Part shown: piece after piece, positions 1 through 64,000 of the stretch | How positions within the stretch are numbered: the stretch's first letter is position 1 | Layout: each line of letters starts with the position of its first letter | From: Ceratodon purpureus | Taxonomy: Eukaryota > Streptophyta > Bryopsida > Pseudoditrichales > Ditrichaceae | Direction: 5' to 3' | Assembly: GCA_014871385.1 (NCBI GenBank) | Contig: CM026426.1 | Coordinates: forward strand, 92,935,927-92,999,926 | DNA: 64,000 nucleotides | Made by a program: the position numbers and the translations under genes | The notes under the pieces: generated by a model | What the model saw: only the letters and a program-made list of their open reading frames with translations | The model's database searches: none | What the model was told of the DNA's origin: nothing

Positions 1-1888
1 ACCTTGAGGTGGTCCAAAGAAGCATGGTGATCTTCTACGGCATCACGGAAGAAGGTAACGTAATCACCTCAGACTGTTGTTTTCAGAGTTTGCTGCCAGC
101 AGGGTTATTTATCAATTAACCGTGACTTACACATCCACTCGCCATGTTTCCACAGAGTTAAGAGGGGCACCGCTGGTATTTGTCATGAAATTGGACGAGG
201 CCGAGATTGTGAATGGCAAGAAGTTTGAACCGGTCAGCATCACATTGATGAATAGGGCGCTCGACCCAGACATTCAGAGCAACCATGCCCTGTTTTTCTC
301 AGTCCAGTCGGAGCAGGAAATCTGGCTAGTGGCAACCTTTCAAGTGGAAAAAGAGTCCTACGAAGTTCTCTCGTGGATATTTGGGAAATCCAAATTTCCA
401 TCTGTGATTGCAGCACAGTCCAGTGGCGAGAAACTCACGGTCCGTGAAGTTGGAGAATTCCATGTGGAGTGGCATCTCGCTGCGGACATGAAGACGATCA
501 AGTGTATGTACGGGCTTCAGTCGGGGCCGTTGTGTGCGATGAACTGCATATACTGCGAGCAGAAGAGGGCTAAGCCTACCGTAGGGACAGCAAGCCAGGC
601 AAGTGCTGCCATCAGAAAACGTGGGAAACCGAACTGGGTGGAGGGACTGTTTGCCAACTCTGTGGAGCCAGAACCATGTGACATGCGTGCACATACAAGG
701 TGGAGGCCTATCTTGCCAATTCCGTTGCAAAGAGTGCACATTTGTACACTTCACGCCCTAGTTCGCCTAGCGGAGAAGATTGTGCATCAACACATCATTT
801 ATGTCTGGAACATACAAGATCAAAGACTGAGGGCTACAGCCAGAGAGCAAATGGAGAAGTCCTTGTCAGCTATCGGGGCTCACGGTGGCAATGTGGAGAT
901 TAGAAAGGATCCGAAACTGAGTGGCAGCACAGGGAATGTGCCACAGAAGCCATCTTTCAGTGGGGTTGTTGCCAGCAGACTATTTAAACCAAGCGTATGG
1001 TCTGGAAACGACAAGGCCTGGAAAGACATATGTCAGGCAGAGAGCAATAATAGTGGCGGCGGTGCACATCATAGGGCAAGGGCTACTATGTGGCAAGCCT
1101 TTGAAGAGGTTCTACCATATTTCAGCGGCTTGGTGCTGACAGCAGAACAACGACTCCAGTTCAAAGGGAAGATAGAAACGTGGGGGAGAACATTTTTGGA
1201 GGCCTTTGGAGAGGAGCATGTGTCGCACTACATGGTGAGTTATATAAACGAAGTTTGGGATGAATTAGGGGTTGATGGCTGACCTCACTTTCGTCAATTC
1301 TCAATCCAGGACAAACCTTGGAGTGGCTGTTGACAGCATGTAATTGTCAGGCATGGCAGTTGGTTTGTGGAGGAATACGGTAGCCTGGCCGTATGGAGTT
1401 GCCAGGGTATGGAGAAATCCCATCATCAAGCGAAGGCAACGAATCAAGCGCATACAGCTCACGGTGGTGGCAAAGAGCGCATCAGTGTTATTTTGCAACA
1501 ATTCCAGCATTGGTACCGAAATATACAGCATCGGTATAAGAAGAAATTAGAGTGCACCAGGGTTCTCAATACCCCGGATGATGAGGCAAGATTGGAGGCT
1601 ACGCGTAGAAGGCGAGAACAATGGCATCGATCAAATGCTGCCAGGGCTTTGGAGAATTGGCGGTCAAGGCGACGGCGTGTTGGCAAAGCTTGGGTGTGTG
1701 ATAACATCGTTGGAGGTGATGGAGCCAACAATGATCAAGCAAGAGGACCTGCCAACGAAGATGACCCCGGGGAGGATGGCAACAATGTGGATCCTGAGGA
1801 AGGTCTCAACTCCAGTGACGGTGACGATGCTGGCAACAACGTGGACAGCGATGACGCTGGCAGCGACCCTATGACCTGTGTGAATTGA
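1..1888 (+). CDS. Gene A copy 1: putative transposase, 5' end outside window
   Basis: This is a large protein of an uncharacterised, apparently mobile family. The best preserved part has a block reading WHLAADMKTIKCMYGL followed by CIYC (a CxxC pair), then PILPIPLQRVHICTLHAL, AHGGNVEI and, in the last exon, YGSLAVW...QGMEKSHH. The same blocks in the same order occur in the copy at 33812-37299, which also shows the gene starts well upstream with a coiled coil, so the window cuts off the N-terminus. A GT-AG intron at 1235-1336 is supported by both copies splicing HYM to a histidine-valine/asparagine block. The C-terminus is an acidic DDAGNN tail ending in TGA at 1886. The segment 3-54 is in another frame from 87 onward; a GT...AG of only 32 nt (55-86) would join them in phase, or there is a frameshift. 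I recall similar uncharacterised proteins in cnidarian and other genomes, not checked. The transposase role is inference. Confidence 0.65.
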
Positions 1889-2560
1889 GTACAATGCGTT
1901 CTAAACTCATTGGATGGCTATTTAAGAATGTGACAAGTTCTTATTTAATTTTTTATTTTTTTAATCGGAGTAGACAGTGGTTTTTTCTTGAACATGTTTT
2001 TTGGTTTATATTCTAGAATAGCCATTTACAAATAGATTTATAAAAAAGATTTGGATTTTATCCAGGAATTGCCTAAAATGGCTTATCCATTGCTAAGTTA
2101 GTCTTGATAATTATTAAAGAGGCACCCATGGAGAAGGTAGTGATTCCACTGACAGTGACGTCGCTGGCACCAATGAGGACAGTGACGACGCGAGCAATGG
2201 CCGTGTGTGACTTGACCGCAATGTATCTTGGTAATTATGTTATAGCTATGTAGAATGTGGCTGGCAACAATGTTTTTTTTGAATGAGTTAGACCATGGTT
2301 CTCCCTTAAACTTGTTTTGTGGTTATTTCACTAGAAAGACCAATCCAAGGGATTATTAGTCTTCATAATGATGAATTCAATGAATGTGTCTTAGTAATCA
2401 TACATGTTACTCACCCTTAAATTTTAATTTTAATTTTTATGCCGGTTTTTCTTTAATCCACAACAAATGGAGAAGTGAGGTGTAAGGCCGTGGCAATGAT
2501 TGGTAATTAAGGTCAATGTCAGGTTCCAACCAACTCTTGTTAACATCCCTTCAATAAATG
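1889..2560. other. AT-rich 3' flank of gene A1 with duplicated tail
   Basis: Non-coding and AT-rich. It contains one short recognisable piece (2122-2210): a reading frame rich in Asp, Ser and Glu that ends in TGA and resembles the acidic C-terminal tail of gene A1 a few hundred bases upstream. This may be a decayed tandem duplicate of the 3' end or an unused alternative last exon. GCTGGCACC and GCTGGCAAC sites at about 2166 and 2262 belong to the dispersed motif of this element family. Confidence 0.4.
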
Positions 2561-2899
2561 AAGCCTAAGAGTCTCAACCCCCCCTTAAACCTGGGCTCTC
2601 GATTTGCCTGGCGGTTGACTCTTGTAAGCGCACACGGGGCTTCGGCCTTGCTATAAGTCGTTGACTCCAGCGCGGTTCTCTTCCTCTCTTCTTCCGCTGT
2701 CCTCTTGCTTCCAGCAAGCGCCCTTGCGGCTGCATTGACACCCAAGTTCCATGGGCTCCGTGGAGATCCTCAGGAGCACGCACCCCCTTCGAGCCGTTGA
2801 GAGTCGCAAGATTGTGCTGAGGCCTTGCGACATCATCATCTTGAGGTGTGTGGGGGCCGTGGGGGTTTTTGGGCGCGAGAAGCTGCAGCGTGAGGAGCG

Positions 2900-3370
2900 G
2901 GCCGTGGAGGAGGGGGCGTGGTGACTTTTTAGCAGGAGGAGCTTCGGCGCGAGGAGAAGGTCATGAGGTGCGGCGAAGGGGAGCGGGGTGCATTGTGTGA
3001 AGCGGGGAGGAGCTATCAGAAGCGGGGAGGAGCTGTGAGGAGTGCGGAAAGGGGCAGTAGCTCTGAGGAGCTGGGGACCGGGGTGCGCTGCGAGGAGCGG
3101 AGGAAGGGGCAGTACCTGTGACGGACAGGTTGCGCTACGAGGAGCGGAGGAAGGCGCAGTAGCTGTGAGGAGCGGAGAGCGCTGCAAGGACCGGAGGAAG
3201 GGCAGCGGCTGTGAGGAGCGGAGGAAGGAGCTGCAGCGTCGGCAGCAGGGCCAAACAGCGGCGTAAGGAGCTGCGAGAGAAGGAGCGGGGGTGCAAAGAG
3301 CTCGGGCACATTCAGGAGCTGTGACAGAAGGAGCTGCGGCACGAGGAGGTTAGGCGACGGGGGCGAGCTG
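2900..3370. repeat. Purine-rich degenerate tandem repeat upstream of gene B1
   Basis: A GC-rich, strongly purine-biased stretch built from variants of GAGGAGCGGAGGAAGGGGC and GTGAGGAGC, imperfectly repeated a dozen or more times. Long open frames cross it on both strands, but the predicted peptides are low complexity and I do not regard them as genes. A splice donor-like GTAAG at 3406 followed by acceptor-like TTTCTTGTAG (near 3460), and a second donor GTAAG near 3547 with acceptor TTTTTCAG (near 3610), suggest that this is the leader of gene B1 with non-coding 5' exons. Confidence 0.5.
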
Positions 3371-3669
3371 CACGTCTTCACGCGCGGACAGTGAGGAAGT
3401 TCAAGGTAAGTTGCCTATCCATTGCTAAGTTGTTCTCTTGTGATTGTCTATTTCTTGTAGAGTTGGAGTAAATCGGCCATGGCAAAGTTGAGAGGGGTCG
3501 TTCAGCCATGGCCGCGAAGGTCCTCCAAGCTGTGAGGATTTTTGGGTAAGAACTAAACTACAGTAATCCGCAAGAATAATCCCCATTGCTTGTGGTCTTC
3601 CCTTTTTCAGCTGCCATGCGCGATCCCCCTTTCGTAAAACGTGTTGTTTTTGCACTACCAGCGCCAGGG

Positions 3670-5606
3670 ATGTCGAGCCGTAGGAAGGGAAAGGAGGCCG
3701 TCGTGAAGAAGGAGGTCGTCGAGGTTGCTGACAGCAAGGAGGATGGCAACAATGTTGAGACGCCGTGGCATGACGCCTTCGACTTGGACGGCTTACCCCC
3801 TGCACTTCATGCACAGCTCCACCACCTCGCCCCATTTCTGCTGGGTAGGCAGGCTGCGGATTACGATGAGGACTTCTTTGCCCGCACCTTGCAGCTCTCC
3901 AACAAGGGGTTGAAGTTCAGTGACCTCAGCGGCGACAAGCATTGCAGGAAGGCCGACTTCATCGACAGATGGCCAGAGCGTTCTTCTGGGCGGCACTACG
4001 TTGCTGACTGTGAGGATCCGGAGGCCCAGAGGAAATACTGCGAGATGTACCGGTGGACTTATGGAGGTGACCCCGACAACTGGGCATTCGGGACCTCCTT
4101 TCTTCGGGCTTGCCACCTCTACTTTGAGAAGGGCGTGGATGTCAACTTCGCCCAGAAGGCGGAGGCAATTGTGAAGGGGCGTGAGAAGCTGCCAGGGCGT
4201 AATCCGCAGAAGTTGACTCCCCCGGCCTTGAGGGAGCAGATTGAAGCCATTATCGACTTCCTCGCTGGCCACATCCCCGGTGCTGGCAGCAAGGGCAAGG
4301 GAGGAGGGGCGGAGTCGAGCGGAGGAGCCAAGCCAGTTGGAGCCACCTCCAAGGCTTTGATCACGGCCGCGGAGGCGAAGAAGGTCAGGGGACCTAGATC
4401 CCTGCCCCCTCCTGCCAAGGCCGTGGCTGAGAAGAAGGCCGTGAAGGCCCTTGCTGCCGTTGCCATCAAGGTGCAGCCCTTGGTGGCAACGGATCCAAAG
4501 CAGGTCCTGGAGCAGCAGCGCCTCAAGAAGAAGTCCTTGGAGGCGGCACTTCTGAAGGTGGAGGCCAGCCGGGACCGCGTGAAGGTCGACCTTGCAACCC
4601 AGCGGGACTACATCAAAGCCAAGGAGGCCGAGGAGTCCAAGCTCTATGACGACATCTTCTCCGCCCGCGAGGCCTCCAAGAAGGCCGCGGCTGATGGCAA
4701 CGACCAAGAGAAGAGGCGCTTTGATCACGCGGCCCGCTTAGGCCAAGACAAGCTGGGGCTTGCAAGCAAGGCACTCCTTGAGGCCCAAAACCGCATTGAC
4801 AGGGTCTACAAGAAGTTGGAGGAGATGGAAGCCGATGAGCAGAGACGCCACGCCGAGGTCTCCGCGCTGACAGCGGAGATCTCGGCCTTGGAGTTGGCTT
4901 CAGCTTTCTTGCGCCCGAAGAAGGTGCTTGCTCGTTATCCATTGGAGTTCCAGGTGTTGCCAATAGCCCTGAACGACCCATGCCCCTTCTGCGAGCGTTA
5001 CTTCGTTGACACCTGCTGCGTACCTTTGTTCTGCGGCTGCTTGGCACATCCCCATTGTATGTTTCAGGCAGTCTTCTCCCAGGACGCTCGGTGCCGTCGA
5101 TGCGAGCGGGGGATGACTGGAGGATGGCTTGGGCAGTGGGGCTTCGACCTCGACTCCAAGGCCGCGGAGGAGTTACGTCTCACGGAGGAGATCTTCCTGG
5201 CCGAGCCTGCTTCACCACGTGCTGGCAGCAAGAGGCCCGCTGCCCCCTCTGTGGCCGCGCTTCCGTGGAAGAAGACCAAGGGCGACCAAGGTTTGTTGCC
5301 CCTTAACCTATCTGCCCATTGCTACTTGCCTAATTCGTTGTTACATCCGAATAATTCTTATTTTCTAATTCTTGTTTGCTGGCAGCAACTACAGAGGATG
5401 CTCTCCCCGACTCAGACTCCCTGGCGTTCGATCCCACGCAACGCTCTCCTCATGAGACCCAGGCAGCCCTATCCGGAGAAGGGAACAAGGGCTCATCCGC
5501 CACCACACAAGGACCAGGTGCAGCTGAGAAGAACGAGGACCACACCAACATGGAGGGACTGTCCAGCCTTGTTGAGGCAATTGCCACAGATGCAGCCGTG
5601 GAGTAG
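3670..5606 (+). CDS. Gene B copy 1: coiled-coil RING-CH-like protein
   Basis: Apparently the only undamaged member of a family with at least four copies in this window. I start it at ATG 3670 (MSSRRKGK) because the other copies also start MS plus a basic stretch; the open frame upstream to 3586 lies in a probable intron. Order of parts: basic leader; conserved N-terminal domain (DLDG-P, APFLLGR-like, YGGDPDNWAF, SFLRACHLYF, NPQKLTPPALREQ); Ala/Lys-rich linker; long coiled coil (about residues 270-420); a zinc finger with C-x2-C, then CGC-x4-H-x2-C and C-x2-C (C4HC3, RING-CH/PHD-like); and a GGWLGQWGF signature directly after it. An intron at 5291-5385 joins in phase to an acidic Ser/Thr-rich tail ending at 5606. 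Downstream of A1 on the same strand. A ubiquitin-ligase or chromatin-reading role is possible from the finger type only; the N-terminal domain is unknown to me. Confidence 0.75.
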
Positions 5607-6246
5607 ATTCCCACCTTAGATAGTTCTGTAGGCCGGGTTAGGGGTTTGCTGGCAGCGACTTTTGGTCCGGACTTTTATGGGCTACATTTCTTAAACTTTT
5701 CCGAACTTGAAAACAATTTGCCTCTGGACTGCCATGTCTCTTTGAAAGATATGGCATTCTTGTAACCCTTCCTTTTTATTCGCAACTGTATTTCTTCTTT
5801 ATTGTGGACTACTGACAGCAAGGGCTGCTCTTTAGCCGCCATTTTTTTTTTTTCTTCTTTCATTATTCGCCACCATGGTCCCTTTCAATTTTGGCCATTG
5901 TTGTTATTTACCATCTGCGACCTACTTCATCTCTTATGTACAACTGTTTTTTATTTTTATCTTGTTCTATCAGAATCGAGCGTGGTTCTTTTTTTATTTG
6001 CAACCTTCATTTTTTCGTCTTTGTTGGCACCAAGGGCTGCATTGTGCCCGCCATTGCCAGTTCAGAGCACCAGGTTCACGAAGGAGCCAACCTCTACGAC
6101 CGAAGTGACAAACTTTACATTCCTTCCTAATTGCAGTTTTATATTTGTCAAGTGCCAAACTCCATTTTGTGCCTCTGAAGGTCATGCGGTCTGTTGTTTG
6201 AAATTGTTTTTCTTTCCTTATTTTGGGCTGGCAGTAGGCTCCAGCG
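5607..6246. other. T-rich 3' region between convergent genes B1 and E
   Basis: Pyrimidine-rich, no convincing gene. Open frames here are T-rich low-complexity readings. Motif sites GCTGGCAGC (about 5651), CTGACAGC (about 5813), GTTGGCACC (about 6024) and GCTGGCAGT (about 6227) continue the series seen in genes A1 and B1. B1 and E converge on this segment, so both transcripts should terminate here. Confidence 0.4.
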
Positions 6247-7332
6247 TCAATGGCGCCACCACAAGTTCGAAGCAATTTTGCGATTCAGACCCAGGCCCTC
6301 TGAAACATTTTTTCGGATGTCACGGTTCCCACAAGACACTTCCACCATCACCTCCTCTGGTAGGTGATCCATGGCTTCCCACTGACTGTTGGCAGCCCCT
6401 CTATACCTTGTATACATGAACCTGGTGTATAATGTTTGTCTTCCCACGTGATAGCGGAAAACAATGCTGGTCCTGTTGGCAACGCACTTGATGACATCTT
6501 GGCCAATGTGGAACTTCTCGTTCCACCCTGGGTTCATTAGACTGCTCAGCAGAGCCTCGGATGGAGTACTCAAAACAAACAATGTAGGTGTCCGCCTAAT
6601 GCTGTCAGCAGCTACCGCAAACAAATCAACAGTAACATGGATTGGCATAAACCATTGGTGGTGGACGAAGCTGCTACCAGTTGTTGCTTTCATGGCATTT
6701 GCAAAATCGAGAGTGAGCTTTGTTCTAAACGCCTCAGATGTGTGCATGTCTGGCAAAGGCCACTCCACATCGTTGAACCCTGGAAGCGGGAGTGCTTCAA
6801 CCTTCCCGTACAGCGTGTCACCTGTTGGAGGCAAATACAGACCACCAAGGAAGAATGTACCTATGTCCAGCAACTCCGCGTGGCTCTGTCGATTCCGTGT
6901 TGCCTCCCCAATCTCAACATGGAGCACAAGAATGGGACCAAGAATAGATGCAGGATGTACCCAATCCTCCGAAACCGACGCGTACAGGTAGTTTGCCATT
7001 CCCAATTTGGTTGCTGCCTCTGTAGGATCCAAGCGCAGATGCCTTGGTTGATATGCATGTTGCACAAGCACCTTATCGGGGTCGCATGCTCCATGCTCCG
7101 TGGAGATCCAAGAGAAATCTCTGATCTGCGCTTTGAAGGCCCCCCGAAAATTTTCTCCACCATGTCGCCTTGCCTCTCTGCCCCAAGGCCCATCCGACGC
7201 TGGTTGCAGCATAACCCATGAATCACGATCCACCCTCATGGGGATCCAGTTGCCCTCCAAGTCTTGAGTATTATGCAGAATGACACTCTGTACGAGGGAG
7301 TTTGGCCGTGAAGCCATACCACTAGAATGCAT
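6247..7332 (-). CDS. Gene E: unknown 361-residue protein of the A/B element
   Basis: A single intact reading frame of 361 codons from ATG at 7332 (a second in-frame ATG lies five codons in) to TGA at 6247. I recognise no family. The composition is that of a normal globular protein, with no signal peptide, membrane segment, coiled coil or zinc cluster that I can see. It contains a LLDIGTFFLGGLYLPPTGDT region mid-protein and ends NLWWRH. It runs opposite to A1 and B1 and converges with B1. Its DNA carries the same dispersed GYTGNCARC-like sites (for example about 6381, 6472, 6600), as does its presumed promoter up to 8010. On that basis I infer that it is a third gene of the same element. It has no paralogue elsewhere in the window, so its conservation cannot be tested here. 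Confidence 0.6.
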   Translation of the reverse strand: MHSSGMASRPNSLVQSVILHNTQDLEGNWIPMRVDRDSWVMLQPASDGPWGREARRHGGENFRGAFKAQIRDFSWISTEHGACDPDKVLVQHAYQPRHLRLDPTEAATKLGMANYLYASVSEDWVHPASILGPILVLHVEIGEATRNRQSHAELLDIGTFFLGGLYLPPTGDTLYGKVEALPLPGFNDVEWPLPDMHTSEAFRTKLTLDFANAMKATTGSSFVHHQWFMPIHVTVDLFAVAADSIRRTPTLFVLSTPSEALLSSLMNPGWNEKFHIGQDVIKCVANRTSIVFRYHVGRQTLYTRFMYTRYRGAANSQWEAMDHLPEEVMVEVSCGNRDIRKNVSEGLGLNRKIASNLWWRH

Positions 7333-8030
7333 GAAATTTTTGACTGTGAACTCAAAAACTTACAAATGGTGTCGTCGCTGTCATCAACCGCCAGAACTAC
7401 ACGCTGTCAACACACCCTCCGCCATCACGAACGGCTGAAACCTGCGTCCACGGCCTCGCAACCAAGGTACGACCTACCCTAAAACCTCATCCCGAAACCC
7501 CAATTCCCAACTCAGGTACTCTCTCCAACCTATGTGGATGGCAGACCGTTGGCAGCGTTGGAAGACCACTACAGCTAAACCCTAAATCTCTACTGCACAA
7601 TGCGTGACCACCCACAACCGAAATCGAACAACTTCGCCCAGCCTTTGGAGGCCTCCACCGCTCCATCCTGCTTGACAACGCAACGACAACAACTCTCTCA
7701 GGGGAACGCATGAGGTTCGGAATGACCGTTGGCAGCATTTCGACATCAACACCTTGTGCACATTGCATCTCAAAGGGGGAGCGGCAATTCGATTTCGGTA
7801 GGTGGCCTGTGGAGTCAGTTTTGCAGGAGTTCATAAAGCCCACCACCGCTGACACCCTTCTGCAATGCTCGAATTCCGTGCGCGAAGAGGCTCCGTTCTC
7901 GACCTGCGGGACTACACGCGCGGGGGAGGGAAGCCTTCCTGCGCGACTATTGGCCGGACCCCCCCATTCGCGATTTGGCTCGCTTTTGGCGACCTGCTGG
8001 CACAGTTGGTGCCAGTAGGTAAAGTGCACG
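7333..8030. other. Presumed promoter side of gene E, dense motif sites
   Basis: No gene supported. The stretch has GTTGGCAGC at about 7549 and 7729, and a compact palindromic cluster at about 7990-8012 where CTGCTGGCA and TTGGTGCCAG face each other. The change to gene C type sequence soon after 8030, together with the loss of motif sites, suggests that the right end of the A/B/E element lies near here. I could not see a clean terminal inverted repeat or target duplication. Confidence 0.35.
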
Positions 8031-8039
8031 GGCATGCCC

Positions 8040-10125
8040 AAAATTTTGGCACAAATAACATGGAAAAGGCCCGTTGGAGACCCCAAACTGCTCCTAATGC
8101 TTACGCCGGGACAACATCGCTTTGGCAGGAGATTGTGTGCCCAAAGCCGGAGAATGCATAGTGGCACGCACTGTCGTGCGTCATGGGTACGTGCGCAGGG
8201 TGTGGTATTTCAAAGCTGCCGATTTGCCCTTTGGAGTCTTCAACATCAACCATTGTGACCTGGAAGTGTTTCGAAAATGATATCATTGGCTTGACAAGGG
8301 ATGGAAGGCCGCGGAAGAGGATCATAGAGGTTTACGAGGAGACCTCTCCTGAAATTTTTCTTAGTTACTTCAAGTCTAAACTGCCGCACTTTGTGAGGCA
8401 TAACTTCATTGCAAGGTGGCAGGACGACCATTGCAGGCGGTCGATGCAATGTATGGGCAAAGACGTAATTCTATCACATATTGATTTTGCGGAGAACTAT
8501 ACCTTTGAGATTCAGAACCAGATCCAGAGCATGTACTGGTGCTCAACGCAGATCAGTATCCTTGTGCACATTACTTATCGGATTGAACCAGATGGAGAAC
8601 TTGTGAAGGACTCCCATTTCTACATAACAGACGATGAACAACACGATTCCCTCTTTGTCCAGCACTGCTTGATGCAGCGTTGGCAATGGCTAGAGTCTGA
8701 AGGTGTGTTGGGTACTTTTAATTCTATTATCAATTTGATCTATATAGTCAGTGCATAGCTTATTTAAACTACGTACATATCATATTTGAACAACGTGCTG
8801 CTTATCTTATTTAATAGTACCATTACAACTCCATTACACATTGTATACCGGGCAGTAGATAGTTCAGTGTATGTATTATTAGTACCCTTTTGTACAAAAT
8901 CAGAAACCTTCTGTACACACAGTACTTTAAGGTAAACTTTGAACCATCATCATACACACGTACGCCAATTTCATATATTGCAGGCTTATAAAGATTACTG
9001 ATTATGCACCTCCTTCTAGGAATTTTCCCAAAGCACCATGTAGTGTGGTCCAACGGTTGTGCGGGCTAGTTCAAGGGTGTCCGAGCATTGTATTTTGTGG
9101 CTAGACACCCTAGACTCACGAACGGTTGCACTATGAACTCGAACTTTTTTGGAACGGGACATGGGAAAGGAGAGTAGGACGGTGCAGGCGCAGTGGTGAA
9201 GCGTGCTCTTCGGCAGTCCCAGCTATAGAACACCTGGAGGAGGATGTAGAATGCACATGATGCAGTGTGCTTCCTGAACGATAGAATGGCCGGTCAAGTG
9301 GATACCAACTTCGAAAAGACGGACATCTAGGAGGTCAACCGGTATTACTGGGAAATTCCCAAGGAGTGTATGAGGCAACGTAGCTATGAATGTGAGACTG
9401 TGAAAGGTTCCCAGGCATTACATTCAGTGTACTCATTTGCTATTGCCGACCCAACGCAACTTTTTGTTCAGAGATTGTCATGCTTTTGTGCATTCTGTCT
9501 AGACGGGGACTCTACAAATTGCGTGAATACGTCCCATGTTGAAGACTAGAAACTTTTGAAACTAATACCTCACGATCTTCAGGGAGTGCGAGAGCAAATG
9601 ATGGACCACGATGTATCAGTTGACAAGGACTGGGAGGAGGCTGTAGAAGGCGAAGGATTTGGCGACTTGATTCGGCCGGGTGATAACTTCGTTGTCCCAG
9701 CGATGGAGGGCAACAATGAAGGAGTAGAATTTTATGTTCTCCAGTGCAGTAGGGCAAAATATGAGGTGGATGTTGGGTTCAAATGCCCATGGGGCCCGGA
9801 GTTTGAAGTTGGTGACCTCGTCATACGTGGCATTTACTATCAGAAGTGGAACAATGGCTACGGATTCCTCAGCAACTCCCAACTAGCACATATTGACGCA
9901 CATCTTGTGGTGCATGGCAAATTTGCTATGGTTCCAAATCCAGGTAGACGCAAAGGGGGGGAGGTCACCTACAACATGACTGAGGACAGTCTTGCCACCA
10001 TTCGAGCTGGATTAGAGAGGTTTAGGGAATACGAAGAGCAGGGACTACTTGTAAAAGAAGTACATGGTATCCTAATGGTTTTATTTCCAATTTTGTCATG
10101 CCTTAGTGCACTTCCTTTGAAGTAA
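8040..10125 (+). pseudogene. Gene C: decayed DDE-transposase-like gene
   Basis: Reads as one protein in two exons. Exon 1 (to 8702) holds a Cys cluster (CVMGTCAGCG) and HIDFAENYTFEIQNQIQSMYW; GT at 8703 to AG at 9043 is the intron; exon 2 opens WSNGC, followed by a stop where Q of a QFK motif is expected, then an HGKG motif followed by a stop where W is expected. These blocks (DFAEN, SDGC-QFK, HGKG-WDG) are, from memory, a recurrent uncharacterised transposase-like family in animals and plants; acidic residues in each would fit a DDE triad. Seven in-frame stops are visible (one at 8159 and six between 9067 and 9549) and all are TAG, so the gene is dead. From 9556 to about 10062 the frame is open again (GDNFVVP...VGDLVIRG, a beta-rich tail); the last codons are probably read-through into an intron. 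Confidence 0.65.
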
Positions 10126-11880
10126 TGGAGGAAAATTTGATAATAAACATAAAGCATTCAGAGCCTATGCACACCTTCTTATGCAATTGGTACGTGTGAA
10201 TTATTACACTTGTTGAGTCCACGACGCAGTTCTAAAGAAAGCAAACACTCGTGGGTTCATTGAAGAAAGGGTCTTCTCAAGCAAGGTTCATCGGTCACAT
10301 CAAGAAAGTACAAACCAATACTACTTTGTACAGAATAGTACTATAAGCACTGAAATTGTATTCAAATGAGCTTGCCCATACATTATGCTCTCAAACGATA
10401 CTTTGCAAATCATCTCAGAAGGCGTAGCAACGGCATTTAGGTTGATGACATAGGATTCCAGATGGAGGGATCATATTCACGCTCAACTTAGAATGTTCTC
10501 AGTGGACTGCCACATCTGACAGATGCCTTGTAACTTGACCACTGACTAATATATTCATTGTTCAGTTTCTATTTCATCGTGCCAAATATAGGCCTCGTGG
10601 GCGACAATAATTTGTAACATCGCATATTTTTAGCCATATGTTCCTAGTAGACAAAGTGATTCTCAATGGAGACAAATTGGGGTCTTGTAGAATGACAGGT
10701 GGACGTAATATGTAGGATCAGGTGGGAATATTTAGGGTACAGTGGAAATCTTTAGGGTATGTGGGGATTTTTTAGGGTTTCTAGGGTTTATGGTTTTGAT
10801 TTTTGGGTCTCAACATCCAAGTTATAAGATCTATAACTAAAATGAATTCAAAAATGACGAGAACATTATTATTAAGTTGTATATTACCCTTTTCTTGTCT
10901 TCTTAACATGTTGTAATGGTATAATTCATTCAAGGAATCATAGGATTGTATACTTGATTTATTGGAAGGTGAAAGTAATATTTTTAATTTCCATGTTCTT
11001 AAAAAGGTCTTGTATTCTCCCATTGCACGAATAATGTAATTAATTATTTATACTAATTAGTTTGTTGTCTAGGCATATGCATATTTTCAACAAAAATGGC
11101 TAGTGCAAATATTTTATACTTACGTTTTATACATATTATAAATAAATATGCATTACTATATTTTTATATCAACCAATATGAACTACGTCTCCAATATTTA
11201 AGTGTTCAAAATATAATTCAAAAACGCACATTATCCTAAACAAGCATCCAAAATAAATTAATTGAAGAACGATTACTTCAATACTATATTCCCTTAATTC
11301 TATTACCTATGTTTCTAAGTTATACATTATCAATTATATCTAATTAAAATTTTGATCTTTCTTAATACTTGTATTTAAAAGATTTGAAACATGAAAAATA
11401 ATAATATATGGACTAATACATTTACAATGTATCATATATAATCAGATAAAATACGTGCTTAACTGTTATTCTTTATGAAGAGACATGCATGGCCTCTATT
11501 TGTCCGACCTCGTAATACACTCCGTCATTGTCACCGTCTAGCCCCTCCTTACATTTCAGAGCTAATATCTATTAATTCAGTATATTGTGACGGGTTTGGG
11601 CGGGTGGCGGGTGAGGGCGGGGGAGGATGGGAGTGGTGCGGGTACGCAGTGAGGTAGCAGCCTGGGGAGTTGCCATGTTGTGAGGTCGCAGCCTGGGGAG
11701 TCCGCTCGTCTGGTCGTGCATGTTCATGCCATTCATTTGTTGGATGTTGAGAGTCTGTGTCTGAGTGGTGTGGATGTTGAGAGGTGAGAGTTGCGGCCGA
11801 TTTTCTTCGCTTTCCTTTGCATGTTGCCTCCTGTTTCTCGTTGTCTCCCGTTCTTAACTTGAAGTCTATCTCGTAGTGCC
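10126..11880. other. AT-rich spacer
   Basis: No gene seen. Mostly AT-rich. The last 300 bases become G-rich (11580-11705) and contain two copies of a 20-bp phrase resembling GAGGTAGCAGCCTGGGGAGT at about 11650 and 11681. Nothing here identifies an element boundary, although one must lie between gene C and the first palindrome of element D at 12683. Confidence 0.4.
10731..10795 (+). repeat. Degenerate TTTAGGG telomere-like tract
   Basis: Five TTTAGGG or CTAGGG-type words in about 65 bases, separated by short unrelated spacers. This is the Arabidopsis-type plant telomere unit in forward orientation. It is degenerate and short, so an interstitial relic or repair filler is more likely than a functional telomere. 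Confidence 0.5.
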
Positions 11881-11901
11881 TGCTTGGAATTCTTTGTGGC
11901 C

Positions 11902-12234
11902 ATGACCAAGCGGAAATTCCCTAACTCTAAACATGTTCAGAAGCTCATCACCTCGTACTTTCCATTGTATAGTCAACAAGTATCTCATGCCGATGTAGTC
12001 ACCGAGTTTAATTCCTTGCTTACCACAATAGACGGCTATGTCTCAGAAACTCCGGAGTCAAAGCAGGGAAACATTGCATTCTATCTAGGACTTTGCAACA
12101 CTGTAGAGAGCTCTCCAAGTAAGGTTGTTAGAAGCAGTGCGGCATTGTTTGGGCGAGCGAGTGTGGTAGAGGTAGAATCCCTCCATCACTATCCTACCAC
12201 CAGTTGTGAGTCGGCTAATCGTCAGAGGACATGA
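11902..12234 (+). CDS. Small unrecognised ORF at left side of element D
   Basis: An open frame of 110 codons from ATG 11902 (MTKRKFPNSKHVQK) to TGA at 12234, with ordinary amino-acid composition and a basic N-terminus. The open frame extends 18 bases further upstream without an ATG. I recognise no family. It lies just outside the first palindromes of element D and could be a small gene or the first exon of something larger; there is a possible donor nearby but no supported acceptor. Confidence 0.35.
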   Translation: MTKRKFPNSKHVQKLITSYFPLYSQQVSHADVVTEFNSLLTTIDGYVSETPESKQGNIAFYLGLCNTVESSPSKVVRSSAALFGRASVVEVESLHHYPTTSCESANRQRT

Positions 12235-13112
12235 AGGTTGGTATTCTCCGTTGTTTACTAGTTTACTTTCAGATTTGCTTCCAAAATTTCTCGCAATATC
12301 TTGCAGGAATAGAAGAAGCCTTCAACTTCTCAACTATGTACTGTTTTATACATAATGTACACTGGTGTCTACGTTTGGGTACTGACGGGTAGTCCGCAAA
12401 TGCGATGTTTCTATCCAGTTTTTTCAAGTGGGTTCTTTGCAAGGACGATATGAGAGCATACTAGAAGCGCTGAGAGTTTGCTCTGGTCTGTTTTGTGGAA
12501 GAGGCGCACTTAGGGAACTGCGGTCAGCTACACATGCCATTGTAAGAGCTTCTTCTATCCCTTGTATTAGTTGTATTGAAATTTATTGAACTTCAATTCT
12601 GCATAGTCTGAGAGTGTACTCTATGGTACAGATTGTAATGGACGACTTTAGATTGTAAGTGTTTGAACAATGTGGCCTATGTCATTTAGGTCGAGTGGAC
12701 CTAAATGCACGAACAAACAGGAGAGAACTTAATAATGTTCAATGATTCGTTAAGAACATGTTTAAGGAGAGATGATGATCATGTCATTTAGGTCGATCAC
12801 ACCTAAATGCAATAAAAAACAAGAAAGAAGAGTATACCACGTTTTTTGTATTTTTAGTAGTAACTATCCTTTACCTTTCTAAACCAAGGTTTTAATAAAA
12901 GGCAATGTCCAATCACATAAATTACATTCGGAAATTTGAATAACACAAAAAGTGTGTAAGACAGTGAGGCAAAAATAGCAGACGAGAAAATTTGACAAAC
13001 AAATCAATCGTTTTATTCGAAACATAATTACATTGAAATAACACAAACGACTCTTATAATCGTCTACATTGCCTGCATTAATGCTATACAGTACATACTA
13101 TCCTCTATATGG
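12235..13112. other. Non-coding 3' flank of D2 region
   Basis: No gene seen apart from palindromes P1 and P2. Moderately AT-rich; no tandem repeat stands out. Confidence 0.35.
12683..12809. repeat. Element D palindromes P1 and P2 (GGTC type)
   Basis: Two short palindromes: P1 at 12683-12707 has 10-bp arms CATTTAGGTC and GACCTAAATG around a 5-nt centre; P2 at 12785-12809 has 9-bp arms CATTTAGGT and ACCTAAATG. They sit downstream of the D2 gene in non-coding DNA. They are the leftmost of 17 related sites ending at 31876. Both are of the GGTC variant, also found at the right side of the series. Confidence 0.8.
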
Positions 13113-13373
13113 TTATGGAGTCCCTCTGTAAGCCTCAATTCTTGACTTCACAAATTCCTGTTGACGCTGACGTGTCCACGACAGTCCCTCAACCTGCATC
13201 ATTGGACTATCAAGAAGACGTTGCAACTTCTGTCTACACCTGTCACCAATGCTTGACTCAGGCAGAGATTGGCGACGGGTACTGGATGGTTTAGAGTGGG
13301 AGTGGCCGGACTTCCTTGCCCCGGATCCTGTAGTTGTTGATCGTAGCCTCGGCATCAGCAAAGGGGATAACAA
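13113..13373 (-). CDS. Possible terminal exon, basic and helical
   Basis: An 86-codon open frame rich in Arg, Ser and Gln, ending in a predicted helix (LQRLLDSPMMQVEGLSWTRQRQQEF). It lies 25 bases downstream of the D2 stop on the same strand and could be an alternative 3' exon of D2 or an independent small gene. No splice junction clearly links it. I recognise no domain. Confidence 0.25.
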   Translation of the reverse strand: MLSPLLMPRLRSTTTGSGARKSGHSHSKPSSTRRQSLPESSIGDRCRQKLQRLLDSPMMQVEGLSWTRQRQQEFVKSRIEAYRGTP

Positions 13374-13398
13374 ACTAGAGAACCGAAAACATGCCTAA

Positions 13399-14571
13399 TT
13401 ATGCTCTACGACTAATTGCCTCGTTCATCTTAGCGTATTGTTCACAGGTAGAACGGTCATCATAATACATTTTCTTTCCGATCGGACGCTCGGCCCTGAT
13501 TCTAGCGATTGTCCCCACAAAGTGGTGTAGGTCTACAAGATATGGCAAAAGTTTCGACAACAAAAATCTATCATCTGCGGCACTGGGTTTTTGGTTGTTC
13601 CAAGTGGAGAGTAAAAGGACATTGTGAGAATTATTCTGACAGTGCTTGATCGGGTTGTCGTCGATAAAAATGGTGTTGGCTTCGGAATATAGGCCATGAA
13701 ATTTACGAAAGAGACCATCACACATCGGCTTAAGGAAGATGTCCTTCTGAGTCCCGGGTTCCTCCATAAATACCGGACGACCTCGAAAATCTACGCCCAT
13801 AGGAACTCTCTGACAGTCCTCTTGACCTAGAATTCTGAGCGGATAGATAGGACAAATCGAACCGAACAGATAGTCGCAGATCATTTTTGTCGTCGAAGTC
13901 TTCATCGAACTCCAGACGGTTATGGTTGCGAACGTTGACAACCGACGAAGGAAATCAGCGCAATTGGGCCTGACACAAACAAGCTTGGGGCCCACGACTG
14001 CTGGCTTGGACGCTGAGTGGATGCTAAGGTCATGGCTAACGAATGATTGTCCAGCCCAGTTAGGAGTCTGGAGCAGAGTATTCCATTGAGGTCGAGGACA
14101 ACGTTCAACCAACCATTCTGAGGTCGCGTCGGGACAGGACTCAATTCTTCACTAGAACTTACGTCACATCCAGATGCCTCGCGCACCTGGAGAGGAAATA
14201 CCGATGACAAATGGACATTACTATATTATACTAGGACGGAGTTATACGAATGATACAATGAGGACAGTCGCAGGGCAAGTCAGTACCCAAGAAAACAGTG
14301 CAACGAGATATAATAATGGATGAAATACCTGAACATCCTCGGCTTGACCTTCTACAACATCCCGATCCTCCACAGGACCCATCGACCCTAATGAATCCTG
14401 ATCGTCAGGAATGACCTCTACGCACGTTGGCAAGGTAAGAGCACACTGGGCCGTGACATCTAAATCCATATTTGTGCGTACAGGCTCATCCGCAGTTTGG
14501 GCCATGACAACAACATCGACGATCGGAAGATCGTCCACTTCCTCATGCACTTCGTGACCTGGGCATTGCAA
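13399..14571 (-). pseudogene. D2: FCP1/HAD-like phosphatase, frameshifted
   Basis: Read on the minus strand: an acidic exon (about 14571-14329), GT-AG intron 14328-14187 in phase, then NVVLDLNGILCSRLL, which is HAD motif I in the DLNG form seen in plant FCP1/NIF-type phosphatases. The frame then shifts near 14040-14060 and continues as VVGPKLVCVRPNCADFLRRL, ITVWSS (motif II region), LGQEDCQRVP, and TIFIDDNPIKH (motif IV with paired Asp), ending at 13399. The order and spacing match an FCP1-homology HAD fold, which dephosphorylates Ser/Thr in proteins in known members. Because of the frameshift I call it a pseudogene, although a sequencing indel would look the same. Its neighbours on both sides carry element D palindromes, so it is likely element cargo. 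Confidence 0.65.
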
Positions 14572-14643
14572 GAGAACTATAGAATCATCAGAGAGTGATC
14601 AATGAAGCTGACATAGAAAGGATTGGTAAAAAAGTTGAACAGT

Positions 14644-14664
14644 TTAGCTCCAGTTGAGCTAAAT
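14644..14664. repeat. Element D palindrome P3 (AGCT type)
   Basis: Arms TTTAGCT and AGCTAAA around a 7-nt centre, in the gap between the end of the D3 reading frame (14742) and the D2 acidic exon (14571). Confidence 0.75.
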
Positions 14665-15732
14665 AGCCCATTTGTATTAATTACAGTCGCTTTGGTACAA
14701 AATGCACATTTCAGTGAACTACTCCGGTATTAACACCTCATCTACAAAATTCCGAGTTCAAAAAATCTAAGTTTGGGAGGGACCTGAAGATGTCTCGGGA
14801 GCATCTCCTGAGTCTGATTGTGGGAGGGAGAACGGGGTGGGCTTGGACTAGAGTCATGCATGACCTGGTCGGTGCAATGATGGATTGGCTCAGGCACTAA
14901 TGCACGACTCGGATCCGACTCTGGCAATTTCGCACCATCGGTAGGGGAGCCCAAAATCTCAAGTACTCGCGGAGTAGGTGGGGCGCTACCTATCGGCTGG
15001 ACGTTGGGCAGAACTGGACCCGCATTCGAGAAAATAGCGGCATTACCGATGCCTTGCAGAGCACCCCGCAGTGCCGCCTGCACGGTCCTGTCTATATCTA
15101 TGCTCTGCTTCTCCATCGTATCTATTAAGGATTTCTCCCTATCCCTGGACGCCTGCGGTTCTGCGAGAAGAGCTTGAATATCCGGAGAGGGAGCGGCTCT
15201 CCCCAACGGGGAGGCTTGCCGTGCTGGTGTGTTGACCCTCTTTTTCTTTTGTGCCAGTTTTCCAGTACTTTGCCCACCACCAGTCTTTTTCCCACTTCCT
15301 GATCCCAGCTCTGGTTTAGAACCCGGTCTCTCATCGTCCGTACACGTAATGTCGACCTCAGGGAAATTGAGTCTTCTCCCCACTCCACCTTCAGATGCTG
15401 TCTGACTCACCGGATTTGAAGGCGGAGCATTGCCCTCATTGCTGATGTCTGCAGCACTGGAGGAGGGGGTTTGTTCTTCGGTAGGGGCATCCTCCTCCAG
15501 TTCTACATCGTCACCCTCCTCCACAGCTCTGCCTTTCCCTTTTTGCACGGCTCTGCCATATTCCGGAAAGCGTTCCTTATCGACATAATATGCGTCGACA
15601 CTAAAATCGGTTGGGTCCAGAGTCAAACTAAGTGACTGTGCTTCGATCATATGAGACGAGTCACTATCATCCGCGACGACAAAAGCCGAGATCGAGAGCA
15701 TCTGAAAAAAACCGAAGGCAAGGTAAACAAGG

Positions 15733-15824
15733 TTTAGGTCGACTCGAGCTAAATCGTAGAAGTGTATGCATACACGGTCCATAGAATCAAAACAGTAGAA
15801 CGATTTAACTCGACTCGAGCTAAA
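15733..15824. repeat. Element D palindromes P4 and P5, inside a D3 intron
   Basis: P4 at 15733-15753 and P5 at 15804-15824, each 21 bp with 5-nt centres, arms TTTAGGTC or TTTAACTC paired with GAGCTAAA. Both lie inside the 139-nt intron 15702-15840 of D3, about 50 bases apart. Confidence 0.75.
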
Positions 15825-15886
15825 GTGTGGAAACACTTACCGTGGCAGCCAGTAGGGGCTTCGTTCTAGCATAGAGCTGATACACT

Positions 15887-16319
15887 TGTTAACCGGAGAT
15901 TCCTTAATCTCTCCTTCCTTAGTCTCCACTAGTTGTTGTACATTTTTTTCATCCCTATCCTCGACAGTCATCCAGTCGGCTGAATGAACTCTGTCGAAGC
16001 CGACTGGATGAATTCTATCGCAGCCGACTAGATGATTCTGTTAGTTTTTAGAGGGTTTAAGAGGCAGGTTTAGGGTTTTGGGAGATCATTCTACACTTGA
16101 GCAGGTAGAGTTAGAGAGGTCTGAGAGCTGTTAGGAGCTCATGTACCATATTTAGGGGCGGTTTTGACCCATTTTATGCAGTTTTGACCTCTTTTTGCAC
16201 TTGCATTGTACATTTCCAGCATTCTATGAGGGTTTGGAGCACTTAGTTTAGTTGGGTTTTGTTGGGTTTTGATGGGGTTGTGAAGGCTAGGGTTTAGTTG
16301 GTAAATCCTCCCTTTACCA
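15887..16319 (+). repeat. L1 left (5') LTR
   Basis: 433 bp, TG...CA bounded. Contains two to three AGCCGACT-GATGA phrases near 15970-16030; the right LTR has one more unit of this roughly 24-bp repeat, which explains the 23-bp length difference. Confidence 0.9.
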
Positions 16320-16336
16320 TTGGCGACCATGCTTTA
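16320..16336 (+). other. L1 primer binding site
   Basis: TTGGCGACCATGCTT directly after the left LTR. The complement ends in ...GGTCGCCA, i.e. a tRNA 3' end with CCA. The first 14 bases are shared with the primer site of the Ty3 element at 40317-49792. Which tRNA is meant cannot be decided here; an Arg-type 3' end is my best guess. Confidence 0.6.
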
Positions 16337-17517
16337 GTTTGTACCATGTGATCTCCTGCTGGTTGTAGGCTGTTCCACACATTAGAGAGGTCCTGAAGTA
16401 CACACATTAGGTCTGCAGAGGTGCAGCAGTGATAGTCAGGAGTGTTTAGGGGTGCTGAACTGCTGCTAGTGTAATTCCGAGGTGCTGAACAGTTACTGGC
16501 AAGGTGTGGGGAGTCACTGCAGTGTTAGAACCGGTAGGCAGAGTGCTGTCCAGCCACTGGCAGGGTCCCAAGACATCCCAAGTCCGGCAAAGACTGTTGC
16601 TGTAGAGAGGGCAGTGGCGGCCAAAGAGTTTCAGGTGTTTTCAGAGGTGGAAACATTGGTGCAGCGACGGTGGCAGTCCAGCACGTGTCCAGAGAGCAGT
16701 AGCAGCAGAGGCGGCTCTGTTGCAGGCTGGTGGGCGCAGGTGCTGTGAAGAGTTGGAGAGCTAGATTTTCCATAGAGTCAATCCTTGAGGACTGAAGGCA
16801 GTTCAAGATTTGAAAAAGGGGATAGGGCGTCTACAGGTCAGATCTGTACTTCCACTGTAAAAAAGGGCGAAAGGTAAGTAACCCGTAATTTTAGGATTTC
16901 AAATTTCAAATTTCAGATCCCAAATTTTAGGATCTTAAAAATTTGAATTTTGAATTTGGGGATCTCAATTTCGGACCTCGGTCGGCTCTGCGGACGTTGA
17001 TTTGGAGATCTAGGTCGGCGATGGGACGTCGTTTTTGGGGACGTCGGTTGACATTTGGGACTTGGACTAGAGGTTGGCCCATGTCAGAACAGTCTGGTAA
17101 TTTTGGTTGCTGAGTGCATTTGGGAAGATTCAGGGTGCTTTTCGTTTCAAGTAGTGTCAGCACTGTAACCACTGGACTGGATTTTCCAAGGGTCTGTACA
17201 CTATGAGAAAGGGGATAGAACCAGTTAGGGGCAATTTTGTAGAACTGCCTTGGTCTGTCTCTATTTGCTAGAAAAGTGTCTGTAAGCACTAATTAGGCCA
17301 CACAGCCGACAGCTGGGTCGATGAGTGCTAAAGTGGCAGGGACTACAAAAACATACGGGAAGGAGTCAAGTATTGGTAGCTACCTAATTGGAGGAGGCCA
17401 ACCAGAGCCGACCACAACACATAGGAAGTAACAGCCGCCAAGACTAGGAAGAAATACAGCCGACTAAATGCAGCCGACTGATTACTACAAACACTGTCAG
17501 TATCAGCTGTTCACACC

Positions 17518-18900
17518 ATGGAGGAAGGTGACGTGACCGATCTAAGGGCTGAGATACAGGCGCTCGAGAGATACTTGCTCTGGCTAAAAAGTGCGGAACT
17601 ACCACCTTCGATTGACTCCTGCAACGTCGTCAGCACGGACAATTTACACACCACGGAGGAAGGTGAGCTGAACGATATCATCAGGGCTGACATACAAGTG
17701 ATGGAGAGAGACCTGCTCCGGTTGCAAAGTGAGGAACGAGCAGCAGCGCGGAATCGAGCAGACGTCCATGGCCGACTTAGCTCACCGGGCAGTGCAGCTA
17801 AGCAGGTGGGGGAGCTTATCGACATGGAGGTCAAATATGATATTTCATCATCAGATGGGAGGACAAAAGAGAGACAATTTGAAGAGGGAAGGCAGTCCGA
17901 AAAAGGGGATAGACTAAACAGTCATTCTGACGAAGCCAACATTCCCTGGAGATATCACGACAGGAGAAGAACTACGTCATTTAGAGGGGATTTCTCTACT
18001 GTAGTGGATGACTACAGTACCTTTAACAAGGAAGGATGCTAGATGCAGTAAACCTTTGCAGAGCCGATGCAGTGGCCAAGTCTAGCTACTTGCAGAGCTA
18101 ACTCAGGAGCACAACCAATGCAGTGGCCAAGTCGAGTTACTGGGAGAGCCGACTTTGAAGCGGAGTTGACCCAGTGGCCAAGTGGGGATATTGGCAGAGC
18201 CGACTTGGGAGTAGAGCAGCGATTGTTGCTGAGCCGACCGACATCACCAGTCTGCCTGCCAAAAACTCCAGAGACTCTGCTAGCAACATTTCAGAACCTG
18301 AGGCAGAAATTGAAGGAGACAGAGGACCAATCAGTTCAGAAACAGGTTCCTAGTGACCAACCCAAAGGCGCCCGTGGCAAGAATGTTCACTTCCTGGATG
18401 ATTTCAGATTTAAGGTTGAGTGGGCACAGGACAAGGAGGACCGGCTAGCAGTGGAGGCAATCAAGGCCGACCTGTTTGGTAAGCGAGAGGAGGCCAGACA
18501 TCAGCAGACTCCACCATCTAGAGGAGCATCAACACACCAGTGGCATACAAGGCCGCAATGGCCGGTAGAGCAGCACCCAACACTGCAGGAGACAGTGTTC
18601 AACTGTCGTGTTTGGGAGGCAGCACAAGAGTTGGCAATTCAGCATTTGGCAGCCCAGCAGTCGGCAGCGCAGCAGTTGGAAGCTCAGGAGTTGGCAGCTC
18701 AGTCGCAGGCAACTCGACACTTAGCTGCAATGCAGCGGTTTCAGGAGCGTCGACGCTTGCGTGGACTCTTCAGGAGCGTTTCCTGGGACCTTGCGAGAGA
18801 CCCGACTACGTCTGCCAACTCGGTCGAGTTGCCTCCACTGGCTGACCTTACTAAGCCGACTGCGGTTGTCGGCTCGATCGAGCTGCCTGTAATCGGATGA
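17518..18900 (+). pseudogene. L1 internal ORFs (gag-like, unknown)
   Basis: Two open frames in the same phase, 17518-18042 and 18067-18900, separated only by TAG and TAA. The first has a two-fold internal repeat (MEEGDVTDLRAEIQALER and TEEGELNDIIRADIQVMER), predicted coiled coil. The second opens with three tandem QWPS...GRA units and ends with a Gln/Ala-rich helix (LAAQQSAAQQLEAQELAAQ). No zinc knuckle or capsid signature is visible, so gag-like is assigned by position only. If the two frames were once one, the protein was about 460 residues. Confidence 0.45.
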
Positions 18901-19620
18901 CCTTGCAGAACCAACCGCCAATCACATTTCACCAGATTTATCTACTGATCCAAAGGTATAGCCTATGGTGGTTTTTGGCGTTGTAGATATTACTCTTGGT
19001 CTCCTTGTGATTCCTGTACAGGTGAAGGATTCCACCTTTGAGGACGTACTTCTAAAAGAGGGCTCTAGAGTCAGCTTGATTACAGAAGAGGAGAAGGTGA
19101 CGTTACAAGCATTACATAATGCCATCGGATTCAAGCAGGGGCTGCTATTTGTCAACACTGCATTGAGGGAGACAATCTTGGCAGTAGAGCAGACAGCACT
19201 ACAGCGGAGCATTTTCACTGCCCGACTGTTCTAGATAGTGAAGTCCCAATTCCAAGAGGCAGCTCCCTAGGTGGCTTTTGCAAGCCAACTCCTTTACAGA
19301 GCCGACCGCCACAGCCTTCTTCAGAGGGCTCTAAGGATGAATATCAGGGCGCCACTCCAGATTCTACGAAGCCGACTTTTACGCAGCCGACTTCTATGGA
19401 GCCGACTGTTTCAAACTTAAGCTCCACCATTGGGCCCAAGGAAGAGCGACACCACCAACGGATGACTTCACAGCAGGAGTTAGCATTACTGCTAGTTAGG
19501 CAGGGATTCCATGTTTTTGATACCAAGGATAGTTTTCTTCACCATCGTTTAGTAGTTTAGTCAGTATTTCTTACTTACCACCCTTTCTCTTAGTCTCCAT
19601 GCGTTCTGAGGGCAGAACTA

Positions 19621-19634
19621 CCGGAAAAAGGGGA
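19621..19634 (+). other. L1 polypurine tract
   Basis: GGAAAAAGGGGAT immediately before the right LTR. Near-copies of the AAAAAGGGGATA phrase also appear inside the element (about 16814, 17207 and 17899), which is unusual for a single priming site. Confidence 0.6.
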
Positions 19635-19637
19635 TAT

Positions 19638-20093
19638 TGTTAACCGGAGATTCCTTAATCTCTCCTTCCTTAGTCTCCACTAGTTGTTTTACAGTTTTTC
19701 ATCCCTATCCCCAACAGTCATCCACTCGGCTGGATGAACTCTGTCAGAGCCGACTGGATGAACTCTGTCAGAGCCGACTAGATGAATTCTATCGCAGCCG
19801 ACTAGATGATTTTGTTAGTTTTTAGAGGGTTTAACAGGCAGGTTTAGGGTTTTGGGAGATCATTCTACACTTGAGCAGGTAGAGTTAGAGAGGTCTGAGA
19901 GCTGTTAGGATCTCATGTACCATATTTAGGGGCGGTTTTGACCCATTTTATGCAGTTTTGACCTCTTTTTGCACTTGTATTGTACATTTCCAGCATTCTA
20001 TGAGGGTTTGGAGCACTTAGTTTAGTTGGGTTTTGTTGGGTTTTAATGGGGTTGTGAAGTCTAGGGTTTAGTTGGTAAATCCTCCCTTTACCA
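19638..20093 (+). repeat. L1 right (3') LTR
   Basis: 456 bp. Differs from the left LTR by one extra copy of the AGCCGACT-containing repeat near 19745-19800 and a scatter of substitutions (for example CAGTCGGCTGAATG against CACTCGGCTGGATG), so the insertion is not brand new. Confidence 0.9.
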
Positions 20094-21472
20094 ACACTGC
20101 CCCCCGTATTTGCAGAAAGTGTCGTGGACATGGGGGTAGAACTCCATCCTTAACTCCGATGGATACAGCGCGTACTTCCTTTCGTTGAACTTCCTGTTGT
20201 CCTTGTACAGTGGGTGATCCAGCATTCTGTACTCGCTCAGAGGTTCTGGCGGTGACACTTCGTTCTCAAGTAAATTTTCATCAATGAGAAACAGGAATTG
20301 GATGGATTCCAACGCGATTCTGCTCTTTGGGGGGTGTCCACCGAGTCGCTCGTTAGGAGCGGGGAAATATTCAGAATTGACTTTCTTGCGACCACTCAAG
20401 GTGCTACGCTCGACCCACGTTCGTACCTGGGCGAAGTCCTCATCGTCTCCGCAAATCAGAAGCCAGTGTCGAACATCGTTAAAATGGGGCTGTCCATAGT
20501 CATCGACCATATTGAAGAACTCCATGAAGAAGGGATTGTGCCAAAAGTATATGCCTCGTCTTGTAGGTTGGGAGGAACCGGAAGTTGATGATTTCGAATG
20601 TGAGAACGTCGCACCACAACCTCCATACATCGGAGGGCCAAGATCCGAAGGCAAGTCGAGGCTCCCTGATGAATGGGAGAAACCACATCTGAGCTGATGG
20701 ACTCTGAAACCCATCTCGAACCTAAAGGAAGGTTCTAAAGAACTCAACCGCATATGGGGAGAGATCCTTGGCCGACTTGTTGTGGAACTGTGTAGCTCTT
20801 TAGTTAGTCTAGTATGAGTCCGGAATACCCCAATCAAGCAGAACGTGCTTGGACTCCTTGGAGACATGGTAAGCCTTCTTGAAATGCTTCCAAGCCGGTA
20901 CATCAAGGACGCCTCTCTTGATTAGATGTAGGGTCGGTTTAATCTTGTTCAGCTCCTCCTGAGCTACAGCCTTACGTTTTCTCTGCTCTACCCACTCTTT
21001 GACCGTGTAGCAGTCCTCCAGTACATTCGTATTCTGCTTAATGACAACCTTCGGATATGTGTACTTCCGACTTGGCCAAAACTTATGCAGGATGTGCTTA
21101 CAGAGCCTTCGGTGATCCGCCTCTAACAAGTTCCCGAGCCATTTGAAGAACTCCCTCGGAAGCGTTCCATCCTTGTCTGAAACGAACCTCGTTTTCTGAT
21201 GAAATTTCTTGTGAGATTCTTCGGTGTCGTGATCTATAAGTCCACTACATGCCGCAGACGCGATCACCTCCTTCCACAGGTCCGAGGTTTCATCACTGAA
21301 TGTGATGATCTTCAGCTCGTTTGTTAGGGAGATATTGTTTTTCCCTCCCTTCTTTGCTACCAGGGCTTGATGCTTGGCCACATTGATCATTGCGAAACGC
21401 TCCCTGATTGCTTCCACAAAGTTCTGCATGCACACAGAGAACTACCTTAGATGATGCTTTCACGCAATTCAC

Positions 21473-21561
21473 TTTAGCTCGACTCGAGCTAAAGAATGTT
21501 AAATTTACCAGATCATTGAAAACAAAGAAGATTATATACATTTAGCTCGACTCAAGCTAAA
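21473..21561. repeat. Element D palindromes P6 and P7, inside a D3 intron
   Basis: P6 at 21473-21493 and P7 at 21541-21561: arms TTTAGCTC and GAGCTAAA (P7 has AAGCTAAA) around GACTC-type centres, 68 bases apart. Both lie in the 152-nt intron 21424-21575 of D3. Confidence 0.8.
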
Positions 21562-22913
21562 CTCCAAGCATTTACGTCGTAAGTCTTTGAGGCTCGATTT
21601 TTTCTCGGACCTGTAGTCCTAGACTCGGTTGCACCAGCGGCGGCATGTTTCGGTTGCAGCTTACCATACTTTAGCCACACTGCCTTGGCGGCAATGATAT
21701 TGCTCGCCCAAGTTGGCTTAAAGGGTGCCAGATGGTTCACTCGATTATAAAATGCTGAGATCTTCCGCAGCTTGTCATAATCATGGGTCCAAACGATGTA
21801 CACGTCCCACTTCTTGAAGTCCCTCACCAACTCCTCACTGGCCTTATCCTCGATGAGAGATTTGGACCCCGCAACGTTGTATTGCCCATTGATGATCGAG
21901 AATGTACAGCCCCTTAGATCCTCTTCTTGTCGTGGTCTGAGCTCTGTGTCTCGCATCACACACAGGGTTTGCTTTTGTGTCCTATCCGGCATGTTGACCA
22001 AGTAATGCTTCATCTCCTCCATGCCCCGCTTCTCATATGCACGGATAGTCCAATGGGCCGGTGCGGGCTTGCACCGCGTGACGTCCACACTAATCTTCTT
22101 CGGTTGCCCCTCCTTTTTGAAGACAAACACCTCCTGACAATCACCGAAGAAACCCTGTAAATTCGATTGGCACTATCAAAGTCCAGGATCTCTCCAGCCT
22201 TGTTCTCCTTCGGAAGTTCCACGAGAACAGAGTTCAAACTTGTTGCTAGGTCCTCCGCAGATAAGAGCAAGTCTTTTTTGGGCTTGAGCTTGTCAGTCTT
22301 CTTCTCGAGGCTTTTTTTCTTCAATGGTGAGAGGGGTGTGGGAGTTGTAGAAGCGGCTCGGCTTTGCAAAGGAACTATTGCACTGCCTCTACTGCGTCCG
22401 GTCTGTTGGCTCCTCATTTGGCTCCCGGTTGCTGTCACTCCAGAGATGTCTATATGAGATTTTCCCAAGGTTAGCCTAACCTTTGCCTCCGTTGCGGCGA
22501 GCGTAAGGCTATTGACAACATTCCTCAGTTTCCAAGCTAGAGACTTTGCCTGGAGAGTACGTCCATCCTTTGTAGCCCATTTCTTGTCTATTACCTCTAG
22601 CCTCAATGGCTTCACTATCTCATCGAAGCAAGAAGAGGATAGACTTTCCATTAAGGAAATCGGGTCGAAGAGGTTCTCTGCTACGTCTACTACTATGGTG
22701 AAGATGTATGGATTACTCCCCATAGATGAGCAGAGGATCTTTATGATCTCTCTCTCCTTATGGTCAAACTCGGTGACCTTTGTTTCCATGTCGATGACCA
22801 GGGGATCTTGGACTACATTCTTAAAAATGGTAGCGAAGGCTAGATATGGGGTGTGTGGAACCCATCGCAATGTCAAGCTAAACTGTAGAGCTTTCAGCAT
22901 GGGCCCCTTGCAG

Positions 22914-22934
22914 TTTAGCTCGACCAGAGCTAAA
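22914..22934. repeat. Element D palindrome P8, at the 5' edge of D3
   Basis: Arms TTTAGCTC and GAGCTAAA with centre GACCA (one overlapping base). It lies directly upstream of the first recognisable D3 exon, probably at the end of an intron, since CTGCAAG just after it could serve as acceptor. Confidence 0.75.
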
Positions 22935-23384
22935 CTGTTGGGATGTCATGTGTTATATTTTGTAATTGAACCACCATTTAGCAATGAGGGATTGATTACG
23001 CAATTTGGAGAAATATTTAGTACTTGTCGGCCATTTTTTACTCAAATCCCTCCGTTGTAAATCTGTTGAAACGTGTTCTGCGTGTAGAAAAGAAGGCATT
23101 TTGAAAGGTCAGAACACGAATCTAAAAATGATACAAATATTTCACATTGTATCACACTCGTTCTGGAAAAGGCGGAAGACAATCGAATAAAGTGCTTCCA
23201 ATAAGCCCAATACTCACATACTAAGGCGACCGTAACTATATATATCCAAATAAACCTATGTTGAAACTACAACACAATGCAAATGACATTGATATGTAAT
23301 ATACAATACATGAAATATGCTATTGCAACCATCTTATGATACACACATGCACTGACATTAACATGTAGAGAACCACACATTAAA

Positions 23385-23600
23385 TCACAAACAGAAACAC
23401 ACATACAGAAAACGAACACAATTCAGAATTCGAAACCAAACAGACACACATAGAATACGAACACAATTCAGAATTCGAACATAAACAGTCAAATACAGAA
23501 TACGAACACAAGACAGAATTCTACCACAGACAGACACAAACATAACACATAAAAGATACGAACACAAACAGACACACACAATTCAGAATTCATTAGAAAA
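23385..23600. repeat. Degenerate repeat of ACAGACACACA and ACACAATTCAGAATTCGAA
   Basis: Five or six alternating units of ACAGACACACA and GAATACGAACACAATTCA, 35-60 bases long with variable spacing. Non-coding minisatellite-like array. Confidence 0.6.
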
Positions 23601-24599
23601 AATACAAGATGCTAATCCTAAACTAGCGAGAACATGCCAAAGAATTATAATTGAAACAAAAAAAAAACAAAAAAACTCAATTGAAAGGACCCTAAATTGC
23701 AAAAGTCACTGGAATTCAACTAAAAGAAAAGGAAACGAGTAACGCGATATGTTACGCACCTGAAAATTAGCGCAGCAGCGTTTTCAACGCCTCCAGAAAC
23801 CCCAATCCAAATCGCACGCCTCCACAGTGCACCGAAGAAGTTCGCACAAGAATAGAAGAACCGAAATAAACCTAAACCCTAAAGACGAAGGAAGAACCGA
23901 GCACAAGAACATGTAGAAGAGAATTGGAGAACAACTGCAACAAGACCAAACCGCAGCGCCAAACACCTGGAACTCCCTCCGCGCACGAACACTTCAAACC
24001 ATCAAGAGAAAACCTAAACCCTAGAGACCAACACTACTTCAAACAAACAACTCACACCCTCTGGAGGAAGCAAATGGAACAGAGTACGCCCCCAAAACTC
24101 GCGCGAAACACACTGTAGTGCACAGTCTCTCTCGGAATTCATTCCCGCCACCACCAAAAAACAAGCGCAGACACAGACACACACAGAAAAACGAAGGAGA
24201 AAACACCTTCGTGAACGAGGTTGCGGTGGGGAACAGTTCCTCCTCCTCGCACGGGCCCGTGACCGCGCCGCCAAATCGCGTGGCCCCGTCACCACGGGGT
24301 TCAATGCCCCGTCCCCGCGGGTTAAAATTCTTTTTACTTTTTTTTACCTTGTTATTTGAAATTTGGTTCAACCAATACTTTTTTGGTTTTTTCAAATATA
24401 TAAACGGAACTTAATTTTCTTATTCTTTTATATATATTCCAAAAATAAAATCCTCATTTTATGGATTCACATGAATTGTCCTACATCAATGGTCATCATT
24501 GTTGTAGTATTAATATATGATATTATGTAACAGTATAGACACTTGAGCAAGCAAAAAATCTAGGTAGGCAAATTATGAACAATTTTTAGAGAATTGAAA

Positions 24600-25275
24600 A
24601 TTTTATATTTATTCATGAGAAGCAAATATTTAAAATTTCGTAAATATTCATTACTTTCTAATAAGGTGCAAATATACTACTTTTATGATATATTCATGAG
24701 AATCTAATATTTTTGTACGAATTAGCTTCTTATTAGAGAAACTTAATTTGTATGAAATTAAAAATATTCATGAGTAGCAAATATTCTACTTTTTTTAAAT
24801 ATTCATAAGAAGCAAATATTCGCACAAATTTATTACTTTATAACAAGAAAGTAGAATATTCGGTTCATGTGATATTTTAACTTCATTAATATTAATTGAA
24901 TATGAGACGTCTACAAATTTAATTAACATAATAATCCTTTCAGATATATGAAGTTAATATTTGTACAAAGACGAATTTAATTTGAATACAAAAATTTAGA
25001 GTTTAAATAATAGTTTGTAATTATATAACGAAAGCATCAAATATGAATACACTATTAGCAATGAAATTTAATTTACTATACTCTAATTGGGTACATATTT
25101 ACGTAATTGTTATCATCATATTATTCTTGAAATACATGTTAGTATAATACACAAAGTACATTGTTAAAAATAATAATATTAAATTATAGAATTCAATTCA
25201 TTTATTATGGCAAATTATTTACATTTTTAAGAAGATTGAATTTTTTATACTTATTCATGAGAAGCAAATACATAA
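24600..25275. repeat. Dispersed ATTCATGAGAAGCAAATATT phrase in AT-rich block
   Basis: At least five imperfect copies of ATTCATGAGAAGCAAATATT, at about 24613, 24703, 24763, 24804 and 25252, the first four spaced 40-90 bases. The block is over 75 percent AT with no coding potential. Confidence 0.55.
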
Positions 25276-25846
25276 ACCATGGTATGCCTTGTATGATTGG
25301 CATGTAAATTACATAAATCTTATGAAATTCATTAACGTTCTCACTTGACTAATATTCGTACAATTTTATTACATTCTAATAAGAAAGTGGAATATTTGGT
25401 TCATTCATATAATTTTAAAAAACAAAATTCATAATTCATCGATTCAAACGATACGTCTTAAATCAATGATCATAATTATAATTGTAGTTTTAATATATGA
25501 TATCGAGAAAGGCTCTAGTTGCTTGTGCAAGCATACAATCCCATCAATCAATTCTTTAATAATGAATTAGAATGCCACATTGAAGTAAATCTAGACTTTC
25601 AAAAGTCCACATCGGTCAAAGTCCCGTTACCGACTGTAATCAAAGTCACCTTCGTTACTTTAGAACATTCGGCCTCCTGCCCGAGCCCCTTCATAAGCAT
25701 AAGTTCCTTTGCGCGACGAAACAATTGTTCCATTCTTAGTTTCTCTTCTATTTCATCTACTTCTAGTTCATTTGCCGTGATGAGGAAGGCGGGCGGTGGT
25801 TTTAGGGTGTCAAGTTACCCGGAAGCCGGTTGTTTTCCCACAATGA

Positions 25847-26104
25847 GTGGAGGAGCTTCGTCCGTGGTTTATGGCGGTGGAACGCGCCCGTAGTCGCAGC
25901 GTAGCCATTCTTGCGTGGAACCGCATCGCACGCCTAATGCAGCCAGGTGTGGAGTGGGATTGGACTATTGCACACGGTCTAGAGCAAATGGAAATTATGA
26001 ACGCTTCCAACATCAAGTTTTCCCTCACCTCCGGCGAGGTCTTCTGTATGGCTGATTCTAATGAGGAGGGGAGCGGGAATTTGGGGAGCCCACCACATCA
26101 GTGA
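25847..26104 (+). CDS. Weak ORF in element D core
   Basis: Eighty-odd codons opening with GTG rather than ATG (an overlapping frame has ATG at about 25779). The peptide contains VAILAWNRIARLMQPGVEW, of normal composition, but I recognise no family and see no paired splice sites. Listed only because it is the least unlikely coding stretch in the D core. Confidence 0.2.
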   Translation: MEELRPWFMAVERARSRSVAILAWNRIARLMQPGVEWDWTIAHGLEQMEIMNASNIKFSLTSGEVFCMADSNEEGSGNLGSPPHQ

Positions 26105-27194
26105 CGAGGTGAAATGTTATCTCCTCGTAACCCTTAACCTAGCCCTTAGTTCGATGTTTACATAGTAATAAATTACGGTTGTTGTATGTCTAGCTAGAAT
26201 TCCATTGCCTAATGCTGAGTTTGTGGTGAGTGTCAAGAGGATGAGTCCCTGCTTTTGACCTGCACTTTTCGATTTTATACCCTAAACATCATACATTGTG
26301 ATCTTCTTCTTCTCTTTGCTCCTGAACTTGCAGGCATCTTCGATACACTTTTGTTGTTTAACTTCTTGGTGCTAATCAGCTCAGATATAGGAAGGGGACT
26401 TCACTAAGTAGTTAACAGGACCGTTATATCATACGATATTTGGCAACCATAGATGTAAAAACAAATCACTTTCATCTTTTGGTAACTCTCGCCAAAGGTG
26501 TCCCCCGTGTGGGTTGTAAACTATTTTTGGAATGGAATGCCTTCAAAATAGAGTTGTTTTGAATAAGAAACAGAGTTTAATTTGATGCTTTCATATTTGT
26601 ATAATTTGTATCCTAATATTTCCATGGTTTAGAATAAATTCAGTAGTAGCAAGTCTAGAAAATAATCAATACATTAAAATTCATACTTCCCTAACTTTGA
26701 TTCTTAGATATCCAAAAGTCAAAAACTAATGTAAATCTATAAATTTATATGAACCAAAATATCTTTTCATATCTTAAATACTACAAACATATAATTATTC
26801 TAAATATCAGAAACGAAAAAACAAATCTACATCAAAGTTGGCGAAATAAACACATTATGAAATAAATAAAAACATAAATAAACATACATGAATATATATA
26901 CATGATAATTATATCTCACTAAATGTTTAAAATAAAGAAATAAATCTAGATTTAAAAATATATCTGCCTAGGTCTATCAAGAACTATTCATGAACTCACA
27001 TATATTGATTTGATTTCCTACATCATATATAATAATGAAATTGAGCAAAAACACATACTCTAGTACATGGAGATATGAACATTTGCAACGATGTACTTCC
27101 CTGTATAAACCTTAGTCACAAAACTCAAATAGGTTCAAAAACTTTTGAATTAATTTTATTCCATATACAAGAAATTTAATGTCCCTAAAAATGC

Positions 27195-27286
27195 CTAAAC
27201 CTTGTACCCTAAACCCTTAACCCTCGACATGAGATCCTAAACCCTAAACCCTGAACCCTATATCCTAAACCCTGAACCCTGATAGA
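27195..27286 (-). repeat. CCCTAAA telomere-like tract
   Basis: About nine CCCTAAA, CCCTGAA or CCCTTAA units in 92 bases, i.e. the plant telomere repeat in reverse orientation relative to the tract at 10731-10795. Degenerate and interstitial. Confidence 0.6.
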
Positions 27287-27894
27287 CGATGATAAGTTTG
27301 GGGCCGAAAGTCAACATTCTGTCAAGCGCTATGACGTGTCCAACCCATCCCATTTGATACAATTAATGCACCAAATATTTCGCATCTGCATCTATGTAAA
27401 GGGCCGAGAAGTATGGAAAGTTGTATTTCCCGCGCTTGCTCACACCCCCAGATGTGGATGGACGAATGGTCATGCATGATTCCCGCCTATTTTCAAAACT
27501 GAAGCGGCATGAAAACGGTCACACGTTAGAGAATGACCTCTGGAATCGTCCCCGCTCGAAGTCTTTTCTCTACTCACTTGCTTCTCTCGCGTGTAGGAGC
27601 TCTCATCGCTTACTTGGAGGTCGTTGTTTTCTAGACGGAAGCTGTATTGCGCCGTTTCTCTTATACGTCTTCTCTTCAGTTTTCTCCGATCATCAACACA
27701 CATCATTGATTTTTGGTTGTTCTATGCTTGCGATTGTTGCAATTCTTGGTGTATTAGCAGTGTCTTTCTTTACTACTGGGAAACGTTTGAGAGCGGAAAC
27801 TGTCACTGTACTCTGAGTCTGCGACTCTGAGTCTGCGTACTCTGAGTCCGTCGATGTGAGTACCTACTAACGCGCCGGTTTTTGCGGAGTACAG

Positions 27895-28011
27895 TTTAGC
27901 TCGACTCGAGCTATACTGCGTGGTCCTGTGGATGCCATGCAGTTTAGCTCGAGTCGAGCTAAACTGCGCGGCTCTATGGATGCAGCACAGTTTAGCTCGA
28001 GTCGAGCTAAA
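27895..28011. repeat. Element D palindromes P9, P10 and P11 upstream of D1
   Basis: Three 21-bp palindromes at 27895-27915, 27943-27963 and 27991-28011, exactly 48 bases apart start to start, each inside a repeated phrase CAG-palindrome-CTGCG. P10 and P11 are identical, with 8-bp arms TTTAGCTC and GAGCTAAA around GAGTC. They end about 95 bases before the D1 ATG, a position suited to a promoter or protein-binding array. Confidence 0.85.
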
Positions 28012-28106
28012 CTGCGCCAGGGTTATGGTCTTTGACTTGCAGATGAATTATCTACAAGGAGTATAATATATTCTCATAAAATTGGATCTGTTGCATTCCA
28101 GGTACA

Positions 28107-30943
28107 ATGAATTACTCCTCAGATGACGAGGTACCGGTTGAAGCGCCCTTAAACCCTGACCTTCCAGACTTTGTGGTTGTATCCTCAAGACAATGGCAGA
28201 ACAAGACTGTAACAATATGTAGTGACGACAATATCCCGTTAGCAGAGGGTTTGATCCGGAACCCACGGTCCCGCTTGGTATCTGACACGGTTGGTCCCCT
28301 TGGTGATTCCGTTGTCGTTGTCCAGGTATCACGTTCGTTACTCGAAGAAGAGTCAGAAGATGATTGGAGGTTCTCCTTCAAAACGTGGCCTATCAGCCAC
28401 GTCTATCTGGATGGAGTTAGTCTGCAGCACCATAGTCAACATGATGTTTATAACCGTTGGGTTGCGGAGCGTAACCGATCCCTGGGTGATTGTACATGAT
28501 CGTATGATAACTCCTCTAGGAATACCCCCCCACCTATATCACGTCACGCTGAGTTTTTGATGACCCAGCCATCTATCAACTCTGTAGCGGCAAACACGTG
28601 CTGCGCTCACCTATGCGTCCAACACTATCCCAGAGATAAAATCTCTACTCTACGGTCGCGTATGTACAACAAGACCACAGTGCAGTTCCGAAACCACATA
28701 AAATTGACGTGCATAGACACATCCACAAGAATTCAGCGGGGAGGATTGTGGTGACTCTGGAGGGCATAGATGTTTGCCCCTTCGCCTGGATGAAGATTAT
28801 AGGAGTGAGCTCCACTACATTTTATAGAAATGCCAAGTATGCTGCTGCTGGTTTCGAGGCTCAATTTCACGGTAATACTGGTTTACGTAAACCTCGAAAT
28901 CACACAGTGGTAGCAACTGCCGTCCTAGGGGCCATCCTTGACAGGCATGCCGACCACATGCCCCACAAGAGTCGTGTTCTGCCTTCAGGGGAGACAGTTG
29001 TAGCTGAAGTTCTGCCTTCTTGATTCAAATGGAAGGAACAGATTCCAATCCTCGATGAGCATTTAGCGGACTGTGGATTGCCTCCTATGTCCGCTTCTAA
29101 CTTGAGCAAGATCAGGAGGCTTAGCTATCCAGAATATTACGCCAAACGGGCAGGAGACAACTTCGCTCGTTGCTCAAAATGTGATGAGCTCCAGTCCCAG
29201 AAGAAGTTGACGGTTACAGGATCTCAGGCGTCCCTGTTGTGGTCTAAGAAAATGAGGCTGCACAATGACTCTGCAATGGCGCATAGGGACTTGTACTACC
29301 TAAATCGATTCAGGTCGAAGGCTACTCCTCATAAAGTTCTTACAATTATGCATGACAAGATGGACCACTCCAAGACAGCATCGCCGGCCTTATCCCACAA
29401 GGTCAAACACTTAGACGGTCTCATGAAGCTTCCTCTCGCTATCACCGGAATGCTTGCTCATGGGCATGTGGACCAACGTTACGCCCATTATGGCCTTGAA
29501 ATTTACTCACACGATGCTAATTACACGGTTGGATCGTTTGCGAAGCTCCTTCGGGACCTTATGACACCCCCTAAATCCACCTCTAGGGAACTCTTTCAAG
29601 AGAATCCGTCCCACCCATTGTATGCCGCGCTTTTGCATGGTTCAAAGATGTGTTTGGATCCTCTTGGCCCTCCTCCTGAGGTTCCTGTTGCTGCTAAACC
29701 CTTGCCTCCCATTCTTAACGTCCAAATGGATAACGCTGTCAGCGATAACAAGAATAGATTCGTATTTTCATTCTGGTCCCTATTAGTCGCGAAGCAGGTG
29801 TTTCGCGAAGTGTACGTGAATTTCATGCTGGTTGGCCATACTCATGACGATATTGATGCCCTTTTCGGGCGATGGAGCATGGCTTTGCGGAGGGAGGACT
29901 TCCCCATAGTACCTCTCCTCATGAAGTCCTTCATGAAAAATGAAGCAGTACCAACAATTCCGCATCTTATTCAGGAGGTCCCAGATTTCAAGAAATTCAT
30001 TGCGGAGTGGATGCTTGATGGCGACGATACGTTAATGGGTCACACTAAAGCTCATCAGTTCAAATTCTATGCAGATTCTTCACGATGCCTAGTCATGAAG
30101 TATAAAATCTTCTGTCACGACGACGACTGGTTGCCAAAAGGAGATGGTTGTGGCATCAAGTTGTGGAAGGAGGATTCTGAAGGTCGATCTTTATGGCCCC
30201 GTGGTGTTCCTGGTGCCGTGGCGCCTCGCGAGATGCGGCACCTGCCTGATGTGATTAAGGGCTTGTCGGGTTTTGTAGATCATTGGGAGAGGCTATCTTC
30301 GGATTCAGTTCAGTCCAGAAGAATCTATGAGCCACTCTCATACTATTGGAACGATGTTAAAGAGGCTCTTTCCATCCCCTTTGATGCAGTCTCCACCTTG
30401 GAGCATGGTTTTTGGCCATCCACTTGGCTCGCTCACTCCGTCGAAGACGAGTTTCAGGAAGATGGAACTTTGCGCGAGGAGTTCGCAGAGGATGATCACT
30501 TTGTTGGTCACAAACGAGATCGCCCAGGACCGTCATTCCGTGTTGCGCGAGATCTTTTTGCTGGGTACTTCTTAGCATTACGACCCTGCGATGAAGACGA
30601 TCGTCCTTTCTGGCTTGCGAGGGCCTTGACTGACCCTAATTCGAACCCTGACCTCCCGAACACGCTCCAAGTAGAGTTCTACCGCCCAATTTCCCGAGAT
30701 GAAAATGTTTTGAAATTCTATACCGGCTGGGATGTGGATGGGAGACTTCGTTGGATAGTTGAGAAGGATGTACCCGAGTCGTGGCAGAGTACTGATGCAG
30801 TCATAACAGCTTGGAAATCCAAAGTTAAAAAAAATGTCAACGAGCGGGGCGTTGGCAAGGATCCAACGCTGAAGATTCCACTCAAACAACTGAACATTAT
30901 AAAGGCCTCCTTGGAGAGATTTGTTTCTCCGGATTCTGAATAA
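28107..30943 (+). pseudogene. D1: DUF7869-like putative transposase
   Basis: Starts ATG 28107 (MNYSSDDE). The frame continues past a TGA at 28497 to about 28730, includes a Cys motif (NTCCAHLCVQHYP), then shifts frame to the GIDVCPFAWMKIIGVSSTTFYR block, has a second TGA at 29021, and is then open for over 600 codons to 30943. The open part has HDKMDHSKTASP, LPLAITGMLAHGH, IYSHDANYTVGS, then VQMDNAVSDNKNR and FMLVGHTHDDIDALFGRWS, the signature of the DUF7869-type domain with Asp residues placed as in an RNase H-like DDE core. That family is widespread in mobile elements; a transposase role is inferred. The C-terminal third is mixed charge with no named domain. Two TGA codons and one frameshift mean that this copy is inactive unless the indel is a sequencing error. 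Three palindromes precede it and six follow it. Confidence 0.75.
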
Positions 30944-31075
30944 ACATGTAGCTTTCAAGTTGGTAGTCTTGAAGTTCTGAATTTAGTCAGATCACTTATA
31001 TTTGTTTGAAGACGACTGAACTGAATTTCGTTCGTCCCTTCATCCAACATTATGTTTTCTAGACAAAGGTAGATG

Positions 31076-31876
31076 TTTAGCTCGAGTCGACCTAATCAGT
31101 TATAGCGTATTAGTTCTAGCGTATTTATGTATTGAATTCTAGCAAATTACATATATTTTGTTGGAGGGAACACTACTTAAGTGCTTCAGTCCATTCCTTA
31201 TTTATCATCTGTACCACATTATAGGCAGCAGTTTAGGTCAAGGCGACCTAAACTGCATTTGGTGTTGAAGTTCGTACTTTACGAGTGCACAATACCAACA
31301 GATCACCTATAATTCTTCTTGTAGATTTTTACTTAGTACCCTAAAGCGTTGATTCTATATCATATGTACTGCCACTTAACAGCCATTTAGGTCCAGGCGA
31401 CCTAAGCGACATCTAGCGTTGAAGTTCCTAGTTTGGATTTCTGAAGTAGAGCCGATAACATACATTTGTTGGCATGGACTATACTGAAGTCCATATGTTC
31501 TTTGATTGCATATCATACTGTATAAACTGTAGGCAGCTATGTTCGTTGAACAACTTGAATGTTTGTAGAGGTCTGAAAGGGCCCGTCACAGATTCAACAT
31601 TTAAGGAGTGTCGACCTAAATTGTATTTCCACACATATATATAATATAAGTTTGCCCAAGATATCCGTTGTATCCATTTCTTGTTATTCGCATGATGTTC
31701 ATTTAGGGTGGTTCGACCTACCTTGTATTTTTTCATATATTTCTAGTAAACCATCCGGTTCTTTCATTTCCCATTACTACTGTGTGATCATGTCCCAAAT
31801 TCATGGAAATTGCTTATAAGCTTTTCCTTGCCAAGTATGGGACCATTGTGCCCATTTTAACTCGACCTGACCTAAT
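31076..31876. repeat. Element D palindromes P12 to P17
   Basis: Six sites at 31076-31096, 31232-31252, 31386-31406, 31600-31620, 31702-31722 and 31856-31876. P12 is half AGCT, half GACC type; P13 to P17 have the GGTC/GACC arms (for example TTTAGGTC and GACCTAAA) and become more degenerate rightwards. Spacing is about 100-215 bases. They mark the right side of element D. Confidence 0.7.
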
Positions 31877-32504
31877 GCATTATTTTGGGAGATGATAAAT
31901 CTCCCAAAATAACGAATATGGTGTTTTAGAAAACAAACGTACACAGTAGAATCACATAAGTAATTCTTTTACCTACTGTTAAAACATAGATTCAGTTGTT
32001 ACAGAAAACAGTTTCTCAGAATCAATGTCTCCTCAAATCCTCATTGTATTAGTGCTCGCATATACGAAGGTTTTGCACAAAATAATACCGAAGTACATAA
32101 AGTATTCAGCAAACATTGCGGAAACCAGAAACTTGAAGTGCTACAAAATGTTGGAAAAGGTGTCGCTAAACCTAATTATAAACCAGAACTACGGAATAAA
32201 CTCATCATCACTTTCTCAAGCACTGTTTAAAATGAATGGGCAGATACTAGGATTATATGTTTTGCAAGGACTAGATGAGGCACTCGAACTACTAGAAGAA
32301 ATCTGAGCTAACACTTCTGTCAGGCCTTCAATGTAGCAAGGAAGTCTATTAGATCTGCTCCGTGACCGGTATTCTCTCCTAAGATGTCTCAGATTCAGAC
32401 TTCGACTGCAAAAAAGAATTAAATGTTAGTTACAAAGAACAGAGTCAAAATAATACTCAAGAGCAGTAGAGAAAGAAGGATGAAATTGAAAACAAACTTA
32501 ATCA
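31877..32504. other. Spacer right of element D
   Basis: No gene supported; a 93-codon frame at 32025-32306 is low in informative composition. No further D palindromes occur, so the D boundary is probably near 31.9-32.4 kb. Confidence 0.35.
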
Positions 32505-33063
32505 CAGTAATCTACGGCATCCTCCTCGAGAAGGACCTCGTCATTCTTGGTAAGATGAGTAACTTCGGATGGCGCTACTGCATGAGGCACTGCCGAGGTC
32601 CTCTGAAGAGGCTCCAGGACCTCCTTGAAGATATTCTTATCCCCTTCAAGTGCCACGATCGCCCTCATTGTTGCCTGGGCGACCAACATAGAAGCCCCTG
32701 GAAGTACAATAGAAGGAGTTAGAATCAACATACTTCAAAGGGAGGCAGTAATGGAGAACTAAAAATCTGAAGAATAAACTTACCAGTTCCCGGAGAGAGG
32801 TCACAGATAATTCCATTTTCGGGGGTAAATTCTCCAATAAGGAGCTCCATCAAGGCCTGAGACTTTTCTTTTGGACCTCTCCAAAGGAAGTCAGAATCCT
32901 TCCTCTTCAACGCGGATTCCTCAGTCACAAGATTAGAAAGAACATCATCCTTAGATAGGTTGATCTTCGCAAATTGAGGCCCTGTGACAATGGTTAGGTT
33001 CTTCGGTTTCCTAGCCACAGGCTTGGTGAAGCTGCGCACTAACAAGACGGCCCTAAACATCAA
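32505..33063 (-). pseudogene. Fragment of a DNA methyltransferase (SAM-binding part)
   Basis: Two minus-strand exons, 33063-32784 and 32697-32505, joined by a 86-nt GT-AG intron (32783-32698) in phase. The product has KSQALMELLIGEFTPENG followed by IICDLSPGTGASML and AIVALEGDKNIF. This is the arrangement at the C-terminus of beta-class N4/N6 DNA methyltransferases: a K-S/P-x-x-L helix, an Asp-x-x-x-G-T-G SAM loop (motif I), then an acidic residue after a hydrophobic strand (motif II). It parallels the methyltransferase part of D3 but is a different sequence. The target-recognition part and the motif IV catalytic loop are missing upstream, where gene A2 related sequence begins, so it is a truncated copy. 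Ends with TGA at 32505. Confidence 0.55.
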
Positions 33064-33399
33064 GGTCTGCCATTAGAGAAAACTTCGGGTGAAGGAGTGT
33101 CCAGTACTTTTGGCTTAGAAATGCAATTAAACTTTTCTAAAAATCAAAGTAATTGGCCAGTTTGAGTACTTGCAGCAAGTTGCCATCAAATCCATCGGCC
33201 AATCAAAATGTGGAGCCATGGCGAACTTGGCACTGTGTGGGAAAGTAGTGGGCCTTGTTGGCAGCATTTGGATTGTCCCGCATGTACTACGTTGGTAACA
33301 GTAATGAGCACCTGGGATAAAATAAATTATCAAGCCAAATATATTTTGTATTTAACCTTGATACATCGTTTTTGGGAAAATGTACATCAAACTAAACTT

Positions 33400-33613
33400 G
33401 GATTAGTTTATGTTGGCACCGCATGGCCATGCGGAGCCATGAGTGTACTATATACGGTACACATGGTGCCAACACGTGCGTGGGTGTTGCCACCAACATT
33501 AATCTAGGATTATTTATGTTGGCACCATGTGGTCATGTGGAGACATGAGTGTATTATATATGGTACACATGGTGCCAACACGTGTGTGTGTGTGTGTGTG
33601 TTGCCACCAACAG
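33400..33613. repeat. Two tandem 108-bp units with nested inverted repeats
   Basis: Units 33400-33507 and 33508-33613. Each contains TATGTTGGCACC and, about 45 bases on, GGTGCCAACAC, which can pair, followed by TTGCCACCAACA. The second unit has a TG microsatellite (about 33589-33602). They sit about 200 bases upstream of the first ATG of gene A2, so a promoter or binding array is plausible. Confidence 0.7.
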
Positions 33614-33811
33614 AATGGCCGAGAGATGTGGACAGGTCGAGGTACTGTTGTGGACATGTAAAAAATTCCCCCCATTGGGGACAAAACCAATGAAAATGTT
33701 TCCCGGCAGATCCCAGCCATGTCCAGGCTTTGTTCTACAAATAGAATTCTTTCCCGCCCTATATAGGGTTCTTTCCAGGTGGCCACTAGATTGTCTCAGT
33801 TTTGTTGTTAG

Positions 33812-36800
33812 AGATGGCGCTTCAGGATGTTGCCAAGAGGGGAAGGGGTAGTGGATACACGGCATTTGTAGCTCTTGATAGCAAGTTCGCACTTATTGTC
33901 AAGAAAGGGGTTCGACTTGATCAACAAGTCTCTAGATTAGAATTTCTAGTCTTGAGAGCATCTGGTGCCACCAACATGGATCTGTGGTTGGATGGAAATT
34001 TTGTACCCAACAAATCCACTCACTAGGAAGCCACCGCTGTTTGGGACGTTGAAGAGTTGTTTGGAATTTCGATGTCATGGCGAATCTGGCCTGTTAGGAT
34101 ATACAAAACGCCTCGTTAGCACCAACGATGCAATAGTGGGGTTGGAATAAGAGCTAGAAAAGGCAAGGACTGATTGTATCCGTGAAAAAGTTGGCTTGCA
34201 AAATTCCGTTGCGAATCTGAAGTCCGAACTTGATGCTACAAATAGCAGATGGGCAATGCGTTCAGCTGACCTTCTTACCGATAGTACAGAGGAGATTAAT
34301 ATGTTGAAGAGCGAATCTGAATCTTTGAGGTCTCGATGTGTAGCACTGGAAGATCACTTGGAGCGTAACGAGTACAAGTACAAGAACAACTTACTACAAC
34401 TCCGACAGCAGACACAAGAAGCAGCTGATCAACATGCAGAAGAAATATCGTTGGCAATGTTGCAAGCAACCCATGGTTTGCGACAAGTACGTGAAGCGCA
34501 CCAACAACAACTTGCGGATGGGCAACATGAACTGACAGAAGCGAGGAGGGTTTTGTCGACGTTGAGGAAGAAAATTGAACAAATGATTAGTATTCCACTA
34601 GGAGCACAATTGAGAGCATCCAAGGGTTTATCTGAATTAGCCAAGACTGGTGGAGCTGCAAGAGCTCGTATAGCCAAAATTAGAAGCTTGTTGCAACCCC
34701 GTGTAGTTCAATCCATACACGATGGAAACAAGACATCAAAAGGTAGGAAGCGGTTGTGTGGCGACAGGGACATACAAGAGGGGACAGGCCATGCTCTTGC
34801 TCAAATAATGTCACAAGGAGAAACAGTGGCATTGGTGTCAAATCCGCGAAATAGTTTTGTTGCAACCATGATGACCAACTACTACCTTGAGAGAATTGGG
34901 AAGGAGCTGGAAACAGAAGCGGTTCTGGCAGCATGTGATATGACTGGAGTCTCTCAAAAAGGATACAGTGAGATCTATAAGACAATTAAAGGGATAGTGC
35001 AGCTTGTTGACAAACGCTTAAAGGCAACATTTTTGCCAAATCCTCACAAGGTATGTAGTAACAAATGTTGGGACCACTGATTTTGAAGCAGAGTACTAGT
35101 TAACCTTGATACTAGTCTTATTGTTGAGAACACTGTTGGGAACTAGAATTTGTGAGAAAAAAACATCTGGTTTGCAATTTTTTGGTTCTAATCAAATAAC
35201 ATGCATGCATGTGATTGTTGTGTAACTTTTTAAATTGAACTCTGGGCAATGCATTCAACAGGTCAGTTTGTTGCAAAAAGAATTAAATTCAAAGTTAAAA
35301 GATCTTGTTGGTGACTATTACTCCATAGATATTACACTAGAGCTTGTAACACAAGTTCCAACGACCAAAGGAAAGAAGAAGAAATCAGAGATTGAAAGAG
35401 TTGTCTTGACATCAAAAAATTCTTTGTTTGTTGACATCGAAGCTGTGCAACGGAGTATGGTGAAGCTGTACGGTTATACCACCGAAGGTATCTACTTCGT
35501 TCAACAGCAACCGTAGACAAGTATGGACAGTTAGCTATGTGTTCCCAACGGGTTTCTTATTGATTAGCAATTCTACGCTTTGTCATGATTGCATCGTGCT
35601 CAAATGTGGTAGCTGTTGGGATGTGCAAAAGTTGGAAACACGCCTTTGGTCTTTGTGTTAAAGATAGACGAAGTTGAGATTACGCATGGAAGGAAGTATG
35701 AAAGGGTTAGTTTGTCAATTATGAATTGTGCCTTAGAAACCAACATTGAAAAAAGCGACGATAGGTATTTATTGGTTTAGTCAAAAACTGAAATATGGCA
35801 TGTTGCTTGCTTTAAGGTTGCCAAAGAATCACATGAGGTCCTCAAATGGGTGTTCCAACTAATTGAGTTCCCTGCTTTGATCAAAGCTCAAGAAGAGGGC
35901 CAGCTGCTTTCTATTGAGGGTGTTGGAAGCTTCAAAGTCGAGTGGCATTTATCTGCAGATATGAAGACAATCAAATGCTTGTATGGATTGAAGCATGGTG
36001 CCAACGCGAAACATTCTTGCATCTACTGTAACCAAGAGAGGACAAAACCTGTGGTGGGAACAGCGGCAGGTGCCACCTGTGAGGCTATGTAAAGAAGAAA
36101 TTTCTGGCATGGAGGTCTATTTGCAAGTAATGTCACATCCAACCCGTGTCCTATTGTTGAAGAATCGCAATGTAAACCTATACTACCTATTCCACTTGAA
36201 AAGGTCCATATTTGTACATTGCATGCTTTGACAAGAATTATTGAGAAAATTCTTTACATGCACTTCATGTTCATTTGGAACATGGAGAATGAAGTCCGTC
36301 AACAAGCTGCTAAAGAGAATATGGAAAAAGACACTGTCTGCAGCTGGGCTTCATGGTGGGAACCTGCGCATAATGAAAGATGCAACACTCAGCGGTGCTT
36401 CCAACAGTGTCCCTATCAAACCTTCCCTCAATGGCGTGACTGCAGCTAGGATGTTCCAACCGTTCACTTGGTTAGGGCAAGATCAAGTGTGGAAGGATGT
36501 TTTGAGCTCAGAAAACAACACCCTAGATCAGGGTAGGCAATATCTAGATAGGGTGGAAATTTGGGAAGCGTTGGAACAAGTGTTTCCATATCGAGAGGCC
36601 TTACCTTGAATCAGGAGCAGATGAGCACTTTTAGGCCTAAAATTGAGAGATGGGGGCGCCTTTACTTGGAGTGTTTTGGGGAAGACCACGTCACTCATTA
36701 TATGGTAGAATTTTGGATTTGTACCACCATTACTATTTGATCTCAATTGCTGTTAACAGTTCTAGTCATTACTACCGTGTTGTTTAGGATGTACTAATAA

Positions 36801-37299
36801 TTCATGAAACTGACTTTTTTTGTAGCATAACCTTGTGAGGCACGGTCCTTGGTATGTGGAAACATATGGGAGCCTTGCTGTTTGGAACAATCAAGGTATG
36901 GAAAAATCGCATCATGCAGCTAAGGCTGCTAATCAACACCACATTCAACACAACGGCACTAAGGACAGGACAAGTGCTATTGTTCAGCTATATCAACATT
37001 GGTACCGGAATATACAGCACCGGTTTGCAAAGAAGGAACGACTGCAAAGAATCAACAACGTTAGGTTAGTGGAAAATGACGAGTTCATAGCAGCAGCATT
37101 GCAGAAAAAGAGGATGGCATATAACGCATCAGATGCGGTAAAGGAATCAAGAAGGTGGAGGGAAGATAGAACACGGGTTGGCAGAGCTTGGGTTAGGGTG
37201 GACGTAACAAAAGATTCTGTCGATAACAATGTTGTCAGCAACGTGGAGTCCTCCGAAGATCAACAAAGCCACATAGAAAATAGAGATGATGATACTTAG
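33812..37299 (+). pseudogene. Gene A copy 2: putative transposase, broken
   Basis: This copy shows the N-terminus missing from A1. It starts ATG 33812 (MALQDVAKRG), then stops at 34024 and 34148, a long coiled coil (about 34200-34600), the TGVSQKGYSEIYK block, intron 35051-35261, then VQRSMVKLYGY. Next come PLVFVLKIDEVEI, an in-frame TAG at about 35778 where A1 has Gln, the WHLSADMKTIKCLYGL and CIYC block, TAA at about 36090, ILPIPLEKVHICTLHAL in another frame, GLHGGNLRI, intron 36705-36825 and the last exon 36826-37299 with YGSLAVW and GMEKSHH, ending TAG. Gene structure is therefore shared with A1, including the last intron position. Several stops and frameshifts make it inactive. Confidence 0.7.
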
Positions 37300-37423
37300 T
37301 CTAAAGTTTACCTCAAGGTTGCAAACTTCTTACCATTGAAGTGAAGGGCTCTTGACGTTTCACATTGGAGTCTAAAGCTTAAACCTTGATCCCTTTGGAT
37401 GTGCTTATATGGTTATACTTTTG

Positions 37424-37521
37424 GTGAATTTTGGCATTGAGATCTTTAAGAGAGTATTTTAGAATTAGTACTGTTGGGAACTCCGGTAAGTTGAACTGTT
37501 GAGGGACTCTTGGATTTAGTT
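37424..37521 (+). repeat. R segment copy 1 (3' flank of gene A2)
   Basis: About 100 bp with core CTGTTGGGAACTCCGGTAAG and GAGGGACTCTTGGATTTAG. Near-copies lie at 39060-39160 (+), 57130-57225 (-) and 61690-61795 (-), with a core-only piece at 56430-56465 (+). The sequence just before it (37340-37424) also matches the minus strand at 57225-57300. Confidence 0.7.
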
Positions 37522-37529
37522 GGTGGAAT

Positions 37530-38590
37530 CGTGAGGCTACTAATTTCGCGTTAGGAACTGTTCATGACAAACAAGAGCAGGTTGGTTTTGTGGTTTTCAG
37601 TTTGTTATTTGGAATATGAAATTGCATTACAATATGCAAAAGTCTTGTTTCCAGATTTAATTCTTGTGCTGGCTGGTTTCCAACGCATATCGTGCTAATG
37701 TACTAATTCATGTACTAATTTTGAAGTCAAGCAAATGCCAATGTCAAATATGAATCCGAATTACCTATTATTCCGAAGATGTTTTTACTTAAAATATAGA
37801 TCTGCTTCAGACTTGGAACAATGTTCACTACACTTGAATAGTTTATTTTGCAAAAATGAGTTCATGGTGCTTATCAACATCGTGCAGAATTGACTAGGAG
37901 TATCATGGATGATGTTATTAGACTAAAATTATGTTTAATTTTTCAAAACATTCTGTTTAATCTTCTTTTCGTCGTTAATGTACCATTTTCAATTAGAATT
38001 CAGTTGTAGAACACAGTAGCGGTCTCTAAACAAAACATCAAAATAAAAGAACGCCAACTATTGCTAGGAATATCACCTTCTCATTCATTTCATACTGTTT
38101 ATTTCATTACATATTGTATTCATTTCATTACAGATTGCATTCGTTTCATTAGAGATTGTATTCCTTGAATTCCCCATTCAGTTTACTACAAAGCTTCCAC
38201 AGCAAATGTTATATTAAGCGAATTCGTGGATGGTAATTTTACCCTTGTCATGTGTACACCTTGAGTAAACCAACTATTAATTTTGAGAATTTGATATACG
38301 AAGGTCCTCAAGGTACTCGAACCATCAAATGTCCAGATAGCAAATGTTTGGCCATGGTTTGAAATGTACACAACATACTAAGGATTTTTAGTTTTGATAC
38401 AGTTTTCAAATCTTCAACGTAACCTCCCATCTACTTTGTGGAATGGTAAGAAGTTTCCAACTCAATCTCCCATAATGTGGTTGAGGTTGTGTTTCACCTC
38501 ATCCAAGAACTGATCAAGCCTCGTGTACCCATGTGGTCGGAGGTGGAAGAAGAGTTGTTTTATACAAAAGGTTGATTGTAGCTTAATTTT
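37530..38590. other. AT-rich spacer
   Basis: No gene. Contains a short 28-bp tandem repeat near 38086-38170 (units TCATTTCATTACAGATTGCAT with variations). Confidence 0.4.
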
Positions 38591-38757
38591 CTTCTTGTTA
38601 AATTCATTCATTGTTGCCACCGCCTTTAAATCAGTTTGCCTTTGTTGCCACCCCCTTGATTTCTAGCCATTTGATTATCAACAGTAGATTTCAATGTTTT
38701 CATCAATCAAATGAAGATTCTAAGTTCTTTAAATCCTTATACCGAATGGCTACGATC
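38590..38757. repeat. Terminal-type repeat, inverted copy at 56265-56420
   Basis: About 165 bp, including TTGTTGCCACCGCCTTT units and TTCTTTAAATCCTTATACC, matches the reverse complement of 56265-56420 until the phrase GGCTACGAT, where both copies diverge. That shared breakpoint, next to the start of the 1,319-bp inverted repeat, looks like an element terminus. Confidence 0.6.
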
Positions 38758-40075
38758 TTTAGTGTAAGCCTTTGTTTCCACCGCCTTTAAATCAGTTTGC
38801 CTTTGTTTCCACCGCCTTGAATTAGTCTGCCTTTGTTTCCATCGACCTTAATCAGTCTTGAATCAATCTGTTATGTTTTTTGTGATCATTGATCCACCCC
38901 CTTGATCAAATATATCATCAACAATGATTACCCAAGTATTCTGATGAAGCAAAATTGCGTTTGAATGTGTTGGACTTGACTGAGGCTACAAAAAGGGATG
39001 TGGCTAAACAAAATTTCCTATGTGGCTGAGTGATATTTTGGCAAAATTTCATATGTGGCTGGTGAATTTTGGCATTGAGATCTTTTAGAGAGATATTTTA
39101 GAATTAGTACTGTTGGGAACTCCGATAAGTTGAACTGTCGAGGGACTCTTGGATTTAGTGAAATGTCAAGGGGCAAAACAATTTATTTAGATTAATTATT
39201 GCGTAGGAGGTTGTTGTGAAATTCATGTTTGACTTGAAATTTAAAGTGATGAGTATCGTAAAAACTGATTCTGTATTTTGACTGACTCGTCTGACTTCAA
39301 AATTTTCTAATTTTCTTCGAATAGTTTCAAACATTTATTTTGTGCCTTAGCATGCTAATGTACATAAATTCTGCATCAACATCCTCTATGATTTATCAAA
39401 ACTGTATTCATTATATACTTCCTCATAAGTCCATCATTACAATTCATCCACGTTTAGATTAAACCTCCAAAATTCTACACATAGTAATTTCAAATTCAAG
39501 ATAACATGAAGAACTATTGAATTCTCAACAGTATAAGCACTTCAAAACAAAAATGACAACTACGTGATAAAGCCGATGACTGAAAAGAATGATCAGGAGG
39601 TGAATTCAAACCGTGCTTGCTTTTTCAATTGCAAGATTGCTTCAGAAACCAGCATGAAGTTCAAGCAAGACATCTACGTTCAAAGTAAAATGTGACCATG
39701 ATATGTACCAAATCCGAGAATGGTGCTAAAATATTGAAGAGTCTCTGAAAACCCTACATCAGTCAGAGGTAAAGAAACACCCAAGGGCCAAGATCATAGC
39801 AAGTGTACCAAACACAAAACTACTGAAACACTGGTAGACTGTCCTAGCATACAATAGGTGTAGACATTTACATAAAGAAAATTGATTGTTTGGTGCTTCA
39901 TTTCTAGAGTCCCTGGCTTCATTCTACTGTCCACGTTTCGATTCAAGTTGGCGAAGCTGCTCTTGGGAACATAGGATGGTTGAACTGTCGCGCTCTATGA
40001 TTGATGCCAACTTCACTGCTTCCTCTTGGGCTGCCTCCAATGTGGCGATGTTGGCAGCAATCGCTTTGCTGATCT
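38757..40075 (+). repeat. Left arm of a 1,319-bp inverted repeat
   Basis: This 1,319-bp segment equals, as reverse complement, 60778-62096, which is exactly the same length. It contains the end of a gene B coiled-coil frame, its 3' flank, an R segment and the three subterminal units. Outer breakpoints are CTTTAGTGTAAG here and CTTACACCAAAG there; inner breakpoints fall in the codons for ISKAIAANIA. No flanking target duplication is evident. Confidence 0.75.
38768..38860. repeat. Three tandem 31-bp subterminal units
   Basis: Three units beginning GCCTTTGTTTCCACCGCC, each about 31 bases. The mirror array is at about 62000-62090. Related single units (TTTGTTGCCACCGCC) are at about 38594, 38642, 57078 and 58233, and reversed at about 56360 and 56395. 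Confidence 0.65.
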
Positions 40076-40311
40076 CCTTTTGGTCCTTATCTACACCCGC
40101 CTTCTCTTTAAGCTCTTCGGCTGTAGCAAACTGTCTGTTCCTTTTCCGCATATCATCCTTCATCGAATTCAGCCGCTCATCCTCTGTTTCCAACGCCAAA
40201 ATCCGGGCTTGCAAACGAGTTTGAGCTACCTTCTTCTCCTGTAGTGCAGATGCAAACTGCTAGAGTTCTGAAGTCTTTAGTCCCAACTCCTTTAGAAATG
40301 CGTCCACTTTC
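39924..40311 (-). pseudogene. Gene B fragment (coiled-coil part only)
   Basis: Minus-strand reading from the retrotransposon insertion site: RKVDAF, one in-frame TAG where B4 has Glu, then ILALETEDERLNSMKDD and ISKAIAANIATLEAAQEEA, ending TAG after LRQLESKRGQ. This aligns residue by residue with the coiled coil of gene B4 at 63150-63540 but stops before the zinc finger. The codons immediately before RKVDAF are continued across the Ty3 element at 49793-49806, so the Ty3 element split this fragment. Confidence 0.65.
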
Positions 40312-40316
40312 CTTGT

Positions 40317-40999
40317 TGTTATCTGGGAAAGTGTGATGGAGTTGCTGGAGGCGGTGATAGGCAGGGGGAGCGTGGGAACCGGTGACCAGCAGCCTCGGGC
40401 AAAGGGGCCGGAGAGAGGAACACGGTCGTGGGTTCCTTGGGGGTCCTTGGACCAGGACTCAGACCGTTAGGACTTCCTAGACTTACAAGGGACTCGAGGA
40501 AGACGAATGTCTTAGGGCAGGCGAAGGGGTATTGCAGAGGAGCACGAGACTCTTTAGGAGATACAGACTGACCCGGGACGACAAGGTAGAGATGAAAGTG
40601 TTGCAGGACCTTAGCCTGTGAGACCTCACGCATCACCGGGTAGTTCAAGGTTAGGGTTAGAGAAGTGATCACGCAAACAGTCTAAGGAGCATTAGGTAAG
40701 GAGCATCAGAGGAGATGGGTAGAGAAGCAAGTCCATTAGCGGGAAAAACCCTGAGTCCTCACAGAGTAACGAGGCTCGGGAGTACAAGGAAAACAAGCAG
40801 ACCGTGACACTAACTCAACATTGTCTAGTAATTACGAAGAGTCCCAGTTTCTCCTAGCTACCCTGCTTTATACTCTAAAGCTATCCTATTTTTCTGCTTC
40901 AACTACTACTATGCTTCTTCGACTGCTCCTTCCTTGGCTTCACTGCGAGTTCCCACCGCCCCCTGTTTGCCTTGATCACCGTGGCTGTGGTTGGTAACA
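40317..40999 (-). repeat. Ty3 element 3' LTR (low-coordinate copy)
   Basis: 683 bp, TG...CA bounded. The MITE-free copy shows the original LTR sequence. The minus strand just upstream of it (41000-41020) has GAAGGAAGGGCTAAA, a weak polypurine tract. Confidence 0.95.
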
Positions 41000-41285
41000 T
41001 TTAGCCCTTCCTTCGAGATTGCAATCCGTCCCGGATTGCAGGTCAGCCACGGGTGCGTCGGTGGGCGGGTCGTCGGTCCGGTCGGGTTTCTTCTCTGGGC
41101 ACCTGTGCAAGTCTTCGCGGAGGAGCTTGGTTCCCGTAGATGTCGGCTATGGCTGCACCTTCACCTCGATGAATTAGGTTGTGCTGTGTCCTAGAGGTTA
41201 GCGCATGTTGGTAAATATCATCAACCGTCTTGCCTAATGTTTTATTGCATGCAGGGCATTGCACATGGTTAGCCTCGGGGTCACT

Positions 41286-42335
41286 TTACATGGCAATGAG
41301 GTCAGGGTTAGCATGAAAATATTTCTTGACTTCTGCAATTGCAGTCGCTAACTCTTCCTCGGCTTCCTCTTCATCGCTGTTTGGTTCCTCGAGGTTAAAT
41401 TCTTCTTCTATCTGTTTCAAGGCATCCTTATGTTTTTTAAAAGACTTGGGGCGCAGGGATACCATGGAATTCACCTGTGGGGGTGAAGCTCGGGTTTGTG
41501 AAGGCAGGTGTGGTGACGGTTGTGGAGTGTCCTCGGGATCTGTAAACTGGTCAGGGATATCCACGCGCTCTTGGTCCTCGGAAATGTGAATGCTTGGAGG
41601 TCGTGGTTCTGCCTGGGGCACCTGGAGGGGGCTGATCGGGGCTGGCTCGGAAGTTGGTGGTATAGACAGGGCCGCTACCTCCAAGTTCTCGAAGTCTATG
41701 TTGTCGAACTCCATGTTTTCCCAATCATTTTCGGATTGTTCTAACTCCATGGTGGCCAATGTAGAATCGATGCAATGATCGAGAAATTCTTGTGGGGGAT
41801 CTGCTGCGGTTGAAGGGTGCTCCCGGAGCCATGCATACGCACTGTTGGTGATTAGTTTGGCTGCCATGTGAATCCATCCTGCCTTGTTAGCCTCGAACTC
41901 TTGGAGGGCTTGCTCAGCCGTGGTCCTCTGATCTTGAAGGTATAAGCTCTCCTCTCCGCCCTGTGACTTCTGTCCTTGCCTTAATGCCTCGTTTTGTGAT
42001 GTAAGAGCCTTGCACCTTGCTAAGTACTCTTGTCCTTGCTGTTCCAGGTGTTGGACGCGCTCCACAGCACTGGCTTTTTCCTTGGCAAGCATGTTGACGT
42101 GGTCTTGTGCTGCCCTGATCTCCAGTTCGAAATTAGCAACTTGGTGACGCAAGTTGTCCAGGGTTTGATCCTTCTCCTCTATCTGCTGGCGGTACTCACT
42201 GTGTGTTTTGTCGAGGATCCGTTGGGCCTGGTCCCGGGCACCCTGGATGGCCGAGGTCACCTTGCGTCGGTATCGTTCCTCCATGTCTCTCTGCTCCTCT
42301 TTCTCCTGTTCTGCTGTGCGAATCCATTCCAGCAT
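41286..42335 (-). CDS. Ty3 element extra ORF, coiled coil, 349 residues
   Basis: Opens at ATG 42335 and ends at 41286, downstream of pol in the position where env-like or additional ORFs occur in plant Ty3 elements. The N-terminal half is a long coiled coil (EERYRRKVTSAIQGARDQAQ onward, through QVANFELEIRAAQDHVNML); the C-terminal half is acidic and Pro-rich, ending EVKKYFHANPDLIAM. No signal peptide or membrane segment, so not an envelope. Starts five bases after the stop of the preceding extra ORF, in another frame. Function unknown. Confidence 0.6.
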   Translation of the reverse strand: MLEWIRTAEQEKEEQRDMEERYRRKVTSAIQGARDQAQRILDKTHSEYRQQIEEKDQTLDNLRHQVANFELEIRAAQDHVNMLAKEKASAVERVQHLEQQGQEYLARCKALTSQNEALRQGQKSQGGEESLYLQDQRTTAEQALQEFEANKAGWIHMAAKLITNSAYAWLREHPSTAADPPQEFLDHCIDSTLATMELEQSENDWENMEFDNIDFENLEVAALSIPPTSEPAPISPLQVPQAEPRPPSIHISEDQERVDIPDQFTDPEDTPQPSPHLPSQTRASPPQVNSMVSLRPKSFKKHKDALKQIEEEFNLEEPNSDEEEAEEELATAIAEVKKYFHANPDLIAM

Positions 42336-42340
42336 CTCCC

Positions 42341-43210
42341 CTACGCATTCCGAAAGAGCCGTGCTCTTGGTGTGGAATCTTGTTGCACATGGCCCCCATG
42401 CAGTTGCTGTTTGCGATACTGATGTTGTTCCTGTTGCCTGGCAGGTTCCTCGCTGCGTGGACGCTTGCTTGGTCCTGGGAGATTAGGGTCGCGTGCCGCA
42501 GCCGTGGCGAGCTCTCGCTGAATGTCAAAGAAGGTCCCCATCAGAGGGCCTTTGCCATGCCTCCGATAGAATGCCAGGTAATTCTGGATGTACGCGCTGA
42601 GGAATGGCCCAATGGGGCTGTGGTAGTCAAGGTCCTTCCGATGCCCAAGCAGCTGAACGCGGAAATTCTGCTCTACCAACATTCCCCAATTGATTTTCTC
42701 ACCCTGGTCGGCCATGAGGAGTAGGGACAACTGTTCTGGCAGGATGCCATTACAGTTGTTCTGAAAATACACCTGACTTAACACTCCACGCATACGTGAA
42801 AACCATGGGTCTGTCAAATGATCACCCAAAGCGAATACATCGTACCTCTTGTCCTCCTTGAGCTGCAGATTTCCGACGCGGGCCGCTATGTCGGGCTGTG
42901 GGTGTCGGCAGTCGCTGCTCCAAGTCGTGACTCCCAAGCCGTCTCAGCCAAAAAACTTGTGCAGATAGCGCGCAGAGAACTGCACCAGCACTCCTTCCAC
43001 CATCCCGGATGGGTAAAGTTCTGTCTCATCCCGAGTTCGCATGGACGCCATGAATTCGTTGCAGTGCTTGATGTTCACCTTGCCTTCTACCAGGGTCCAG
43101 TATTTGCCTAGTCCGACCTCGGTGTGCCAAATAAGATCCGGCTTAGGTTTCCACTCTAAAATCATACGCGGGACATAGAAGGGAGGGTATGTTTTCCTAG
43201 CTGTCTTCAT
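42341..43210 (-). CDS. Ty3 element extra ORF region between pol and coiled-coil ORF
   Basis: A protein begins at ATG 43210 ([16 protein letters not shown]) in the frame that is continuous with pol, stops at 42944 (TGA), and the similarity of composition continues in another frame from 42937 to 42341 ([38 protein letters not shown], then a Gln/Arg-rich tail). An intron or a frameshift probably joins the halves. The arrangement recalls the extra ORFs of Athila/Tat-type elements, but no named domain is recognisable. Confidence 0.45.
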
Positions 43211-46200
43211 GGTGACTAACAATGTGTGTGCTGGGTGTGAGAGCCAGGGCAAGAGGAGAGGAAGACGGGGCTGCAAGGAACTACCAGGAGAAGAGATGAG
43301 GACAGGGGCGTCGCGGACTGAGCCAGCGCGCAATGGCAGCAGTGGAGGGGGAAAAACAGGGAGACTTGAGAGAGGAGAAGGAAGATGAAGTGACCCAGGG
43401 TGTGCTGATGATGATCCCTGGAGCCTTGGCGGCCGAGACTGGACTGATGGGCAAGGGCTGGCATGGTGGAGATGATCGTGCCTACATCCTAGCGTAGACG
43501 GTGGCGGCGGGAGCCTATGGATGCGGAAACCTGTAGGTCCTGGGTATGTCCCATCGTTGGGACATTCAAGTTGGCCTTGGCCAGCTGGAAGGCATACGCT
43601 GATGTGGCTTACATGTATGTCCACGGTGTCATTTGTTTCCTTGGAGGCCGAGGGGATGGATGGATCCACATCATCTAGATTTGTCTGAGCTTCCGTGGCT
43701 AATTTGTTGTAAATTTCTCCTAAGCTGAGTGTGGGCGTGGTTACTGGTGTGTCCGAATGATAGTGTTTTAATTTTGTGGAATTTACTATAGTGGCGTAGG
43801 TATCAAAATTCTCGCTGTTTACTAGTAAAACCGTGTTGTTGGGAAGTACTAACTGGACCCTATACGGTCCATGCCAAATTGATTCGAACTTGGTCTTTCG
43901 TATCTTGGGGTCCCTGGGACACCATAATACCTGGTCACCCTTTTGAAAATTCCTGATTGGTTTGGTAGACTGAAAATGTCTTGTGGTTAGCTCCTGTCTG
44001 TGCTGTATGTTTTGGATGGCTTGGGCTCGGATTTCCTCTAAATGGTGTATATCCTGTATCCGAGCAGCCAAGACCCTGTGCGGCGTATAATCCTTGGTGC
44101 GTAATGATTGGAAAGTGGGAGCAATATATTCTGTAGGTAGTAATGGTTGGGTCCCATAGACCATTTCAAATGGACTGACTTGAGTAGCTGTTTTCGTGGC
44201 TACGCGGTATGCCCATAGAGCAGCTGGTAAGCAGTCATCCCAATCGCTTTGGTTAGCATGAATGAATCTTCGTAACATGTTTATCAAGGTTTTGTTAGTG
44301 GATTCCGCCTGGCCATTTCCTTGGGGATAATAGACGGTGCTGGTCCTGTGCTTGATAATGTGATTATCTAACAAGTCTTCTATGACTGCATTAACGAAGT
44401 GAGAACCTTGATCTGACACGATTTCCAAGGGGCACCCGAAGCGAGTGATAATATTGTCATATATGAAAGACGCTGTTACCAGGGCAGTATTGGTTCTTAA
44501 TGGTTTGGCTTCTACCCATTTTGTGGTATAATCCGTGGCAGCCAAGATATACTTGTATCCCTGTTTTGTTACCGGACGTATTGGGCCAACAAAATCCAGC
44601 CCCCATCGTTGGAATGGGCCTAATGGTGGAATTGTTTTTAGAGGTACTTGACCTTGATATTGAAAATTTGTTGTTGACACCTGACACGCATGACAATTCT
44701 TGATGTGAGCATGGACATCCTTGTGTAATGTTGGCCACCAGTAACGGGCTCCTAAAATCTTTTTTATCGTGGTTTCAGGGCCTTGATGTCCCCCTGCTGG
44801 GCCGTCATGAAGGATGGAGATAATGTTCGTTTCTTCCCCCTTGGGTACGCAGAGCCGGGTCTCCTGGTCGAGACCGCGTCGGTAGAGCTGCCCCTGGATT
44901 ACTGTATAAGGCAGGGTGGTCCGTACAAAGCTGATTTTACGAGAACCTGATAGTCCTGGGGGCGTGGTGCCCTGGGTGAGGTATCGCATAATGTCACCTC
45001 GCCAGTCGCTAGGGATCTCGATGTCAATGCGAGCTGTTTGGATATATGGTTCATTAAATGAATCGTCAATACCTTCCTCGGTGGCCTTGGAATCCCTGGA
45101 CAGATAGTCAGCCACTATGTGGCGTTTACCAGGGACATACACCACCTCAAAATCATATTCAAGGAGTATCATTATCCAACGAGCTACCCTCCCTGTAACT
45201 AAGGGTTGGTTAACGAGGTAAGACAAGCTGTGGTGGTCAACCATGAAGCGAAACTTGTTTCCAAGTAGATAATGTCGAAATTTTTTAACAGCATAAATCA
45301 TGGCCAAGGCTTCCCTTTCAGTGGTAGAGTAATTCCTTTCTGCCTGGTTGAGGAGACGACTGGCATAGGCTACTGGTTGATCGTATTTGCCGTTTAAATT
45401 CTGGGCTAACATGACTCCAACCGCAATGTTGGATGCATCTGTATGAACATGAAAGGGCTTGGACCAGTCTGGGGCGATGAGAATGGGAGCGCGAGAATAA
45501 GCCAGTTTAATTTTCTCAAGGGCGGCCTGGGCTTCCACGGTCCAATCTTGAGGGTACTTGTATTTGCTATGATTGAGTGCAGTGATGGGTGCAGTTATGT
45601 GGGCTAACTTTTCAATATATATCCTATTGAATTGTGATAGTCCCAGGAGACGCTGTATCCCCTTTTGATCTGTGGGGGGTGTGATTTCGAGGATGTCCTT
45701 GATTTTCTCGGGGTCAGGGAGTTTGCCATATTTGCAGACAATGTAGCCCAGTATTACTCCGGCAAAAAAGAGAAACATGCACTTGTCAGCGTTTAAGCTT
45801 ACTCCATTTGCACGGCAAGCTTCAAAGATTTGCCTGAGTTGGGAAATATGATCTTTAATATGTCCATAAACCGTTCCATCGTCTAAATAAATCCTAAAAA
45901 ATCTCTTCAAATATGGTCGGAATATTAACTCCATGACACGCTGGAAGGTCATGGGGGCGTTCTTGGCTCCGAAAGGCATTCTCTCGAACTGATACGGACC
46001 CCATTCCGTGGAAAACGCTGTTTTGTTTTTATCCTGTTCTGCCATGGCAACCTGGTAATACCCTGAAAAACAATCTAGAAATGAATACACTTCATGGCCT
46101 GCTACTTCATCAATGATTTCTTCCATGTAAGGCAAGGGATAATGATCTTTCTTGGTAGCAGCGTTTAATTTGCGGAACTCTACACAAATCCTTAATGTTC

Positions 46201-48754
46201 CATTTTTCTTGGGAATGATCACCATGGGAGACAACCAGGGGGCAGAGTCGACTGGTGAGATAAACTTGGCTTTCAAGAGCTTGTCTAGTTCCGCCTTGAC
46301 TCTCTCAGCGTAATTTGGATTCATTCGATATCTCCGTTGCTGCACTGGGGTGGCATTAGGTACTAAATCTATGGTATGCTCTGCTAATGTGGAAGGTATC
46401 TCTTTGAGGTCCTCGTGTCCCCAGGCAAAGATGTCATGATATTCATGAAACAAAGCTATTGCGGCTTGTTTAACCTGATCTGGGGCGTCGGCGTTAATCT
46501 TGATATACTTGGGATTTTCTGTGGTTCCAAGATTAACTAACTCTACTTTGTCTTTAGCTCCATGGGACCAGCCTGTAACGACTTCCTGCTGTAGGGTTTG
46601 GTTGGCAGGAACGGCGTTCACTGTGATATTTTCCTGGATTTCCTGGGAAAAATGTGGTGGTATATCCATTCTGTCGTGCTCAGCTACCATACTGGCCAGA
46701 TGTATTTCTGCTACTGGGATTAAATCAGGATGGGCCTGGAACACCATGGCTTCTTGTTTGGGAGATAACCCCTTGGTCCAATTAGTCCCAGCCTTGTGTC
46801 GAATCTGATTGGCCTTGGCCCTGGTGATACAGCTATCTACGGGAATAACCATGGTTTTTCCTTGTTGTTGGATACGTATCTGATTCCTGGACCAGTCATG
46901 AATCGCATTCATGTCCCTCAACCAAGGTCGTCCGAGGATTACGGGAAAACTACTGCTATTTGGCATGTCAATTATTACAAATGTTGCAGGAGTTGACACC
47001 CCATGTGTAGTAATGTCTACCGCGGATAGTATGCCCAAAGGCGTTACCGGGGCATCATTTGCCATTCGCAAAATAAACTGGGCCAACTTGGGTGAAGGTA
47101 GCCCTAACTGTTTTCTCAAGTGGTTGCTCATGACATTTACCCCGGACCCTCCATCTACTAAGACATTGGCTAACTCATGGGTTCCTAGTTGTAAATGAAT
47201 TACCGCGGCATCTGGATCCAAAGTGGTAGCGTTAACTTCTATGATCTCTGTATCTGGTGTTCCTTCAGGTGAGGCCGCTTGCTGTAGATATTTTTGAAGC
47301 TCTGGGCTTAACTTGATTAATTTGGACAGAGTAATCGTGACGTTGGTATCCTCTAAAATCTGCTGTAGATGTGAAGGGGTGTGTGCGTTTTCTAGTCCTT
47401 CTTGTAGATCCTGTCGTATTTTATGTAGTCTTTCCCAGTGGTTTTCGGGAAAAGGTTTCCGATGTTCGACCACATGAGATTCCGTGGGACCCTTGGATCG
47501 AGTGGTTACTACTGCGGTGCCAATGGTAGAAACATTGGTTTCGACTCCATGAACTTCAGTTAATGTCACCCCTCCTCGCCTAGGAGTGCCAGGGATCTTC
47601 TGGTGGTCCATGGGCCCTTGCTGTCCGGAAGTGGACCGATATTGAGCCCAGCGTTGGTGTAACTGGGGACATTGGCTTCGTCTATGGGTTAGCGAGCCAC
47701 ATTCCCAGCAAGCATCCCCTCGATTTGCCTGGACAGCATCCACATTTATTTCTTCTGGATACACGGCCGCCGTGTTAGGCCGAGGTCGTCGAGTATCCTC
47801 TGGCCGGGTCGTGGTGTTTGCGTACCAGCAGCGTCCTCCATGGATTTTTCCGCAGTTGGAGCAAGGAGCTAGAGAGGGCCTGTTTTCTGGTCGTAAATTA
47901 GGCAGGGGTAACAGGGGTGCTTGTACTCGGTTTAAGGCTCCCAGCTCTCTACTGATATCATTAGCTGCGGTCAAAATATCCTGTAAGGTTTTAACTCCTC
48001 GGATCACAATACCTTGTTGAATCCAGGGTAATAAGCCTTTTTTAAACCATTCACAAAGATAATCCTCTTCAGGGCGTTGACTTAGTTTATCAGCAAGCTG
48101 TTTAAACCTGTCATAAAACTTGTCTACTGGTTTGTTTTTGTCTTGGGTGATGCTCCCTAGAGCACGCAGGACTTCTGAGCTCGTTTTGAGCTTTCTGAAC
48201 TTGTGCAGAAAGCTTCGTTCCATGTCTTCCCAAGTAGCATGAGAATGCTCTGTCTCAAAATCAATATACCAATTGATGTGATTGCCTTGGAGTGTGGTCC
48301 CAAAAATGTTCTGCAGGTCTTCGTTATTAGTGACTCCATTAGTCCTAGCAATCACTTTAAACCTTCTGACATGCCAATCTGGGTCCTCTGCTTCATCAAA
48401 CACCGGGTAGGATATCTTGGGATACTTGATGGTTTTACTGGTATCACCTTGGCTAGGGAGCGTGGCGGCTGTGTGGTTATCCCGAGGAAACGTAGTGGAC
48501 CGTAATGCTTCAGGGAGTGCTTCTGAAGCCTGATGTGCCGTGTTGACGGCTTCTGGGGTCCGACTTTCTTGGAGGGTATGATATTGAGCACTGAGTAGTT
48601 CCAACTTGGCATTAGTAGCCTCATTTTTGTTTACCAAGTCAGTCATTTGTTGTTTCATCCATATGAGAAACTCTTTCGTAGATTCCGGGTCATCTTGTTG
48701 GGCAGCGTCCTCTGCCTCATTTATTCGTTCTAGGGGAAGTTTTCTGGGAGGCAT
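42944..48754 (-). CDS. Ty3/gypsy gag-pol polyprotein
   Basis: Single open frame; ATG at 48754 ([10 protein letters not shown]), with the frame open a few codons upstream. Order: gag ([20 protein letters not shown]); two Cys motifs, [13 protein letters not shown] and the zinc knuckle [14 protein letters not shown]; protease [13 protein letters not shown]; reverse transcriptase with [31 protein letters not shown] and the YLDD catalytic box; RNase H ([26 protein letters not shown]); integrase with an HHCC finger (H..H 28 C..C) and the DDE residues in DFVGP, SDQGSHF and GQAESTNK. No chromodomain after the integrase. All catalytic residues are present and no stop interrupts it, so the copy may be competent. 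The frame runs past integrase into a Pro-rich region and the extra ORF. Confidence 0.93.
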
Positions 48755-48796
48755 GGTGAGCGTTTTGATTTCCAAGGAACCTTAGAATACCTCAGC

Positions 48797-48823
48797 AATC
48801 CATCCCCAGCATGGTCGCCAAAA
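48797..48823 (-). other. Ty3 element primer binding site
   Basis: Minus strand: TTTTGGCGACCATGCTGGGG next to the 5' LTR. Its complement reads like the 3' end of a tRNA (T-arm side CCCCAG, discriminator G, CCA). Shares the first 14 bases after the leading TT with L1. Confidence 0.7.
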
Positions 48824-49792
48824 TGTTATCTAGGAAAGTGTGATGGAGTTGCTGGAGGCGGTGATAGGCAGGGGGAGCGTGGGAACCGGTGACCAGCAGC
48901 CTCGGGCAAAGGGGCCGGAGAGAGGAACACGGTCGTGGGTTCCTTGGGGGTCCTTGGACCAGGACTCAGACCGTTAGGACTTCCTAGACTTAAGGTTGAC
49001 ACACCTATAGTCGACACATGACCAATAGCCGATATCTTCTAATTCCTAGATTATGAAAGAACAGATGTACCTCATTTGTATATATCGGCTATTGGTTCGG
49101 AAGTACTTTTCACTTTGAAAAATTGTACAAATTTCAATATTGGGAGATAATTCATGAAAAAATGCTCATTCTTCATGAACATTATTTTCCTATGAACCAA
49201 AAATATCTCCTTGTCGATAACCCAAGCTTTGATATGCTAAACTGCTTTAAGTTGTCGGTTATAGGTGTTTCTACCTTACAAGGGACTCGAGGAAGACGAA
49301 TGTCTTAGGGCAGGCGAAGGGGTATTGCAGAGGAGCACGAGACTCTTTAGGAGATACAGACTGACCCGGGACGACAAGGTAGAGATGAAAGTGTTGCAGG
49401 ACCTTAGCCTGTGAGACCTCACGCATCACCGGGTAGTTCAAGGTTAGGGTTAGAGAAGTGATCACGCAAACAGTCTAAGGAGCATTAGGTAAGGAGCATC
49501 AGAGGAGATGGGTAGAGAAGCAAGTCCATTAGCGGGAAAAACCCTGAGTCCTCACAGAGTAACGAGGCTCGGGAGTACAAGGAAAACAAGCAGACCGTGA
49601 CACTAACTCAACATTGTCTAGTAATTACGAAGAGTCCCAGTTTCTCCTAGCTACCCTGCTTTATACTCTAAAGCTATCCTATTTTTCTGCTTCAACTACT
49701 ACTATGCTTCTTCGACTGCTCCTTCCTTGGCTTCACTGCGAGTTCCCACCGCCCCCTGTTTGCCTTGATCACCGTGGCTGTGGTTGGTAACA
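48824..49792 (-). repeat. Ty3 element 5' LTR, carrying a MITE
   Basis: 969 bp, equal to the 683-bp LTR plus 283 bp of MITE and a 3-bp target duplication. Otherwise it matches the other LTR essentially base for base. Confidence 0.95.
48993..49275. mobile_element. 283-bp MITE inside the LTR
   Basis: Terminal inverted repeats about 23 bp long (AGGTTGACACACCTATAG at the left; the right end reads complementary as AGGTAGAAACACCTATAA), flanked by TTA at 48990-48992 and 49276-49278. A 3-bp TTA duplication fits PIF/Harbinger (Tourist-like) transposition. A second inner copy of the inverted theme (TATCGGCTATTGG near 49082, CCAATAGCCGATA near 49022) could extend the fold. No coding capacity. The other LTR gives the empty site exactly. 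Confidence 0.9.
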
Positions 49793-49912
49793 CTTGTACC
49801 AGTGAGAAAATAAATCTATTAGCCAATAATTGCAAGAAGCCGCCATTTCTACAAAGAATGCAAATACTCTACATGGCATACTAAGGAGTAGTAAGTGTGA
49901 TTTATACGAACT

Positions 49913-51433
49913 TGAACTTCTACGAGCTATTGCCTCCAAACTCTTCTTCACGGTGGAGACATCCTCCTCCATCTCTGCTGTAAGAGGGAGCCCAAACTGA
50001 GCCATCCAAGCCCCAGTGAAGGACGTACAACAGCGTGGACAAGTGGGTCGCTTGAACTGTAGCAACACTGCAATGCACGTTGGATGAAATCCACACCCAC
50101 AAGAACCCACAACAATAGCACACGCTACAAATCCATGTTTCCCACATCCTGCGCACAGTCTCAACTTTGACTCGGTTGACATTTCAGGCAATGACGTCCC
50201 TGTTGGATACAGAAATGGAGCTCTTGTTTGCAGCATCAAGGTGAAATTCTGAAGGTTCAGCAACTTCTCCTTGTTGGCAGCAATGGCACGAGCTGCTCGC
50301 TCAACTGCATTGGCAGCCTATGGGAACTTGCTAGTCTCAATGACTAGTATGGATTCCTCCGTCTTCTGTTGCGAATCTGACATTTCAATCAGCTTCTCCA
50401 ATAAATCCTTTCCCTCACGCCACTTCTGAGCGGACAGCTGGTTGGTACCTCTTAGTTTCAGCTCATTTGCCACTGCATAAGCTTCATTATACTCCTCTGG
50501 AATCGCACTCATCTGTTCGCCATTGGAGAGAAGTCCTTGTTTCAACTTAATCACAGTCTGCAGCAGATCGTCTTGGACAGCCATTGCTTCTTCCTGAAGC
50601 TTGTAACTATCTCTCAAGGCTGTCTCTACCTCGCGTATAGCCTGATCTCTCTGCAACTTAGGCAATTTAGGTCGTTTAGAGGAGCTCCTCTTGAATCCAG
50701 TTGCCGCTGTTTTGGCAGCAACGACGGCGGACAAGGAGGCCAGTTGCTCCCGCATCGCCACAGGGCCCAATTTGTGGCGGTTTAGGGACTTAGTGGACAT
50801 TCGAATCTTGTGCCTCTTCACAGCCTCTGCCACCCAATCAACCTTGACATTGTGCACAAATGTCGCATAGCAAGCGCGTAAGAACCTCATAGAAAAGGAA
50901 CTGTTGGTCGGGTGGCCTCCATAGACAAGCATGTAGTGCTCACAGAACTGTGCGACTTGGTCCTGGTCAACACAGTTGTCGATTGCAAACCTGTACTTGT
51001 CTGATGAAGGCGACCACTTTGTGAGAATTTCGGCGTCAGAAACAGCTGCCACCGTCTGGACTTGGTCTACCTCAACACCATGGTTACAAAGTCCACAAAC
51101 AAGGGTGAAGAATCGCTCGCCATAGACACCCTCATGGCCTTTAAGCATGGGCGCCACAGCATACATTCGTTGTTGAAGATCTTCCGGAATTCCATCCAAC
51201 ATAATCGGCTCTTGGAATTCATCGCTGCCAATGTCTCCCCTGCCAATAGAAACAGTGCCGTCTCCAACATCGCTGGGGCCTGTTTCCAACGTATCTGGGC
51301 CCATTGCATCTGCTCCATTGTGAGGCTGCATGGAATCCCCTCTACACTTGCGATGAAGTCTCCTCATATCTGCAACCAGATCCAAGCGACCGCAACTTCT
51401 GTTAAAACTAGAAGCCACGACTGAATACAACAT
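49913..51433 (-). pseudogene. Gene B copy 2: coiled-coil RING-CH-like, one stop
   Basis: Minus strand from ATG 51433. Conserved blocks in order: IMLDGIPEDL, APMLKG, FCEHYMLVYGGHPTNSSFSM, RFLRACYATF, VDWVAEA, PVAMREQLA; then a helical region, one in-frame TAG at 50320-50318 where a Gln codon CAG is the simplest ancestor, and in the same frame AANAVERAARAIAANKEKLL. The zinc finger follows: CAGC, CGCGFHPTC, CPRC, then AWMAQFGLPL, the post-finger signature. The N-terminal leader differs from the other copies. It ends near 49913 with a probable donor; the last exon is not identified. Only one lesion, so younger or better preserved than B3. Confidence 0.7.
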
Positions 51434-51726
51434 CTAATTCAAAGGCCATACACGATGACAACAACACTGGGGCACTGCAACATCTACAACAAGCTGAATG
51501 GTTCTAAAATACTATACTAAATAGAATTACCTTCTGTTGCGTACTACTATCTGCACTCCCCTTCCGCAACTTTAGAAGTTAACAAATGTATTGAAGCCCT
51601 AAAGTTTCGGCTGATCAAAATCTGCAGCCCACCTAAAATAAGTTTGAGGTATATATTGGACTCAGTCTATCACTTACACATCTAGAACACAACACATAGT
51701 GCTGTTAATACGACTGAAGTCCTACC
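51434..51726. other. 5' flank of gene B2
   Basis: Non-coding, presumed promoter and leader of the minus-strand gene B2. No recognised site. Confidence 0.3.
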
Positions 51727-52265
51727 CATCAGCAACCAACAAGAGAATTCCAACAAAAGGAAAAAAACAAGCATGGAAACAGCCATGACCTGAATGGAAG
51801 GATTACTGCGTCCTAGAGGTTGTTGAGAAGTTCCAAACAGTCCTGAAATATGAAATGGTAATTAATCGATATTAAGTGCTCAATGACCAAACCACACAAG
51901 AGAACACAAATACAAATTATACCTTTAAAATTAGTAACAGTGGCAACGATGACAGTTATCAACAATGGCAACGATGACAGTTATCAACAATGGCAACGAT
52001 GACAACAAGATTCGAGGCACTTCAACATCTACAGCAAGCTCAATGGTTCTAAAATACTATACTGAATAGAATATCTTTGACAATTCTAGCATTCCCAAAA
52101 CAAAATTCAACATCTCAAAAGTTAAAACACATCGTATATGCACCATTACAGAGTACTCACTACACCACCGAAACTACAAAAAAAAAAAAAAAAAAACTGC
52201 CAATATAACAAACTGATCTCCATTCAATTACATACTCATCCCAATCTCTCTCATATCCATGCAAC
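51727..52265. repeat. Direct repeat, left copy, with GTGGCAACGATGACA minisatellite
   Basis: Roughly 500 bp that recurs at 53665-54150 (shared phrases include CAACAAGAGAATTCCAACAA, GGTTGTTGAGAAGTTCC and TAATTAAGTGCTC-like text). Inside, at 51940-52005, a 25-bp unit with TGGCAACGATGACAG is repeated two and a half times. A 20-base poly-A lies near 52178. Confidence 0.65.
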
Positions 52266-53664
52266 ATGCCAACAAGGCTATCAAATCCCAACTCGTACCT
52301 CTAACAAGAAAAAAAATCAAAACTGGTCTCAATGGTTCTTAAGCAATCTAAAGTATCAGTTTCCAAACACCAGCAATGATTAGCTGCAGCATAGCGACAA
52401 AAAGGACAAGACGAAAATGGAGATAGCAATACCTGCAATAAGAAAAGGAAAAAAAGTTGCAGCCGAAACTATTGGCCTCCAAATCCCGCCCACAGAAACA
52501 GGAGACGCACCAATCTATCGCTTCAAAGTTCACTAGCCCTTCTGATGCAAACAAGCAGTCGGTAGGTGCGACATGGAAATGAAAAAAGTCAATGTCCCTT
52601 GCGTTTGCTGGCAACACCTCATACATGGTCCAACACAGTGGCAACGATCTTTGTTGGGTGCGGCATTAGCAACAGTGCCAACGATGACAACAAGACTCAA
52701 GGCACTTCATTATCTACACTATCGCTCAATGGTTATAAAATGGTATACTCACTATACCACCAAAAGGACAAGACAAAAATGGAGTTAGCAATACTCGCAA
52801 CACACAAATCCCGCCCATAAAAACAGTCCAAAACACTAGTCTTTGGCTTCAAAGTTCATTGTCTGTTTTGGTATCTAAAATTAGTAACAGTGGCAACGAC
52901 GACAGTTAGCAACACTGGCAACCATGACAACCACAAAACCAACAAACAATCTCAATGAGTAATTTAGAATCTTCAAAAAACTCACCAAATCAATTGAACC
53001 AAGCTCAACCACCCCATTCATAGTTGGCACACATAAGATAGTCTGTCACATCAAAAAATGAAATTAGCTGTATTCTCATCAATGAGATATTAGACCCCTT
53101 TCGTAGCAAAAGAGTTCCAACGACTCATGAAACCAATGCTCTGAATTCCATACCCAGCAGAGCAATCACAACCACTTCATAGTGTATATCTGAAAGTTAC
53201 CATACCTGAATTCCTGCCATCTGTTATTGAAAGGAAACAAACAACTACAGACTTTAGAATCTTCAAAGGGCTTAAATCCTGTACTTTCACATCCTGCAAT
53301 CAAAAAAACCATCTCCAGTTCATTGAATTTCTTACAGAGCAATCGTCTGAATCGTAAACTGCAAACGCTTGCATGCATCACTAAACTAAATCAGCATGTA
53401 AACAAACTATCAAAGACACGAACTGCACAATTAAAATGCAAAATCGTAGTGGAAGTTGCCTAAGTTGGAAACACGCACATCTTACAAGACAGCTAACTGT
53501 GCTAACACCTTCAAAGACCGAGGCAATGTATAAAGACATGCGATCCAAAAAGAAGACTCTGTATCTACTTTCAACAGCTGCAAATTGACACTGTGCACAC
53601 GATTTAGATGAAAGACAATATAGCGCTCCATACCCACCTTCGCTAGATTAGCTCGTGTCCAACC

Positions 53665-54150
53665 CATCATCAACCAACAAGAGAATTCCAACAAAAGGAA
53701 AAAAACAAGCATGGTAACAACGCTGACCTGGTTGGAAGGATTACTACGTAGGAGGTTGTTGAGAAGTTCCAAACAGTCCTGAAATATAAAACGGTAATTA
53801 ATCTCTATTAAGTGCTCAATGATCAAACCACACAAGCCTAACACAAATACTAACTATACCTTTGAAATTAGCAACAGTTCCAACGATGACAGTCCGCAAC
53901 AGTGGCAACAATGACAACAAGATTCGAGGCACTTCAACATCTACAGCAACCTCAATGGTTCTAAAATACTATAGTGAATAGAATATCTTTTGCAACTTCT
54001 AGCATTCCCAAAACAAAATTGGACATCTCAAAACACATCGTACAAGCACCATTACAAAGTACTCACTACACCACCAAAACTGCAGAAAACAGAATTGCCA
54101 ATATAATAGACTGATCTCCATTCAATCACATACTCAAGCCAATCTCTCTC
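53665..54150. repeat. Direct repeat, right copy
   Basis: Second copy, about 1.93 kb downstream of the first, diverged by scattered substitutions and lacking the tandem expansion of the TGGCAACGATGACA unit (a single diverged series at about 53870-53920). A shorter related piece sits at 52670-52740 and 52870-52935. Confidence 0.65.
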
Positions 54151-56264
54151 CTATTCATGCATACGACAATGCAGCCGCAACGATGCTTGTTGGGTGCGGC
54201 AGAGATTGTAGACGTTGTTTGAAACCCCAAAACTTGCAATGCGATCTTTGGTGTCGCAGAGTCTGGAGCAGGGGTTGGGAGGAATTCATTACAGCTGCTG
54301 CTCTTGATGCCAACAGCTTGATTTCACTCATTCAAGCCGCCATTGTCTTGAGTTGAACTCCTCAAGCTGTCTCGCTTCACTCAATTGCATTGTCATCACT
54401 GTGCCAACTGGATGATATTTTTTGGATGAAACTTAAATTTTCATTTGATGCTTTTCGTTCTTTTCTTTCTTTGCGTCATTCTTAAATACAAATATTGTTT
54501 TACCATGTTTTCAGTTTTTATGGGATTTCCGTTGTTCGTAGAGATCATTCAATAATTTATTTTTATTTTTGGGTTTTTCTAAATATCTATTGCTTCATTT
54601 CATTCTTTTAATTGAGTCTATTGTTTTTTTAATATGATCAAGTGATTGATTTTTAAAATGCTCTACATGCTTTTGGTTCTTTTTCTTTTTGTGTTACATT
54701 CTTAAATTTCATTTTCTCGTCTTCATCTTTTTATGTATTTTTCGTTATTCTTTTCAATCATTCAATGATTGTTTTTTTATTTCTTTTACAATTTTAAATA
54801 TTATTTTTTACATTTCATACTTTTATCTAATTTACATTTTTTTTAAAAGGATCTAGTGATTACTTGTTTAAATATCTTTTTGCATCTTTGAATATCATTG
54901 ATGCAATTCATGCTTTTCATTTTCAAATATCATTTGATGCTTTTTTAATCTATCTATGTGAATTTCTCTTAACTTCTCAATTCCAATTTCATATTTCTAA
55001 TGCTTCAATAATCTAACATTTGGGTCGCAATGGATCTTCGTGAAGTAGTGTCTTTTTTATTTTGTTAATTTTCTATCTTGCGCATTTGTCTCAACTTCTC
55101 AATTCCAATTTTACATTTCTTTTTAAGCTTTTTAAAGTTTTAATCGTTTGACCATAGACAGTTGTGACATCATTTTCCAGATGTGGATTATTTGAGAGCG
55201 CTAAAATCCTTATTCATTTGCGCTGAATCACTAGTAGATGTGTTCGTCACATTACACATAACAACTCTCACTCTAATGCTGTCGATCATATTACACTTAA
55301 CACCTCTCTTACCATTGAAGTCTTTATAGAGCCGGCAGTTCTTGTTGTGGGATGGGCATGGAGATGTAAGAATGCTTGACTAAATCATCCTGTTATCTCG
55401 TCAACACTCTCACTTTTGATGTTTATTGATTGATTTGCAACTCCCTGTTTATTTTACAGGGCTCCATGCAAGAAGACACGGACACAGGTTCTTAAGCCAT
55501 GTTGTGTTTATTTAGCTTCACTTCTTAATCCTCACTTCTTAAACTAATACACCAAGTATTGCAAAAAATCAAAACAATAACGAATCAAAAATTCTTGCGT
55601 AAATCTAAGCACGAAATGATACATAAGTTATTGCAAATTTTTTTGCATACATTTCTAATCAACTTGGTACATAAATTAATGCACTAACTAGTGCATAAAT
55701 TAATGCACTAGTTAGTGCATAAATTAATGCACAATTTAATCATAAATTTTTTGCATATTTTGTGCAAAAACTAATGCTCAACTCAATGAAACGATTTTTT
55801 GCACCATTTAAAGCAAAAATTATTGCTCAATTAAGTGCAAAAATTGATGCAACCTTTAGTGCACAAATTAATGCAACCTTTAGTGCATAAATAAATGCAA
55901 CATTTAGTACAAATCTCTAATAATTTTGCACTTCTATAATTTAAAACAACTTCTATTTTAAATTGTTTACCATTTCATTCTTTTAATTTTTGGCAACAAC
56001 TAGTTAATTATAAATTGACGAGTAGATCTTTCAATATCATAGCTATGTAGATTGTATTTCTATGTTAATAAAAAATGTAGTCAAGTTATCATTAATATTT
56101 GATAATCAATTTTCATAATCGTTTAATTAAAATTTTGTAATGAATAGAATGTAAACAAAATTCTTTTGAAGGTTGATTAGAAAGTAAGACTTATTCATTA
56201 GGATATTTTGACTTTGCAAAAGCAACTTGACATAGTTGTGACATTATCCTTAAAAATCCTTATA
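54151..56264. other. T-rich non-coding spacer
   Basis: No gene. Long T-rich stretches (54420-55120), then a TGCA-rich repeat zone, then AT-rich sequence. Motif sites become rare here. Confidence 0.4.
55650..55925. repeat. TTAATGCA / TAGTGCATAAA degenerate array
   Basis: About ten units of roughly 20-26 bases combining ATTAATGCAC, TAGTGCATAA and AATGCAACCTTTAGTGCA. TGCA is self-complementary and several units form short inverted pairs, for example CTAACTAGTGCA and TGCACTAGTTAG. Confidence 0.65.
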
Positions 56265-56465
56265 CAAATCGTAGCCATTCGGTATAAGAATTCAAAGAAC
56301 TTAGAATTTTCATTTGACTGATGCAAACATTTAAATCTACTATTGATAATTAAATGGCTAGAAATCAAGGCGTTGGCAACAAAAGCAAACTGATTTGAAG
56401 GTGGTGGCAACAATGAATGCAAACTCCAAAACTTAGAGTACTGTTGGGAACTCCGGTAAGTTTAG
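56265..56465 (-). repeat. Terminal-type repeat, inverted copy, plus R core
   Basis: Reverse-complement counterpart of 38590-38757, including two GTTGCCAAC/GTTGCCACC-type units, followed at 56430-56465 by the R core GTTGGGAACTCCGGTAAG in forward orientation. Confidence 0.6.
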
Positions 56466-56599
56466 CGATTCCTGAATGACTAAATTCCATAGTTACCAAT
56501 TTTTGAATGAGTACGATTGGAAACTTCTTAATCACACTTTGGCAATTTTTTAATTTCCTTTCAAAAAAGGACTAATTACTGTATGAAAACGGAAAAAAT

Positions 56600-57070
56600 A
56601 AAAAGAATACAAAAAAGGAAAAATTTGCACCATCAACTACGCATCGGAAAGCGTGGTAGGGTGGGTGTCGGAGGGTGGATTTGAACTCGACACTAGCACC
56701 CTGGGTTGCCACGACAGTTCAAACCCGAAGCTTCGGATCACGAAGCCACCAAGGCTTTTACTGATGATGTAAACTTTGTGAACATACTTATATCAAAACT
56801 GAGTCTGTAAAAATACAGAAAAAAAATAAAAATAAAAAAAAGAAACATTTGCACCATCAAGTGCGCATCGGAAAGCGTGGTAGGATGGGTGTCGGAGGGT
56901 GGATTCGAACCCGGCACTAGCACCCTGGGGTTGCCACGACAGTTCAAACCCGAAGCCTCGGATCACCAAGCCACCAAGGCTTTTACTGATGATGTAAACT
57001 TTGTGAACATACTTATATCAAAACTGAGTCTGTAAAAATACAGAAAAAAAATAAAAATAAAAAATAAAAA
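56600..57070 (-). repeat. Two tandem tRNA-like (SINE-type) units
   Basis: Two direct units about 223 bp apart (landmarks TTTGCACCATCAA at 56625 and 56848). On the minus strand each holds a pol III box A-like GGCTTGGTGATCCGAGG and a box B, GGGTTCGAATCC in the right unit (about 56903-56915) and GAGTTCAAATCC in the left. The spacing, about 55 bases, suits a class II tRNA with a long variable arm. The shared sequence extends some 70 bases beyond the tRNA-like part on its 5' side, so these are SINE-derived or tandemly duplicated pseudo-tRNA units rather than functional tRNA genes. Confidence 0.6.
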
Positions 57071-57114
57071 TAAAAATTTGTTGCCACCGCTTGCCTTTAG
57101 TAAATTGTTTTGCC

Positions 57115-57300
57115 CCTTGACATTTCACTATATCTAAGAGTCCCTCGACAGTTCAACTTACCGGAGTTTCCAACAGTACTAATTCTAAAATATCTTTCTA
57201 AAAGATCTCAATGCCAAAATTCACCAAAAGTATAACAATATAAGCACATCCAAAGGGATCTCGGTTTAAGCTTTAGTCTCCAATGTGAAACCTCAAGAGC
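57115..57300 (-). repeat. R segment copy 3 with gene A 3' flank
   Basis: Reverse complement of about 37340-37525: CCCTTGACATTTCACTA, CCCTCGACAGTTCAACTTAC, then CATCCAAAGGGATC and CACATTGGAG-type text. A remnant of the 3' flank of a gene A copy in opposite orientation. Confidence 0.65.
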
Positions 57301-57559
57301 CGTATAACCACTTTTACTTGGAATTTGGTAGTTTAGCAATTACGAAATGAGTAAATTACTGATTTCTCTGATTGATTAATGTTGCTTGATTAATTAGTAA
57401 TTGTGCATTAGCTTTAGACTCCAATGTAAATCCTCAAGAGGCCAATTTCCACTCAAACCTGGAATTTGATTAGCAAATAAACTTTTACTTTTACTTTTCC
57501 ACTTTTACTTCTGATTGGCAAATTTTAAGTTCTAAAAAGTAAAAGGTCCCAGCTTTAGG

Positions 57560-57790
57560 GGTTGGGCGTCCACGAATTAGGTCAAGGGTTTAGCAGAGGG
57601 TTGTGGCCGTGATTATTAAATAACCATAGGGTTGTGGCCTTGAGGGTTTTACCACAGCATCGAATTCGGGCCGTATTCGTTGCTACCAAAGGGTTGTGGC
57701 CGTGTGTGTTGCTACCAGAGTAATGTGGCCGTGCATGTTGCTACTAGAGGGTTGTGGCCGTGTGTGTTGCTTTATTTAGCATAGTATTTT
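57560..57790. repeat. GGGTTGTGGCCGTG minisatellite
   Basis: About six units of 32-40 bases containing GGGTTGTGGCCGTGTGTG and GTTGCTACCAGAG. Located in the 5' region of gene B3. Confidence 0.6.
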
Positions 57791-57868
57791 AGAACCAGGT
57801 TTGCGAAGGGCAAATGCCGTGAGGTGCGCGAGCTTCTTGCTCTGCTTTCAGTAATGCTTTGGTTGCAG

Positions 57869-58450
57869 AATGTCAAACCTATTTGTGCATGGCTCGTGAA
57901 TTGATTTCGGCATGTTGTTTTCTTGCTATGTGTTGAACTGGAGATAATTGTTTACTCATGGGACGCAATGTCTAGTTTAGTTAGAAAATATTTTTTTAGG
58001 ATCAAGAGGGAATGGCAATTCGATGATAACCCAGCCAGTTCTAGGTGGAAACACCCTTCCAATGAACTCACAAATCTGATATGGGCCACATTGCACGGAT
58101 AAAGTCTTTGAGCAAAATAATGTTGTTGTTGTGATGTAAAGGTCTTGGGCGGCCGAGAGGAGTTCGAATTGGAGCAGCTGGGTCTTACGTTTTCAAGGAA
58201 ACTGCTAGGTATGTTTAGAAATCTATTACCTTTGTTGCCACCGCCTGCCTTCAGTAATGTTGTGGTTGCAGAATGTCAAACCTATTTGTGCATGGCTCGT
58301 GAATTGATTTTTGCATGTTGTTTTCTTGCTCTGTGTTGAATTGGAGATAATAGTTTACTGATGGGATGCAACGTCTAATTTAGTTAGAAAATGGGTGTTT
58401 AGGATCAAGAGGGAATGGCAATTTGATGATAAACCTATTTGTGCAGCAGA
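57869..58450 (+). repeat. Duplicated 5' flank of gene B3
   Basis: The segment from AGAATGTCAAACCTATTTG (57869) to GGCAATTCGATGATAA (about 58030) is repeated about 400 bases later (58270-58435), and a third partial copy forms the start of the B3 reading frame itself (58448). The B3 initiator region (MSNLFVQ) is therefore the same text as the repeated non-coding leader. Confidence 0.65.
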
Positions 58451-60025
58451 ATGTCAAACCTATTTGTGCAGCGGCGATCCAAATCTTTGGTGAAAGGAAA
58501 AGCCGCGGCACAAGAGGAGGAGCTGCGGCGCGATTCTGCGAAGGGGAAGACGGATCTGCCGAAGGTCAAGACGGAACTAGGGCCGGAAGGGATCACCAGC
58601 TATGAGTGGGAGACTCCCTTCAATCTGGATGGGATTCCACAAAAGCTATGTGAGCGCCTCCAGACAAAGGCTCCGTTGCTGCTGGGGAGGGACGATGCCA
58701 GGTACCCACCTACCTTTTTCGTGGAGGCGTTCGGGCTCAGCAATGAAGGACCCATGCCCAACAAGGTCACCGAAGCTATGGTGCCTCGCTCTTGGTACGA
58801 TCAGATATGGCCTCCTAGCGATGGTGCCAACAAAAATCGACACTACTTCAGAGACTGCTGTGATGAAGTAGCCTTGAAGAAGTACAACCAATGCTACATG
58901 GAGGTGTATGGGGAAGCTCCGGACAACAAGGCCTTCAGTCAATCATTCTTGCGGGCTTGCATTTACCATTTCAAGGAGGGGCACCCAGTCAATTGGGCTG
59001 GGGCAGCGGCTCAGATTCTGGAGGAACGTTTCCAACATGCAAACCTAAATCCTCTGAAGCTGCGACCCCCAGCTCTCCGTTACCAGGTTGAGCGAATTCT
59101 CAAGGAGGTGGCACAGTTCTTGAAGGATGGAGGATGCGATACTTGGGGTGATGGAGTTGGGGCCGCTTCTGTTGGCAACGTCAAGGAACCGCACCAAGAA
59201 GGAAGTACTGGTGGCGACACGAAAGGCTGTGCTACCACTAAGCTCGAAGAATTGCTCGAGGAGGTGGTGCGTAAGACGTCCGAGCTTCAAGCTGCAGAGA
59301 AAGAGCTGGAGACGAAGCAGCAATCCCTGTTGCAGATGGATGAGAGGATTTGCCACTTTGAGGGCCGAGGATGAGCGCCTCCAACAGCATGCAATGCTCT
59401 TGCAGAAGAAGAGTAAGGAGCTACAGCGGGCCGGGGATGTAGAGGAGAAGATTCTGAATGATAGGGAGATCCGCAAGGTCGGGGGAGGGAGATTCAAGCA
59501 AACATCTTGGAGTGGGATGCGGCTGACCTCGCCAGGACTTCAGCAAAGAAAGATGTGGATGTGGCTGCAATAAAGTACAAGAAGGCGGAGGAGGAAATTG
59601 CAGACCTCTAGGAGAAGTGCAAAGCCGAAAAACTTGCTCAAGCCTCCATCAAGCCAAAGGCGCCTGATGGAAACAACAGGGGAGATGCGGGTGGGGACCC
59701 TGTTCTTCACTTGGACTAACCTTGTCCTCGGTGCCACCTCAAGTTTGTTGCGAACACCGTCTTCCCTTTCTCTTGTGGTTGTTTGTTTCACCGGTGGTGT
59801 CTGTGGGCAGAGCTTCTTGCAGGAGGTCGTGTGTGTCCTCTGTGCAAACAAGAAGGTGACCCTCAGTGGATGGAAGCATGGGGGTTTGATGTGTCGGCAC
59901 CAAAGCCAGAAGCCTGCGAAGACACCTTTGCCGACGTGTCTTCTACACCAAAGCCGAAAGTCGGCGAAGACACCACTACCAACGTGACCTCTACTCCAGT
60001 TGTGGACCCATCCATATGCATATGA
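58451..60025 (+). pseudogene. Gene B copy 3: coiled-coil RING-CH-like, broken
   Basis: ATG at 58451 (MSNLFVQRRS), supported by the MS start of the other copies. N-terminal domain intact: FNLDGIPQKL, APLLLGRDDARYPPTFF, CYMEVYGEAPDNKAFS, SFLRACIYHF, VNWAGAA, LKLRPPALRYQ. The coiled coil shifts frame near 59365, then continues (AEDERLQQHAMLLQKK), with TAG at about 59611 and TAA at about 59718. Beyond it, in a single frame, is the zinc finger: CPRC, CGCLFHRWC, CPLC, followed by QWMEAWGFDV, and an acidic tail to TGA at 60023. Every landmark of B1 and B4 is present, so this is a full-length but dead copy. Confidence 0.7.
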
Positions 60026-60777
60026 AATCTCTAAAGATGGCGAAATTAAATTTAGAGCCCACCCCTGTGCCTGGTGAGGGTGAATCGTCTCAGGCTGGAG
60101 CGAAATTGAACACAGAGCCCTCACCTGAGCTTGGTAAGGCTCAACATAAAATCTCCACTCCTTTATCTTGTCCTACAGAATAAATTTCGGGCTTCCCCCT
60201 AAAACTGCCCCAAGAGCTTCCTTGTTTTGAGACACTTCAGCTAAAACCTTTTAACAATAAACAGCAAATTTCTTTTAAAAAGATAGAAGCGGTTGCTAAA
60301 GCTGTGGCGTACTTATTTCTTCACAGTACGTTCCTCGTCATACTTTTTAGTTTCCACCATAGTTATTTGTAGCCAGTTAGTTGTAGATTTCTTTGTTTGC
60401 AAGGCTTGTAACAATAATATCCGTTATTGTTGTTGGAAACTCACTTACCACAGGCTGTTGCTAATGTCTCGAATAGGTCTGGTCTGTTTCCAACAGCAAA
60501 GGAGCAGGCAGCCAATGGGGAGGAGGAACATGGCAAATCAATGGATGAGGAGTAGAGAGGCAAAGTAGAGGGCAGTCGGAGCCCATGGAGGTTGATGTTA
60601 CCGTGGCCAACCTATCACTGTAGGACTCCCCCGCAGCCTATCTATTCCAAGTGGAATAGTTGCGGATGTCCCCATGGGAACTGACCGAGCACAGGGTCTT
60701 TAATCGGAGTCTCCAGTTCCCGTATCATCAGGCTCAAAGTAGTCTCTTCAAGGTTTTTCCAGGCTCAAGGCTCCTCA
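60026..60777. other. 3' flank of B3 to inverted repeat
   Basis: No gene. Joins B3 to the truncated gene B tail at 60778 without any intact linker. Confidence 0.4.
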
Positions 60778-62096
60778 AGATCAGCAAAGCGATTGCTGCC
60801 AACATCGCCACATTGGAGGCAGCCCAAGAGGAAGCAGTGAAGTTGGCATCAATCATAGAGCGCGACAGTTCAACCATCCTATGTTCCCAAGAGCAGCTTC
60901 GCCAACTTGAATCGAAACGTGGACAGTAGAATGAAGCCAGGGACTCTAGAAATGAAGCACCAAACAATCAATTTTCTTTATGTAAATGTCTACACCTATT
61001 GTATGCTAGGACAGTCTACCAGTGTTTCAGTAGTTTTGTGTTTGGTACACTTGCTATGATCTTGGCCCTTGGGTGTTTCTTTACCTCTGACTGATGTAGG
61101 GTTTTCAGAGACTCTTCAATATTTTAGCACCATTCTCGGATTTGGTACATATCATGGTCACATTTTACTTTGAACGTAGATGTCTTGCTTGAACTTCATG
61201 CTGGTTTCTGAAGCAATCTTGCAATTGAAAAAGCAAGCACGGTTTGAATTCACCTCCTGATCATTCTTTTCAGTCATCGGCTTTATCACGTAGTTGTCAT
61301 TTTTGTTTTGAAGTGCTTATACTGTTGAGAATTCAATAGTTCTTCATGTTATCTTGAATTTGAAATTACTATGTGTAGAATTTTGGAGGTTTAATCTAAA
61401 CGTGGATGAATTGTAATGATGGACTTATGAGGAAGTATATAATGAATACAGTTTTGATAAATCATAGAGGATGTTGATGCAGAATTTATGTACATTAGCA
61501 TGCTAAGGCACAAAATAAATGTTTGAAACTATTCGAAGAAAATTAGAAAATTTTGAAGTCAGACGAGTCAGTCAAAATACAGAATCAGTTTTTACGATAC
61601 TCATCACTTTAAATTTCAAGTCAAACATGAATTTCACAACAACCTCCTACGCAATAATTAATCTAAATAAATTGTTTTGCCCCTTGACATTTCACTAAAT
61701 CCAAGAGTCCCTCGACAGTTCAACTTATCGGAGTTCCCAACAGTACTAATTCTAAAATATCTCTCTAAAAGATCTCAATGCCAAAATTCACCAGCCACAT
61801 ATGAAATTTTGCCAAAATATCACTCAGCCACATAGGAAATTTTGTTTAGCCACATCCCTTTTTGTAGCCTCAGTCAAGTCCAACACATTCAAACGCAATT
61901 TTGCTTCATCAGAATACTTGGGTAATCATTGTTGATGATATATTTGATCAAGGGGGTGGATCAATGATCACAAAAAACATAACAGATTGATTCAAGACTG
62001 ATTAAGGTCGATGGAAACAAAGGCAGACTAATTCAAGGCGGTGGAAACAAAGGCAAACTGATTTAAAGGCGGTGGAAACAAAGGCTTACACCAAAG
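60778..62096 (-). repeat. Right arm of the 1,319-bp inverted repeat
   Basis: Reverse complement of 38757-40075. On the plus strand it opens in the gene B coiled coil (ISKAIAANIATLEAAQEEA) and runs to TAG after LRQLESKRGQ at about 60929, then 3' flank, R segment (61690-61795) and three subterminal units (about 61995-62090). The coding piece has no upstream part here. Confidence 0.75.
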
Positions 62097-62478
62097 TATA
62101 CTACTATTCTTTACAAGCCGTAACAGAGGGGATGAAAGTCAACAGGCTACTCCCAGTACTACTCACCTAGTTGACAACGACTGCCCCACTAAGTCTACGG
62201 GGGTCATTGGACTGTCCCAAGCCGTGTCCATCTGGTTGGCGGCTGCGTTGTGCGCTTCCATCATTTAAATGTACCAACCCCAATTTTTTAAGGTTCAAAA
62301 CATGCCCTCTTTGTGGTACATCAACCATTCTCGCCAGATTTAGTGTTGCTTTGCTCTGAATTGTGTCCACTATTGTTTCCACAATCGTTTCAATCACATG
62401 CTCTGCTTTAGACTTCTAGCTTGCTGCCGCTCCTTTTTGACGATCTGGTTGCTGTAGCTTTGTTGGAATCTTTCCACC
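62097..62478. other. Leader region of gene B4
   Basis: Presumed promoter and 5' leader. GTTTCCACAATCG and TGTTGGAATC belong to the dispersed motif series. No TATA box is obvious. Confidence 0.35.
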
Positions 62479-64000
62479 ATGTCGCCCTTGGGCAAGAGAT
62501 CCCAATGTCCCAAAAGAGGAAAAGCGGTTTTGCGAATTGAAGCAACTGATCGTGAGGCAATAGTTGTCAAGTCCGAGGTGCCATCACAGTGTCATACAGA
62601 GTCTACCTCGGAAGCGCCATTTGACTTAGAGGGGATTCCAACAGAGTTGAGAGAGAAGTTTGTCCTGGATGCACCATGCTTGCTGGGTCGATCAGCTGCT
62701 GTCCACGACCAAAATTTCTTCCATAGAGTGATAGGACTTTGCAAGGAAGGTTGTACGCCCAAAGAAGTCAATGAAAAGATGGTTCCAGCAAACACATATG
62801 AGGAGACTTGGCCGCTTAGGCTGGGTGCAAACAAGACGCGCTACTTGCTGGACCAGTGTAAAGACTCCAAAGCATGAGATATGTATCTAAGGATGTACCA
62901 ACGAGTATATGGCGATGCTCCCAACAACAAAGCATTTAGCCAAACTTTTCTACGGGCATGTGTGTATTACTACAGTGGTGGGCGAGACATCAACGTCAAC
63001 TGGGCTGCTGCAGCAGCAAAGGTGAATCAAGAACGCCGAGCCCATGCTGCCAACAACCCACAGAAGCTGAGTCCTCCGGCGTTGAAGCAACAGATGGCGG
63101 GCATCATCTCGGCGGTGGCAACGTATTATCATCACAATGGTGTTGGCACCGGTGCTAGGAAAGTGGATGCATTGCTAAAGGAGTTGCAGTTGCAGACTTC
63201 AAAACTCGAGCAGTCTTCATCTGCGCTAGACAAGAATAAGTTAGCTCACCTCGGTTTGCATGCCCAGATATTGGCGTTGGAAACCGAGGATGAGCGGTTG
63301 AACTCTATGAAGGAAGATCTGCGGAGAAGGAGCAAGAAGCATGCTACAGCCGGATAGCTCCAAGAGAAGGCGGATGTAGACAAGGAGCAACGGGAGATCA
63401 GCAAAGCAATTGCTGTAAACAACAATGCATTGGAGGCCGCCCAAGAGGAAGCAGCAACGCTGGCATCAACCTTAGAGCGCGACAGTTCATCTTACCGGAG
63501 TTCCCAACTCCAGCTGCGCCAACTCGAGAAGAATTGTGCATCTGAGAGAATTGCGCAGCATTCTATCAAGCCAAAACGCCCTATTGGGAAGAATATGTTT
63601 GAAGCACGCGTCCCTCTAAAAATTAACCTTGACTCAGCGTGTAGATGCTGCAACTACCTCTTTGTTTCAAACTGTGCAGTGCCATATTCATGTGGTTGTT
63701 TGTTTCACCCTTGGTGCTTGTTTCCAGCGCTGATTTCGGGACGTGGCAATTGCCCTCTCTGCGGCAAACTCGGTGATGCAAGTTGGTTGGAATCATGGGG
63801 GTTTGATGGGCTGGAGCGCTCTGGTCCAGTCTCTCGTGACAGCAAAGGCAAATGTCTATCGAGTCCACCAGACTCTGGCTTTGTGAAGCGAATGAGAGAA
63901 GATGCTGGCAATGCTCAAGGTCGACCAGCTCCAAAGGTGGCCAAAACGAAGGTCAAGGTAAAGGGTCCATCGCCTCAACCACCAATTTCTCCATTTATTC
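62479..64000 (+). pseudogene. Gene B copy 4: coiled-coil RING-CH-like, two stops, runs off the window
   Basis: ATG 62479 (MSPLGKRSQC). A single frame continues to the end of the window, broken only by TGA at 62875 and TAG at 63355 (the latter where the fragment at 40 kb has GAG). Landmarks: FDLEGIPTELREK, APCLLGRSAAVHDQNFF, MYQRVYGDAPNNKAFS, TFLRACVYYY, VNWAAAAAK, NPQKLSPPALKQQ; coiled coil with LALETEDERLNSMKEDL; zinc finger CRCC, CGCLFHPWC, CPLC; then SWLESWGFDG and a basic tail (KVAKTKVKVK). It is the best template for the family after B1. Confidence 0.75.

Follow-up and report, generated by a model that had tools for sequence, protein, structure and literature searches.

The window, a 64,000-nucleotide stretch of the Ceratodon purpureus genome, carries a degenerate copy of an 18.9-kb DNA transposon marked by short palindromes. 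Homology to a fuller copy on contig C1 (the C1 copy) begins at position 12665 and runs to the right terminus at 31925 (blastn); roughly the initial 135 bp, left terminal repeat included, are missing from the window copy. The following features were placed in the window:

12665..31925, + strand, family-1 transposon remnant (C1 copy 18.9 kb), from blastn against the C1 copy
12685..12807, two left outer palindromes of GGTC type, all 14 left-end loci having both at no more than one mismatch
13399..14148, - strand, FCP1/NIF-like phosphatase exon, C-terminal part of D1 (Pfam PF03031, E=1.2e-10)
14643..14663, palindrome in a D1 intron
14742..15836, - strand, open frame with the low-complexity D1 exon 3, extending upstream into intron 2
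15733..15824, two palindromes in D1 intron 2
15886..20096, LTR-type retroelement inserted in D1, without palindromes, not in the C1 copy
20096..21441, - strand, D1 exon 2 region, here overlapping open frames, placed by aligning the C1 copy and homologues
21473..21561, D1 intron 1, two palindromes where the C1 copy has three
21552..22945, - strand, D1 exon 1 with the predicted ParB-fold domain, open frames overrunning both exon ends
22914..22934, last palindrome left of the D1 promoter array (nine sites in the C1 copy)
27895..28011, D3 promoter array, here three units of 48 bp
28107..30943, + strand, D3, DUF7869 transposase gene (PF25273, E=8.8e-42)
31076..31876, right outer palindromes of hybrid, GGTC and half types, with at least two such sites in 29 of 30 D3 loci
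31899..31925, + strand, right terminal inverted repeat ATCTCCCAAAATAACGAATATGGTGTT

The transposon ended in 27-bp terminal inverted repeats (termini AACACC...GGTGTT), with target duplications of 4 bp in five of five paired copies (ACAA, ATGA, ATGA, AGGT and ATTT). The right terminal repeat was exact in 27 of 30 D3 loci (window included), one base off in two and missing in one, and the flanking sequence diverged directly beyond it. Transposons of the Sola superfamily (Sola1) are defined by a 4-bp target site duplication and a DDD transposase with an RNase H fold; compared by this definition, the element displayed both, the latter in D3. The D3 frame was broken in the window copy and open over 955 aa in many other copies, and a literature search on the term DUF7869 gave no match. 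The insertion in D1 (about 15.89-20.10 kb) had been described as an L1 element free of palindromes. It holds none, but its direct terminal repeats of about 430 bp (91.5% alike over 458 columns) ruled out an L1 origin and assigned it to the LTR type.

Seventeen palindrome sites at no more than three mismatches were found between 12685 and 31876 (eight exact, six with one mismatch, two with two, one with three), while whole-window shuffles gave a mean of 1.00 site and a maximum of 4, none of 100 reaching 17. This bore out the first-pass annotation in its main claim, that 17 palindromes of 21 bp are bound to one element of about 19 kb. Its 8-bp arms around a 5-nt centre proved to be the portion common to families 1 and 2, whereas the family-1 unit is a 21-bp dyad of two 10-bp arms and a single centre base, TTTAGCTCGA-S-TCGAGCTAAA. 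The sites that could be placed had also been said never to fall in exons, which held for 16 of the 17 under an exon model transferred from the C1 copy, where it was built on splice signals and homologues without transcripts; the exception at 20948, a weak site (two mismatches; three in its C1-copy equivalent), lies within a D1 exon. Site 31600 is a single good half-site, and likewise weak. Zoning into outer GGTC-type and inner AGCT-type sites was broad but not clean, 15733 and 31076 being hybrids and 31856 half GGTC-type.

The C1 copy encompassed 33 sites, with arrays at both the D1 and D3 promoters: eight outer sites (GGTC-type, hybrid or half-type), 24 inner sites of GCTC/GAGC type (one with an arm mismatch) and one weak match in an exon. 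Zoning was clearer there than in the window copy. The D3 promoter array comprised 7 to 10 sites spaced about 47 bp apart in 27 of 30 D3 loci. The array at the D1 promoter was observed in just one family-1 and one family-2 copy, and the intron-1 palindrome recurred in family 2 and in metagenome relatives. Since family-1 copies are 94-97% alike, their common site layout is not independent evidence.

Genome-wide, 4201 exact sites were counted in Ceratodon purpureus. As the first-pass annotation had anticipated, the sites were linked to D3 homologues: of the first 50 distinct exact sites in the contig C1 listing, 49 sat in three clusters, all encoding a DUF7869 homologue (one of the 49, C1:18062500, lies 21 kb away from the other members of its cluster and went unexamined). 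The remaining site, C1:15616582, is a lone 28-bp palindrome with no element homology within 6.5 kb. Two further families of the genome, related to this one, kept the 21 bp with both arms changed symmetrically, the three dyads reading TTTAGCTCGA-S, TTTAGCTCAC-W and TTCAACTCGA-N, and the dyads have diverged together with the element's genes. Variant zoning recurred in family 2, where the array downstream of D3 is of hybrid type and differs from the inner arrays, and on contig L053, but the variants differed and their order was less regular. Prokaryotic contigs, scanned blind, gave one hit, a contig that encodes the same transposase and is probably moss DNA. The palindrome search of viral contigs gave 0 stretches, and the search there for D3 relatives gave 52 pattern stretches, 0 of them confirmed.

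Unit number and orientation of the arrays varied between copies. Array arms changed about five times less than spacers, and single dispersed intron sites were kept across lineages. Between close copies, the centre base differed in 48 of 280 comparisons (six of the 48 tracing to one C-to-A change in L021) and the flanking bases in 76 of 6405 and 41 of 3150. These counts derive from 35 filtered pairs of 351 possible among 27 arrays, filtered for equal site number, equal spacer lengths and at most six spacer differences; too few sites were present at L005, L025 and L034, and L016, which together with L015 looks like one copy across two contigs, fell outside the 35 pairs. The centre base was S in 223 of 224 cases. 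Spacers occurred in both orientations, with type D inverted matches at 100%, while weak inverted matches may be chance, since 84% identity was the grouping threshold for spacer types. Joint inversion of spacer and centre as the sole source of C and G centres was rejected, L019 and L024 differing in centres with identical spacers.

D1 lies on the strand opposite to D3 and contains a domain with a predicted ParB fold; the open frames over its exon 1 overlap sites 21541 and 22914. Structure searches with a predicted model of the D1 relative P0137 returned the ParB N-domain fold, an assignment drawn from one model on a shallow alignment (mean pLDDT 47.7, about 50-90 in the domain). Every row of the Foldseek search of this model against the PDB was above E 0.001. 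ParB was absent from the Pfam hits of 25 D1 relatives at E 10, and from the PDB profile and NCBIfam searches with D1; it was seen in D1 by fold searches only, never by sequence searches. The first HAD motif, usually DxDx(T/V), reads DLNG in the phosphatase exon, and of 16 annotated Ceratodon D1 relatives (1291-1587 aa), 10 carried PF03031 within the same protein. In VirB, the CTP-contact arginines R93 and R94 form a GxRR motif (PMC10653881, available text); at the equivalent position, judged by eye, D1 reads GQHS and most of its relatives INGQHS.

We favor, with a probability of about 0.58, the reading that the palindromes are dyad-symmetric sites recognised by a homodimeric protein which the element encodes, D1 being the most likely candidate. 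A binding role, already suggested by the first-pass annotation, is favored because three families retain the 21-bp dyad while both arms change together, and because the fold predicted for D1 is that of proteins docking on palindromes. D1, with its ParB-fold domain and, in family 1, its FCP1-like phosphatase domain, would dock as a homodimer at its own promoter array, the transposase promoter array, at least one intron site and both outer regions. It may thereby cover or organise the 19-kb element, and this coverage could control element transcription or keep off host silencing. The single family-3 copy has nine palindromes, with neither a left end nor D1 turning up within 20 kb upstream, which counts against D1, as does the isolated palindrome C1:15616582 outside any element seen. 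A fuller picture is rather doubtful: a eukaryotic ParB-parS-like system, in which a transposon ParB-fold protein would load on family-specific 21-bp palindromes, spread over the 19-kb element and hold off host silencing or set transcription, dyads and protein co-evolving between families. The single shallow-alignment model, the Foldseek rows above E 0.001, the sequence searches without ParB and the replaced CTP-contact arginines count against the ParB part of the favored reading.

Binding by D3 itself, assembling a transposition complex and repressing its own promoter, seems unlikely. TNPA-type proteins bind subterminal repeats, and D3 binding would agree with the presence of sites upstream of D3 in each of the three families and, in family 1, in the two outer regions, as well as with family 3, where palindromes lie at D3 and D1 was not found nearby. 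However, the C1-copy sites are mostly internal (D1 introns and two promoters), and families 1 and 3 have identical terminal 12 bp GAATATGGTGTT but different palindromes, which fits two proteins reading two signals. CACTA/En-Spm elements, with CACTA termini and 3-bp target duplications, resemble the moss element in having several element-protein sites (TNPA) near their ends, but the latter has AACACC...GGTGTT termini instead of CACTA ends, has 4-bp duplications and carries mostly internal sites.

Hairpins in RNA or DNA (acting in splicing control, as small-RNA precursors or through cruciform nicking) instead of protein sites would account for perfect inverted repeats of 21-29 bp in introns, spacers in both orientations and a centre base far more variable than its flanks. 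They are improbable, as promoters and outer flanks hold many of the sites, the arm sequence itself is family-specific and retained beyond complementarity, and a free loop would need no S at the centre. It is still harder to accept that a host transcription factor binds the palindromes, the element having acquired host-operator arrays to drive its genes: placement at promoters suits it, but all but one of those first 50 listed sites lie in D3-homologue clusters (C1:18062500 unexamined), and related families carry different arms, so that one fixed host factor would not suit all. A functionless satellite spread by recombination inside the element, which the varying unit number and orientation of arrays would suit, is scarcely credible given the slower change of arms than of spacers and the persistence of single intron sites across lineages.

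The role proposed for D1 can be likened to those of KorB and VirB on plasmids and of VANC on VANDAL transposons. In the available text of their descriptions, KorB (PMC11790492) and VirB (PMC10653881) have the fold predicted for D1, load onto palindromes and influence transcription, in the case of KorB from a distance (PMC11790492). The OB oligonucleotide core TTTAGCGGCTAAA has its outer TTTAGC/GCTAAA in common with family 1, possibly by chance, and the OB element is 16 bp long against 21 bp for the moss dyad (PMC11790492). The ParB CTP-contact arginines are not conserved in D1, and a partition role is not suggested for it. VANC proteins are anti-silencing proteins of VANDAL transposons in Arabidopsis, which, in the portions available, share with the moss element element-specific short motifs dense in noncoding regions, tandem arrays of variable number and different motifs in related families (PMC5735166, PMC10398659). 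The VANC21 motif YAGTATTAY is non-palindromic and in one orientation (PMC5735166, PMC10398659), whereas the repeated unit of the moss element is a 21-bp dyad; VANC and D1 belong to different protein families. Another close known system is Sola1-1_Ec32, a 21.5-kb giant DNA transposon of Ectocarpus with a ParB-like domain gene likewise opposite the transposase strand, fused to a DNA methyltransferase where D1 has an FCP1-like phosphatase (PMC12477816). Its authors suggest that ParB-like proteins are able to bind the transposon encoding them and to modify it; cognate sites were not seen in the available part of that account (PMC12477816). ParB-like accessory proteins of giant transposons were already noted, with their target left open (PMC12477816, same part), and the moss element displays candidate docking sites that are numerous, family-specific and short enough for a direct test. 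This moss genome holds three variants of the dyad, each next to its own transposase, which makes co-evolution between a mobile element's protein and the sites directly testable.

The 21-bp palindromes of the window were confined to one element, as the first-pass annotation had claimed. The pattern TTTAGSTC-N5-GASCTAAA matched 17 times at ≤3 mismatches, spanning 12685 to 31876, whereas 100 shuffles of the window averaged 1.00 matches and never exceeded 4. The 362-Mb genome held 4201 exact sites (reversed control, 0), in equal number on both strands since the pattern is a palindrome. The predicted coincidence with homologues of D3, the DUF7869 transposase gene, was also found. Of the 50 distinct exact sites heading the list for contig C1, which cover part of one chromosome, 49 fell in three clusters with such homologues, one of the 49 (C1:18062500) being assigned by nearness only, and one stood alone. 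This lone site (C1:15616582, position 3583 of the surrounding stretch L059) was an extended 28-bp palindrome, with no other element homology within 6.5 kb.

The D3 protein (29024-30943) matched DUF7869 (E=8.8e-42). Scoring among 1341 genome candidates gave at least 69 D3 copies at 94-100% identity, that of the window included, and many keep a 955-aa open frame. When a fuller copy on C1 (the C1 copy) was set against the window and against 30 D3 loci, the termini of this transposon (family 1) proved to be 27-bp inverted repeats starting with AACACCATATTCG, the C1 copy being 18,938 bp in total. The right terminal repeat was exact at 27 of the 30 loci, one base off at two and missing at one, and the left end occurred 168 times at ≤2 mismatches. 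A 4-bp duplication flanked all five copies with both ends available (ACAA, ATGA, ATGA, AGGT, ATTT). The window copy was degenerate: left end gone, D3 frame broken, arrays shrunk, and D1, the opposite-strand gene, interrupted by an insertion classed here as LTR-type rather than as the L1 element named earlier. Its middle segment (25141-26626) was inverted relative to the C1 copy, and a telomere-like CCCTAAA repeat run lay upstream of the D3 array (27194-27282). A 14-bp hairpin, TTATTTTGGGAGAT-n5-ATCTCCCAAAATAA, stood at the right terminus (31880-31912); the C1 copy does not have this exact form at its left end. Outside the element, open frames with a common FLRAC motif recurred at 3580-5619, 50318-51433, 58433-59374 and 62878-63357.

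The C1 copy carried 33 sites at ≤3 mismatches.

Palindrome sites in the C1 copy
Upstream of D1: array of 9 sites, spacing mostly 52-53 bp
Upstream of D3: array of 9 sites, spacing 47-48 bp
D1 introns: 6 sites (3438; 4528, 4599; 6058, 6126, 6157)
Outer parts: 8 sites, two (1410, 1528) probably intronic as well
D1 exon: 1 weak match

Zoning of variants was retained for the 24 inner sites, all GCTC/GAGC-type (one with an arm mismatch), but outer sites included hybrid and half forms besides the GGTC type.

Array sites were mostly perfect dyads of two 10-bp arms and one centre base, many of them reaching 29 bp. In the 224 array sites collected at D3 loci (≤3 mismatches), every arm position was at least 98% conserved, and the centre was C in 133, G in 90, A in one and T in none. 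Among 35 filtered, non-independent pairs of D3 arrays from close copies, the centre differed in 48/280 cases (6 from one C-to-A change), arms in 14/5600, spacers in 76/6405 and upstream DNA in 41/3150. D3-array spacers occurred in both orientations; for type D, for example, 35 were plus and 21 minus. Because arms are conserved, centres variable and spacers bidirectional, we read the dyad as probably under selection, with frequent local inversion or conversion within arrays. The D3 promoter arrays of L005-L034, with C/G centre swaps among close copies and two-way spacers, are a possible inversion hotspot.

Related families in the same genome had their own dyads. Family 2 (C1:18078001-18098000; 49% identical to family 1 in D3, 29% in D1) used TTTAGCTCAC-W-GTGAGCTAAA, and the FCP1/NIF-like phosphatase part of family-1 D1 was not found in this stretch.

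Palindrome sites in family 2
Upstream of D1: array, 41-bp period
Upstream of D3: array, 26-bp steps, mostly one arm-end mismatch
Downstream of D3: array, 54 bp, hybrid type
D1 intron 1: site

The one family-3 copy found (D3 55% identical) had nine dyads TTCAACTCGA-N-TCGAGTTGAA upstream of D3 (four exact, four with one mismatch, one with two) and shared its terminal 12 bp with family 1. Compared across the three families, both arms change jointly, and the dyad keeps its length and its one centre base.

Among 11.3 million prokaryotic contigs, a single exact match was obtained, on CADCWO010000071.1 (4.3 kb, binned as cyanobacterium). It is probably moss transposon DNA inside that bin, since its DUF7869 protein shares 67% identity with P0001 and the gene has three palindromes upstream and, downstream, another three that are weaker, at 1-3 mismatches. 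The exon-1 end was locatable in 30 of 44 D1 relatives examined; in 20 of these the tail was long enough to reach intron 1, and eight of the 20 contained a translated palindrome. So did P0143, whose exon-1 end could not be placed; its palindrome peptide and that of P0153 are compatible with T at the centre. The peptide pattern matched 11 of 180 proteins. In each it lay no more than about 70 residues from one end, where the sequence is compatible with translated flank or intron.

The simplest account makes the palindrome a candidate docking site for a homodimer that the element itself encodes. D1 would be the favoured binder because of its predicted ParB fold, because its promoter and introns bear sites, and because families 1 and 3 keep the terminal repeat and not the palindrome; the terminal repeat should be read by D3. 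Against D1 stand the absence of CTP arginines from it and the failure to find a D1 near the family-3 copy. Nothing on such sites appeared in the portions consulted of PMC4455052, PMC10294476 and PMC5512222. In the parts of the sources covered, the closest precedents were Sola1-1_Ec32, with a ParB-like accessory protein encoded opposite to the transposase strand (PMC12477816), the VANC proteins of VANDAL elements (PMC5735166, PMC10398659), and plasmid KorB (PMC11790492) and VirB (PMC10653881).
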